Assembly (NCBI GenBank): GCA_032622095.1
Contig: CP136065.1
Span: 208,610,151 to 208,674,150, forward strand
Direction of reading: 5' to 3'
DNA: 64,000 nucleotides
Origin: Siphonodentalium dalli
Taxonomy: Eukaryota; Mollusca; Scaphopoda; Gadilida; Siphonodentaliidae
Each line of letters starts with the position of its first letter. The first letter of the stretch is position 1. The position numbers were made by a program, and so were the translations under genes. Below, piece after piece: positions 1 to 64,000 of the stretch. Under the pieces are notes generated by a model. The model ran no database searches and was not told the origin of the DNA. It saw only the letters and a program-made list of their open reading frames with translations.

Positions 1-1092
1 ATATATTGTTTTGTGGTTGTATAATGCGACCGTCGAAATAACGGGGGTAATAACATGGATTGCAATAGACGTCTACCGTGTGACTAATACGAGAAAGATG
101 TTACCCGAAACATGAGTACGCACAAAACCCTCATATATAAGTGTATGCAGTCCATTGAAATAACATGTGTGTTGCATATGTGTCGAGGTTACACACAACT
201 ACTTATTTTTCCATAGGCGACAATACTAACGTTTGTATCATTTGTGCTGAAACTGGACATATTTTCACCAAACTCTCATACTGAGCATGAAGTGGGTCTC
301 AAGTCTGATAGATTCATACCATGAAACAGACAGGTTTCTGTATTTTTTCCCATTCAAATTTCACGCTTCCCTGACTACCGAAGGTTCGCAGTAAATTCAC
401 AGCTATAAAAAACATCCTAACACAAATTTGTACTTGTGGTCAAATGGACACAACATTCAGCAGGATCCCAAACACCATGCATTTTTTTGTACAGCAGCTT
501 AATTATATTATTTATTTATGTATTTATATTGTCAACATAATGCACCAATCAGCGGACATGGGATGATTTTTATCTGATTCTAGTTGCCCTACACAATTTC
601 AGGAAGCATAACTCTATTTAATTAGTTGTTTATAACCCCGAGGGAGGCGTGTGTTCATTTAATGAGAGATTACTCTAAATTGCATTGATTCGTGTATGTG
701 GGAATATACTGTTGCGCCTCTTTGTTATATATTCTATTGCGGCTATCTTGAGTTCCTCCATTTTGGAGCATACATATGCAATGAACATGGACACAAAATA
801 GTCGTTTTCGCTGAAAAGTATGAAAGAGTAATGCGGACCGGACATGAGTATACTGTGACCCAAAGCGGTCCGATCTTCTATACATGTGGCGTCTTCTCGT
901 TACGATTTTAGTATCGACGAACACTTTTTCCGTTTCTATTATGTCCATATTTCAATTTTGTTTTTTCAATTCTCCCTGCCGACCACATTCAATTTGCACT
1001 GCGCATGGCAAACCAACAGATACGAAGAGAGACTACCGGAAATGTATTCGATTCAAATTTACGTGATCCGTATATGCCGTAACTCTAGGCAG
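1..1092. other. Intergenic AT-rich DNA, no gene recognised
   Basis: I read both strands and found only short open frames with no familiar motif, splice pattern or low-complexity signal. It ends at the TTAA target duplication of the MITE that follows. Confidence 0.6.
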
Positions 1093-1096
1093 TTAA

Positions 1097-1565
1097 AGGT
1101 ACTCAACCCGTAAAGAGGGTCCCCATCTCAACAGATTCCAACAACAACAATCCGATCAGAGGGTCCTATATTACTATTTCTTTGGCTTTGGGGGTAAACA
1201 ATATTTGATTCGAGTCGAGGAACCCATCAAACAAAGCTCAGAGTTATTAGATATTGATTTTTCAAATTTGTTATGTTCTCGAGATGAGTACCAATAACTG
1301 CCGTAATCTGCTCTGGATTTGTACTCCAAATCTATTCAAACAGACAAGGATGAATAACTCTAAAATCAAGTGGTAATTTTAACGCAATTTTGACTGAGTT
1401 CTGGGCCGTATAGTATTCCCGATAATGAAAAATAATAGATTTCTAAAATCGATATCTAACAAATCTGAGCTTTGATGGGCGACTTCCTCGACTCGAATCA
1501 AATATTTTTGACCCCCGAAGCCATTGAAATAGTAATTGAGAGGAGTTTTATCGGGTTGAGTACCT
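1097..1565 (+). mobile_element. TTAA-flanked MITE, piggyBac-like, copy 1
   Basis: A 469-bp non-coding element bounded by inverted ends AGGTACTCAACCCG and CGGGTTGAGTACCT and flanked by TTAA on both sides (1093-1096 and 1566-1569). TTAA duplication is the signature of piggyBac-superfamily transposition, so this is probably a non-autonomous piggyBac derivative; no transposase is encoded. A second copy of exactly the same length lies at 21344-21812 in reverse orientation, and a decayed end lies near 12361-12522. Confidence 0.85.
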
Positions 1566-1569
1566 TTAA

Positions 1570-1990
1570 AAGAAAATACGCTTACATGGGTTATTTTATT
1601 ACGTCACGTTATGCGCACATATATTATCATTAAATCATTGGTTATCTCTATTTATCAACTGATTATGATAAGAATTTCTAGCAATTGTTATCCATGCATA
1701 TAGTTTACCTGCGATCGTTAACTCCACTTAGCGTATATGGTCATATTAAGTTTATTTAGCTTGGAAAAAATAAACACCCGTATTATACTCCGTCTGGGCG
1801 GACGTCCCAAATCCTTTATATTGTATCTCACGTGACTTCATCGCATCGATTGGTTGAGAGATGTACCCCTAAAGTGTATGCATCCATTTGGGTGGTGGGC
1901 ACTATATATCCGCGCACTAGATGCATGTAGTCCCGGCTATATATAGTTAGTGTGTACGTCGTCCTGAGCCGTCTGTTTAACGCGTGTGCT
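1570..1990. other. Intergenic DNA, no feature seen
   Basis: AT-rich sequence between the MITE and the minisatellite. I see no exon-like frame, RNA gene or inverted repeat. Confidence 0.55.
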
Positions 1991-2004
1991 TCATCATGTG
2001 CATT

Positions 2005-3185
2005 CCAATGCCTTGCACAGTACGATATTCAATTCATGTTCATGTTAATGTCTTCCAAAGTACGATATTCAAATCATGTTCATATTAACGCCTTCCAAAG
2101 TACGATATTTAAATTATGTTCATGCTAATGCCTTCCAACGTACGATATTCAAATCATGTTCATATTAACGCCTTCCAAAGTACGATATTCAAATCATGTT
2201 CATATTAACGCCTTCCAAAGTACGATATTCAAAATCATGTTCATGCTAATGCCTTCCAAAGTACGATATTCAAAATCATGTTTATGCTAATGCCTTCCAA
2301 AGTAAGATACTCAAATCATGTTCATGCCAATGCATTCCAACGTACGATATTCAAATCATGTTCATATTAACGCCTTCCAAAGTACGATATTCAAATCATG
2401 TTCATGATAATGCCTTCCAAAGTACGATATTTAAATTATGTTCATGCTAATGCCTTCCAAAGTACGATATTCAAATCATGTTCATATTAACGCCTTCCAA
2501 AGTACGATATTCAAATCATGTTCATATTAACGCCTTCCAAATCATGTTCATACTAATGCCTTCCAAAGTACGATATTCAAAATCATGTTCATGATAATGC
2601 CTTCCAACGTACGATATTTAAATCATGTTCATGCTAATGCATTCCAAAGTACGATATTCAAATCATGTTCATGCCAATGCATTCCAACGTACGATATTCA
2701 AATCATGTTCATATTAACGCCTTCCAAAGTACGATATTCAAATCATGTTCATGATAATGCCTTCCAAAGTACGATATTCAAATCATGTTTATGCTAATGC
2801 CTTCCAACGTACGATATTCAAATCATGTTCATGATAATGCCTTCCAAAGTACGATATTCAAATCATGTTCATGCTAATGCCTTCCAAAGTACGATATTTA
2901 AATCATGTTTATGCTAATGCCTTCCAATGTACGATATTCAAATCATGTTCATGCTAATGCCTTCCAAAGTACGATATTTAAATCATGTTTATGCTAATGC
3001 CTTCCAATGTACGATATTCAAATCATATTCATGCTAATGCCTTCCAAAGTACGATATTCAAATCATATTCATGCTAATGCCTTCCAAAGTTGGATATTCA
3101 AATCATATTCATGCTAATGCCTTCCAAAGTAGGATATTCAAATCATGTTCATCCTTATGCCTTCCAAAGTACGATATTCAAATAA
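2005..3185. repeat. 40-bp minisatellite, about 29 copies
   Basis: A tandem array with a unit close to 40 bp built around CCTTCCAAAGTACGATATTC followed by an AAATCATGTTCATGCTAATG-type half. Variant positions recur in higher-order pairs (cta/tta/ata/cca before the next unit; aaag/aacg/aatg). One unit is truncated near 2540. Open frames across it are by-products of the repeat. Confidence 0.95.
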
Positions 3186-3189
3186 TATT

Positions 3190-4510
3190 TTTTGCGTTAT
3201 TCAAGTAACTTGAGTTCATCCAATCGTCAGAGTTTCTCGTTTTGTTGTTGCGTTTGGTGTACTAAGAACGGACTTTATTAGGTAACTCCGGACTACTAAT
3301 AAAGAACGTTCAATAAGATCTCTTCCGCATTTTAGTTTGTCTCAGATAGTCCCTTCCGCTCAAGAAATGTCTGGACCCAACGAGGCTAATACGTATTAGT
3401 CACTAACATAACCAATATTAGCCTCTCATTTGCCCTACATGTATTGTCCACATGAGTGATATCTAAACCCACACAAATTACTATCAAATAACACAAAATA
3501 TCAACAACATATTGATATTTTCTAATGGGTCACTAAAGGTCTTAACATATTCTTATTTGCATGCATGGTATCTGGATCTCGCGATCGAAGTTTGTCCGAT
3601 TTTCTTCTTACGGGAGTTATGGTCCTTAGTTTTTCTATTTATTTATTTTTCGGTCAATTTTAAGGCCGTTAGCGCAGTAACAACATTTGACCATTTATGT
3701 TTTACTTGAGTTATATGCGGCTCTCAGTTTTTCTACATGTATTTTTAAAGCATTTTAAGACAACTATCTGGGTATAGTCCAGGCGCTTGGTGTAGATATA
3801 CATAATAATTGTGAAAAAAAATGATAAAAGAAATAAACTTGACCCATATGTTCCTTATACACTACTGATCATTTTCAGTTATGGAGTCATTCGCGGGAGG
3901 TCCTTCCTTAGCAACGGTTGCTAGTTCTATGACATCATTTTTGGTGGCCGAAAATTCCTTCGCGTCTGAGAGACACATTAAGTTATTTTCCTGTTTCTAG
4001 AACGGTTGGAAAGCATTCGACACTTTGTGGATTAACGGTTTAATATATCAGCTATTTGAAAAGCATATTCAGGCAAATTTGGAGAATTATAAGCAATCTA
4101 CTCAATAATATACACTCTGCACTTATTTCCAAAACTGCAACTCACACTGGATACCAATGTTGCAATGATCAAGGCAGGGAAGTATAATCTCGGTGTTATA
4201 CTACATATATAGAAGCTTATTGTTAGAGTTTAAATAATGCGTCAGTTCATGGCTTTCAGATTGTTTTAATTGTAAGATCGCGACGATGACTAGAACAAAT
4301 GTCAACCAATATTTTAAATTATATTCGAGGCCATCGAACGAGACCATCTGTGATGTGCAACCCATGTGTTCTTATTTGTTTTGTTGACTGTCATCTGGCA
4401 TTGCTCAAAGTTTTAAGTCAATCACGATATGATTTCGCGTGCTTAAGGCGGGGATAGTCGATATGTATAACAAACACACTACTACAGGAGGCAGTGCTAT
4501 CCGTGTCATA
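3190..4510. other. Intergenic DNA with one core-repeat fragment
   Basis: No gene is recognised. Around 3580-3690 lies a stretch (GTTTGTCCGATT, then GGAGTTATGGTCCTTAGT and CCGTTAGCGCAGTAAC) that matches the core repeats at 51281-51690, so it is a dispersed repeat fragment. The rest shows nothing. Confidence 0.55.
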
Positions 4511-4511
4511 A

Positions 4512-4522
4512 GTGTCTATATA
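4512..4522 (+). promoter_or_regulatory. Possible TATA box before the PAN-like exon
   Basis: The sequence TCTATATAATA lies about 100 bases upstream of the first ATG of the PAN-like exon, at a sensible distance for a short 5' UTR. This is positional inference only; AT-rich DNA gives many such matches. Confidence 0.3.
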
Positions 4523-4623
4523 ATACACACCTCTGCATTTTCTTTTAAAACACTACCAGTCGCTGACCAATAAATCTTCTTTGAATTCGGTCGATACACT
4601 CGCTGCATGAGGTTTATATTCAC

Positions 4624-4947
4624 ATGGAAGAAATCGGAGGGTTGAGAACAACCAGCAGCGCGATGGCGCTCTATCACTGGTTGAAACTTGTTTCTCTGAT
4701 ACTCATGCTACCAGTGGTTGTGCTTTCTTCGATGCTGGCCGGAAAGTTGTTTCGTGTGTACCCCGACTCACTGAGCAACGCAGTTATACAAGGGAGTGTA
4801 AAGCATTCTTGGAGTGAAATCAACTGCGCTTCAGTATGTGGTGATGACCCGAACTGTTGTACATACTCATTCGATTCCAAGGATGGATCTTGTGACACCT
4901 CAAGAGGTCTGGTCAGGGATATCGGTTTACCAAGATTTCTTTTGATA
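4624..4947 (+). CDS. First coding exon of a secreted or anchored PAN/apple-like protein
   Basis: The frame opens with ATG at 4624, or more likely at 4663 where MALYHWLK begins a hydrophobic segment of about 20 residues that reads as a signal peptide or signal anchor. After it comes a Cys-containing stretch with the order C-A-S-V-C, D-P-N-C-C-T-Y, then S-C-D, which resembles the C..C....C..F.Y....C pattern of PAN/apple modules. The exon ends at a strong splice donor (TTGATAG then GTAAGT at 4948), so the frame beyond it (GKSAVR, stop) is intron. No downstream exon is recognised in the next kilobases, so the rest may be distant or the gene broken. The family call rests on Cys spacing alone. Confidence 0.5.
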
Positions 4948-5350
4948 GGTAAGTCAGCGGTACGGTAGAATACATGGATACAATACTAATACCATATGTG
5001 ACCTAGCTGATTTGTGTTGTCCTTTGTTAGACCCATTATTTTCCATACATTTTTTTCGAATTGCTTCATGCGTGTCTCAATGTTTTTAAATCTTTTTTGT
5101 TTTCGTTTCGAAAGATTGTTTATTTACATGTCGTTTGCATAACTTTATTTTCGAATGTCCCTGAAAGTTCATCTAGGTGTTCGCCGATTTTGTTCATCCA
5201 AATTACCCACGTAATCCGCTAAAATTTAATGAGAATGTCCAGTTTTGATTCCAGGTTTCCTAATTTCCTAGACCATTTTTCGTTACCATCTGCACCCATG
5301 TCAATAGATGCTTATTAGGGATAAGGTAGGGAAAAAATAAACAAACATTT
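4948..5350. other. Putative intron or intergenic DNA, nothing further seen
   Basis: It follows the splice donor of the PAN-like exon. I see no acceptor with a convincing continuation frame. Confidence 0.45.
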
Positions 5351-5355
5351 TGACA

Positions 5356-5465
5356 TTATAAAGTCAAAATTCATAATTTTTATCTCGAAATTTTGACTTT
5401 TTATCTCAAAATTTGGACTTACCATGTCACAATTTTGACTTTCAAAGTCACAATTTCGACTTTAT
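5356..5465. repeat. Degenerate short tandem repeat of AAAGTCAAAATT type
   Basis: Repeats of TCAAAATTTTGACTTT-like units in both orientations produce a local inverted-repeat tract beside the truncated end of the LINE fragment. Confidence 0.6.
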
Positions 5466-5574
5466 GAAGTAACATGGGGGTGTAACTAAAGACAGACCGG
5501 ACGAGACCGGACCGCCCCTGTGGTGTTTAGGTGTGATAAGCGAGGTATCACGAAAACACGCCTTTCCTTTGAAA

Positions 5575-6985
5575 GCCTTTAAAAGTGAGTTACAGTAGTC
5601 TATACGGCTTGTGATAAATGCATGTACGAGTTGTTTGGCCGTCTCTTCGTCGACCACATTTCGCACCCTGCTGATATTTCTCAGGTGACAATATGCCAAT
5701 CTGCAAACCTGCATTACATGCGCCTCCGCAGATAGATTGTCATCCATCATATACCCCAGGTTGCGGACCATAGTCGACTTAGAGACTACACTATCTCCAA
5801 GCACAATATCGTGGGTAGTTGCTTTCTGCAACTGATGCGGTAACCCGATATATATCAGTTCAGTTTTGTCAGGATTCAACTTAAGGAAATTATCAGTCAT
5901 CCAGATTTTAATATCGGATACACAGTGCTCTAGGGATTCTCTGGCTGGAATCTCACAACCAGGGTTGAAATGAACGTAGAGTTGGGAATCATCCGCGTAA
6001 AAGTAAAAGTGAAAATTCAGTCCATGATGACGGGTTATGTCCCCCAGCGGTAGGACGTAGATCACATAGAGCATGGGTCCAAGCACATACCCCTGTGGCA
6101 CACCGTACTTAAGTGCAAAAACATCCGAGTGAACGTTGTTCACCGTGACACTCAATATACGGCCGTTCAGATATGACCTAAACCAATCTAAGGCTACACC
6201 AGTCACACCGAGTCTGTTTTCAAGTCTCTCCAATAGCACAGCGTGGTCGATGGTGTCGAAGGCGGCACTGAGGTCCAGTAACACCAAGCATGACACTTCC
6301 CTTTGATCCATTGACATACGCAAGTCGTTTTGGACCCGAAGAAGTGCAGTCTCAGTGCTGCTATTTGGACGATAGGCAGATTGAAACACTTCCGACAAGC
6401 CAGTGGACGACAAGTAATCGCGGAGTTGTTTGAAAACAACCCTCTCTATCAGCTTTGAAATAAAAGAGAGGTTTGAAACCGGTCGGTAGTTACTTAGGAC
6501 CTCGACATCAAGCCCTGGGTTCTTCAGTAGCGGCGTTACTAATGCATGTTTCATGGTGGATGGGAAAATGCCACTATCCAAAGAACTGTTTACAATATTC
6601 ACCAACACGGGTGCTAGTGCTGACTTACATGTCTTCAATAACTGTGTTGGTATAATGTCGAGAGGGCACTGTTTTGATGGAGATTTCGATATAATTTCTG
6701 ACAGCTGATCAGATGTGAGTGGCTTGAAACACGTCAGTTTTGTCAGTCCCCTTGATGAACCACTGATCTGAAGAAATTCCCAGCTGAGTGTTTCATTGTT
6801 GCTAACCATATTGCATCGGATGTTCTCGATTTTGTTTACAAAGAACTTCGCAAAATATATTGGCAAGATCGACCGATGACGTATACTGAGGGAGTGGCGA
6901 GGACTTGTTTTTGTGAAGTAGTTTATCAATAACATCAGATAGAACTTTAGGCCGTTTTGAGTTATCGCTCACGAGGTCAGCAAAA
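5575..6985 (-). mobile_element. CR1/L2-type LINE fragment with reverse transcriptase, truncated at both ends
   Basis: Read on the minus strand, the frame shows the non-LTR RT blocks in order: NYRPVSNLSFISKLIERV, SAYRPNSSTETALL, LLDLSAAFDTIDHAVLL (first catalytic Asp), YGVPQGYVLGP (usually GVPQGSVLGP), YADDSQLY (catalytic DD), LKLNPDKTE and a thumb-like NLGYMMDD...HLRNISRVR. This is the CR1/L2 style. The homology stops after SRIDYCNSLL near 5590 and the rest of the frame is unrelated, so the 3' end is lost. Upstream (6802-6985) the linker continues in another frame after a frameshift near 6850, then ends abruptly where a different repeat begins. No endonuclease domain is present. It is a dead 5'- and 3'-truncated copy. 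Confidence 0.9.
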
Positions 6986-6988
6986 CAT

Positions 6989-7345
6989 ACCAAGTTTCAT
7001 CGAAATCCCGCGATATTCGGGCGTTTGACCTTGAAATGACCAGATGTCAAGGTCAAGGTCACGTCGCACGGGCAAATTAATAGGTTTATGCCACTCCCCG
7101 GCCGAAGATACCCCCACATACCAAGTTTCATCGAAATCTCGTGATATTCGGGCGTTTGACCTTGAAATTACCCTATTTCAAGGTCAAGGTCACGTCGCAC
7201 GGGCAAATCAATAGGCCTTATGTCACCCCCGGCCGAAAATACCCCCACATACCAAGTTTCATCGAAATCGGATCAGACGTTTTCGAGTTCACGCTAACAC
7301 ACACACACATAGACCTTCCAAAAATATATAATAGACTAGCAGGTT
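6989..7345 (+). repeat. Three 131-bp core repeats with internal palindrome
   Basis: ACCAAGTTTCATCGAAATC recurs at 6989, 7120 and 7251, giving a unit of about 131 bp. Each full unit contains TTGACCTTGAAAT and its complement ATTTCAAGGTCA around a short loop, and CACGTCGCACGGGCAAAT. The last unit ends in GGATCAGACGTTTTCGAGTT and a short CA run, a typical end of non-autonomous or LINE-derived repeats in marine invertebrates. A weaker relative is at 7441-7490. Confidence 0.75.
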
Positions 7346-7349
7346 AGCC

Positions 7350-8400
7350 CGCCACTGGCGTGCTTGGTCAGAAACATGACAATGTTTTATGTTTTGTTTG
7401 TGTTTTTCAATGAGTTAATATTGGGTTTTTCAATATTTTACCCGATTTGACCTTGAATTGATAATTTTCAAGGTCAAGGTCATGTCGGGGTCACAATATA
7501 TAATTTGTGGGTACCCGTTTGAAGGTTAGGACTGACCCGATGAAAAATTCCCCCGTTCCTAGGAACGACAGACATAAGAATGTTTCACACAACGCGACGT
7601 CGACGATCCCCGTGTGTTTTAACACTCATATAACGAAGTTTGAGCTCACCTATGGCGGAAAAACTTACCCGATCCGCGTTCTTATGAATACAACACGCTC
7701 CGCGTTCTTAGGAACACAACACGCTCATGTCTATACACGCCCAGACCCAGAAGAGGTATGATTTTTTAACCTGCCCGTGGCCATTGAGCAGCCCCTGACA
7801 GAGGTTGTCCACCCTTATAGGCCCTTACGAGATGGTCAATAGTCCCCGCAAAGTTAATCCCGTCGTGAACCCCATCCTCACAAAGAGCGGACAGTCAATT
7901 AATCCCGTCGTGAACGCCATCACCAACGCGACGTAATTTTTTTTGGTATCATGGGTTGCGTTCTAAAAATAGGAAAGCTCTTGTTCCCGTATACGTTTGC
8001 GTAAATACGAAATTGTGAGTGTTGGTTTGTAACCGGGATTTCTGAGAAGCATTATGCCTATAACTACCCCCCTAAGCCCTGACCTAAGTGTCATACATAA
8101 CAATGATGTTGTAAGAGTACTATGGCATCCAATAAATCTCCCCGCATAGGAAACCACTCAATGTTCCCGTATATCTCTCTGCAGATGCTAATAACGTTGA
8201 ATGGTAAACAGACGCTCTTTATAGCGATGCGTCAAAAACAAACGCTCATTAAATAATCACTTGATTAACCCACGCCGTGCCTTTGCGGTGATTTGGGAGT
8301 GGACAAAGGGTGCTCAGAGCTTCTCCAAAACGCGACAACTACGGTGTTCGTGTGTTTTTACCCTTAGATGGGAAGTTTGAACTCAATCGAGCCAGCCGTT
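7350..8400. other. Intergenic DNA, small direct repeats only
   Basis: No gene recognised. A short direct repeat, AATCCCGTCGTGAAC, occurs at about 7857 and 7900. The open frame at 7507-7761 has no recognisable motif and overlaps repeat-derived sequence. Confidence 0.5.
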
Positions 8401-8414
8401 TTCGATTCTATAAA

Positions 8415-8417
<3 letters not shown>

Positions 8418-8465
<48 letters not shown>
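8418..8465. repeat. (AT)n microsatellite
   Basis: Uninterrupted AT dinucleotides for about 48 bases. Confidence 0.97.
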
Positions 8466-8466
<1 letters not shown>

Positions 8467-9032
8467 GGAAGTCTCAAAATATATAGTATAGAAGATATAC
8501 ATGTAGTCTTTGTTATTCTACAATTTACCAAAGGGCGATTATTATGGAGTGAAGCTAAATTACTTTCTAATCACAAACAATCACAGCGAGTATGTTGTTA
8601 CACAATGTTACATACTGTATGGCCGCAAATTGTATGGGGCGCCATTTTACAATAGTTAATACCTATTTAATTATAAAAATAACTAATTTTATTAGATCGC
8701 ATATGAATATATGATATAAAAAATATAATTTATAATATCATGACATATTGTATGAGAACCATAAATGTTGTTCAGCTATCACTGCATGTGTGCTATCATA
8801 AATTCAATGTTTATAACACAAAATCAAATTATTTATATTACAAAACAGTAAGCATTTATTTGTATCAATAGTTCGATTGTGTGATATCATACATTAATTT
8901 GGCGATTTAATAACATTTTATTTCTGATAGCACTAATTAATTGTGTTATATCGGTAAATAGAATCGCATACATATGTAGCTGCACAGTATTCTTTCAATA
9001 TTTTGATGTCATGAAATCATTATATGACATCA
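8466..9032. other. AT-rich intergenic DNA, nothing seen
   Basis: Very AT-rich with no coding signal or clear repeat structure. Confidence 0.55.
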
Positions 9033-9038
9033 TAAAAT

Positions 9039-11102
9039 GAGGGTATCACCCCCCCTCCCCCCTGAATCCCGAATACGAGTTAATTTTGGGGGGGGGGGGT
9101 GAATCCTGAATACGAGTTAATTTTGGGGGGTGAATCCTGAATACATGTTAAGAAATAATATGCGATAAATGACATACAAATTGACTGTTTTAATATCAGA
9201 CAGATACAAGCAGAAGTTACATAGACACATTATGATGCCGGTCGCGTTATGAGGCCGTTATGATACCATTAAAGATACGGTTGGCCTTGGCGGTGGGTAT
9301 CCTGTGAAAATATCGCCACCCGTCAAAAACCACCACAAACAGAAAGAACATCAAAATGTAGATAGACTTTGTCCGTATACAAATAAGAAATATCGCATAA
9401 ACAGTATGTTATGGTCATATGTTTGACCATTGTTATGTAAACAAAGGCATAAAAAGTTACTTTTCTGGTGTTTGTTTATATTATGATGGTAAACATAAAG
9501 AGCGTTATTTGTTGGTGAATACCTGATATGGAACTAATAAAGAGCGTTTATGCCATTTGTGTGTGATTTGCCAGTAGCATTGTGCTGTCTTCTGTAACAC
9601 AATAAGGCTCTTGCTTGCGTAAAATATAGTAGATCTTTATGATAACATGCTGTGTACGCGATGGTCATGGTATATATGAACGGAACTGTATGCGTTTTAA
9701 TGTTTTTCTGTTTACGGCGTTTGGAACAAATATGAATATTTTCGACAATTAAGGCCGCACGTGCCTTTAATGATACTTTATGATCAGGGATGTGGCTAGA
9801 GGCTTTCCGTTGGGGGGTGTCCACCTTTGGAATTTCCAACTGCACCCCCCCCCCCCCCCTCTTGAGTCAGAATCAGACCGAACACAAGTTTTGCATAATT
9901 CCATTTGCACACCCCCCTTCCACCTCAGTGTTTAGGCCTAATATCCTATATCTTCATAAACCATGGTTCTATATTCCCGGTATGAGAACATTCAGATATT
10001 TTAACCTGAAACATTGCATAAATCCTAACATCTAGTGGTCTAACTCCATACAAATGCACACGGCTACGGGCAAGAGACCACGACACACCGAGCTGACCAT
10101 CGTTGCTCGGCCGGTGTGAGAAAATTTTGAAATTTGAACAAGAAAATCACAAATCCTAGCATCCAGACTGGCCTCAACTAAAGCTTTCCTATAGTGTTGG
10201 AAATTTCAAACCTCATACTCCGCCTCAGGTTGGAAAATTCTCCAACTGATGACCACAAGTTTGATCAAATGTAGTAAAATATTGTTAAAATTATTAGCAT
10301 TTTTGTATTGGCCACAGGGGAGAGACAATGACACACCGGGCCGACCATGGTTCGGCCCGGTGTGGGAATTTTTTTTAATCTGAACAAGAAAATCGCAAAA
10401 TCCTAGCATCTAGACTAGCGTCAAGCATTCTTAGAGTTGGAAATTTCAAACCTGACACACCACTTAGGTTGGAAAATTTACAACTGATGACAATTCCAAT
10501 GCCAAATGTATGAGAATATTGTTTTCTTAAATTAACTAGCATTTTTTGACTGGCCACGGGGGAGGGATCAGGACACAAGATTTCCAAGTGTTGGAAATTT
10601 CCAACCTGTTACCCTCCTGAGGTTGGAAATTTCCAACTGATGACCATTTCAGTCCAAAATTTTGACAAAAAATAGGAAAATATGCAAATATTGGTCCAAA
10701 AACAATTAATTCCCCCCCCCAATAAATTGTTTGAAAATCAAACTACAAGAACATTTCAACCTATTATATGTGTGAAATTTCCAACTAATGTTTTGGCAGG
10801 TATGAAATTTCCAACTGTTGAAAATTTTGACCAAAGTTGGGGGGTGAGACCCCCCCCCCCCCCCGTCGCCACGTCTCTGTTTATGATGGCATGGTGGTCG
10901 AATATGCCCAAGAAGCTATTCTACCCACTCATTCATACATATAACTAGCACAAAATATTATGTTGCGCCATCAAAACCTGCGTCCAAGATGTTTTGCTTG
11001 AACCCGAATACCAGTTAATTCGGGGGTATGAATCCCGCGTACGGCTTCAAAACACCCTGAATCCCGCGTACCGAAAAGGGGGGGGGGGGGGGTGATACCC
11101 TC
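9039..11102. mobile_element. Non-autonomous inverted-repeat element hosting a nested hAT copy
   Basis: The left end GAGGGTATCACCCCCC and the right end GGGGGGTGATACCCTC are inverted copies, and TAAAAT flanks both (9033-9038 and 11103-11108), consistent with a 6-bp target duplication. Sub-terminal units of TGAATCC(C/T)GAATAC(G)AGTTAATTT with G-runs occur at both ends (9061-9150 and 10993-11080). No protein is recognised inside. The superfamily is not decided; the duplication length is read from one copy only. Confidence 0.6.
9785..10879. mobile_element. Non-autonomous hAT-type element, complete, 1,095 bp
   Basis: Ends are CAGGGATGTGGCTAGAGG and, reverse-complemented, CAGAGACGTGGCGACGG, which carry the CAG-RG start typical of hAT transposons. 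The 8-bp target duplication TTTATGAT is exact on both sides (9777-9784 and 10880-10887). The interior holds C/G runs, three diverged sub-units each with the palindrome GTTGGAAATTTCCAAC, and a near-palindrome CACCGGGCC...GGCCCGGTG. No transposase is encoded. A second copy, cut at its left end, begins at 63199. Confidence 0.85.
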
Positions 11103-11290
11103 TAAAATGGAACTTTTATATCACTAAATGCTAGGGTGGGTGAGCGTGTATTGGCGTGCGCGTGTGGGGTTGGGGAAAGAAGCACAATTCATCAATTTCA
11201 ATGGTGCAAATATTTAATTTATATGTCTCATTGATATAATAATGATAAATAGTACAATAAATATATCTTGATACAAGATTGACATGCCAA

Positions 11291-11295
<5 letters not shown>

Positions 11296-11374
<79 letters not shown>
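11296..11374. repeat. (TA)n microsatellite
   Basis: About 78 bases of pure TA dinucleotides followed by CACACG. Confidence 0.97.
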
Positions 11375-11377
<3 letters not shown>

Positions 11378-12360
11378 GTTAGATTAATATCTCGAATGTT
11401 ATAGTGAAGGATATATAAGTGATGTTGTATTTCTTCCGATTCACTAACGTTGAAGGGGTCACTTTCAATTGAAACAAAGTGATGAAGGGTAAACAGGTAT
11501 TGGACATTTGGTCAACAGTACACCGTTTTTTAATGTTACTGACACGAACGCAGTTACTTCGACTGTGTTCACGAATGTCTGGTGCCAATTAGCCGAATAA
11601 AATTTCATAACTTGTGTACAATTTTGCAGATTTACAAACATGTGTAACGTCAGCACTTTGTTTGGTGAGAGTGACCCCCTTCAGCATCACTAACACATGG
11701 GTGCATACGGGTCAATATCTGAATCGAGATGAGTAAAAATAAATCGATTATAAAGCAAGATGTTCAAAAATTTCGGTGACGGTATACCGCGCTTCTTGAT
11801 TGTTATTCCGTCAATAATGTTTAGGGTCGATATAGTTACACAATTGTATGTAACGGCGACTTGGTTGGTCATCATCGACACCACAATCACATCATCGTCT
11901 AAATTTGTTTGTGTAACTTTTAAACATTGACCGATAAATCTTTCTTATTTTAAATAAATTATCTGCCCGTGAAAGTATAATTAACCATCCGCTTCAAGTT
12001 GGCTCATTTCACGTTACACTATAAAGATACGCTTAGCCATAATGATAACGGAGGATTAATGTCACATCTGTATAATAATGAATTTATTTCATCGTGGAAA
12101 TACATGTAGGTTCACGTTGGACTTCTTTTATAATCTTAAATAAACCCACAGCGAAGCTGAATGGCTCACTCTCACAAAAAAAATATTCTGAAATGTACAC
12201 ATGTTTTGAATGTGTGCTAAACGGTAAACTGAGTTAGCGAACGGAACTAGCGAAGTAACTTCAATCGTGTTTCGGAAAGTCTGGTGTCCATCAGCAGTTT
12301 GTTTTCAGCTCATTTTTGTATCGATTGTTGGAACTTGGACCGATAATATCCTTTTGATAC
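11375..12360. other. Intergenic DNA, no gene recognised
   Basis: Short frames on the minus strand have no motifs or splice support. Two passages (about 11470-11590 and 12160-12300) share fragments such as AGTTACTTCGACTGTGTT/AGTAACTTCAATCGTGTT, suggesting an old dispersed repeat. Confidence 0.45.
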
Positions 12361-12522
12361 CGTGTTCTGGGCCAGAAACAATAGAAATAACACAACTTCA
12401 AAAATTGATATCTGATCACTCAGAGCATTGATGGGTAGGTTCCTCGACTCGAATCAATTATTTTTACCACCAAACCCAAAGAAACAGTAATTTATGAGGG
12501 TCTGATCGGATTGAGTACCTTT
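12361..12522 (-). repeat. Decayed end of the TTAA MITE family
   Basis: The stretch from TTCTGGGCCAGAA through GTTCCTCGACTCGAATCAA to GGATTGAGTACCTTTA matches one end of the MITE copies at 1097-1565 and 21344-21812 with many substitutions. The other terminus is absent. Confidence 0.75.
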
Positions 12523-12685
12523 ATAGGCGCAAGATGACATTCGTTGTATGTGATACTGTTGACACAACAGTTATCAATTTATGAAAATAAATAAATAAAT
12601 AATTATATATATATATAGTAGTGTTGATATCTTTAGCCGTATGGGTCTGGTCTAATATGAAGTTCTTATCAATATGATAACACCG

Positions 12686-12737
12686 ATTAAAGACCCATCA
12701 AATCTTTAATGTCGTAAAGATTTGATGGGTCTTTAAT
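12686..12737. repeat. Perfect 23-bp stem, 6-nt loop hairpin
   Basis: The arm at 12686-12708 is exactly complementary to 12715-12737, around loop ATGTCG. It could be a tiny foldback element or a small-RNA precursor; it is shorter than a usual animal pre-miRNA. Confidence 0.85.
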
Positions 12738-13560
12738 TGCCTTCCTGTTGATAACATATTTACAAAGATCTAAGTGCGCTCATGCGTTCAGATGCGCATT
12801 CTGGCCATCATGCACGTATTACATACTTACATGTTTGCAGCAAGTATGTTTACATTCGTGCACACAACCACATTAACCCCTTAAATGCGCTGAATAGGTC
12901 ACTCGCACCGGCCCTCCGCGACAAAGCCACCCAAAATCTGTGACGAAGTCACCCAGGCAGGAGAACATAGAGACAGAGCCATCCAAGTTTAAGCAAATCT
13001 CACAATATCCACTCGATTTAAAAAATTGATACATGGAAATATTGTTCTGTTTTGGGAAATTAATAGCCCTCATTAATCTTAAATTAAGATATATCAGCAA
13101 TGTAGTTCGTCATTTTAATCGCAAGAATCAATAATTTGTTGCCAAACATGAAATGTTATTAACCTGGTTAACTTGATCACAACCATCTCCAACCTGGGCA
13201 ACCCAATCACAACTCCCACAACCTGGGCAACTCCAAATGAGTTACAAATGATTGAAATGTATTATTACATTAACTGAAGAAATCACTGACAAAATTATGT
13301 TCGATATAACATACAGACATGTCTGATGCTGTTCCCAAAGGAAACAAATATAGGACCCTAAACAATTTAGTAAATTCGTGGACGTTCCTATATATCGTCT
13401 AAAAATAACAGGAAAACAAAACTCGCAATCACTTGAACGCCTGTTTGTGATATGTGTGGTTTGTATCATGGTTAGCTGAGCGAACTAATAAGTATGAAAA
13501 TGTTTTTATTTGTATTTTTATTCGTTTTAACGACACACATGTGGTCCTGATTTGGTGACC
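12738..13560. other. Intergenic DNA downstream of the DUF6589 gene
   Basis: No gene recognised. A short triplet of related phrases (AACCTGGTTAACTTGATCACAAC, then AACCTGGGCAACCCAATCACAAC, then AACCTGGGCAACTCC, each described in part) occurs near 13160-13235. Confidence 0.45.
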
Positions 13561-13618
13561 GTTGCTTTATTGTTGTGTATTACAGAAAATCACCGGTTAC
13601 GATTCTGCGCTCGTGCAT

Positions 13619-16600
13619 TTATAGTGATTTTTTTTCCAATGTCTTTTTCAGGGTTTTGGGCTTTGGTAATGTAGTGTCTCTTTTGTACTCCTCATACCTG
13701 GAGTATGCCCTTCCAGGAATTTTCTTGAAAACATCTTCCGGTCCCATTAAATCTAAAAAAGAATTTATGTCTTCTTGAACGTCATTGGACTCGTTCGACG
13801 CTGGCCTCATTTTCCTATTGTCATTTGCCACATTTGTTGTAAAAATATGCTTCATGGCCTGCCCAAATACTCCCGTCAATTTCCCATGACGCTCAAGAGT
13901 TTCGGCGGTAATGTAGCCATTTGTGTCCCTCAATGAATCTAAAACAGAATAATAGCGATAGCAATGTGCAGCATATGCTTTGAGTATATGTAATGCTATT
14001 AAACAGACATACAATGTGCAGCATATGCTTTGATTATATGTAATGCTATTAAACAGACATACAATGTGCAGCATATGCTTTGAGTACATGTAATGCTATT
14101 AAACAGACATACAATGTGCAGCATATGCTTTGAGTATATGTAATGTTATTAAACAGAGCTCATTCGAACTTCTAAATTATGCCTTCGCACACGATATGGT
14201 GACAAATACACAACATATTGATATAGCGGCTTCATAACAGTGGATGAATACTTTCCATTGTCACAGTCATTTTCCAAATGTTTGGTTCCTTGCGCGCGAA
14301 AATTTAACAAACGCTCTTTATCCATACGCATCAGACATAATATAACACGGAACGCTCTTTTATGTTCCATGCTGTGCAATGGACCATTTTTGGTTTGGGA
14401 CAAAAACACCGTGTTCAATGTTGTGTTTTCACGACGTCATGCGACTTATTCCAGGAATTTCTACCGAACATACCCGTAGAGATAACATTCCACCAGTACT
14501 AAATCTGAGACCGTTTTGATGTTCTGGCCCTTTCAGTCAAGGAACGTTATAACAAACAAAAACACATGACATGGAATCAATATCTGTGTTATTACTTTGG
14601 CCTTAATAAACTGCTGCACAGTATGGGGTGGTTGAATTTTCAAGTGCGTATTATAAATTCTCAAATAAATTAAGTTACATAATATTGTGAGAACATAATA
14701 CAAATACAATATATGGTGTGCAATCGTGGAAATGGCTTCTTCGGTGTGAAGGGGAGGGGCAGCTTTTATATATATTTGTATTATAGGCTGATACAATCAT
14801 ATTAATGACACGCAACACAAAATCGCATCTCCTCGAAATTATGGCATATGTCATTCCATCTTGATATTGCATGTTTATTATTGACTTTCTGATATTACAT
14901 GACATAATTGATTGAATTAGCAGGGGGAATTGCGTGATTGTTTAAGAGACCCGAAATTGTCGTTTTGTACTGGTGGAATATGATCACTGCTAGTGTAGCT
15001 ATTAAGAAATAAGTGCCAAAACATTATGAGTTGAGACTGACATATATTCGGCCCTATAGTATTTACGAAAGGCAATCTCACATAAATTACTTCCAATTAT
15101 TTGCTTCCCGAAATGGAAAAAAAAACAATCTTGTCAGGAACATATTGATTTACGTAAGAAAGATCTTCGACTTGTTTATGTCCTCTTGGGGCAGAGCAGT
15201 ATTAATTTCAGAAACACCGCTAACTTCACCACCTATAATAAATCTTTTGCTACAAATATATTAGTATTACACCGTGATGCTTATACACACAAGTATAGTT
15301 AAACTATTTATCAACTTATGTCGCGGTCCATTGGTATGATATTGAAGTTTACTGGGACCTGATAAAAATGTGAGGACGTGGCTAGTATTTTCAACCCAAA
15401 TGAGCTTTGATTAAAAAGTACACAATTTGGAAATGCCGTACCTTACCAGACACCAGTTTAAAATATACACCACGGTATTATTTTATCACTGAAATTTGCT
15501 TCAGATGGAAATGACTAATAATCTATTATAGGTTGGTCTCTTGCCATATTGTATGGGAAGACAACTATAACACAGCCGAGATTGAACAACTCATGAAACG
15601 AACATTTCAGATCGCTGTTGAAATTTTCACAAACGTAGTCTGTTCCCACATTGTGACTTGGTTGCCCTTTCACGTTGACTGTCCTATTCCACATGAAATC
15701 TTTTGCCAGGTTTCCGGGTACAGCACCGGCAACACCTATAGATTAAGACAAATCGTCGATATCATAATTATCTTGCATTATATGTATAGTTCTGCATACG
15801 CTTTTGAGGTATGGATCTTTGTCAGTGGGTTGTTGTAATTGATGCGTAGCAGACCTTAGTTAGCACAACTCGTTTTCAGTGGGTGGGGTGGCTGTCTAAT
15901 TATAACTTTGTTAACATATTAAATCGACCATCATATTTGCAGTTGCGTCTGATTTCGAACGCAGTAAATCCACATTACGACAATATGACTAAGGACACAC
16001 CATATCAATAAATTAAAGCCCTGCAAAAGTATTGATAACTGCTTTCTTTTCTTTGGCATACATATTATACTATCAAATCATAAATAACGTCAGTTGTTTT
16101 CCATTTGCATGGCTACTCTCTTGGAGCTTGTCCACTTGCGGCTATAACACTGATATTCCATGAATCAACGCCAATTTTCTAAAAGACCTATATATACATA
16201 TCCCTGACTACAAAGTCACCACACACAGTAACTGAATCATCACCCGAACGGAAACTTACCAAATATTTGATAATGCACTCATGTATTCCTTGTGTGAAAA
16301 TAATTGTTATTATATGTCATAACTGAATATCTTTATGTAATAAGTAATTTTTCTGTAATATCCACATATCGGTCAACAGAATAAACTGAATCTGTATCTA
16401 GAGCAACAGAAATATTGTTGGTCACGAAGTGAATGCTGGTGGTGGACAAAGTGCAATTGCGACACGGGTATGCTCCATCTATAGTGTACCCTCGCGTACC
16501 CACCGCGAATACTATTATATTAGAAGTATAGCTTACATGCGAGTAGTTGATGTGCTTCAGTTAGGTATTTAGGGTGCTTTCGTTTGTGAAACGTAGCAAT

Positions 16601-19600
16601 CAGATGATATCTCCAAAACGAGATGATGGCCTCCCCGTTGTTGTCACGGATGGCATCGTGACGGGTGAGGTCCATCAGACCCGACCACATTAAGCCCCAC
16701 ACGTACTCGTTAACATGGTCCTCCAATCCCATCATACATGGTGGTCCACAGAACCATTCTTCGTCTGAAAATATATAGGATAGGATAATAGTTTATTTCA
16801 CAATAAATCACACATTAGAAAAAAATGACGGTACTTTTTCGTAACGACATAATTTTGCCCTACCCACATCATAGCAATTCAGCAGAACCACCAACATAAT
16901 ATCATATTAGCAGGTCCACTTGACAAGGGGTGTAAACGTGTAATGCCGTAGGGAAATATAACCGTTTTGTTTAGCGTTTCCTGCAGCATTACTAGTGACT
17001 ATTGTGTCATAAATGTGGCATAGTGGCTGTAACGAGCAAAAAACACTGAAAGTAAAATAGACTTTGGTGAGTTTATGTAGCATTGCTATTTTTTTCAACC
17101 CAACGGTATTTTTAAACGTCAGTGTTGGAAACAAAAAAACGAGACCTGTATGTTAATTGGGAAGTGGATGACTTTCTGTCCGTCGGTTAATTTCGTTTCA
17201 GTGTTATCACTTGAAGAAATGGTATATCATTGAACAGAAGGAAATATGGTATTCGTGTTTATTTGTACAAAATAGGTGCCAAGATATAATTTGGGTTCCG
17301 CCCGCCAATTTTTACGAGAGTTATAGTCCCTTGCTGACATGACCATGGGTATATTTTTCTACGGCCTAAGGGCTGCTATTGTTTTTACATAAAGGTGCCT
17401 TCTTATGGTATCATTTGTGTCAATGTATGTATGAGTATCACGACATGCAGTTATCATATAGCATGCATATATACATCCATTAAACATTTATAAGTCAATA
17501 TTCGTGTACTTAGAATAATAAACGGTTCGAAATTGGTATAGCAAAGACAATTACATTTCCAAGCAAGAGCAGGAGGCAATATGTGCATCCTGCCATGTCA
17601 CAATGAAACACATTCTGAAACATGGAGCCCTCAGCAGTTGAATGATGTGCCGTGTGTTTTCTAATGGATGAGTCGTTACATTTAAACTAATGTTGGTAGC
17701 CAAATTTCGTATATAGTCGATATTGGAACAAGATACATAATGACATGGGGCATTGTTCAGTTTTGACAATACCCATGCACCTGGACTCTGTATCCTGTGA
17801 ACATGCGATCGTCATCTGTGATATGTACAAAAATTTAAAAAAATGGATAATACTGTATTCTTCAGCTATGCGGTAAACTATTGACTATTTCATTGTTGTT
17901 GTTGCTGATGTTTCATGTTATTTATAGTATATCATAATTAAATTAACCTTTCTTACAGACGCAAAACGGATATGAGTACAAGTGAGCAATCTCGTCAGCG
18001 TCTACTGGCGACCAGATGGCATCATAAACTTGGGTTGCGACGTTGGTCAGGAAGTTCTGCCTTGCTGCGGGCGTCTTCGCGAAGGGTGGCGACGGTTCCG
18101 CTTCCCTCGATGTCATCACCATGATGTGACGCGTGAGGAGAACAACATATGCTGTGGTGACGAAAACAAAAATAAAGTCTTTTACGCTATTAAAGGACTC
18201 CTTGACTTCTTTTTTTACATTTCGGTGATTGAAGGCACCCCGGAGGTGACACAATGTGCCCTTTTCCGATGAAGTCCGGCCGTCGAAGAATTCGTTCATA
18301 AGATCCTAAAGATAAAATAAATAGATACACCTTCAACGAAAATGGAAAACGATTGTAAGACATTATTGGATGGATGGGTGCATTGACATTTCAATGCAAG
18401 TGATGATGTTTTCGTTAAGTACAAATAAGTGTGGACTTTCTTCATTTTATAACAGTTATATAAGTTATATAAGTTAGAAAAGTTATTATACAAACACCAT
18501 CTTCACTGTATAGAAGAAACAACCAACTATAAGATTTTCAAAAATTTCAACAGCACACATTGTGCCAATATAATTATTCAGACAACACACCATTTAAACT
18601 ACGGCTATATCGCCCATATGTAAGTAAATAGTACTGTATTCGGGACGAATTATTACATACTAAACATAACCATAATGCAACCATTGTGTTGAACAAGTAC
18701 GTTTTGTTTTTGCTTATTTGAGGGAGCGTTCCCTAAATAAGTAAATTCGCATGCGTGTGATATATTGAAGGGTGCGCTGTAGCTGCAGGACATATTGCAT
18801 GACCCCCTCCGAATAAGTTAACCCTATGCTCCAATTGCCACAGTGCTATACACATTTAAATAAAACTGACTAAAAGTACATAAAGTTTGTATAACAATAT
18901 TTAGCTGTTTCTTTATATCAATGTATATAAACTCAGCTAATGTGGACATTTCTGCAACTATGCCGCTATTGAAGTTGAATTAAATATCTTACATGTGCAT
19001 TATCGATCGCTTATTATATGGCGGCGAACAGGCCCACTTTATCCATATATATTTACATACTAAGTGTGATTATCACTAAATCCAGCATTCCGATTGGTCG
19101 GCGCCCGCGTGGCTAGTTGCAATTATTTATCATTGAACGCGCAACAGCTCATAACTGCAGTTTCATATTTACATCGAGGCGTCATATGTTTTGAAAAGAC
19201 GAACGCGTAATGTTTTCGGCGTATTTGGACTCGCGCAGGATTGACTTTATAAATCATCAGGTTTCAATATAAAGAGAAATTGTTCCTGTTGTCACGATAC
19301 ACTTTTAGATTTAAATACATTCACAAAAGTGGCTTTTTTGCTAAATGTTTATAACTATAAGGATTAACTGCCATTTGGGACTGTTTTAGAGATGTAACCT
19401 TGAGGTAAGTGGTGATAACTGGGTTTTACACAAGTTATGACCACTTACCTCACGGTGTGATGGAAATTGAAACTATATTAACCCTATCAGTCGATTACAC
19501 ATCGGAATGGAACTTTCTCCTATAGATTAAAAGAACACAAAATAACTCTAACTAACTAAATATCTTATATATATACACTCGGACAGGCGCACCTGCAGCA

Positions 19601-22600
19601 ATATCATATGGAGGTGAAACTCCTGGATGCCCGGCTGTAACCCATGAAGCCTCTCCGCTTCTGTCTCGCCATTGGCCCTTGCCATGTGGGCCCCAATGTG
19701 TCGTTCACAGGACAGCTGATCTCCAAACAGGATAACTGGGTGCACTTTGTCATTTGTTTGGGGCACATATTCGTGCAATTTGTCTAATGCTGCGAATGTT
19801 GCCTTTTCAATAGTTTGGAGTCACTGATGAAAGTGTGTATTCATCTTGGAGTCTGTCAGACAATTCATGGTGAAACATTATCCAAGATGAGTAGACATTT
19901 CCATCAGTGACTCCAAGCTATCGAATCAAAAATGACTCCGGGAATATGCCGATAACTCACTCCATTAAAGATAAAGATTGTAGTTCGGGTGCGTGAAACT
20001 AGTAAGTTAGTATTCACACACTATGCCAACTGGAGGAATATAGCATTCTGGTAACATTGCCGAAAATTTCAAACAAATCGACCTTACCACTCCATAGAAA
20101 ACATCGTCTAAACTACGCTCAATTGTAAATATTTACTTCTCGATTCGGGACGCAACTATCTGCGATAAGTTAACGAAACAATATCGCCATCGAGAGTCAC
20201 TGTATTTAATTAATATATAAGAATGGTGGTGTTTGTTGTCAATTTGGATATACTATTTGTAAAAAATACTACTTTGAGCAAGATTATTCTCCATTTCTAT
20301 TTCATCATCCTACCGGAGTGTTTCACATCACTTTAACAAATACGTTTAAATATTAATTGCGCGGCGTCAAAGACTATAACAAATAAAGTCATAAGATATT
20401 ACCATCCTACAAATGTTTAGACACCCCAATCGTGCAAGATGATTTGGTTAGATTAGTTTACCAGTTCTGACTTCTGGCAGGACTCCGCCCAGTACTGGTG
20501 TTTGAACTTTGGTGGCATCATGCAAACCCGCTTGAATGGGGAGCAATATTCCGCTATAAGTCTTGCAATTAGTACAATCATTCTTTCTCTGAAATGGAAT
20601 ATATGCATACTAATTAGAGAATTAACACATGCATGGAGTGGGTTCCCAAATAAATAACGGGGCACAAATAATCATATATACCTTTGTTTACCAACCGCTC
20701 CCTATTCCCACTTTTAAATCGTTAGAAATGAATTATCTTAGATTCCATTAAATATACTTTGTATAGTTTTCGCTACAATGTTTAACTGTTAAAGGTCATT
20801 TCAGCAGTTTTTGTTTGTTAATTTCTCAAATGCAATTGTGAAATTTTTAACGTATATAATTTAATTACATATTTCCTCCATGTTAACATTGTTGATATTG
20901 ATAATTGTGGACTTATAGCGGGATATTTTGTAAAATATGTGCAATTTGCAACAGGTTTTCTGTATGGGCTTCTGAATCATATTGGTGCTGCTTTTTAAAA
21001 ATTTCTTTAGCAAAGTGGCAAAATATATATATCTAACTCGAAAACAGAATGCTTTAACGGAGAGTGTTAACTAAATAGTGTTCTCCCCGTGCTACACTTC
21101 GAACGTTTCAGCCAGATCTTCCTGATGTTACCATTAAAGCTTCCCAAATGGCTATGTGTCTTTAACGATATATACAAAACAATATAAAATCAATATGAAT
21201 TGATAGAATCCTTTCTAGACAGGGGTCCTCAATTCATATATTGATTATGTTATACCCATGGAAAATATATAACACTTGTTATATGGAAACCTTTACATGG
21301 CCAATCTTGACATTCATTACACATAATTATACATGATAATTAAAGGTACTCAACCCGATAAAACTCCTCTCAATTACTATTTCAATGGCTTCGGGGGTCA
21401 AAAATATTTGATTCGAGTCGAGGAAGTCACCCATCAAAGCTCAGATTTGTTAGATATCGATTTTAGAAATCTATTATTTTTCATTATCGGGAATACTATC
21501 TGGCCCAGAACTCAGTCAAAATTGCGTTAAAATTACCACTTGATTTTAGAGTTATCCATCCTTGTCTGTTTGAATAGATTTGGAGAACACATCCAGAGCA
21601 GATTACGGCAGTTAGTAGTACTGATCTCGAGTTTATAACAAATTTCAAAAATCAATATCTAATAACTCTGAGCTTTGTTTGATGGGTTCCTCGACTCGAA
21701 TCAAATATTTTTTACCCCCAAAGCCAAAGAAATAGTAATATAGGACCCTCCGATCGGATTGTTGTTGTTGGAATCTGTTGAGATGGGGACCCTCTTTACG
21801 GGTTGAGTACCTTTAATTACTTTATTCGGCTCATGTCTGTCTCCACAGGGAGAAATTCCTGGAGTGGTATGTCTGGCGGCTGGATTATTGGTTGTTCCGC
21901 CATGTCCATGGTCATGATTCTGTTTTTAGCACCGAACGCTAATGTCCATATGTTTACTCGGTTCCCCAGTTCACTGGTTGAATGTCTGCACTTGTTGGTC
22001 CACCCAACATTATCCCATGTGATTGTATATCCATTTGCTGCGATTTAAAGAATAAAAATGCTACCTTCAAAAGGTATACTATAATCGCAATTTCTATTAT
22101 GTTGAATTGTTCCAAAACGATATGTCATATACCCAAAGACATATCATGATCTATTTCGGGTGCGTGAAACTTACAAGTTAGTATGCAGGCGCTATATTTA
22201 AACTATAATAGCAATGTTAAATTCTACTAACATCGCCGAAAATTTCAAGCAAATCGACAGTACCCATCAATCCAAAAACATCCGAATTACTCTCAATTGT
22301 AAATATTTACTTCTCGATTTGGGACGTAACTGTCGGCGATAAACTAATGTTAATGATTTCGCCATCCAGAGTTACTGCAATTATTTCATATACAAGAATG
22401 ACGGTGTGTATATTATTTGTAAAAAAAATACTTTGAGCAAGAATATTCCCCATTTCTAGTCGATCACCCTACCAGAGTGTTTGACATCACTTTAAAACAA
22501 AGGCAGTGCCGTATCCACACGCATCCAACATTACACCAGACACCCTTTTATTCGATAGTATATATAATAAATTATATTAATATAAGTCAAGTCTTATGCA

Positions 22601-22875
22601 ATGCGTTATTCACTTGCTATTTCGGTCATCCTGCAAGTATACGTTATCATTGTCATTGTAGGCTCAAAAATACATATCCCAAATAGTACAATTGTAGTTG
22701 AACCCAACATACTCATTTTGTGAATCATATATCTCTACATACTACCACACACTAACCGACTAGACGTTTGTTTAATTAATATATATGTACCGTTTGGGAT
22801 ACTGTCATCAGGTGGTTTTTGTTTGGAACTTCTTGTGCTCGTGTGCTGAACAATGTTCATATCTAAGTCTTCTTC
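13619..22875 (-). CDS. DUF6589-family gene, eight exons, 5' end not found
   Basis: Minus-strand exons are 22791-22875, 21821-22037, 20462-20588, 19593-19802, 17957-18305, 16537-16764, 15574-15735 and 13619-13938 (stop at 13619). All junctions have GT/AG and consistent phases, giving about 565 codons without a stop. Landmarks in order match the DUF6589 layout: WDNVGWTNKCRH, KFKHQYWAESCQKSEL, FGDQLSCERHIGA, EKGTLCHLRGAFNHRNV, RHDAIRDNNGEAIISFWRYH, WNRTVNVKGQPSHNVGTDY, then FLDLMGPEDVFKKIPGR near the C-terminus. DUF6589 is known from invertebrates and fungi; its function is not established, though many copies are suspected to be transposon-derived. The intact frame and splice sites suggest an expressed gene. 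The donor of the penultimate exon (15574) was chosen by phase and is the least certain. Upstream exons should lie above 22.9 kb. Confidence 0.85.
13962..14155. repeat. 50-bp tandem repeat, four copies
   Basis: Unit contains CAATGTGCAGCATATGCTTT and TGTAATGCTATTAAACAG; copies start near 13962, 14012, 14062 and 14112. It lies in the last intron of the DUF6589 gene, close to the acceptor at 13939-13940. Confidence 0.95.
14156..15573. other. Last intron of the DUF6589 gene, remainder
   Basis: No further exon needed by phase. A minus-strand frame at 14149-14418 (containing RVILCLMRMDKERLLNF) has no match to the DUF6589 pattern and no clear splice sites, so I leave it as intronic. Confidence 0.5.
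19402..19451. repeat. Imperfect 19-bp stem hairpin in a DUF6589 intron
   Basis: GAGGTAAGTGGTGATAACT (19402-19420) pairs with AAGTTATGACCACTTACCTC (to 19451) with one mismatch around a loop of about 12 bases. Each arm also contains GTAAGT-like donor sequence, which could decoy a splice predictor. Confidence 0.7.
19813..19918. mobile_element. 106-bp foldback MITE with TA flanks
   Basis: Two arms of about 38 bp (GTTTGGAGTCACTGATG... and its complement ending CAGTGACTCCAAGC) differ at five positions and enclose about 30 bases. TA lies on both sides (19811-19812, 19919-19920), as for Tc1/mariner-type insertions. It ends only ten bases upstream of the exon at 19593-19802 in transcription order. 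Confidence 0.7.
19986..20337 (+). repeat. Dispersed 340-bp repeat, copy 1, intronic
   Basis: Begins CGGGTGCGTGAAAC and ends near GTGTTTCACATCACTTTAA. It aligns along its length with 22158-22496 in the same orientation, sharing CAATTGTAAATATTTACTTC and TACTTTGAGCAAGA. Both copies are in introns of the DUF6589 gene. No terminal repeats or target duplication were found. Confidence 0.75.
20600..21339. other. DUF6589 intron with a dispersed repeat fragment
   Basis: Around 21180-21265 lies a stretch (AAAATCAATATGAATTGATAG, then CTAGACAGGGGTCCTCAATT and TTATACCC, quoted in part) that matches the inverted ends at 54898-54970 and 57527-57600. No exon is seen. Confidence 0.55.
21344..21812 (-). mobile_element. 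TTAA-flanked MITE, piggyBac-like, copy 2
   Basis: Same 469-bp length and ends as the copy at 1097-1565 but reversed, with TTAA at 21340-21343 and 21813-21816. It lies in an intron of the DUF6589 gene: in transcription order the intron reads GTAA, then the TTAA duplication, then the element, so it is inserted eight bases past the splice junction. Confidence 0.9.
22158..22496 (+). repeat. Dispersed 340-bp repeat, copy 2, intronic
   Basis: Second member of the family described at 19986-20337, more diverged in its first 120 bases, and clearly the same over the last 200 bases. Confidence 0.75.
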
Positions 22876-23070
22876 CTTGTTAAAAAAATTATGTGGAAGA
22901 ATGGAAAAGAATACGTTACGCCGAGTATTACTTAAAACATACGTCATTTTCTAATGCATATAGAGAAATAAATAAAAAGTTCTATGTTTGCAAGATACCG
23001 ATTATATATTCTCTTCTAGACAACTTCAACATATTTTTGTTTTGGCATGGCAAGCTCACAATCGGGATTA

Positions 23071-23488
23071 GGCTACGTTCATACGCTGGCAAGTTTGCAC
23101 GGTATGTTTTTGTGAGCCTTTCGTCATAGAAAAACCACATTGTTCCAGAATATGATCGGAACCGTTCACATAACATGCATTTTTGCCAAAGCGAAAGACA
23201 TGACAAGAAACATTAATCTAATTCCACTTGTAACAGTGCTATTGGAATTTGCCTCCAAATATATGTATGATTTATTCTGGCGAGATCATTACATGTTATT
23301 TACAGACAAATTCTGGTAGAGTGTTACTAGTGCGTGGGAATACAGAGATTTTACTTCGCGTATAGTTAGCTGTGGCACTGATGCACTTTATGTGCTTATA
23401 TCCGTTCACATTATGGCACCATATCGTTTTATACGAAAAAATGCCTGCAAACCATACTGTGAAAACTTGCCAGTATATGAACGCACCC
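23071..23488. mobile_element. 418-bp MITE with TTA flanks, PIF/Harbinger type
   Basis: The left end GGCTACGTTCATACGCTGGC and the reverse-complemented right end GGGTGCGTTCATATACTGGC match over about 60 bases with substitutions, and TTA lies at 23068-23070 and 23489-23491. A 3-bp TWA-type duplication suits PIF/Harbinger. No protein is encoded. Confidence 0.75.
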
Positions 23489-23620
23489 TTAGTAATTTGG
23501 TTATATGGAGGTCCGATCGGAGCTCGATAACCAAAATAATATTTAAAAATAGACAGACTGTGTTGTGATACCATTCGTATATATACTGCGCGAAGAGTAC
23601 GGTCATCTTTGCCTTCGGCT
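23489..23620 (-). other. Possible upstream exon of the DUF6589 gene
   Basis: On the minus strand a good acceptor (TTTTTTTTACAG) precedes CCGAAGGCAAAGATGACC, with an open frame reading KDDRTLRAVYIRMVSQ. It abuts the MITE at 23071-23488 and I cannot place its donor, so membership in the gene is a guess. Confidence 0.25.
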
Positions 23621-23831
23621 GTAAAAAAAATATACAATGGCTACATTAAGCTCTCAAATTGAAATTATTTGTGCTGGAAATCGATTTCATTTCTTCGTGT
23701 GCGCCAGCATGCAGGCCATTAATTTCGATTGTTTTTTCACAATACCCCTGCAATACCCATTAAATTTTGGTAATTTACCTCTACGCTAGCTTTGAGTGAT
23801 AACATGGGCTGATGGGATGGAGGACTGGTCT

Positions 23832-26460
23832 GGTGGATGATTCTAGTGAAATAGACTGCCTTCCTGAATAAACTAGTAAGCTGAATCAGGTGGATGATTC
23901 TCGTGAAATAGACTGCCTTCCTGAAGAAACTAGTAAGTTGCATCAGGTGGATGATTCTCGTGAAATAGACTGCGTTCCTGAAGAAACTAGTCAGTTGCAC
24001 CAGGTGGATGATTCTCGTGAAATAGACTGCATTCCTGAAGAAACTAATAAGTTGCACCAGGTGGATGATTCTTGTGAAATGGACTGCGTTCCTGAAGAAA
24101 CTAGTAAGTTGCACCAGATGGATGATTCTCGTGAAATAGACTGCCTTCCTGAAGAAACTAGTAAGTTGCACCAGGTGGATGATTCTTGTGACATAGACTG
24201 CGTTCCTAAGAAACTAGTAAGTTGCACCAGGTGGATGATTCTAGTGAAATGGACTGCCTTCCTGATGAAACTAGTAAGTTGCACCAGGTGGATGATTTTC
24301 GTGAAATAGCTGGGTTCCTGAAGAAACTAGTAAGTTGCACCTGGTGGATTATTCTTGTGAAATAGACTGCGTTCCTGAAGAAACTAGTAAGTTGCACCAG
24401 GTCGATGATTATATTGAAATGGACTGCGTTCCTGAAGAAACTAGTAAGTTTCATCAGGTGGATGATTCTCGTGAAATAGACTGGGTTCCTGAAGAAATTA
24501 GTAAGTTGCACCAGGTGAATGATTATCGTGAAATAGACTGGGTTACTGAAGAAACTAGTTAGTTGCACCAGGTGGATGATTCTCGTGAAATAGACTGCCT
24601 TCCTGAAGAAACTACTAAGTTGCATTATGTGGATGATTCTCGCGAAATAGACTGGGTTCCTGAAGAAATTATTAAGTTACGCCAGGTGGATGATTCTTGT
24701 GAAATGGACTGCGTTCCTGAAGAAACTAGTAAGTTGCATCAGGTGGATGATTCTTGTGAAATGGACTGCGTTCCTGAAGAAACTAGTTAGTTGCATCAGG
24801 TGGATGATTCTCATGAAATAGACTGGGTTCCTGAAGAAACTAGTAAGTTGCACCAGGTCGATGATTCTCGTGAAATAGACTGCGTTCCTGAAGAAACTAG
24901 TCAGTTGCACCCGGTGGATGATTCTAGTGAAAAGGACTGCCTTCCTGAATAAACTAGTAAGTTGCATCAGGTGGATGATTCTCGTGAAATAGACCGTGTT
25001 CCTGAAGAAACTAGTAAGTTGCAACAGGTGGATGATTCTCGTGAAATAGACTGCGTTCCTGAAGAAACTAGTATGTTGCACCATGTGGATGATTCTATTG
25101 AAATGGACTGCGTTCCTGGAGAAACTAGCAAGTTGCACCAGGTGGATGATTCCATTGAAATGGACTGCGTTCCTGAAGAAACTAGTAAGTTGCACCAGGT
25201 CTATGATTCTCGTGAATTAGACCGTGTTCCTGAAGAAAATAGTAAGTTGCACCAGGTGGATGATTCTTGTGAAATAGACTGGGTTCCTGAAGAAACTAGT
25301 AAGTTGCACCAGGTCGATGATTCTCGTGAAATAGACTGCGTTCCTGAAGAAACTAGTCAGTTGCATCAGGTGGATGATTCTCGTGAAATAGACTGCCTTC
25401 CTGAAGAAACTAGTCAGTTGCATCAGGTGGATGATTCTCGTGAAATAGACTGCGTTCCTGAAGAAACTAATAAGTTGCAGCAGGTGGATGATTCTTGTGA
25501 AATAGACTGGGTTCCTGAAAAACTAGTAAGTTGCACCAGGTCTATGATTCTCGTGAAATAGACCGTGTTCCTGAAGAAAATAGTAAGTTGCACCAGGTGG
25601 ATGATTCTTGTGAAATAGACTGGGTTCCTAAAGAAACTAATAAGTTGCACAAGGTGGATGATTCTTGTGAAATAGACTGCGTTCCTGAAGAAACTAGAAA
25701 GTTGCATCAGGTGGATGATTCTCGTGAAATAGACTGCCTTCCTGAAGAAACTAGTATGTTGCACCATGTGGATGATTCTATTGAAATGGACTGCGTTCCT
25801 GAAGAAACTAGCAAGTTGCACCAGGTGGATGATTCCATTGAAATGAACTGCGTTCCTGAAGAAACTAATATGTTGCACAAGGTAGATGATACTTGTGAAA
25901 TAGACTGCCTTCCTGAAGAAACTAGTAAGTTGCATCAGGTGGATGATTCTTATGAAATAGACTGCGTTCCTGAAGAAGATAATAAGTTGCACCAGGTGGA
26001 TGATTCTCGTGAAATGGACTGTGTTCCCGAAGAAACTAGTAAGTTGCACAAGGTGGATGATTCTATTGAAATGGACTGCCTTCCTGAAGAAACTTGTAAG
26101 TTGCACCAGGTCGATGATTCTCGTGAAATAGACTGCGTTCCGGAAGAAACTAGTCAGTTGCATCAGGTGGATGATTCTCGTGAAATAGACTGCCTTCCCG
26201 AAGAAGCTAATAAGTTGCACCAGGTGGATGATTCTCGTGAAATGGACTGTGTTCCTGAAGAAACTAGTAAGTTGCACCAGGTGGATGATTCACGTGAAGT
26301 AGACTGGGTTCCTGAAGAAACAAATAAGTTGCACAAGGTGTATGATTCTATTGAAATGGACTGTGTTCCTGAATAAACTAGTAAGTTGCACCAGGTGGAT
26401 GATTCACGTGAAGTAGACTGGGTTCCTGAAGAAACTAAGTTGCACCAGGTGGATGATTCT
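23832..26460 (+). repeat. 57-bp coding minisatellite, about 46 copies
   Basis: Each unit is 57 bp, so the period is a whole number of codons on either strand. Both strands stay open for long stretches; the minus reading (QLTSFFRNAVYFTRIIHLV) is hydrophobic and has no supporting context. Substitutions cluster at a few codons (R/C/I/Y after DDS; C/W after ID; V/L after it), which looks like array homogenisation with local variants. Confidence 0.9.
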
Positions 26461-27043
26461 TGTGATTTCACTTATGATGACGACCCAGACTATATTCCTT
26501 GTGAGAACGAATATGAAGATGATGAAGATGAGAATCCGGAAGAGTTGAGTGAACTCGTAAACACAATTCGTGAAGAGTTGCAAGTAAACAGTAACACAGG
26601 TAATGGTGAGACATCGTCTATAGTACCAACAGCATCATATATGGCAAGTGTTAACAACACAGGTCGTAACAACGTTTTCCAGGACCCGAATCAGCCGACC
26701 ATTTCTTCCAGATAGTCCGAGACCACGATACCAACGTGACCACAAGAAATTGGGTGATATTGTAAGGGATGTGAAATATCCAAAACTGTACATAAACATA
26801 TATCACGGAGAAAATGGTCGCCCATATGATACTATACATGCGTGCAAATATTGTTGCCGATTGTTTACATATATTCAAGATCACATGGAGAAGGTACACC
26901 ACGACAAATCAGATGTCAAGGAAATGATCAGGATAAAAAAAGACCTGAAGAAATGTAAAAAAAAAACAGGAAAAGTTGGCTCTGAAATACATACAAGATC
27001 TTTCTCGTTTTTGAAGGCGATAACTTACATAACCTTAATGTAG
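23832..27043 (+). pseudogene. Acidic-repeat zinc-finger gene, locus 1 (5' and middle part), interrupted
   Basis: The plus strand encodes tandem 19-residue units VDDSREIDCVPEETSKLHQ (23832-26460), then an acidic segment rich in D and E (YEDDEDENPEEL), then, one frame over after about 26700, a Cys2His2-like finger HACKYCCRLFTYIQDHMEKVHH followed by a lysine-rich tail. The same layout appears at 58102-63165, where a recombinase-like region follows. The repeat array contains several in-frame stops (for example near 23873, 24560, 24788 and 26374) and one-base slips (near 24210 and 25520), and the acidic-to-finger junction is out of frame. Either the gene is decaying, or introns and assembly errors in the array explain the breaks. 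The start is not identified. The family is known to me only as uncharacterised metazoan proteins. Confidence 0.6.
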
Positions 27044-27663
27044 TTCATATGAACTTGAGGATTCATTTCTGGCTATTTTCATCTGGAGTCTATAAACCAA
27101 AAATAGTAGACTGAGAGAGTTACCAATTACTCGACTGTGGCCGGTGGTCTTGCACAATGCCAGTAGGCAAGTATCAGCCATTGAAATCACTGCGAGATTA
27201 GCCTTGTAAGCAGATTCACCTCAAATACTAAAACTGGTAGCATCTCTATATACCCTTAGCTGCTGAAAGTGACAGTAAACTCCCAATCAACCAACAATCC
27301 AACTTCAATGTTCCGGTAACTGTTTTCTCTCAACACCTGTTGATAGTCAACACAATCATGATTAATTGGTAACTGGCTGTCCATATGTAGTCATGCAACT
27401 TGTGATATAATTATTGTAATGCTATATATTACTGAACTGAGTCCAGACATTTTATTAGATATTCTTGCATACTTCTAAATCAAGTATATAAGTGAAAACT
27501 GTAAGCAGAGCTGGAGTCCTCAATACTTGAAATATCGGTGAACTAATGAAAGCTTAGCAATTGCCTTTTTTCAAACTTGTAGCGGACAGTCCTGCAAAAT
27601 GCTACTTGCGTTATTTACTTGATAATAGACATGTGTTTGATTCTTTAAATTTTGTTTTTTCAG
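27044..27663. other. Intron between locus 1 finger exon and C-terminal exon
   Basis: No recombinase-like exons of the kind seen at 61628-63165 could be read here. It ends in the acceptor TTTTGTTTTTTCAG. Confidence 0.5.
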
Positions 27664-27917
27664 TTGTGAGAAAGAAACAATCCATAACAAAAGCTACCAG
27701 GCCCAGACAGCCTTGGTCTCAGGAAGAGACAGAAGAGTTGAAGAAACTTTTTGCTGAAAGTTTCACCACTAATACCTGTCCAGGTAAAAAAATGTGTCAG
27801 AAGATGATCAGTTTGAGCAAGAAAAATGGTGGTTACATACACAAGAGAGCCCGAGATACAATAAAGAAAAAAATCAGCAATATGCTAATTGCGGCACGTC
27901 GTGACAGACCCCAATGA
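27664..27917 (+). CDS. C-terminal SANT/Myb-like exon of the locus 1 gene
   Basis: After a strong polypyrimidine tract and CAG, the exon encodes RPRQPWSQEETEELKKLFAE, then CPGKKMCQKMI and a lysine-rich RARDTIKKKISNML end before a stop. The pattern RPW(T/S)xEE....L...F......PGK..C is the one I know at the C-terminus of the same uncharacterised family whose zinc finger lies 600 bases upstream, so the two pieces probably form one gene. The start of the exon's frame needs one or two bases from the previous exon. The central recombinase-like segment appears to be missing at this locus. The domain resembles a Myb/SANT fold by its tryptophan and acidic helix start; that is inference. Confidence 0.6.
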
Positions 27918-28311
27918 TTTGGGACATCATATATCAACAGAAAGGTTTCAGATAGCTTTCATCTGTTTTTCCGGTGTTTGAAAAAAGTATGCCATACAAA
28001 AACTATGCTTTTAATGTAGGCCATGGCAAGCGGTTACTTATATGTCTATGTAGATGCCAAGTTGAGTGTTTGATTAGTTAGTGGTAAATTGACACCAGAT
28101 TCATATCCCAGCTCATATCTGAAATTTTGATGCAATATTTTATTTTTGTAGATGAGTATAAGTTATCTGATAAATGTAGTTTGTGTAAAATCCCATTTCC
28201 TGATCACATTGCAAAGTAGCGAAATTCGTCTGTGTTTGCGTTACGTTCAAGTTGCTCCCAAACAGGTGGACAAATTTATGCATATATGGCATTTAATTAA
28301 TAACTAATTGA
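27918..28311. other. Intergenic DNA, nothing seen
   Basis: 3' flank of locus 1, AT-rich, no motif beyond short A/T runs. Confidence 0.5.
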
Positions 28312-28314
28312 TAA

Positions 28315-29475
28315 AGGGCCATTCACACGGCGTCAGATGTGAGCGTTGCGTCATCTGTGATGCGAGCGTTACATCAACTGCGTTGCTTGCGTTCCATAAG
28401 ATTGCGTTCAGTATCGTCATTTTACGTTCATTTCTGACAGCCATCTTTCAAATAGATAGAAAAGCGGCCTTTGGTCAACGCAAAATTAGCGAAATGTGTA
28501 TTTTATGCTTCCAATTGTGGACACTGGGACCGAGGAGTGAGAATTCCACGTACGTGTATCATTCCACCAATCAAAAGCTGGTCCCTCACGATTCCATTAG
28601 TATTTTTCGAATGACCCCAGAACCATTCGACGAACTTCTCCCATGCAACACGCGTACGTTTGCCAATTGAGGGAAATGTCCGTGAACAGAACGGCTATCT
28701 TCTTTACCATATTCTCTACAAAGATTGGCCTTTTATCTGTGGTAATACGGATTAAATTAAATTTTACTAAACTTAAAAAATGTAAAAAAAACAACAGTTA
28801 CTGTAGTTAATGTTCGTAAAACAATACACGTGCGGCACAGAGAGTTACCGAAAGAATTTTTATAAAAAGAAGTGACGTCATGGCGTACTTGGGTTGCTAG
28901 GCACCCGAGTTTAGCGCAGGAATAACATTGAAATTATTTCTTTACAAATTCATCTATCACAACTAAAATAAATATCTCCGTGAATAGAGACCGATGCAAC
29001 TAATATAAATTTCTCCGTGAATAGAGACCGATGCAACTAATATAAATTTCTCCGTGACTAGAGACCGATGTGAAATGTATTCGGATAGGTCTATATGCAC
29101 GATTGGGAAATAATAATATACTAGATGGTCGTATAAGACCAGTGTTGCACGAGACGATGGTCAAACATCTATCATCGAGAAACAAGCAAAGACTATGATG
29201 AATATGTATAAATTATATAAGTTATGCCGGTACATCAAATACATATTACATTTGTCATAAATATTGGCGATGTTTAGAGATGCACAGACACATTTGTATT
29301 TACGATTTAAATACGGCATATGGCATTAAAGAAATGACAAACAGCAAAGTAACGTCCGGTGTGCTTCGTCATTTTCCGGCGACGTAATTTCTGAGTCATC
29401 GCAGATGACGCATGCCAAAATTAGATCACGTCACTCATTTCACTACATCGCATCGGGCGCCGTGTGAATGCCCCT
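28315..29475 (+). mobile_element. Deleted PIF/Harbinger transposon with transposase remnant, 1,161 bp
   Basis: Ends AGGGCCATTCACACGGCG and, reverse-complemented, AGGGGCATTCACACGGCG are inverted repeats with one mismatch, flanked by TAA at 28312-28314 and 29476-29478. Inside, a plus-strand frame (to 28670) ends with HSTNQKLVPHD and FRMTPEPFDELL, the N-terminal block of PIF/Harbinger DDE transposases, then stops. The catalytic part is absent, so this is an internally deleted, non-autonomous copy. It differs in end sequence from the full element at 38552-44172. Confidence 0.8.
28975..29075. repeat. 34-bp tandem repeat, three copies
   Basis: ATTTCTCCGTGAATAGAGACC recurs three times (given in part), with the spacer GATGCAACTAATATAA, inside the deleted Harbinger element. 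Confidence 0.9.
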
Positions 29476-29478
29476 TAA

Positions 29479-30610
29479 TAAGAGTTAGGTGTTGATTCAA
29501 AAGTACCAATATCACACTCAGTAATCGAATTTCCAAAGATCGGGAAATAATTCCGGTTCCCGGTGGAAAAGCGTCCGGTTCCCGGTGGAGATTTCGTTCT
29601 TTGATATACCCGCAGACGAAATGTCATTCTCAAGAAGGTAAGTATCATTTTTTCTTAGCTCAGACCAATTTATTCTAGTGAAACGAATGTCATAGAAATC
29701 ATTCGTCAAATTCCCATCGGAATCGGAAGTTTGAAATTATATGAACATAACGACACAAAATCGCAATCGCCGATTTTCTTATTGCTTTATGTGTCAACAG
29801 TCCCATATTTTCGGTCTGTATTTGTATCTCTCGCAACAATAAGGAGTGTCATACCGGTCCCGTTGTGACTTCAACCACTTTGAGCAATAATAAATGCAAC
29901 CATATTGCTCTAAAAAAAAAGAGGCATATTTGTCACTTTTCAAAATTCATTTTTGATGAAAAAATTGGCAACTCCATCCTTGGGATCAACAATATGACAG
30001 TTCTCAGATACGTATCCATTTATCCATCGACCGTGCCCTCAGACTTGCGCAACTTGGTGAATATGTGTTATTACCATTGTGTGTCCATACACTATCATGT
30101 ATTGAGGCGATCTTTTGTTTCTGATAAGTATTGCGACAAGCCATAGATAAAAAGGGGATCTCATACGAGTTTCAATTTTGTACGGAATTTATCAACTTAT
30201 CAAAATTTGATTTGAGCCGATGGTTACCGAAGCTCAAATAAAATTCATTGGACAAGGTTCTTTCGTGATGGGGAAAGCTACCTGCTGAAGGTGCATGTGA
30301 GCCCAGCGGGCTGACATGACACCATGCCATCCTATTGATTACACGAGAGGGTGACACAGTATCATGTCATCCCACTAGCTGACGAATCAGCTTCTGACAT
30401 GATAAGCTAATGTAATAGAGTGATATAATAGACTGAATGAATATACCAGTTTTTCGTATTTATTTATCAGCATTATTTCCATGCGTGGGCAGCATACCTG
30501 GTTTGTAAGCCACGTTTTGATTGGATGCTTTTGTATTTTGGGAGACTCTTAAAAGAGGAATATGGCTTCGAATATTTTGATAAATGATTGTTCGTTTTGT
30601 AATTATTATT
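29479..30610. other. Intergenic DNA left of the Ty3/gypsy insertion
   Basis: No gene recognised. A short duplicated phrase TCCGGTTCCCGGTGGA occurs twice near 29551-29590. Confidence 0.5.
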
Positions 30611-30614
30611 GCAT

Positions 30615-30878
30615 TGTAGTGAAAATGTAAACATTGTGCGGACCAGTTTAATTCTTGTTGGACAGCGCCACCTAGCGGCGCCGGGAACCAAGTGCCAGCT
30701 TCCGGGATCACGTCGGGCAGAACCGAAACTGAATCCAAAGAAGACACATCGTCAAATAATTGTTGTTGCTGTATCCATTGTAATCATCGTATTTCTACAT
30801 ATATTATTCGTGAGTATAATATCCTTTTCTATTCCATATATAATATTCTTACATGTGATACCCCCTATTTTCACATTA
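30615..30878 (+). repeat. 5' LTR of the Ty3/gypsy element
   Basis: Starts TGTAGTGAAAAT and ends ATTTTCACATTA, which are imperfect inverted copies of each other. It matches 46325-46587 except for a few substitutions and a short indel near 30640. The internal region follows with TGGCGTCGTTTCG at 30880, the likely primer binding site; its tRNA is not identified. Confidence 0.92.
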
Positions 30879-31175
30879 ATGGCGTCGTTTCGTTAAAATA
30901 TCGTGCTATTATTAACCCATTTTGCCTTATCCATTTTCGCGTCGACAACGTGTTTTTCTCGCGTTCGTATTTCGATCGTTATCGCGTCGTTCGATATTGT
31001 ATTTCTATTGTATTAAACATATTGGTTTTGTTTATATCTCTGCCTTAGCCTTATATTTGTAGTTTTAGGTAGATTTCGTCTTCTGTCCTGTTACCTTTTT
31101 TCTTTCGGAAAATTGAGTTGATTAATTTTTTTGGTCAATCCCGAATGATATTTTGTCCATACCAGTTATTGCAGT

Positions 31176-33440
31176 ATGTCTGTCAAAATAAAAATCAATG
31201 AAGCTGGTTTGGAGGATTTGACAAAAATTCCACATGTCGATGACTCGATAGCTGTGGCTATAATTTTGAAACGTCTGGAAGTGGTAACTTTATTCAGAGA
31301 TGATTTAGTGAATATCCCGCGTTTTCGTGGGTCACAACAACAATGGTCGGTTATCGATTTCAGTCCAGCGCCATCAGGTACACCCGCCGATAATTGGCTT
31401 CCATTTAAATTGGATCCAACAAAGACATCACATTTCGATGATTATCCAGCGGGGTACGATTCTGGTCAGGCTGCAGCCGAATCGTCAGCTATGCTCAGCC
31501 CCCCCCCCCCCCCACAATCAACAAACACACTTGACTCCGAACAAGAACGGTTGCGTAGATACAATGCCGAAAAATCTTTTATCATGGGCGTCCATGATGT
31601 TATTGAATCACACAAATTAGCAGACGCCACTCGACGAAGGTTGTCGTGGACGCCAGCGAGTCAAAGTACTCATGATACACCACACGGTCTGGTGTCAATG
31701 GCTACTCAATATATGGTAAGTACCCAAGCAGTGACAGGTGCTGCCACGGTAGTCACTCGTGCATCAGGGCCAATTAGTTTTGGGGACACTGTTAAGTCAA
31801 ATACGGTGACCACCCATAGTACTTGGCAGGCAACCGATCAACTGCAACAAGCCATGACATCGGCTATGTCTGCGTTGGGACAACTTCCATCTTTTCAACC
31901 TAGTTTCATGACGACCCAAAGGTCATCAGCTGGGCATCATGACTTGCCTAATCAGGTTGCATCGTTGCCAATACCACAAGCTCCATCTGCTCAGTCAACC
32001 ACCCCAGTCACGCGGTTGTCAATATCAAATGCTATTTTGACAAATCCCAATTACTCGCAGGTCTCATTCACATATACAAACTCCGTAGTACCTGATACCC
32101 GGTTAACGGTGACAAATTATCAGGCGGGTTATGTACCCACAACCAACACGACATTGGGTGTACAGAATAACCTACATATGTCGACATTTGATCTCAGTCA
32201 GCCTCCACCAAATTATGGACGGCATGACCAGCAACTATTCAATACTGTTCCGACATCAAATACTGTTAACGCTCCAGTTGGTTATCAACTTGGACAAATT
32301 CAAACACCGGTTATGCAACCGGGGTGGCAGCAACCATCGGTCATTCATCAACCGGTGATGCAACAACCACCGGTGATGCAACAACCACCGGCGATGCAAC
32401 AACCACCGGCGATGCAACAACCACCGGTGATGCAACAACCACCGGTGATGCAACAACCACCGGTGATGCCACAACAACCGGTGATGCCACAACAACCCGT
32501 GATCCAACAACCAGTAATGCAACAACAACAACAACCGGTGATCCAACCGGTATATCACCAGCCGGTATATCACCAGCCGGTCCTTCCGCATATTGTTCCC
32601 CAGCAACCAGTTTTTCAACCACAACCTCAGGGACCACCCGGTTACCAGGGTCACCCCGAACAGAATCATTGGCAATATGGTAGAGACAGGCGGTTAGCTC
32701 GAATGCCCAAAGGTTTCTTTTATGATGGGGTGGAGGCGTGGAATCCTTTCAAATTAAAATTTGTTAAATATGTGGAATCCCAGCAATGGGGACCGGATGA
32801 GATTAAACAAGCTTTATGTTGGTGCATGAGTGGTAGAGCAAGCGAATATTTCACTTTGCTCACGGAAAGAAACACCGATATTACGTCCGATCAATTATTG
32901 ACTGGGCTTGAAACTCGTTTCGGGCATCATGACTTGCCGGAAACTACACAATTGCAGTTTCAGCAGGACAAACAAGTTCCGGGTCAATCTCTTGATGAGT
33001 GGGCAGAAAATGTCCTATCATTGGCCACCAGGGCATTTCGGGATTGTCCCCCGGACTTTACCTTCAGGCAGGCTGTTTTAAGGTTTTGCCAGGGGTGCTC
33101 GGACACCAGGGCAGCAGAATTGGTCAGTATGGAGATCAACACAACTATGCCGCCATTCATGGCTCCAAAACACCTCGCAGATACGTCAGACGACGAAAGG
33201 ATTCGTGTCGTTAGACCACAGGCTAGAGGGAGGCCAAACAGGTTTCAAGGCAAAGAACCTCATTCATCGGAGTCTGAAGAAGAACATAAACAGGTTCAGA
33301 GGGGAGCGAATCCCAGGTATCGAAATACCGGGGGAATTTTCACTGTGGAAATCTCGCACCCTAGCGCTCGAGACCAGTGTCGAGAGTTTACATCGGAAAT
33401 TGGAGAAGTTGACAGATACAATGTCGAAATTGTTACCTAG
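31176..33440 (+). CDS. gag: Gag polyprotein of the Ty3/gypsy element
   Basis: A 754-residue frame begins after the leader. Residues about 7-38 (INEAGLEDLTKIPHVDDSIA and on) look like a helix-hairpin-helix motif of the ComEA type. A long low-complexity middle follows, with a Pro-Gln-Met repeat (units MQQPPV/MQQPPA) at 32341-32540. The conserved capsid-like block is at 32690-33150 (MPKGFFYDGVEAWNPFKLKF, then SLDEWAENVLSLATRAF, which is typical of gypsy Gag). Past about 33330 the sense frame appears to move: the coiled-coil-like LALETSVESLHRKLEKL and the CCHC knuckle CFSCRDYGHYQKCC (33538-33580) are in the next frame. That is either a gag-pol frameshift or a one-base lesion. Gag packages element RNA in cytoplasmic particles. 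Confidence 0.85.
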   Translation: MSVKIKINEAGLEDLTKIPHVDDSIAVAIILKRLEVVTLFRDDLVNIPRFRGSQQQWSVIDFSPAPSGTPADNWLPFKLDPTKTSHFDDYPAGYDSGQAAAESSAMLSPPPPPQSTNTLDSEQERLRRYNAEKSFIMGVHDVIESHKLADATRRRLSWTPASQSTHDTPHGLVSMATQYMVSTQAVTGAATVVTRASGPISFGDTVKSNTVTTHSTWQATDQLQQAMTSAMSALGQLPSFQPSFMTTQRSSAGHHDLPNQVASLPIPQAPSAQSTTPVTRLSISNAILTNPNYSQVSFTYTNSVVPDTRLTVTNYQAGYVPTTNTTLGVQNNLHMSTFDLSQPPPNYGRHDQQLFNTVPTSNTVNAPVGYQLGQIQTPVMQPGWQQPSVIHQPVMQQPPVMQQPPAMQQPPAMQQPPVMQQPPVMQQPPVMPQQPVMPQQPVIQQPVMQQQQQPVIQPVYHQPVYHQPVLPHIVPQQPVFQPQPQGPPGYQGHPEQNHWQYGRDRRLARMPKGFFYDGVEAWNPFKLKFVKYVESQQWGPDEIKQALCWCMSGRASEYFTLLTERNTDITSDQLLTGLETRFGHHDLPETTQLQFQQDKQVPGQSLDEWAENVLSLATRAFRDCPPDFTFRQAVLRFCQGCSDTRAAELVSMEINTTMPPFMAPKHLADTSDDERIRVVRPQARGRPNRFQGKEPHSSESEEEHKQVQRGANPRYRNTGGIFTVEISHPSARDQCREFTSEIGEVDRYNVEIVT

Positions 33441-34617
33441 CAGTAAGAATTTCGGGGATAGATCACCCCAAACTCCAAATAGAGGGGTTCGGACACCCCC
33501 AATGTCAAGGTCACCCTCACCTCAGTCTAAAGTTCAATGTTTTTCCTGTCGGGATTACGGGCACTATCAGAAGTGCTGCCCCTCAAGAAACACAGTGAAC
33601 CGTGTCAATAAAGATAAAGCTGTTGTTGATACCGCGGCAGATTCAACCATTATCTCAGATAGGTTGTTCCAGTTGTTGGAAGTGAAACCAATGATTATAA
33701 AATCAATGAAATTTAACACTGCTGCCAGGGATAAACACATGTTTGGATGTCTGGTGGGGCCTGTAGAAATTAAAATAGGCGATTTAATATGTAGCGAAAA
33801 TGTGTACGTGGCCCCGATTGAGGAGCAAATGTTATTGGGCATAGATTTTCTTAGAAAATACGATGCACGTATTACAGCCAACACAGGCTCAATTTCCTTG
33901 GGTGAATGTAGGTTGCCTACAATTATATCCAAAGAGGACAGTTCTAGGGTCGCTAGAGTGTGTGTGGCTAACCATAGTGTTATACCTGCGTTGTCTGTAG
34001 TGCGGTTACAGTGTGACATTGACACACTCATTACCGAATTTATGATTGAGCCGAATCATGAATATATTGATCTCGTACTACCAACAGTGCATCATGGTTC
34101 CGAGAGCCCCACGATTTGTTTGATTAATGCAAGCGAAATTGACGTGCACATTAACAAACACGATTGTATTGGGGAAGCCCAAGAAATTGACCAGATATGT
34201 CAACTAGGTGACAAGTCGGTTGAGTGTCAACCTAGGTTACCTGATGAGTCGACACTTACTGACATGACACCTGTGGGTCAGGTGAGCAGGGTGGAATGCA
34301 GTGACGAAACAACAGAGGTTATCTCTGGTTGTTCGGATATGATTCCATGTGAAGTACCACAACTTCCTGAACATATCCAAGCATTATATCAATGCTCGTC
34401 TCAGAATATACCCCAAGAAGAAGCTGCGTGTTTCGCACACTTGTTACTCAAGTATCAAGATGTGTTTGCGAAAGATGTGTTTGCGAAAGACGAGTTTGAC
34501 TTGGGTAATTTTACGGAGATAGAGCATGGCATTCCTCTAATTGAAGGGGCGCGCCCTATTAAACAACCCATGAGGCGCACCCAGCTTGTTTCGTTGGCCA
34601 ATAGGAAGCCCATTTGA
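33205..34617 (+). CDS. pol: Nucleocapsid knuckle and aspartic protease segment of pol
   Basis: This frame overlaps the end of gag by about 236 bases. It carries the CCHC knuckle (CFSCRDYGHYQKCC), then a retropepsin-like core with the catalytic block VDTAADSTIIS (usually D-S/T-G) and the flap-to-end signature LLGIDFLRKYDA. The change from Gly to Ala after the catalytic D-T is unusual but occurs in some gypsy proteases. A linker rich in acidic residues leads to the RT entry (IEHGIPLIEGARPIKQPMRR). The frame ends at 34617 in a frameshift just before the RT palm begins in the next frame. Confidence 0.85.
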   Translation: MSLDHRLEGGQTGFKAKNLIHRSLKKNINRFRGERIPGIEIPGEFSLWKSRTLALETSVESLHRKLEKLTDTMSKLLPSSKNFGDRSPQTPNRGVRTPPMSRSPSPQSKVQCFSCRDYGHYQKCCPSRNTVNRVNKDKAVVDTAADSTIISDRLFQLLEVKPMIIKSMKFNTAARDKHMFGCLVGPVEIKIGDLICSENVYVAPIEEQMLLGIDFLRKYDARITANTGSISLGECRLPTIISKEDSSRVARVCVANHSVIPALSVVRLQCDIDTLITEFMIEPNHEYIDLVLPTVHHGSESPTICLINASEIDVHINKHDCIGEAQEIDQICQLGDKSVECQPRLPDESTLTDMTPVGQVSRVECSDETTEVISGCSDMIPCEVPQLPEHIQALYQCSSQNIPQEEAACFAHLLLKYQDVFAKDVFAKDEFDLGNFTEIEHGIPLIEGARPIKQPMRRTQLVSLANRKPI

Positions 34618-35150
34618 AAAAATTGCTGGAGGCCAAAGTCATTCAGCCATATATTTCTGAATGGGCGTCGGCCCCGGTTCTCGTCAAAAAGCGTGACTCC
34701 ACATTGAGGTGGTGCATCGATTATCGCCGCGTCAACGCTGTTACAAGGAAAGAGGTATATCCATTACCTAGAATTGATGACTGTCTAGATAGCTGGGCCG
34801 GAAATTCATGGTTTGGTAAGGCAGATTGTCTATCTGCGTACCATCAGGTTTCGGTACGGAAAGAAGACCACCCTAAAACCGCATTCCTCACAAAATACGG
34901 GACTTTCGAATACCTTAAAATGCCGTTCGGTTTATTTGTATCGCCGTTATAAATCTTGTACTCCAAGGCCTAAACTGGGACATCTGTTTAGGGTATATAG
35001 ACGATCTGGTTTTGATGGGCGATTCGTTATGTAATCACGGTCAAAACATAGCCACGGTCCTCGCTAGACTTCAAAAGTACCATCTCAAATTGAAGCCTAG
35101 TAAGTGTGAATTTACCAGAAAGAAATTGAATTTCTGGGGAGGACTGTAAG
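34490..35150 (+). pseudogene. pol: Reverse transcriptase segment of pol, frameshifted
   Basis: RT blocks are readable across three frames: IQPYISEWASAPVLVKK and WCIDYRRVNAVTRKEVYPLP, then FGKADCLSAYHQV (first catalytic Asp), FEYLKMPFGL, and after a frame change near 34950 the box GYIDDLVLMGDS (catalytic DD) and LKLKPSKCEF. At least two frameshifts (about 34600 and 34950) and a stop near 35149 break the chain. The order is that of Ty3/gypsy RT. RT copies element RNA to DNA in the particle. Confidence 0.88.
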
Positions 35151-36130
35151 TGGAACTGGCATCACCATGTTGGACTATTCCATAGAATCTGTACAAAATT
35201 GGCCAGAACCAACTTGTACACGAGAAGTCGAGAGTTTCTGTGGACTGGTGAATTACCACCGGAGTTTCATTAAGGGGTATGCCGAGTTGGCTAGGCCATT
35301 GTATAATGTGACTGGAAAAAAGGTTTTTCGATGGGGCGAAGAGCAAGTCATCCTTTGACCAGTTGAAACAGGCCCTAACGTCTCCACCTGTTTTTGGCTA
35401 TGCCAAATCTTTCGGATTGTCGATTGCGGATGCCAGTGGATATGCAATCGGAGGCGAAATGCTGCAAATTCAAAATGGCAAAGAGCGAGTGATCGCATAT
35501 GGCAGTTTCGTGTTGTCACCTCAACAGAAACGGTATTGCGCCACTAGACGCGAGTTGCTCGCGGTGGTGCGACTTACCAGACAATTTCGTTATTATTTGC
35601 TTGGTCGAAAATTTATATTACGAACTGACCATAGCAGCCTCCGATGGATTATGAATTTCAAAGAGCCGCAAGGTCAAATAGCACGATGGTTGGAAGAGCT
35701 TAGCTCCTACGATATGGTTATACAACATCGTAAAGGCTCCCATCACGTAAATGCTGACGCAATATCACGAATACCTATCGGTGAGATTTGCGAGGAATAC
35801 TTTCCCGGCTGTGATCTGAAGGGTCTCCCATGTGGTGGGTGCAAATATTGCACTAGGGTTCACCAAAGCTGGGCCAAGTTTGAAAGTGACGTCGATGATG
35901 TCATCCCATTGACACAAGGCCTCATCACGTTTGAGTCTGACGATGAACAATCTGAGGTGAGACAGGTAAGAAACTCGAGCATGTCCGAAGATTTAGGGTT
36001 ACCCTGGAACCAGGGGGAATCATGGGATAACCCCCCAGACTTTTCGGGGTCCATTTGTCCGATTACCGGATGGACGCATTCCCAATTGGATCTCTTTAGT
36101 TATATACCCCAAACAGATTACCTGATTTGA
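35150..36130 (+). pseudogene. pol: RT connection and RNase H segment of pol
   Basis: 35167-35358 encodes the gypsy connection (VQNWPEPTCTREVESFCGLV, NYHRSFIKGYAELARPLYNV). From 35363 the RNase H domain follows, with IADASGYAIGG, QKRYCATRRELLAVV (catalytic Glu) and LRTDHSSLRWI (catalytic Asp), and the exit phrase HHVNADAISR. After it a Cys-rich insert (CDLKGLPCGGCKYCTR) precedes the integrase. A frameshift near 35358 separates the connection from RNase H, and the frame ends at 36130. RNase H degrades the RNA strand in RNA:DNA hybrids during reverse transcription. Confidence 0.85.
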
Positions 36131-37514
36131 GGGTTAGAACAGTGACCCAGACTGATCAGTCGTTTCTGGCTGATGTATGCAGTCGTGAGGAACTGGCGGA
36201 GGTTCAGCGAAAAGATGCCGATATCGCTCCGATAATTGGGTGGCTAGAGACAGGACGGGAACCCAGTGAAGGTGAACTCTTTCTGTGTAGCGAGGCCACC
36301 AAATATATGTGGATAAACCGGAGCAGGTTTCTTATGAAGGATAATCTTTTATACAAAGTGCGTAGGGGGCTACGTTGTGGTAATTCCGGCAAAGCATGCT
36401 AAAGAAGTTTTGATGTTGGCACATGATATTCCAGCTTTGGGGCATCAGGGAGTCGCTCGGACAATGGAACGTGTGCGCCAAAGTTATTATTGGTATGGGG
36501 TCTCGGACGACATCAAAACTTTTGTGGCATCATGTCCCCAGTGCAATCAAGGTAAGAAAGCCACTAGACAGGCTAAATGGGAACAGGTGATTTACCATGC
36601 AGGCGCCCCTATGGAAAGGGTTCACATTGACTTTCTTGGGCCTCTTACCGTGAGCGAAAAAGGAAATAAATATATATTGGTAATGACTTGTCAATTCACA
36701 AAGTTGGTGGAATTCATTCTGTTGGAGGATCAGACCGTGGAGACAGCTATAATTACTGCAGTGAATGAATTCTTCACGCGATTCGGTTGTCCGTTGCAAA
36801 TTTTCTCAGATCAAGGAGCCTGTTTTGTTTCGAAATTATTCACTGCTATGTGTGAGGCACTCCAAATCCATAAAGCACGTACAACAGCATATCGGCCCTC
36901 CGCGAACGGTGCCGCGGAACGCCAGAATCGTACACTTATGAATGCAATACGATGTTACATCGATAAAAATCAGAAATCATGGGACAAGTACTTACCACAG
37001 CTGGCAGGGGCGATGAGATCTTCCGTTCATCGTCTCACCGGTTTTACGCCAAATAAGATGATGCTGGGCCGTGAGGTTAATCACCCCGCAGATCTTGTTT
37101 ACAATTTTCAACCGAAAGTCGTGGCATTCGAAAATGCAGCAGAGTATGTGCAAAATCTAGTCAAAATATCGAAAGAATGTCATGAAATTGCACGAACAAA
37201 ACTAAAAACTGAAACGGTAAAGGCTAAACGAGATTATGACGTCAGGGCCAATAAATACGCATACAAACTAGGTGATCTGGTGTATTTACTTGACACTGCA
37301 ACAAAAAAGGGGCAAAAATAGAAAATTGTCCCCTTTTTGGAAAGGCCCAGCAATTATCAGTGAAGTGTATACCCCATATTTGTATAAAATACTATTCAAA
37401 AATGCTATTATGGTGGTAAATCACGATCGCCTGAAAAAATGTCATGATCGAATACTGCCTCCATGGCTGAGTAAATGTGTAGATAAATTCCGGGAAACGG
37501 GAGGTAGCTATTGA
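36127..37514 (+). pseudogene. pol: Integrase segment of pol, frameshifted
   Basis: The first part (36127-36402) is the linker LYKVRRGL; after a frame change near 36380 the HHCC finger follows (HDIPALGHQGVARTMERV ... CPQCNQ). The DDE core is present: VHIDFLGPL (Asp), IFSDQGACF (Asp) and NGAAERQNRT (Glu). The C-terminal barrel-like part continues to YKLGDLVYLLD, breaks at 37321 and resumes in the next frame with SPFWKGPAIISEV and VVNHDRLKKC, a typical gypsy end. All catalytic residues are kept, yet two frameshifts split the protein. Integrase inserts the DNA copy into host chromatin; the PHD finger just downstream may be its tail. Confidence 0.88.
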
Positions 37515-37533
37515 AAAGAAAACCGGTAGATTT

Positions 37534-37668
37534 TGTTTATGTCAGCAAAAGTACGGTGGAAAATTTATGCTACAATGCGATTTCTGTGATGAATAGTATC
37601 ATGGGGAATGTGTTAATGTTACTCGGGAGGAAGCAGATAGTCTTGACAATTATAGATGTCCAAAGTGT
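37534..37668 (+). pseudogene. PHD finger downstream of integrase, with one internal stop
   Basis: Directly after the integrase tail, one frame encodes the eight-ligand PHD pattern: C-L-C, then QCDFC, YHGEC, and YRCPKC, with EADSLDNY between, closely recalling PHD fingers that read histone H3 methylation. The position of the conserved tryptophan before YHGEC is a TAG codon (37594-37596), one base from TGG. A frame change separates it from the integrase frame ending at 37514. In the active element the finger was probably the integrase C-terminus and may have guided integration to marked chromatin; that role is inference. Confidence 0.75.
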
Positions 37669-37683
37669 TAAGAAGGCATCATA

Positions 37684-38110
37684 TTGACTCAAATCTTCTG
37701 TTTTCCAGATTCAAACATGAGTGACACAGACAACGACAGCGTGATCTTGAGGTCGGATCATGGCTCGCCACCACCGGATCATGGGTCAGAGAAGGTACAC
37801 GATCAATCACGACCAGCCGTACCAGAGCCCATGAGAGGTGAGACTGTTTTGACAGGGATTATCCCTGCACAAATTGAAATAATGACTGCAACTAAATTGA
37901 GACCAGTAGGCCAGGGATTATCCCAGAGTCAACTGCAGTACTGACCTCAACGCATTTTGAGAACTTAGAGTGGTACGCAGACCGAAAAAGGGTTAACATG
38001 GAAACATATCCTGGATCAGGGGTTGTTGTCACCCCCTCATTTGGAATTGCAGAGTCAGATATGACCTCTCAGGGTTTGCATGCTCATCGTCTCATTCCAT
38101 TTCAGAACCC
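37684..38110 (+). other. Probable upstream part of the accessory ORF, unclear frame
   Basis: A frame with SDTDNDSVILRSDHGSPPPD runs from 37684 to 37944 and another reaches the C2H2 region. They may be the frameshifted N-terminus of the accessory protein. No domain recognised. Confidence 0.35.
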
Positions 38111-41100
38111 ATGGAAGTGGGAAACATGGATCATGTAGGACCGTATGATGCTACGAAGTGTCCAGTGGTGGGATGCGACCAGGACGTGCGCGGCAAGAAA
38201 CGCGAGCATGTCTATAGCACACATCTCAGACCATGCTGGTGGCCCATGAAAAACACCTATGGCACTAGTATACCAAAAGACTTCAGAGATGAAATCAGGT
38301 CTGATTTAAAACATTTCGCCCGTGCATTATGTCCGGCTGACGCATCTCCTGATGACCGTCAAGAGCAGTTATTGCTCAGCCAGCTAAGAAAACGACTTAA
38401 CATTGAATGGGATAGTCAAGCCCTTCCGACTCCGATGGTTATCGGTTCAGGAGCTCGGGATACCATTCGGGCGTTTGGGAAGGATCTCGGCGAAAAAGAG
38501 CCGGGGAGCGGTTATCGCATCTCCCCGTACATCAGCTCCAATGCCTGTCTAGGCCTGTTTTATACGACGTGTGATACACGTGTAACGTTAACTCGTCGTC
38601 AACACGAGTTTTTAACGTTTGATTTATATGACGTGTTAACGTTACACGTGTAATCTAGACTGGCGTCAAGGGACGTAATCCGACTAACTAAAAAGGGAGT
38701 TAACCCATCGTAAACAAATAAAGTCATGTCGTCTGCTATAAATCTACGACATCTTGTCCTTCTAAAACTATTACGGATGCGCGCTGAGCGTACAAAACGC
38801 AATGGAATTATTCTCATGCTTTTGCGTCAAAGGGAGTTAATGTTGAGAACATTAATGTTGTCAGTATCTCAACTGTATATGCAATTGTGTGCCCCTAGGG
38901 AGCAAAATCGGTCATGCCGACGCCTTCTTCGAAACCAGGGTTGGTTCGAAACAGTCAATGCCTATGGCGACAGACACTTCAAAAAAACATTTCGAATTAG
39001 TCGGGGGACTTTTAACCACATCCTTGACAATATTCGTCACCATCTCGTCAAGAATGAGCTCGTAGAAGACCCAATTGGCCCCGAAGAACGTTTTGCAATA
39101 GGCATCTACCGTTTAGCCAGGGGCGATTACTACTATACCATTTCCCAAATGACGGGTCGTGGAATAGCAACGGTTAGAAATATCACAAAGGAAGTTTGCG
39201 ATGCCATTGTTGCCGTCCTGTGGGAAGAAAATGTCACCAAATACACCCCCAAATCACAGGAACAAACTCGCGATGCATTGCTGGATATGCATGAAATGTG
39301 GCAGTATCCTTTCGCGTGGGCGGCTGTCGATGGGTGCCACATTCCGATTAAGTGCCCATCGGGGGGCAAAGAGTCACAGAAAGAGTACCACAACTTCAAG
39401 AACTTTTATAGTATAGTACTCATGGCCATGGTGGTCAAGATATCGATTTGTTTGGGCGTCGTGCGGCTTCCCCGGAAATTCACATGACTCTAACATTTTT
39501 CAGTCGACCGAAATGTGGAGTGATTTGTCAGAAGGGCGAGCAGTGGCAAGTGTAGTGACGAACGAAAATGACAACCTTGAAATTCCGCCACAAATTATAG
39601 GGGACTCGGCCTTTCCCATTAAGAAATGGTTGATGAAACCATATTCCAATGCAGTGTTGTCCGAAGAGGAGAGTTACTTTAATTACAGACTGAGTCGTGC
39701 TAGAATGGTGATCGAGGGAGCGTTTGGACAGCTAAAAGGTCGATGGCGTGTAACACAACGTAAAAACGAGTGTGCACCAGCTCAAGTAAAAATGTCGGTG
39801 CTTGCGTGCATCGTGTTGCACAACATTTGTATAGCCAGGGGTGACTCCGTGTCAAAAAAATTTGACATGAGTTTGGATCCAATGACGCAGGAAAGACGAC
39901 CAAGGGAGGTGATCGAAGACCTACTCCATTTAATTCCATGCGAGCCCACTAGAGATAACGATCGCGGAGGTGCAGCATTGAGGGATGCAATCAAAGACAA
40001 ATTCTGGGTAGAAAAAACCTCAATGTAGACATTGTATTGATTGTAGGCTAATGCCATAATTATTAAAAATAGATGCATACCGGTACCTTGTCTGTGTATA
40101 GTCTAAAATACACCACCCACGTATTAATAGACCAGTTGGTTCCAACGTCATAATTATGTGATGCAGTAGTTCTGTCAACAACTTTCAAGCTCTAACCTGC
40201 CTTGGTAATAATAGTGTAATTCTTTTATGATTTTTTTCAAATTCTGATTTGAATTCGCTGATTCTTATATTGAAGTATGTATCACCTTTGTAATGATATC
40301 ATGTGAATTTCCTGTTGTACGAACTTTTATCTTGCATAACACTAGTGGTGTATACCAATAAATATAACATGGATTTTTCTGTGATATTTGAATCCTATTT
40401 CAAGTGGGTTCATGTGATATATCTTAACTTATTAGGCAGGTGAGAGTATACCAGAACGAGAGGCCGATAACGATCGGCAGATGTTTAACCCATACCTTGG
40501 CGATAGTGATCAGCTATTTTCAGTTCGGACACGAAAATCCATAAGCCATAACTATGTTTAAAATATAAAAAAAATGGATCAAACCCAAATTCGAAATCTA
40601 CATGTATCTGTATTTTGGGCTGAGAAACTCACATACAAAATTCTCTCTCAGTGCTAACTGATATCACAGGGGTTAGCTGCTATGGTTCTACATGATAAGC
40701 ATACAAATATTGAATCTGTTCAATCCTTAGTTAAAAAGGGCCATAACTCTGGAATAAAAAACAGGATCTAACCCATATTCAAACTTGATCTGTATTTTGA
40801 GTTGAGAAACTCATACCAAATTTGGTTCCTATCAGACGATAACTGGTTGATCTATCGAAGCATGGATGAATTCTATATCAAAGGGCCATAACTCCATTAA
40901 AATAAAACTGATCAAACCCATATTCGAACTCGAACTGTATTTTAGATAGAGAAACTCACATACCAAATTTGGTTCTCATCAGATAACATTTTTTTTAGTT
41001 ATCGTAGCATCCATGAATTCTAAGTCGAAAAAGGGCCATAACTCCGTAAAAAAAACTCGAATCAAACCCATATTCGAACTCGGTCTGTATTTTGGTCTGA

Positions 41101-44100
41101 GAAACTCATATACAAAATTTAGTTATGATCAGATAGAAAATATTTGAGTTATCGGACCATGCATAAAGTGTCTACGGACAGACGGACAGACGAACGAACG
41201 ACAAGTGGTCAATCCGGACGTCGACATTATGTTTACCATACTATGGTATGGGTAAACATAAAAACTAACACAACACATTGGTTGGATATACCATTTCCAT
41301 TTCAAAGATGAGTCTAGTGTCAATCATTATGGTGGGCAATTAATGCAATACTCTGGGATGCGGTTGTGGTTTTCTTAACTGGCATAAACAGACTATGGAT
41401 TGCGGTTTGACAGTTTCGCATCGGAATCATCAACACGTTGTTATATGGTACATATTAATGTTAGGCCTTCTATTGTATTTCATTCACGGTTCTTAAATGC
41501 ATTGTGTGGAGTGTGATTTTGCCTTCAAAAGTTCAAATGCCAAATGATCAAAAATGCACCAATGAGTATATATGAGTATATACATGTATGTCGATATGAG
41601 AAAGACATATATACTAAATTGTGCAGTATACAAGTCCGACAAAATATTTGGAAGCATAAATAGGCAGCAGTACTTGGTTACAATATCATAAAACTGCATC
41701 GCAGAGTATTGCAAAAATTGCTCACATATCATTATTTACCAACCATCCTATGATCCCAAGGTCAAAATGAAACAACAATATTATTTTACATTTGGTAATA
41801 AGTATTGTTACTGGTATTATTATTGAATTGATCAAATTGGTCAAACAAATTTCGTTCAACATTCGCATTAGCTGCAGTGCCTGGCCCTGTCCTAGTGGAA
41901 CCATACTCATGTCTCTGCAGCAACTCCAAAACCTTCAGTTCATGTGCCCTTGATCGCTCGGCTTCCTCCTTCATGTACGAGAGGATGTCCTTCGTTGTGT
42001 CTGCCTCAACTGCCTTCTTGACGACGTCAATACACTCCGCAATCATATCCGGAATTTTTCGCTTTTGCGCCTTCCTGACGGGAGTGAATAAAGGTACACT
42101 GCCCGGCTCCTCACCACTTGCTGCCGCAGTACTCGCTGTCGCAGTACTCGCTACCGCAGTACTCGCTACCGCAGTACTCGCTGCCGCAGTACTCGCTGCC
42201 GCAGTAGGCCTAGCAGACGGCTCTACAGCCAGGTCCGGCTGACACGATTCTCTAGCTTTTACAAGCTGAAATAGTGTTTGAAACCATGGTCCGTACCCCT
42301 TTTCTTCTTCAAACCTGGCGATGCCAGATGACGTTTTTATCCGCAAAGCAGTGCTCTTGCACATCGAGATAAGGCTTTTGAATTTGTTACGTATTTGAGT
42401 GACGTTTAGACCGAACTCTGGGTGACGACGTAGTAGCTGCTCCCTGACCTGTTCATAGGCAGCCGAGTTCTGCTGTTTTTTTTGTGTTCGTGTATATTAG
42501 TTTACGTTTCAGGTTTTCCGAGCCGGAGATGATGTCAACGAGATCCGTGATATATCTCTCCACCCAGTTCGCACGTCCGGGCTCCACCGCAGTCCCATGC
42601 TCTTCGACTTCATCAACAGACAACCTGAAGAAGAAAAAATAGTTTATGGTCACTATACTAGTACCGGTACTAACTAAACTAAGTCAACAATCTCAACACT
42701 ACTTACTAGTACACTAGTACAGTTAGCACAATATCGGTATTTGTAACAGTACCAATTTATTAGTAGTCTAAGCCTATTAAATGTTTATTTCATTGAAAAT
42801 AAAAGTATAGCCTAAATCAGTAAATGTGACAATCATGAATCCATGATGTTATTCAAATTCAATTACATGTACAATTGCCTGAATTGGCATGGATTGGATT
42901 AGAGCAAATTCCACTCAAAACTCGCTAAAGCCTAAATGCTTGCTTGTAGTAGCCCGCGCTATGGCAGTAGGCTATGACCTAGGATTGGATGTAAATTGTA
43001 ATTTGTAAACATGAAAAATACACAATTCAGAATCAAATTGAATATCAGATTCAAGAATATAATTACTCTTGTAAGCCGAGGCCGACACTATAGATACACT
43101 AGTATTACTATTCATCTTGTCAATAATTTGATTTTGATTTAAATTGATATTGAATGAATGAACTTATAAATCACCTTCAAGTTTCAACAGACAACAATCA
43201 TGAATCAACTTGAAGTTGAACTTGAAACTAATGAAAGTTGAAGAGAAATAACTCTATATTTTTCTTGAAATGTCCGCGACATTTAAATTAATTCTTCTCG
43301 TTATTACGCTATATATATTCAATAGGTCTACGTTAAACATAGGTATGTCTGTGATTATTGTTATCTGAAAAATATAACGTTTTAGCCTGTTTCGGGAATA
43401 TTCTTCTAAAAGTACATTTCTGACAATTTGATTCATTTTTGAATGTTTTCAATTTTCTTTTAAATTCGCAAAGATACGCGCAAATGCTAATAACAATAAC
43501 GTCATCGTTTTCCCCACATATATACGCAATGAGACATGCCATAATGGCGTGTTGGGACTTACAAAGAATCGTCCAAATCTGCGACAGTGTGCGTTAACAT
43601 TCGTCCCGATTCAACTATTTGTTGTTCAGACGCCATTGTTGTTGTTGTGTTGAATATTCCTCCGTAAAATCGGAGCACCCTGTGTTGACAGGTAATGTTC
43701 TGTATTAAAATGGTTGTTGAGTTTATCCTCTGATTGTATCCTTGAATAATCACATTATATAAGCACAATAAATCACAAGTCGGATGAGTTAGTGGAGAGT
43801 TAGTATGAAGATACTATATTTTCAATCAACAAGTGATATCGATTTCAGTACAGCCCGACAAAAACAAGTTGTCATAACTCTTCTGCGCATGTGCGATCGC
43901 CCTGGGGCTCAAAATGGGGTGAAATATTATGCCATATTGTGTTCCGTTACTCGTGTCATACCCGTCGTATAAATCAGCGACGCGTAATTGACGAACAAGT
44001 GATGAGTTACGCGTCCAGGCCAGTCGTGTAATACGTCGACACGTGTAAGGACGAATTTCGACGAGTATCGTGGTTTTATACGACGTGTAACACACGATCA

Positions 44101-45510
44101 ATTGCCGACTCTCTTATTTAACCAGGAAAATAGTCAGTTATACACGTGTATCACACGTCGTATAAAACAGGCCTAATCCATTGGCGGGTATTGGTAGCGA
44201 TCCTAAATAAAATAACCAAGGAGCAACGTGATGCGTTTGCACATTCTAGGATTGAATTATGGATGATCGATATGATGAGAAACAGAGTGTTCCAGGGATA
44301 CATCCCATCCTCAGATATTGAGGAGGCACGAGAGGTCATCACTATAGGAATGTGGCCGGAGGAAGCCCCAGATGGGATTGTGGCAGCAATCTTGATTCAG
44401 GACGCTTACCGGAAAACTGAAAGCCATAATAAGAAGCATCCACGGGATCAGTCCAACAGACGGAGTTACAAACGATGTCGGCCTAATGCTCCAGTATCTA
44501 GTGCGAGTGAGATTAGGAGGCCGGAGAGGTCACGAACCAGTAAATCCTCGGTTGTCGAGGTTAAACAAAGTTCGTCGAACCAGTCTAGTAGGGATAGTCG
44601 GCAAAGGTCACGAGCAGGTAAATCCTCGGTTATCGAGGTGAAAAGCTCGAATCAGGAACCGAGGATGCCGTGCATTGATGCACATTTCCACCGCGATAGG
44701 ATGTGCGTCGCCTTCAAACAACCTCCACATACATCAACGGTGGACTTGTGTCGAAGAGCAAATGTGCGCGTTCACCACAAAGTTAATGTGGTTGGCGGAA
44801 TCGAGGTCCACTGTGATCCAGAGACCTACCCCGTTATCGGGGATTTGACAGCCAATCCACACTGGAGAGTGGCAGTTGGCTGTCACCCCAAGAAATATGA
44901 GCAGTTGAAAGCGCCCGAACAAATGGCTGCCCTGCGAGCATTAGCACAACATCCGGCGGTTATCGCAATCGGAGAGATTGGGCTGGATCGATCAATTCCC
45001 AACTTGAATGAGCAGGCCATGATTCAACAGGACGAAATTTTTCGGGAGTTGTTATCTTTGGGCCGATTCTTTAACAAACCAATCATCATGCACCTAAGAG
45101 GACCGCAAGGGAAGTCGCTAGGACATGGTGTGAGTTTTACGGCGCTGGAAATCGTACAGACTCAGACACATCTGGATCAGGTACTCCATTATCACTGTTT
45201 CACTGGCACCAAACATGCAGTGCATGCTTGGACCCACAACAGGCCAAACACATATTTTGGATACACGGGAGCCTGTGCACGTTTCAGCGAGCTTCAGAAA
45301 GGGGTGCGTGCAGTTCGTTTAAACCGGCTGCTACTAGAGTCAGATGCGCCACATTTTCCTACGGAAGGGCGTGATCATACCACTCCAGAGGTAATTGGTG
45401 AAGTGGCAATGGAACTGGCCCGTATTTTGAATATGGACGTGCAAGAGATTCTTTCCATCACTGCGGCGAATGCCAAGGATGTTTACGGAATCCACCTGCC
45501 ACATGTTTAG
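38111..45510 (+). CDS. Accessory C2H2-TatD protein of the Ty3/gypsy element, split by a transposon
   Basis: The 5' part (38111-38551) encodes a C2H2 finger (CPVVGCDQ ... EHVYSTH) and a helical segment (LLLSQLRKRLNIEW). The 3' part (44173-45510) continues in register and, after a basic Ser-rich linker, ends in a TatD-family domain: IDAHFHRD (metal HxH), VAVGCHPKKY, AIGEIGLD (metal Glu), PIIMHLRG (His), LHYHCFTGT (His) and LLLESDAP (Asp), finishing ANAKDVYGIHLPHV. All metal ligands expected of TatD-type metal-dependent hydrolases are there. Between the parts lies the Harbinger element 38552-44172 with its CTA duplication; without these 5,624 bases the two parts share one frame. TatD enzymes are DNases, so a role in trimming or copying element DNA is possible but inferred. 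Upstream coding may extend before 38111. Confidence 0.8.
38726..40028 (+). pseudogene. Harbinger DDE transposase, one frameshift
   Basis: The N-terminal part (38726-39430) has FKKTFRISRGTFNHILDNI and a helix-turn-helix-like ISQMTGRGIATVRNITKEV, then AWAAVDGCHIPIKCP with the first catalytic Asp. Near 39432 the frame slips: the phrase YRFVWASCGFPGNSHDSNIF is read in the other frame, which joins to the downstream part (39513-40028). There GDSAFPIKKWLMKPY carries the second Asp and SRARMVIEGAFGQLKGRW the Glu. The length and order fit the DDE_Tnp_4 family. It cuts and pastes the element together with the Myb-like protein. The slip would remove the second and third catalytic residues unless it is a sequencing error. 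Confidence 0.9.
40436..41262 (+). repeat. Core-repeat element inside the Harbinger transposon
   Basis: Starts with AACGAGAGGCCGATAACGATCGGCAG (partial hairpin, given in part), holds about four diverged units containing AAAGGGCCATAACTC and CAAACCCATATTCGAACTC, then a GACAGACGGACAGA tract and a terminal hairpin around TGTTTACCATAC/GTATGGGTAAACA. The same parts occur at 55485-56690 and 56995-57255. Core repeats plus a GACG-type microsatellite plus a terminal hairpin resemble the pearl/HINE elements of bivalves; that assignment is inference. Confidence 0.65.
41263..41785. other. Harbinger interior between the two genes, nothing seen
   Basis: AT-rich DNA between the core-repeat element and the end of the Myb-like gene. 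No coding frame is supported. Confidence 0.5.
41786..43636 (-). CDS. Harbinger Myb/SANT-like DNA-binding protein, two exons
   Basis: Exon 1 runs from ATG at 43636 (MASEQQIVESGRMLTH...) to 43563 with donor GTAAGT; exon 2 starts at 42624 after CTTCTTCAG, and the phases agree. Exon 2 encodes the Myb-like trihelix: RANWVERYITDLVDIISG, then across a slip in an eight-A run near 42476 NSAAYEQVREQLLRRHPEFG and VTQIRNKFKSLISMCK, then GPWFQTLFQLV. An Ala-Ser-Thr repeat (AVASTAVASTA-type, 42115-42215) and a C-terminal helical segment (ECIDVVKKAVEADTTK, ELKVLELLQRHE) follow. In PIF/Harbinger elements this protein binds the ends and recruits the transposase. The A-run slip may be a sequencing error. Confidence 0.8.
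42660..43556. other. Intron of the Harbinger Myb-like gene
   Basis: AT-rich with several ACTAGTAC-like repeats near 42655-42725; no coding frame is supported. Confidence 0.55.
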
Positions 45511-46324
45511 ATGCTCTCTAATGAATAGTGCAACCCCGGTTGTCGGGGGTTTGCAAAGTCTGAGTAATAAGGTAATGCAATGAAAAATTTTCTCGGATAC
45601 AATCCCGGTTATCGGTAGATAATTTATTAACCATTTTCTGGACAACATTTATGCAAGAACTAAGTCATTTGGATTGTCATGGAACACGTGGTGACGCCGG
45701 TTATCGTTGGGTTACAACTTCACCATCGGCTTTCTAAATAACTATGAAATAATTCCGGTTACCGTAGAATTATTGATCAGTCGTTTTGTCGGATACTTTT
45801 TCATGTAGGGACATGTTAAGAGTCCACTCTTGGCTGTGCACCAACTTGAGAAATTGTAGTCATAACGTCTTTCATGTAGGGACCTGTTAAGGATCCGCTC
45901 TTGGCCGTGCACCCACATGAGAACTTGTAGTCATAAAGTTTTTCAAAATTCGGATATTAGCACGTAGATTATCTATTTAGGTCCAATTAACCGCTTTTCT
46001 GAAAACTTTCCAAATTTCCGAAAAGAGTGGATTTCCAGAACAATTCATACATCACCAATCACCCATGTTGAAACCTACCTTGTAAACCAACCTGGTTCGG
46101 TATTATTATTTTTCTATACTACTCCGGCATTCACAGAATGTTGAGAAATCTTTTGTATATATATCAGCTGTATATTGTAAACCGGCTAGGTATGGCCCCA
46201 AAATTTTGGTTGGTTCATTTGAATGAGTGTTTTCCGAATGTTGGACCAGACTGAGTATGTTTGATATTCATGGATTAGTGTTCACACCTACCCTGGACGT
46301 TTCATTATTTGAAGAAGGGAATAG
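45511..46324. other. Ty3/gypsy 3' untranslated region and polypurine tract
   Basis: Holds a tandem pair of about 68 bp (TTTCATGTAGGGAC.TGTTAAG...TTGTAGTCATAA at 45800-45867 and 45868-45935) and several CCGGTTATCG-like phrases. GAAGAAGGGAATA (46312-46324) immediately before the 3' LTR is the likely polypurine tract for plus-strand DNA priming. Confidence 0.65.
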
Positions 46325-46587
46325 TGTAGTGAAAATGTAAACATTGTGCGGTCAGATTAATTCTTGTTGGACAGCGCCACCTAGCGGCGCCGGGAACCAA
46401 GTGCCAGCTTCCGGGATCACGCCGGGCAGAAACGAAACTGAATCCAAAGAAGACACATCGTCAAATAATTGTTGTTGCTGTATCCATTGTAATCATCGTA
46501 TTTCTACATATATTATTCAGGAGTATAATATCCTTTTCTATTCCATATATAATATTCTTACATGTGATACCCCCTATTTTCACATTA
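46325..46587 (+). repeat. 3' LTR of the Ty3/gypsy element
   Basis: Direct repeat of 30615-30878 with the same termini, followed by GCAT. Differences include ACCAGTTT/TCAGATT near position 30 and CGTGAG/CAGGAG near position 200 of the LTR. Confidence 0.92.
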
Positions 46588-46599
46588 GCATCAGCACAA

Positions 46600-46906
46600 C
46601 TTCTAACTCTTCCATACCCATTCTGTTATGAAACATATTATTAAACTGGTGTTGGAATAACTCTGGCACAATCATAGGTTTGAATTCAAGGTGATGGGAA
46701 TTGTAATTTCGCACAGCAGCAGTGACACCTGTTGAGGATAGAGTTATCGTTCGTTCGTTCATTGGTAGAGTTATCGTTCGTTCGTTCATTGGCAGAGTTA
46801 CTTTTCTTAGTCCGTGCGTGATTTGTCCAGCAGCCATTTTCTCATGCTGTCTTGTGTTTGACACAAGATGTCTGGTTTCTTGTAGTTTCTTGAAGTTATA
46901 CTTCAA
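46600..46906 (-). other. Possible exon with duplicated NERTITLP motif
   Basis: The minus strand reads an open frame with KLQETRHLVSNTRQHEKMAA, a 24-base tandem duplication encoding LPMNERTIT twice, and NYNSHHLEFKPMIVPELFQ. It abuts the LTR insertion point. No family is recognised and splice sites are unclear, so it may be chance. Confidence 0.2.
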
Positions 46907-47562
46907 GAAATATGGTGGCGATATTCATGTTTGAACCATGAAGGTTAAAGATGGCGAGTTATTGTCACATTGATGATGTATGTTGAAAATGAGACATTTA
47001 ATCGTAATTTTGATGATTAATTGAAAGATCAATTTTGCTGAGATCAATTTCAGAGGAGAAAACATTTATCTGGCTTCATAATGACTTTTCTAGTCTGAAT
47101 ACTGTTTTGCTGTGGCTTTTCCATTTTTATTTTAAGAAACAGTGTTATGCTTGAAGCATAATTGTAGCATGAAATTTGAATTAGTTTAGATTTATTTGAA
47201 CTTCCACACTTGTATTTGGTTTATCTTTATTCCTTGCTATTGATAAATGGTGATGTATCAAATCCGGTATCTTCCCATTCTGGAGGATCCAGATGTTTCT
47301 GAAATCAGATTTCCACTTGGTTGATCTTTCCTGAAATGAAATTATGCTCAATAGATAGCATAGTATATTTATTAACTGATATCGTTAACTTTTACCCAGT
47401 AGAGCAAAATCATATTTTGTATATTTTATTATTTAATTTACAGAGCTGAGAAATTTGTCATCTAATGTACATCATGATTCGCAGACTGTCCAAATGATGT
47501 GATTTCATTAAATGGTTTGAAGAACCCGTGTGTCTATATATCCATATACCACCGGTAACATT
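46907..47562. other. Probable 5' LTR region of the second Ty3/gypsy element
   Basis: The sequence just before the primer binding site ends ACCGGTAACA (47560), as an LTR would. The LTR start is not defined because its partner is absent; TGTTGAAAATG at about 46981 is a candidate. Confidence 0.45.
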
Positions 47563-47580
47563 TGGGGGCTCGTTCGGGAT
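47563..47580 (+). promoter_or_regulatory. tRNA-Pro-type primer binding site
   Basis: TGGGGGCTCGTTCGGGAT differs by one base from the classic proline tRNA primer site. It lies two bases after a likely LTR end and about 1.2 kb before gag, marking the start of the internal region of the second retroelement. Confidence 0.8.
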
Positions 47581-48076
47581 GTTTCGTCTGTGAATGTGTT
47601 GGTCGATGGATTTTAAGGGCAATATATGTTACTTAAATTTTCTCTGCACCAGGAAATAGTGGACTCTGTGATGTCAGGATTCTGTTTTCAGTGAACTTTT
47701 GTGTTTAAAAACTTTTAGAAGTTTGACATTAATAACTTCAAACAATTAACTATCTGAATGTATTATTTTTTTCAATAGCAAATCTACATTAATCGTGGAT
47801 TTGACCAATGAAATGAACTATGAATATTAATGCAGTAATTGTAAACAATTTATGATTGAATCTTACTGTGCTGACTTGTAGTTTAAATTTAGATACTATG
47901 ACTTAAACAAGAGTCAATTTGAGCGCCCAGTAAAAAATTTCTCCTATGAAATTCACTGGTAGAAATATAGAATGAGTCGATAAGTTTATACTTGATATTA
48001 AAGACCTATCCTCTTCAGGAAACTGTGCACATTCTATAATACTAACTGTTGTGTTTGTACTAACCTGTATACATTC

Positions 48077-48769
48077 ATGAGTGAACACAGATTATTAAAA
48101 TACTTGGCGAGAGTTGACAATTTTCATCCTCATCATTCAACATTTGTGATTGTTACCACAAGTAAAGGCAAATATCTGTTAAAGGAATATAACAACTTGC
48201 ACATAAACTATCCTGACATAATATGGTGGTACAAAAGTGGGGTATAGCAGCAGATCAGTTGAAATTCACAAAGAAACGATTGCATTTATTAAATAAATTT
48301 AATGATGTTAAACTGGTCATTTGGCTTTGATTTGTCTTATAAAAAAGGTCCCTTCATATATTTACATTCACAGGAAGACAAAGCCAGTAAATTAATTGAC
48401 TCATTTCAACATATTGTGAATTCTGTGAGTAGATATTCAAACATTTGTGTTGTATTTTTGGAAATACCACCAATTAGCCTTGTTAAACAGAATGAATTCA
48501 AATGTCACCAAACACCAGATATTTTTGTAGATGATGACAAAAAGCTACAACTATCTTTGGATTCTGTTAATAATTGGATACACAATTATAACACAAGTCA
48601 CAATTATATTAGTGCCAAATTTCATTTGGACTTAGTTAACTGTAGGAAGTCCAAAATAAGAAGGCAATTTATAGTTTGAATTTTGATTTGTATATTGACG
48701 GGGTTCACCCTAAATCATTACTTGCTCAAACTTGGTTGAAAAGGATTGTAGTAAGTTTTGCCCGTGAAT
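48077..48769 (+). pseudogene. SGNH-hydrolase-like accessory ORF of the second Ty3/gypsy element
   Basis: Starting at ATG 48077 the reading shows FHPHHSTFVIVTTSKGKYLL, later VVFLEIPPISLVKQNE, an internal NWIHNYN and, near the end, LYIDGVHPKSLLAQTWLKRI. The last matches the block V Asp-x-x-His of SGNH/GDSL hydrolases (D-G-V-H-P). The order, including a D-L-S/T-K phrase (FDLSYKKGPFIYL), is what I know from an extra ORF in mollusc and cnidarian gypsy elements. Frame changes near 48240, 48325 and 48665 and internal stops break it. It sits before gag, in the place of a leader ORF. Substrate unknown; an esterase-type role is family inference. Confidence 0.6.
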
Positions 48770-48809
48770 GATAATTATGATCATTTTGTTCGTTTTCTGA
48801 ATATTCATA

Positions 48810-49954
48810 ATGTCAAAAGTAAATGCTATGAATGAAGATGAAGTCTCTGACTTACTTCAAGCATTTGGAGAATTGCATGTCAAGCCAAGAGCTTCAAATG
48901 CAGAAGAGTTGAAGGCCTGGATTTGTGATTTTGCGAAACAAAGTATAAAAGATGAACCACATAAGTAAATTCCAAGTAAATCTGGAACTCAATTTATTGT
49001 GTCACAACCACCGCAGTTGTCTTTGTTTTTCGGAAACTCGAAAGGCGAAGCATCTTATGATGTGTGGCGATACGAGGTATCATGTTTAAAGGCCCAACAT
49101 ACCGACCGTGATATGATTGATCAGGCCATCAGGTCTCTGAAAGGGGAAGCAGGCCAAATAGCCATGCGACTTGGTTCCCATGCTGATGTTTATGAAATTT
49201 TACATAAACTTGACAGCATATATGGATTCGTTGAATCTATTGAGACCGTCTTTGCGCAATTTTATAGTGCCAATCAGGCAGATGATGAGTGACTCAATGG
49301 GCTTGCGGATTGGAGGACATTTTAAGTAAGGCCACACAAATGAATGTGCCCCTCCCTGAAGATCCTAATCAGATGTTGCGCACAGCGTTTTGGCGGGGAT
49401 TAAAACAAAACTTGAGGGATATAAGTGGTCACAAGTTCGATCTGATTAAAGATTTTGATGAGTTGAGAGTATTGATGCGCCAAATTGAGCAAGACCAGAT
49501 TAATGTTAATGGGGATAAACTAAAGAGAGCAATTGTTAAACAAACCCAATCAAATACATCTGAAGTTAGTGAGTTAAAATCAATGGAGCGAGAGTTAGTG
49601 AATGATGTTAAAACTATGAAAAAAGAACAACATGAATTTCAGCAACAGCATCAGAGTCAACAATTGGGGCAACAAACATCTGGTAGGTATAATTATAACC
49701 CTCAACAAACATCTGGTATGTATAATTATAACCCTCAACAACAGCATGGTAAGTATAACTATAATAACCCAGTCCCTCAACATCAATCAAGTTACTCCCG
49801 AAATGATGATACAAAGCCAAAGACTTATGATAATAAGTATGGAGCTTCCAATCAAAGAGAGATTACCTGCTTTAAGTGTAATCAACCTGGCCACATTGCT
49901 AGATATTGTATTGTGGGACAAACGAGTATTCGCGGACGCGAAACAGAGATTTAG
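48810..49954 (+). pseudogene. gag: Gag of the second Ty3/gypsy element
   Basis: ATG at 48810 (MSKVNAMNEDEVSDLLQAFG) opens a frame with one stop at 48966-48968. The capsid-like block PPQLSLFFGNSKGEASYDVW and AIRSLKGEAGQIAMRLG follows, and after a slip near 49285 the chain resumes with MTQWACGLEDILSKATQM. A Gln-Tyr-Asn repeat (SGRYNYNPQQT units, 49675-49770) precedes the CCHC knuckle CFKCNQPGHIARYC (49870-49911). Typical gypsy Gag of the kind with a single knuckle; inactive here. Confidence 0.85.
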
Positions 49955-50570
49955 GTCGGGAAACTTCCGTCGCCCTATGGGTCGTCCCATAGGTAAACAT
50001 GTACATACAAAGTCCCTTAATCAGTCTAAGATTGATTCTTCTGATTTAGTTTCCACTATAAGTTGGACCTTTTTCAAAACCAATTTCAATACTCCCATAT
50101 TATCTTTAATTGAAATTCTAAATGTTGAATATGCTGATGGACAGCCTTTGCCATATAAAGGTTGCATTGAAGTGGAAGTTGAAATTGAGTTTATGTCAAT
50201 CAAATGTGAGACAAAAGTGTATATTGCTTGTCGTCAATGATTGTAATTTTAATAGGGTTGTACCTGTGCTTCTTGGAACCAATGTCTTGTCTGATCAGTG
50301 CATAGCTAAGTGTGGTGATAGATATTTACATCAGGTTGATAGGTCAGCTTGGCATACAGCTTTTACTGCATGTCTTTAAGGCAACGTGCCTTATGTAAAA
50401 GTCATAATCGGTTAGCCTTAGTCAAAAGTGCTGATACTTCAAATTTCAGTTTACCTCCAAACATTCAGGTAACTGTCAAGAGGTTACCTCACCAAAAAGT
50501 TGTCATATCAGCCTACGTGTGCCATAGTACAGCCCGTTACTCAAAATAATTGGATGAAAGATTTTAGATG
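49955..50570 (+). pseudogene. pol: Protease region remnant of the second Ty3/gypsy element
   Basis: Two overlapping frames carry ILNVEYADGQPLPYKGCIEV and PVLLGTNVLSDQC, the strand-and-LLGxNxL end of gypsy aspartic proteases. The catalytic Asp block is not clear, because stops and frame changes disturb the first half. Confidence 0.65.
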
Positions 50571-50578
50571 TTACTCCA

Positions 50579-51010
50579 ATGATTTTCAGTTATAATTTTA
50601 ATGGTGGAATTGAAACTTTACCAATACAGTTGACTAATGTCTTATCAAGAACAATTGTTGTTCCACCAAATGCAATTCTTTGCTTGGTGCAACCTGTACA
50701 GTGCGATATAGTAAAGGATAAACCTATTGAGACAACTGGTATTAATGATATAGACATGCCAAACACACTTACTAATTCACAGTTAGAACAAACTTTGAAC
50801 TTGGTTAAAACATATGACGATGTTTTCTCTACAAACGATCAAGACATTGGTTTCACATCTCTTGTTAAGCACAGAATTAATATGACAGATGACACTCCCT
50901 TTAAACTGCGACACAGGCGAATACCTCCGTCGATGTTTGAAGTTCGGAATCATATAAATGAATTGTTGTCAGCAGGTATAATAGAGAATTCTCATAGTCC
51001 TTGGGCATCC
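50579..51010 (+). pseudogene. pol: RT N-terminal fragment of the second Ty3/gypsy element
   Basis: The frame has VVPPNAILCLVQPV, YDDVFSTNDQDIG, HRINMTDDTPFKLRHRRIPP and VRNHINELLSAGIIENSHSP WASN (read in two parts), the entry to a gypsy RT. The palm with the catalytic Asp residues is missing because the element ends here. Confidence 0.88.
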
Positions 51011-51089
51011 AACATCAACGGGCGCGTTTCCGTATACTGGGAACAACGCAAGGCCTTCACAACCGGTGATCTATAACCTGGCAATTAAT

Positions 51090-51790
51090 TTTTAGTCGAG
51101 TTTTTCAAAAAATCGACTTATGGTTTGACGAGTGACGGTTGGCGGGCGGGCATACATGTACCTAAAGAATGCCTTATAACTTTGACATTTGTGAACAGAT
51201 TAAAAACAAATTTGGTATGTGAGTTGCTCCCAATGACAATGGGTCCTGTCCAAACTTTTTGACAAGAGTTATCCATCTTTGATGACTTTTTTTTTTAGTT
51301 TTCACCGTTAGCGGGATAACTTACGCAAATATTAGCCAATTTCAACAATATTTGGTATATGAGACTCTTGCAAAAATATCTCGGACGAGTTCGAAAACCC
51401 GGTTTGTCCGAATTTTTTTTCCGGAGTTATGGGTCTTAGTTTGTCTATTTTTAGCAATTTTCTCACCGTTAGCGCGATAACTCAATGAAATATTAACCGA
51501 TTTCATCAATATTTCGAATATGAGTCCCTTGCAACAATATCTCGGATGAGTTCGAAAACCTGGTTTGTCCGAATTTTTTTCCCGGAGTTATGGGTCTTAG
51601 TTTGTCTATTTTAATAACAATTTTATCACCGTTAGTGCGATAACTCAATGAAATATTAACGGATTCAATTGATATTTGGTATGTAGGTCTATTGCAATAA
51701 TATACCACCGTCCGACTTTTACCCCCGGATTTGTGCACCTTATTGGCAGAAGTTTGGTTCGACTGCCAAAAAACTCGACAAAAGCATCTT
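51090..51790 (+). repeat. Core-repeat element with about 165-bp units
   Basis: GGAGTTATGGGTCTTAGTTTGTC and CACCGTTAGCG.GATAACT (in part) recur two to three times at roughly 165-base spacing. The ends carry GTCGAGTTTTT at 51093 and AAAACTCGAC at 51769, a short inverted pair. This design matches bivalve pearl-type elements in outline. It abuts the truncated retroelement, so its insertion or a rearrangement may have cut RT. Confidence 0.65.
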
Positions 51791-51799
51791 AGATGCGTA

Positions 51800-53640
51800 C
51801 CCCTTGTTTTACTACCATCATCGTACCATATATATTTTTGCAATGTTACTTTCTCTTATTATGTTTTACAGCTGTCAATTTTAACTTGAAATCCACAAAA
51901 ATTGAGCTGTCTCAGTCAAGCCCGCAGAGAACGATTAAACCAATGATAATGAAATACACTTTTTTATTTCAAACAGTATCTAAAAACATATTCCATGATT
52001 CTGTTACTAATTTTTTTTTCACTCCTGTTACCAAGACAAATAATAGCCACTGCATCTATAATTGTCTGGTTTAAAATGAACTTTTGATTGTCTAATTCAG
52101 CACACAGATATTTTAGAAAAAGTCAGAATAGTCATTGTTTCAGTTTGTGTATTGAAAGTATGGGGAAATTTTCACAAAAATACAGTGAGTAGGTTTACAT
52201 ATTATGTCACTCCTGTTACCTCAATAATACTTCACATCTCAATTGGAAAAGCATACAAATGACATAATTGTTTTCACTATAGATTCAGTTGAAGATAATT
52301 GGAAGGTTTAGAAAACAAATCCTTAAACTAGTTTGAGATTCGAAACAAAATACCTTCATTTCTCACTTCTGTTACCATTCCTCCTGTTACCACATAATAG
52401 TAACCTCACTGTACCAACATCGATCACTCTGTTTTATCAGTTATACTTTTGGATTGCACTGAGAGATCACATACACGATGGAAAACAAGGTATAAAAACA
52501 AATTTCTGAATGGGGGATGTATAAACGTCTTTGAAAATCTCTTTTTACTAATTCCCTAAAATTCATGTATGGCCCAGAATCATTCATTCAATACATGCTG
52601 AAGATTTTTCAAGGTCCAAGGAATTAACACTTTTTATAGGATATGAAAAACTTCTGACTTGTCTGTTTTTAATTAAAAGAAAATTGAGCACATTGATGAG
52701 AATGGGATCAGGAGAAATGTCCCCAATGTTGATTGTCGCTATTATTACAGTTGTCACTCCTGTTACTAGTAGGTCACTCCTGTTACCAATATGTCACTTC
52801 TGTTACCGTGGAATAGCATTATTTCTAGGAAGTAACAAATTGAGAATATCTTTCATATATATCTCAAATCTATAACTTGATATTATAATTTTCCACCATA
52901 TATTTATTTTGTCCTTTTCCACTTACGATCAGGAAGCTAACATTTTAATATCATTTTAACGTTCATTTCAGGTATAATTCACATACAGTAACTCACATTT
53001 TTATTTAGGATTCCTTACAATTAGCTTTCTAGTATACCGGTAGCTTATTTCACAAACGTAACATGTATCAGTAATTAAGAGACCAAAATTGTTAAATTGT
53101 CACTTCTACATACGCAGATGGATTTTTTGTTAGTAACAGGAGTAACATTTCTCATGTCTCCAGAAATTTAGTACATGCTTGAGATTACTTCTATTTGGAA
53201 ATAAATGTCGAAAGCCAACGGTTATTAAAACAAGAATAATACTCATGCATGTTTAATGTACTATTTGTTTCAGCTTCAGAGTATCAAAGGCCAACTGATT
53301 GATTTTCCGGGTCCATCAGAGGACATCAAAAATAACAGCATTGGTGTGGTGTAGCTTGGTTTACATTTAAAAAATTTGGTTTTAAAAGATGCTCAATGAC
53401 ATTGCAGAAGCCAGTTACAACAACACTTAAGATTTCAAAAAATATATTTCAACCACTGGTATCCCATCCAGTGATTACCTCAAACTATGTAGTAACATAA
53501 TGACATTTTGTCTCAAAATCTGGACAACATACTCCAAAACAATAAAAATATAACATTTCATGGTTTAGTTCTGATATATCTGCCGGAAAAGTTGGAAAAT
53601 TGTTTGAATAAATAATTTAAAATACTGACAACAAACATAC
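51800..53640. other. Non-coding DNA with repeated CACTCCTGTTACC motif
   Basis: No gene recognised. CACTCCTGTTACC or a one-base variant occurs at about 52020, 52207, 52370, 52382, 52753, 52771 and 52794, and once in reverse near 53131. A few splice-like acceptors are present without convincing frames. Confidence 0.5.
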
Positions 53641-53701
53641 TGAGATAACAAAAATATGACGATAACAAAAATGAAACAACGTTACATCAGACGAACATTA
53701 T

Positions 53702-54030
53702 TTACACTGGGGCGTACAGCTTGGCAGCTTCTTTCGGTAGTTTGCTTGCAGTTATCCTCATCGACGAGTAGTCTATCCACAAGGACATCAACTTTCCGGT
53801 CGTCTCCCTCGTTTTCCTCTCCTGTCGTCTACGCATCTTCCCTTCGGAAACCATCCTAACGTTGGATGGCGTATCAGCTGCCTCTTCGTTGAGTAGGGCG
53901 ACTAGAATGGCAGATTTCCCTTTTTCGCCGCATGGTTGAGTCGATTGTGCCATCCTTCGCAGTCGTTGTTCATGCGGATACTTCTGCCGAAAACTGTCCA
54001 CGTATCAACTGGCCAGACGGTCGAATCCAT
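53702..54030 (-). pseudogene. C-terminal fragment of a MULE-like transposase
   Basis: On the minus strand one frame reads VWPVDTWTVFGRSIRMNNDC, then EGWHNRLNHAAKKGNLPF, and stops at 53902-53904; the neighbouring frame continues VALLNEEAADTPSNVRMVSE, GKMRRRQERKTRE and LWIDYSSMRITASKLPKEAA to a stop at 53702. The motif R-(T/M)-N-N-D-x-E-G-W-H-x-R-L-N is typical of a MULE/FLYWCH-associated transposase tail in invertebrates. One frameshift and no catalytic core make it a remnant. A domesticated copy is less likely. Confidence 0.65.
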
Positions 54031-54480
54031 CGTGTGTCACAAACCCGATGTGTCAAACGGGAACATTCAGGTTCAATGCAGCCAATAACCTCCTCACGAA
54101 GCCGAATGGTATCTCCGCATGAAGCACAGTTAGACATTGTGGAATTATGCCAGTCAACAATAAATCAGTTGAATATATACCAGTTGTGTTTTTACTAACA
54201 TGTTTTCATAACAAATCAAGCTCATTGGATTCATCCTGATCACCATTCACTGACCATTTATCACTGTATTTATCACTGTGTATCTGTTTATACAACGACA
54301 TAAAGGGATCACACACGTGTGTTTATACAACGGTGAAGAGATTAATTAACACAATTCAATAAATGTTTTTTCAAGCCAGAACATCACCGAAAGTCTCAAT
54401 TAATACAGATATATGTGTGAAAAGACAATCATAATTATATATTAAATTCATAAATATAAATTTGAAAATTGAACATTTTA
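54031..54480. other. Intergenic DNA, nothing further seen
   Basis: Flank of the MULE-like fragment; no frame continues the transposase clearly. Confidence 0.45.
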
Positions 54481-54485
54481 ATTGA

Positions 54486-54590
54486 GGTCCGTATGAGCCG
54501 GGGTCCATATAAGCCAGGATCCGTATCAGCCGGTGGTCCGTAAAAGCCAGGGTCCGTAAGAGCCAGGGTCCGTATAAGCCGCATACCGTA
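54486..54590. repeat. Short tandem repeat of about 18-19 bp, six copies
   Basis: Units of GGTCCGTA(A/T)(A/G)AGCCAG type repeat in tandem with small changes. Confidence 0.9.
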
Positions 54591-55484
54591 TTGTATATGT
54601 TTAGCCTAAACAATGACTACCTACTCTTTGATATGATTAAAGAAAAGTCGGGTACCTTTTATCTCTATTAAATCATTTTGAGGCGTGACTTTTAGGCAAC
54701 ATGTACATGTATTCAATAGAATGAGTATATATGTATGTTTTCCCACCTATTTCTACATAAATATTAACACAAGCAACTCGTTGAAAAATTATTTTAAAAA
54801 ATAATAATTTGGAGGTTCAAATGGGAGGTGGGCCTTTAATATTTTGACAAAGTTAAAAGTGGATTATCTCTTTGTAAACATGTATTATATAGTTACCGGG
54901 GTATAAAATATTAGATCTGAATCGAAGACTCCTGTCCGGAAATGAATCTATCGATTAATATTAATTTTATTTCAAATATTTTCTGGTCTAAAAAGGTGTG
55001 GTTGTTTAGCTAACAATAGTGATTACTGTTAACAGAGACCAGAAATTTTATTGTTTAATTTTGTCACAAATAAACGTTAATTATACTCATTATCGCTAAT
55101 AACGGTGGATTGAAACAATACAACCAATCAATCTGGGACATTGGTCGTTCGGTGCGTAGCCATACGAACAGCCTAATGCTCTATATCGCTATACTCTAGT
55201 GTCCGAATAAACATACGTGTATGTTTATTTTTTCCATGAAAATTGCCACCCTGTATGAGCTTATTCCAGTCTATATGTCTTTCCTTTTTCAATCTGACAT
55301 AATCGTATAAAAATTGCCACCTGTGAAAAGCTATAGCTTTTTACTGACACATTTATAAGCCACAGCTGGCAACAGCCAATTACGCATTCATGTCATGACA
55401 CTCAACCCCATCTAAAGTTACCACTAGTAGTACATACATGTACCACTATATATATTAATACATGTACCGGTATTGGTACTGGTA

Positions 55485-57255
55485 GATATAAAACGAGAGG
55501 CCGATCACGATCGGCAGATGTTAACCCATCCCTTGGCGATAAAAATTTAATATGATCGGATAAATGAGAATTTTGGTGTTGAATTATAGAGTATACTGTT
55601 ATGTACTATTATAGACAAATGTACATAACACAAATTATTGGAATTTATGGGTCACTGGCATTTATATAAGAGAATGCACTGGTACAGGATCTGTAATGCT
55701 AAACCGCCACAGCCAGCAAGCCCATGGGTTAAATGTGTAGGTGTGACCTGGACATGGAATACTTGGGTTAAGAGAGTCCAATTTAAGTTTACAATAATAA
55801 TGTGTCCTAGTATACAGATAAGCAACCTCACCACTGACCCATTAATATCAATTATATAGCAGAGCTGTCAAAATATCACAGGAATTGTTTATGTTGAACA
55901 CTGACCTCTGATGTCTGATGTCAATTATAATGATATCAGACCATCTGAAGATATAACTCTGCAGCAGAGATGTCTACTGTTAATATCATGTGATGTTTAT
56001 TGTTGAATCTAGATACCATAGCCTTCTTTATCAGATTATTTGCACATTGGCATAAGAGACATCAGAAAATAATATAGCCTTATCAATAGCTAAGTACAAT
56101 GTAGTCCAAAGGCAATTGGTGAATTGGATTTAATGTTGCTCCAAACAGATTTACCAGTACATAACACAAGATTTTGGACCGATTTAATCAAATTTGGTGT
56201 GGTGATTCGGGGTACCCTTGGCAGAGTTATAATGGTGTTAGTTTTTCAATTTTTTTTAACTTAAAAACTTTAATTTATTTAAAAAAATTAAACGGACACA
56301 TTGGAAATCTTTTTATCAACTTTTATCATAATCATCAATATCTAAATGAAAACAAATGACAATGTCAATAACATTTTTTTTATTATTATTATAAAAGTTA
56401 AAAGTAATTTTTTTTTTAAATTGATTTTGTTTTTCCATTTTTTTCTTCTTTCGAAAAAGGGTCATAACTCCTTTAAAATTAATCGGATCAAACCCATATT
56501 CGAACTTGATCTGTATTTTGGGCTGTGAAACCCACATACAAAATGTTTGAGTTATCGCATTACTCGTAAAGTGTCTACGGACAGACAGACGGACAGACAG
56601 ACAGACAGACAGACGGACGAACGACGAGTGGTCAATCCGGGCAACGACAATATGTTTACCATACTATGGTATGGGTAAACATAAAAAATGGTAAAAAGTG
56701 TTAAAAACAGATTTTTTTAGGCCAATGCATTCTCTTATATATGCGAGGCGACCTATGGTCGACTCGCATATATAAGAGAATGCATTGGCACAGGGCATAA
56801 CTGTAACCATCACAATGTGGTCAAGGAGCCAGTTCCAATGATATCCATATTTGTATGGTTCTATTGAGACAGACTGAAGATATTTTAGGCTGTTGAAGCT
56901 TTATTTGGCCGGTTTTGGCCGGTTTGTTGGGTAAATGGTTAACAAAGATTCACATAGTAAAAAATGTTTGAGTTATGGCAGAATGCGTGAATTCTAAGTT
57001 GAAAAAGGGCCATAACTCTGTAACAAAATCTCGGATCAAACCCAAATTCGAACTCGATCTGTATTTTGGGCTGAGAAACCCATATACAAAATTTGGTTTC
57101 GATCGGATAGAAAATGTTTGAGTTATCGCATTACTCGTAAAGTGTCTACGGACAGACAGACGGACAGACAGACAGACAGACGGACGAACGACGAGTGGTC
57201 AATCCGGGCAACGACACTATGTTTACCATACTATGGTATGGGTAAACATAAAAAC
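55485..57255 (+). repeat. Core-repeat elements related to 40436-41262
   Basis: Two blocks end with the same GACGGACAGACAG tract, GTGGTCAATCCGGGCAACGA and the hairpin TTTACCATAC/GTATGGGTAAA (56576-56690 and 57140-57252). The left signature AACGAGAGGCCGATCACGAT is at 55489. Units with AAAGGGTCATAACTCC or AAAGGGCCATAACTCTG precede each end. Confidence 0.75.
56721..56789. repeat. 33-bp near-perfect hairpin
   Basis: 56721-56753 and 56757-56789 are complementary with one mismatch around a three-base loop. The outer part GAGAATGCATTGG recurs in diverged form at 55667. Confidence 0.85.
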
Positions 57256-57600
57256 TGGATGTCATTGACTTTGAATTCAATTACAGTTGTTGGACACTCA
57301 AGTACCAGCAAATACCAAGGGAGGGTTGACATATTGATAGCCAATGATTGGCTTGTTCGAATATTGAGACATCGAAGTATTTGTCCGCCATGTACTTCTA
57401 TTCCGGTCTGTTCTATTATTGAAATTTGCCCAATTGTCCACCCTGTACTACTATTCCGGTCTGTTCTTCTATTCGGGACACTAGAGTATGGTATCACCAG
57501 AATAAATAGTCCCAATAAAACATTCTAAATAAAATCAATATTAATTGATAGAAGCCTTTCCGGACAGGAGTCTTCAGTTCATATTTATTATTTTATACCC

Positions 57601-58101
57601 ACGCAACTATTTCAAATTTGTTATTTAAAGAGATAATCCATCTTTAAGTTAATCCATCGACATGACACATGTAATGAGTCTCAGTCTGTCCATCTGTTCA
57701 CAATGTGTTGTTTTAGGGAAATCTGTCAAAACTTTGTACAAGTGATTCGAAAATCAACCTATAAAATAATATTGGTTATAATTTACTGTTTGTAAATATG
57801 TTTCTATCATATTAAATATTGTTATTAATAAGACATAAATACGTAAGCACAGTTGTATTTGAAAAATATTTTGATTATTAAACATGTACCTTTCTTCATA
57901 TTTCATATCCAGGCCAATGTTAAATTAATCATCTTTCAACATGCGATATGTAATACATCATACCTGATTCAATGATCGTAATATTACTTACCTCACCTCG
58001 AAACGCATATCCCTGCATATAGTGTCTGAAATGAGTACTCGATTTCTCATCGCTACCTGGGCACAAAATTCCCACCGTGTCGCCCCATATAGCGGATTTG
58101 C
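57601..58101. other. Intergenic DNA before locus 2, nothing seen
   Basis: AT-rich with no recognised gene. Confidence 0.5.
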
Positions 58102-59973
58102 TTGGAAAACATGAGACGGTTCTTACTCATCAGAAGTTCACTACAAATTCAAAATTTGTTTTCAGCTATCTTAACAAAGAAAAAGAAATTAAGTAGCTGT
58201 CAGTCACTCAAGGAGGACGTCATCTGTGCATTAGGCGAGAGGCCGACTGGTGAAGAATGCAAAGATGCAGATGATCAACAGCAAGAGGACATCGACATAT
58301 TTGATGAGAGGCCACCAACTGGTGAAGAATGCAACGATGCTATTGAACAACGGCAAGAGGACATCGACGAGGTTGACGAGGAGAGGCCACCAACTGGTGA
58401 AGAATGCAACGATGCAGATGAACAACAGCAAGAGGACGTCGACATATTTGACGAGAGGCCACCAACTGGTGAAGAATGCAACTATGCTAATGAACGGCAA
58501 GAGGACATCGGCGAGGTTGATGAGGAGAAGCCACCAACTGGTGAAGAATGCAACGATGCAGATGAACAACGACAAGAGGACATCGGCGAGGTTGATGAGG
58601 CGAGGCCACCAACTGGTGAAGAATGCGACGATGCAGTTGAACAACGGCAAGAGGACATCGACAAGGTTGATGAGGAGAGGCCACCAACTGGTGAAGAATG
58701 CAAGGATGCAGATGAACAGCAAGCGGACATCGACGAGGTTGACGAGGAGAGGCCACCAACTGGTGAAGAATGCAACGATGCAGATGAACAACGACAAGAG
58801 GACATCGGCGAGGTTGATGAGGAGAGGCCACCAACTGGTGAAGAATGCGACGATGCAGTTGAACGGTAAGAGGACATCGACAAGGTTGATGAGGAGAGGC
58901 CACCAACTGGTGAATAATGCAAGGATGCAGATGAACAACAGCAAGAGGACATCAACATATTTGATGAGGAGTGGCCTCCAACTGGTGAAGAATGCAGCGA
59001 TGCAGATGAACAGCAAGAGGAAATCAACGAGGTTAATGAGGAGAGGCCACCATCTGGTGAAGAATGCAAGGATGCAGATGAGCAAGAGGACATCGACATA
59101 TTTGATGAGAGGCCACCAACTGGTGAAGAATGCAAGGATATAGATGAACAGCAAGAGGACATGGACGAGGACGTTGATGACGTAACAGTGGATGAAGTAT
59201 ATTCAAAGGGTGCGAAGAGGATCAGATACATTTCAAGCAGCAGTTTGAATTCTGATGACCATGATGAGAGGCCACTAGTGGGTGACGAATCCGAGGATTC
59301 TGGAGATGAACAAGAGGAGGACACGGACAAGGACGTTGGTGACGTGGCACCAGTGGATGATGGATCTCCAAAGGGTGCGAGGAAGATGAGATATGTTTCA
59401 AGTAGCAGTGGGACTTCTGATGACCAGATTGAAAAAAGAAGTAAAATGTCCAGTGTTAAAGGTCCAAAGGTATTCACCCGCAAACTGGTAAAATCACATA
59501 CAACATCGCATGGTGTTAAGAAAAAAAGGTCGTTTGTTTGGAACCAAGTTCATGCATGTAAATTCTGCAAACAAATAACAAACTTTGCTAAACATATGCA
59601 AAACAAGAGGGATCACAAATATCAGCCTGATATTGAGAATATCCTGAAAGTTTCAAAGGAAAAGGGGTTTCGACACAAACATGTTAGAGCGATGTGGGAC
59701 ATTTTGAGGAACAAGGGTGACCATGTCAATAATATTGAAGTACTGTCAAAGGGAAAAGGTGAAGTCATTGTTTCCAGGCGACAACATGAAACATTTGATT
59801 TCTCCAATTATGGTCCTTGTCCTGATAGTTTCGCTTGGCTCAAATTGGACAGAACTATGTATAGGCACCAGAAGTGTTGTCCAGCAATTATTCTGGGACA
59901 GACAGATGATTCACATGCGACAGCAAACAATTCACATGTGACACGAAACGAACTGCGAGTTTGTAATAAATAA
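58102..59973 (+). CDS. Acidic-repeat zinc-finger gene, locus 2, N-terminal part
   Basis: Either ATG 58102 or an exon start after TTTGTTTTCAG at 58166 leads into tandem 26-residue units RPPTGEECNDADEQQQEDID plus EVDEE (58230-59160, about 12 copies). A stop at 58867-58869 and another near 58915 interrupt the array; the first coincides with a good donor (GGTAAGA), so a small intron is possible. The same frame resumes at 59161 with further acidic sequence, then a finger HACKFCKQITNFAKHMQNKR, LRNKGDHVNNIEVLSKGKGE and a second Cys/His patch YGPCPDSFAWLKLDRTMYRH. This order matches the uncharacterised family seen at locus 1. The acidic repeat is unlike the one at locus 1 in sequence but similar in design. 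Nuclear function is a guess from the fingers. Confidence 0.65.
58230..59160 (+). repeat. 78-bp coding minisatellite, about 12 copies
   Basis: Units vary by whole codons (72, 75 or 78 bp) through loss of CAA, CAG or GAG triplets, which keeps the frame; exceptions create the stops at 58867 and 58915. GGCCACCAACTGGTGAAGAA is the most constant part. Confidence 0.9.
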
Positions 59974-60407
59974 TGTATAGCATTTGTAAAGCGCCTTTCC
60001 CATGAGGCCCAAAGCGCTCAAAGTTTTACAATTATTACCCTGATGAGCCTGAACATTCAGTAACCATCTACTGCTCCCCGGGGACAGGGGGAGGTACAGC
60101 CGGGAGTATGCGAGGATACCATATGGCTAGCATACTGACAAGATCTTTCACTGCTCATTATCAGGTACCCTTGTAATGCATGGGTGGTGCAAAGCAGACA
60201 CAGTACGAGCGACCTTGCTCAAGGGTCACAACTTGGCGCGAGATTCAAACAGTGTACAATCCAACAATTGCACATCGCTCAAGTCGGCCAAGCCACTGCT
60301 GTGTGGAAACTCATAACAGACCACCAGCCAGCCGCGAACTCGCCTCGCTGTGTTGACAGCGAAGACAAGTCCAACGCGCTAACCACTGGACCACAGAGCC
60401 ATGGTAT
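59974..60407 (-). mobile_element. tRNA-derived SINE
   Basis: Read on the minus strand it begins ATGGCTCTGTGGTCCAGTGG TTAGCGCG (in two parts), with a pol III A-box-like GTGGTCCAGTGGTT and a B-box-like GAGTTCGCGGCTG about 60 bases on, then a body and the tail phrase AGCGCTTTGGGCCTCATGGG with AAAGGCGCTTTACAAATGCT. Such a tail is typical of SINEs mobilised by L2/CR1-type LINEs. It separates the zinc-finger part of locus 2 from its next coding part. No clear target duplication. Confidence 0.75.
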
Positions 60408-61091
60408 GTCTCGGAGGTTAAATCCTGAAGCCAGCGATCTCCTTAAAAAAGAAGTTTTTCCTATTATGACAAATGATGATGTTACAGCTCAATCACAAAA
60501 TGACAACCTCATAATTTCCCTTGGCTATATGTGTATCACCAAAACTATTGGAAATCGTCTTAAAAGGAAATTCTACTGATAAATGCTCGAAAACATGCAA
60601 ACAAACCAAGCTACAAAATGAACGATTTTTTAATACCCGAACATGTTGATGATCTCGCCGCAGCAGCGTTGATGACAGCCTCTCCATATTTCGATGACAT
60701 TGAGGACCTGAAGTCACACGCTACTGCCATAACATTAGGGTTTGATATCAAACGTATGGCAGCAGCCAAATGGGGCCAGGCCCTGAAAGAGAAGAATTCT
60801 GCAGACAAGACAAATTGCAAGGATTTCTTCAAATTGATGGAATTGCAGTGGTCCATGAAGGTTACAAAATTCGCAACAACCACTCTACAGTTGCGGAAAT
60901 TCAACAAAAAGCAACCACTCCCAGACCCAAGTGATCTTGTAAACCTACAAAGTTACATCAAAGACCAGTTGAAAGAATTGGATTTGGATTTCGGGGATGT
61001 CTTCGACGTCTTACAGAAGGGTGTGTGAGTTGGCTGAAACGAGACTGCTCCTCTACAACAAGAGACGTTCTGGAGAGATTGAAGCAATCAG
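60408..61091 (+). pseudogene. Locus 2 gene, central helical region, two frame slips
   Basis: The frame continues the family with SRRLNPEASDLLKKEVFPIM and TNDDVTAQSQNDNLIISLG, slips in an A-run near 60560, then gives LLINARKHANKPSYKMNDFL, IPEHVDDLAAAAL, a segment ending QWSMKVTKFATTTLQLRKFN, and LVNLQSYIKDQLKELD. A second slip in GGG near 61022 precedes CELAETRLLLYNKRRSGEIE and a donor (ATCAG then GTAATT) at 61092. Each piece matches the known order of this uncharacterised metazoan family. Both slips are in short homopolymers, so they may be sequencing errors. Confidence 0.65.
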
Positions 61092-61627
61092 GTAATTACT
61101 GTACTATCATATTTGCAGAAGAATGTTTTATCGCTTGCTTCCGACGTTAAATAGAATCTTCAACTCATCACCAGTTTCTAATGAAATTTACAAGACAAGT
61201 TTAGTAAATAAGGTCTGGACCTCACCAAAGTGAGTAAAGACGCAAATTAAAACAAATTACAAAAAAAGCCGAAAATGTACGATTTCCGGACATAGTGACA
61301 GTTCTGTATGTTTTATAGGTAAAATGTATAAGAAAATAGCTTATTTGCATATCTATGAATACGATTATCTCAGATTATCTCCAGAAATTGTTCATGTTGG
61401 CACCGATATTCAAAATACTATAACTTTGGATTGGAATGGGGTATACCCCTGTTTTTCTTTCTATGTAAAGCTCGTATCAACATCTATCGAATGCAACAGA
61501 AAACTAAAATATTATTTTTTCTGACATGAATCTGGTTTTGATATGGCCGGTCATATTTCGAATGTTGTTCACTTTCCTTTGCTCTTAATATTATTATCAT
61601 CATGTGTTAATTTATACATTGTTTCAG
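61092..61627. other. Intron of the locus 2 gene
   Basis: Begins GTAATTACTG and ends ATTGTTTCAG. No other feature seen. Confidence 0.6.
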
Positions 61628-63165
61628 GGTTAAAGACTATGTTGCACGACAAACAGGTGTATCTAATCTGGATTTATCAATGAGGACGTCCTTGAATAGT
61701 TTGGAAAAGAAATTGCTGGAAACACAGGAATTGATACAAGTTCGCGGTAAAGGTATATACCTAAAGCACCGGCAATCGTCAAACATTTGAAATGTTAGCA
61801 GTTCAAATGTTAGCAAGGGTTAAAAGCAACATGCACTTTCATGCATTGTATTGGTAGTTTGGTATTCGTATAATGTGATGCCACTCATGCAGTTACAACT
61901 TACAAGTTATACAGTAATGATTTTTCTGTGCATGCATATTTTGTTAGCTAATGAACCTGATATTTTCCCAATGTAAAATATAGTTGACAAATTCCCCCCC
62001 GCTAAATACCCCCCCCCCCCCCCCCCCCCCCGCTAAATGATGTGAATATTAATTAATCTTGTTGGTTAACACTATTTAATAATAGCCCTGCCAGATTTAA
62101 CGAAAGTTGTATGTTGCTTCACATGAATGAGAATGCGAGGCTCTTTGAATTGTAACATAGATCATTCTATCGCTCAATGTTGTCATATTTATATGAAAGT
62201 AATTATTTAATCAAAAGACATGCATTACAATAACTAGGTGCGAAGTGAAGCTCATTGCCAGTTATTATAAGCACATTGTTTTCAAAGTATTCATATTGAT
62301 GTAGCTATAGTATGTTCTTTCATCCTTATTTTTAGTATAATCGTGGTGTTCCATTTATTGTGCCGGCAGACACGAAGGACGTTTTAAAGTTTCTGGCTAG
62401 TGCCAGCATCAGGCAGAATGCTGGAAGGAGAACTTCACACACATACTTGTTTGCCTCATCTAGTATGTATTACAATTAAGATAAAGATCTGCATTGAATT
62501 TGAGATGAACTGTTATTCTTGCTTTCACCCTACCCATAATTTTGACAGCAGTTGTACATCAGACATTAAATATCAGGTATATTATGATCAATATGTATAT
62601 ACGCGTGTTGAGCGTGAACAAAAATGATAAAATATGGAACTAATGGAATTGGTACTGAATATAGAAAATAAAAAATCGAATATGGTGCCTTATGTGTGGT
62701 GAATATTTTAACAAGCACTAGTATATCCTGAACATTTATATTTATTTGGTCACTCACATGCAATTGTCATGGTTTAGTACAGTTTGAGTAACACTTCCAC
62801 TAAATTTCAGGAGATGGAGTTATCAGAGCCTATGACAGTTTAAAAAGAATCTGCTGCGAAATCAAACTGAAGCATCCAGAGAAGATCACATCAGTGAATT
62901 TGAATACTTGAGTAAATCTAATATACTCAATCGCCCTATCCATTATTTTTCAGGCATTTGATCTGAGTCATCAACAACAGTCATGGATTAGCAACCACCT
63001 GAGCCATTCAATGGACATTCACAAGATACATTACCGCATGACATCAGGGTTGATAGAAAGGGTGGACATATCAAAAATGATGCTTCTACAGGAATTCAAC
63101 ATCGTTGGAAAGTATGCGGGGAAAGAAACTAGAAGATATCACTTTGAATGGTTCGTAATAAGTTA
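61628..63165 (+). CDS. Locus 2 gene, tyrosine-recombinase-like exons
   Basis: Exons read as 61628-61752 (VKDYVARQTGVSNLDLSMRT, ending LIQVRGK), 62336-62462 (YNRGVPFIVPADTKDVLKFL, HTYLFASS), 62811-62893 (DGVIRAYDSLKRICCEIK, KHPEKITS) and 62954-63165 (AFDLSHQQQSWISNHLSHSM, DIHKIHYRMTSGLIERVDIS). Most borders are GT/AG with matching phase; the 61752-to-62336 junction is out of phase by my reading. In relatives this end reads LTSxxLRKHxAT...LGHDIRVHREYYR, the layout of a tyrosine recombinase C-terminus with R, H and Tyr. Here the L-R-K-H segment is missing or hidden beyond a stop after NLNT, while the L-S-H...H-x-x-Y end is kept. Function unknown; likely not catalytic. Further exons may lie beyond the window. 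Confidence 0.6.
61995..62034. repeat. Poly-C tract
   Basis: Two C runs flanked by GCTAAAT repeats in a locus 2 intron; the length is likely to be unreliable. Confidence 0.85.
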
Positions 63166-63198
63166 ATGTTTTATCAAGCTTTTGTTTTATAGAATATC

Positions 63199-64000
63199 AA
63201 CTGCACCCCCCCCCCCTTGAAAAAATCAGACCAAACACAAGTTTTGCATAATTCCATTTGCACCCCCTTGGGCCTCATACCTCATGCAGTGCTCAGGCCT
63301 ACTATCCTATATATTTATAAAACATGGTTCTATATTCGCGGTATGAGAGCATTCAGATATTTTAACCTGAAAAATTGCGTAAATCCTAACATCAACTCCA
63401 GACAAATGCACATGGCTACGGACAAGAGACCAGGACACACCGGGCTGACCATGGTTGTTCGGCCCGGTGTGAGAAAATTTTGAAAACTATACAAGAAAAT
63501 CGCAAATCCTAGCATCTTGACTGGCCTCAACTGAAGCTTCCCTATAGTGTTGGAAATTTCAAACCTCATACTCCCCCTCAGGTTGGAAAATTCTCCAACA
63601 GATGACCATTTCAGTCCACAAGTTTGACCAAATGTGGTAAAATATTGTTTTGTTAAACTAATTAGCAGTTTTGTATTGGCCACGGGGGAGGGACAATGAC
63701 ACACCGGGCCTACCATGGTTCGGCCCTGTGTGCGAATATTTTGAAATCTGAACAAGAAAATCGCAAAATCCTAGCATCTAGACTTGGAAAATGTCCAACT
63801 GATGACAATTCCAATGACAATGTTGACCAATATGACACTATTGTTATCTTAAATTAACTAGCAGTTTTTGACTGGCCACGGGGGAGGGACCAGGACACAA
63901 GATTTCCAAGTGTTGGAAATTTCCAACCTGTCACCCCCCTAAGGTTGGAAAATTTCCAACTGATGACCATTTCAATCCAAAATGTTGACAAAAAATAGGA
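63199..64000. mobile_element. hAT-type element copy 2, left end missing, runs off the window
   Basis: Aligns with 9838-10740: ACACAAGTTTTGCATAATTC, CACCGGGCTGACCATGGTTG and repeated GTTGGAAATTTCCAAC-type palindromes are shared in order. The first 50 bases, including the CAGGGATG terminus, are absent. Confidence 0.85.

What the first reader, a model, noticed from the sequence alone, without database searches (positions are those of the whole stretch)
38111..45510. Ty3/gypsy retrotransposon carrying a C2H2-TatD nuclease accessory gene
Seen: between two matching LTRs with a GCAT duplication, and on the same strand as gag-pol, an ORF encodes a C2H2 finger and a TatD domain with every expected metal ligand (HxH, Glu, His, His, Asp). 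Known: TatD proteins are metal-dependent DNases. Inferred: the element acquired a nuclease that could process cDNA ends, remove flaps or act against host or competitor DNA. I know of no described gypsy lineage defined by such a gene, but cannot search.
Basis: partly seen in the sequence, partly recalled or inferred. Interest (0 to 1): 0.88.

Follow-up and report, generated by a model that had tools for sequence, protein, structure and literature searches.

The report
Gypsy retrotransposon lineage carrying TatD nuclease
A large family of retrovirus-like jumping genes in this animal genome carries, besides its usual copying genes, an inherited third gene for a zinc-finger TatD-type nuclease (sometimes fused to an RNA-end-modifying enzyme); the copy first noticed is broken, but many relatives look intact.

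Summary
The window holds a Ty3/gypsy element (30615-46587; LTRs 97.3% identical, GCAT duplication) with a C2H2-TatD gene between pol and the 3' LTR, as reported. The gene is not one ORF here: a 5.6-kb PIF/Harbinger-like DNA transposon (about 38552-44172) splits it into C2H2 (38111-38551) and TatD (44176-45510) pieces, and pol is frameshifted. The lineage claim holds. In the same 2.2-Gb genome, 111 of 154 listed integrase places have a TatD place downstream on the same strand within 9 kb (shifted positions: 0.08). Integrase and TatD trees of 12 families share 8 of 9 splits. TatD is under purifying selection (dN/dS about 0.06-0.12 in informative pairs), with all six expected metal ligands in 14 of 14 element sequences aligned (picked from strong TatD matches). 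Beyond the finding: pol ends in a PHD finger; four families fuse a Tpt1/KptA domain to C2H2-TatD; one further family keeps the gene with one of six ligands. No paper seen describes TatD or KptA in LTR retrotransposons (Repbase/GyDB not searchable). Function is inferred: most likely a nuclease acting on the element's own RNA or RNA:DNA intermediates; counter-defence is open.

The parts
30615..30878 (+). 5' LTR, preceded by GCAT (30611-30614), followed by a TGGCGTCG primer-binding-site-like sequence at 30880
   Evidence: sequence; self-alignment 97.3% over 264 columns to 46325-46587
31149..33440 (+). gag ORF (HhH-like N-terminus by eye, PNMA-like part), with an 18-nt coding repeat 32310-32561
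   Evidence: ORF; repeat; PF14893 PNMA E 6.9e-6; HhH judged by eye beside L019/L023
33082..34617 (+). aspartic protease part of pol, in a frame overlapping gag; RT motifs follow in several frames
   Evidence: gag-asp_proteas E 2e-7; frames (RT motifs by eye)
35312..36130 (+). RNase H region of pol
   Evidence: RT_RNaseH E 1.1e-28
36338..37514 (+). integrase, in two frames (36338-37321 and 37272-37514) in this copy
   Evidence: Integrase_H2C2 E 4.2e-18, rve E 3.7e-12
37520..37672 (+). PHD finger ending pol, with an in-frame stop in this copy
   Evidence: translation (by eye); homologous finger in relatives: PF00628 E 1.6e-9 in L022, motif in 16 of 20 loci
38111..38551 (+). ORF3 piece 1: C2H2 finger and first part of the helical region
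   Evidence: no Pfam hit; uninterrupted counterpart in L030
38552..44172 (.). PIF/Harbinger-like DNA transposon inserted into ORF3, flanked by CTA; the 35-nt perfect inverted repeats as reported run 38550-38584 and 44141-44175
   Evidence: inverted repeat I1; DDE_Tnp_4 E 3.5e-22 (39417-40028); empty site in L030-L032
44176..45510 (+). ORF3 piece 2: rest of helical region, low-complexity stretch and TatD domain (44674-45507)
   Evidence: TatD_DNase E 1.6e-37; metal ligands; PDB TatD relatives
46325..46587 (+). 3' LTR, preceded by a purine-rich tract, followed by GCAT (46588-46591)
   Evidence: sequence

Best explanation
The C2H2-TatD gene is ORF3 of a Ty3/gypsy lineage, in the position where other gypsy elements may carry env: LTR - gag - pol(PR-RT-RNaseH-INT-PHD) - ORF3 - LTR. 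It has been inherited together with pol across the sampled families (shown by congruent trees). The protein has a C2H2 finger and a helical domain, a disordered linker and a metal-dependent TatD nuclease barrel; four families add a Tpt1/KptA domain in front. Most likely working (inferred): the finger/helical part binds the element's nucleic acid or its particle, and TatD trims or cuts RNA, or RNA in RNA:DNA hybrids, or cDNA ends during replication. The window copy itself is a relic: ORF3 is split by a DNA transposon and pol is frameshifted.
Against: No activity was measured. In the L039/L042/L043 family ORF3 is open (753-754 aa, near-identical copies) but the TatD domain keeps one of six ligands, so catalysis is not needed for retention there. 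Descent from TATDN2 was not tested (no vertebrate TATDN2 sequence was at hand). 43 of 154 integrase places had no listed TatD, although the TatD lists were incomplete, and from the TatD side 110 of 224 had a listed integrase. L023-type TatD branches apart from the other 13; one origin is neither shown nor rejected (p-AU 0.274). Pairs with few changes give ratios of 0.15-0.35 or none.
Confidence: 0.6

Rival explanations
1. ORF3 is a counter-defence or competition factor: it acts on host small-RNA, repair or sensing pathways, or on rival elements, not on the element's own replication intermediates.
For: ORF3 evolves much faster than pol (window vs L027: integrase 86%, TatD 63% identity; N-terminal part dN 0.46 vs integrase dN 0.04 for L021/L028), as host-facing proteins often do. 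TRPT1 (Tpt1) is reported to ADP-ribosylate phosphorylated RNA ends (abstract of PMC6582358), which would fit disarming of RNA with 5' phosphate.
Against: Fast change may be relaxed constraint of linkers; synonymous divergence is also higher in ORF3 than in integrase (L025/L028 dS 2.76 vs 0.81), which suggests recombination or saturation. No host target is known.
Confidence: 0.25
2. TatD in ORF3 is mainly a structural or binding scaffold and the nuclease activity is secondary or already lost in places.
For: L039, L042 and L043: open ORF3 with the first His of HxH, Glu, both later His and Asp replaced; L040: degenerate TatD-like domain in a broken ORF3.
Against: All six ligands are kept in 14 of 14 aligned sequences from other families, with low dN/dS in informative pairs; the sample was picked from strong TatD matches.
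Confidence: 0.12
3. Passenger: a captured host TatD gene without function in the element, or a host gene that merely lies next to gypsy sequence.
For: The genome has host-like CCCH-TatD genes (L001, L004, L005).
Against: Recurrent fixed position and strand in many insertions, congruent trees and purifying selection.
Confidence: 0.03

Closest known systems
Ty3/gypsy (Metaviridae) elements with chromodomain-tailed integrase (chromoviruses)
   Same: LTR-gag-pol order PR-RT-RNaseH-INT, 4-bp target duplication, a histone-reader-type domain after integrase
   Different: The tail is a PHD finger, not a chromodomain, and a third gene (C2H2-TatD) follows; chromodomain as a known accessory domain is stated in PMC6338049 (part 1 of 4 read)
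Retrotransposons with env or other accessory genes (errantivirus-type; DnaQ-like exonuclease; helicase)
   Same: An extra gene or domain beside gag-pol, inherited with the element
   Different: Here it is a TatD nuclease with C2H2 and, in four families, Tpt1/KptA; DnaQ-like exonuclease and helicase as accessory domains are from PMC6338049; the errantivirus comparison is recalled
TatD / TATDN1 / TATDN3 nucleases (1yix, 6l25, 2y1h, 2xio)
   Different: C2H2 plus helical domain in front, located in a retrotransposon, about 19-24% identity
Bivalve TatD proteins (P0001 Pinctada, P0005 Mactra, P0008 Mercenaria, the last named TATDN2) and unnamed P0002-P0004
   Same: One side of a branch (97) with 13 element TatDs; P0001-P0004 share the C2H2-helical-TatD layout
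   Different: Their genomic context could not be seen; they may be ORF3s of related elements or host genes
Tpt1/TRPT1/KptA RNA 2'-phosphotransferase, including the KptA/TPT homologues reported in gammabaculoviruses
   Same: Element domain matches TRPT1 chains (7yw2, E 8e-31); RH, R, HGT, IHF and GxR positions kept in the four families aligned; KptA in a mobile/viral genome has a precedent (passage of PMC3230848)
   Different: Fused to C2H2-TatD within a retrotransposon ORF; the ten proteins (oysters where named) show PF01885 and no TatD in the precomputed domains

Membership tests
Ty3/gypsy LTR retrotransposon | direct LTRs with short target-site duplication | tested here: met
   window 97.3% LTRs, GCAT; L019, L022, L023 likewise with TTAT, ATAT, ATAT read by eye
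Ty3/gypsy LTR retrotransposon | pol order protease - RT - RNase H - integrase | tested here: met
   window pieces (RT by eye only); protease, RNase H and integrase in that order in relatives by tblastn. No RT phylogeny against named gypsy clades was made
Chromovirus (chromodomain integrase) | chromodomain after integrase | tested here: not met
   PHD finger instead: PF00628 E 1.6e-9 in L022, motif in 16 of 20 loci; no chromodomain Pfam hit for the L022 piece, the one tail scanned
TatD nuclease family | Pfam TatD_DNase match above cut-off | tested here: met
   window piece 129.7 bits, cut-off 27; twelve of twelve further ORF3s
TatD nuclease family | metal ligands HxH, Glu, His, His, Asp | tested here: met
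   14 of 14 aligned element sequences incl. window (HxH partly preselected); exception: family L039/L042/L043 keeps one of six. That these residues bind metal is recalled from the TatD family
TatD nuclease family | nuclease activity | not testable with these tools
   no biochemistry
TATDN2 orthologue | descent from animal TATDN2 | tested here: inconclusive
   groups with one TATDN2-named bivalve protein, P0008, but no vertebrate TATDN2 sequence was available
Tpt1/KptA | Pfam PTS_2-RNA match and conserved RH, R, R residues | tested here: met
   L009, L014, L015, L018 families, E 7e-32 to 7.6e-48; residues. The catalytic roles of these residues are recalled. The window pieces have no such domain
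PIF/Harbinger transposon (the insert) | DDE_Tnp_4 transposase, Myb-like second ORF, terminal inverted repeats, 3-bp duplication | tested here: inconclusive
   DDE_Tnp_4 E 3.5e-22, 35-nt inverted repeats, CTA on both sides; the second ORF 41786-42496 had no Pfam match

The most novel reading that the evidence does not exclude
A retrotransposon lineage with its own RNA-processing arsenal: a PHD-tailed integrase that steers insertion to marked chromatin, and an ORF3 in which a Tpt1/KptA domain modifies (ADP-ribosyl-caps or dephosphorylates) RNA ends while a C2H2-guided TatD RNase degrades RNA or hybrids, so that the element both completes its own replication and disarms host small-RNA (5'-phosphate dependent) silencing. 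One branch then turned TatD into a catalytically dead binding domain.
Probability: 0.15. Interest if true: 0.93.

Novelty: new variant of a known kind. Interest (0 to 1): 0.78.

Why it matters
It would be a Ty3/gypsy lineage defined by an inherited nuclease gene in the place of env, with an RNA-end enzyme in some families and loss of the active site in at least one, all inside one genome with many open-frame copies. That makes a long-standing question (what do extra genes of LTR retrotransposons do?) testable with purified enzymes. It also suggests that some 'TATDN2-like' gene models in mollusc genomes may be retrotransposon ORFs.

Tried and rejected
Rejected: (1) one continuous ORF at 38111-45510. 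(2) Chance linkage. (3) Recent independent captures: no well-supported conflict between integrase and TatD trees. (4) Host gene next to a gypsy: see rival 3. Not resolved: whether L023-type TatD has the same origin. Led nowhere: the family-alignment protein search found nothing at E 1e-8 among 7990 candidates, perhaps swamped by low-complexity words; the IMG/VR scan gave 2 distant TatD loci, not followed; the PHD mention in a Culex paper is a neighbouring host gene. The structure searches matched the TatD part; the helical domain was not folded or searched alone. The L013/L014 integrase dN/dS row is invalid (frame disruption in L013) and was dropped. In one search I labelled L007 and L008 'host', but they belong to the L023 element family; they were left out, with two long-branched bacterial rows. 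P0002-P0004 were labelled 'mollusc' there though their source is unnamed. The TatD lists include CCCH-TatD genes and L023-type copies. A specificity control with clearly unrelated gypsy lineages was not made.

Literature: searches (listings seen, the best 6-25 of each). One search (TatD + gypsy + LTR retrotransposon) returned 0 papers; no title or abstract start in the other lists describes TatD or KptA in LTR retrotransposons, but those lists show only part of up to 1,009 papers. Passages were read of PMC10294476 and PMC8905726 (0 occurrences of 'tatd'), PMC6962438, PMC4120745, PMC3286476, PMC10707325, PMC12709183, PMC5408686 (a TATDN2 retrocopy, unrelated), PMC4053983 and PMC3230848 (KptA homologues in gammabaculoviruses; the word retrotransposon only in a reference); part 1 of 4 of PMC6338049; abstract of PMC6582358. 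Repbase and GyDB were not searchable, so prior description there is not excluded.
Full report
What is in the window. The element runs from 30615 to 46587, flanked by GCAT on both sides, with LTRs of 264 and 263 nt that are 97.3% identical. Between them lie gag (31149-33440; PNMA match E 6.9e-6), protease, RNase H and integrase pieces on the same strand, and RT motifs (by eye) scattered over several frames. Integrase is in two frames, and a PHD-type finger just behind it (about 37520-37672) holds a stop. So this copy is a relic.

The C2H2-TatD 'ORF' is split. The C2H2 piece runs into the left inverted repeat of a DNA transposon, and the TatD frame comes out of its right inverted repeat; the arms (38550-38584 and 44141-44175) are 35 nt and 100% complementary. 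The insert encodes a DDE_Tnp_4 transposase (39417-40028, E 3.5e-22) and has a second ORF on the other strand without a Pfam match. Three relatives of the same family (L030, L031, L032; 87-97% identical next to the insertion point) are contiguous across it, with two or three shared bases; L030 has one open frame of 779 aa that includes both C2H2 and TatD. Uninterrupted copies therefore exist.

Recurrent linkage. A Pfam TatD search of the genome (2.23 Gb, 9 contigs) gave 529 candidates, 150 scored, all 150 over the cut-off; many lie in open frames of 700-1492 aa. I fetched 20, chosen for long ORFs and spread over families, not at random: 19 of 20 have the window-type integrase upstream on the same strand at 44-86% identity. 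For a less hand-picked test I used only coordinates: 122 merged integrase places against 203 merged TatD places gave 82 of 122 with TatD downstream within 9 kb, against 0.075 for shifted positions, and 3 of 122 with TatD in another arrangement. Adding (entries judged new by eye) gave 111 of 154, against 0.08 (maximum 2 in 300 shifts), and 4 of 154 in another arrangement; seen from TatD, 110 of 224 have a listed integrase upstream. All lists are capped (4,595-4,784 integrase and 529-781 TatD candidates, 95-150 scored per search). Of the integrase places without a listed TatD, one was fetched as L029 and does carry C2H2-TatD, and one as L043, which carries a degenerate TatD-like domain.

Anatomy of the lineage. 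In 16 of 20 loci a PHD-finger motif is found, in the intact ones at the end of the pol ORF; Pfam PHD E 1.6e-9 for L022. The exceptions are L017 (a deletion that fuses pol and ORF3 into one frame of 2082 aa), L019 (pol lost) and L023/L024 (a more distant family). ORF3 follows, 513-1492 aa apart from that fusion. In five family pairs (L009/L010, L013/L014, L015/L016, L017/L018, L021/L025) it ends 0.55-0.87 kb before the point where homology between the copies stops; in L023/L024 homology stops before L023's 3' LTR, and in L011/L012/L026 it runs on to the end of the fetched stretch. LTR pairs: L023 99.6% over 223 nt, L022 99.7% over 381 nt, L019 100% over 196 nt, with 4-bp duplications ATAT, ATAT and TTAT read by eye; for L021 no LTR pair was found in the stretch fetched, and for L017 only 45 nt. 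TGGCG-type primer sites follow the 5' LTR in L017, L019 and L022, a different one (TTGGTGTCAG) in L023. L019 is a deletion form in which a gag-like HhH start is fused in frame to ORF3 and pol is missing; its C2H2 has lost the cysteine part.

Tpt1/KptA fusion. Pfam finds PTS_2-RNA (Tpt1/KptA) ahead of TatD in four families: L009 (E 7e-32), L018 (1.6e-44), L014 (2.5e-41), L015 (7.6e-48); not in L011, L019, L020, L021, L022, L023, L027, L028 or the window pieces. The best solved relatives are TRPT1 chains (E 8e-31). The genome holds 83 such matches (150 of 154 candidates scored; 73 merged), of which 33 have a TatD place within 5 kb downstream on the same strand, against 0.017 for shifted positions; 28 of 46 near full-length ones (TatD list of 203). 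The ten proteins found elsewhere with this domain (oysters where named) show no TatD in their precomputed domains (three read). KptA homologues are reported in gammabaculoviruses (passage of PMC3230848), so such an enzyme in a parasite genome has a precedent.

A family with a dead active site. L039, L042 and L043 (PHD finger present; pol frame 1434 aa) have open ORF3s of 753-754 aa whose TatD-like domain keeps only one of six ligands (second His of HxH); L041 of the same family is disrupted, and L040 of another family carries a degenerate domain in a broken ORF. The three open copies are too alike for a useful dN/dS (whole ORF3: 1.22, 0.35, 0.28 from 6-9 changes per pair). This counts against a universal need for catalysis.

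Inheritance and selection. Trees of integrase and TatD share 14 of 16 splits over 19 copies and 8 of 9 over 12 families; random trees share at most 4 of 9 in 5000 trials; the one difference (L009+L013 together in integrase) has support of only 40/62 on the TatD side, and one search recovered it in both trees. TatD dN/dS: 0.060 and 0.056 (window vs L030, L032), 0.096 and 0.092 (L031 vs L030, L032), 0.118, 0.079, 0.087, 0.104 (L009/L010, L011/L026, L012/L026, L013/L014), 0.094 and 0.086 with saturated dS (L021, L025 vs L028); higher with few changes: 0.151 (L030/L032), 0.306 (L021/L025), 0.351 (L023/L024), 0.353 (window/L031, 22 changes); three pairs have 0-1 changes and five are saturated in dS, without a ratio. 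The window/L031 pair compares two copies of which at least the window's is broken, and L031's frame lacks the C2H2 pattern, which fits decay. ORF3 changes faster than pol, in dN and apparently in dS, so recombination between pol and ORF3 among close families is possible.

Relatives elsewhere. Of the eight best protein hits, the three with named sources are bivalve (Pinctada, Mactra, Mercenaria). Six of the eight were put in a tree and fall on one side of a branch (97) with 13 element TatDs, some between element families, so they may be ORF3s of such elements; context could not be seen. L023-type TatD groups apart with P0009, but one clade of all elements plus these six is not rejected (p-AU 0.274), nor is one clade of the 13 alone (0.102). 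The host is probably a mollusc or other lophotrochozoan (inference from these hits).

Function. TatD enzymes are reported to cut DNA and RNA (E. coli TatD, passage); [quoted passage not shown] An LTR element makes RNA:DNA hybrids and RNA primers, so help with RNA removal or end trimming is the simplest role. TRPT1 is reported to ADP-ribosylate phosphorylated RNA ends (abstract), which together with the fast evolution of ORF3 leaves counter-defence open. Neither is shown here. Identity and lineage linkage I hold at about 0.95; the replication role by itself at about 0.4-0.6. Mending the facts for this version did not require changed odds.

Noticed in passing
window 38552-44172: PIF/Harbinger-like DNA transposon with 35-nt perfect inverted repeats nested in the gypsy ORF3; transposase split over two frames, second ORF on the minus strand.
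   Followed up: partly
L039, L042, L043 (and L040): Family of the same lineage whose ORF3 keeps the C2H2-like start, HWR region and TatD-like domain but only one of six metal ligands: a pseudo-nuclease in near-identical copies.
   Followed up: partly
L009, L014, L015, L018 ORF3: Tpt1/KptA RNA 2'-phosphotransferase domain fused ahead of C2H2-TatD; 83 matches genome-wide.
   Followed up: partly
L022:4476, L027 and 14 other loci; window 37520-37672: PHD finger at the end of pol with a CD.C..W[YF]H-like pattern; by recall this resembles histone-methyl-lysine readers, so it could steer integration.
   Followed up: partly
L019 (G000:C3:116660901-116670800): Deletion derivative: identical 196-nt LTRs, TTAT duplication, gag-like HhH start fused to ORF3, no pol; keeps TatD with all ligands.
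   Followed up: partly
gag N-terminus: window 31149 ORF, L019, L023, L024: HhH-like motif at the gag N-terminus by eye and pattern; Pfam HHH hits for L019 only, below cut-off.
   Followed up: no
L001, L004, L005: Host-like single-frame TatD genes with a CCCH-type finger; L004 and L005 are near-identical.
   Followed up: no
window 24038-26400: Long 57-bp tandem array that is open in frames on both strands.
   Followed up: no
window 5448-6968 (-) and 49289-51076 (+): By eye: LINE-like reverse transcriptase ORF and a fragment of another gypsy element.
   Followed up: no
PMC6962438 figure legend: The giant squid Hox cluster is reported with TATDN2, ZMYM1 and POGK among its non-Hox genes; in view of this lineage the TATDN2 model may be a transposon ORF.
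   Followed up: no
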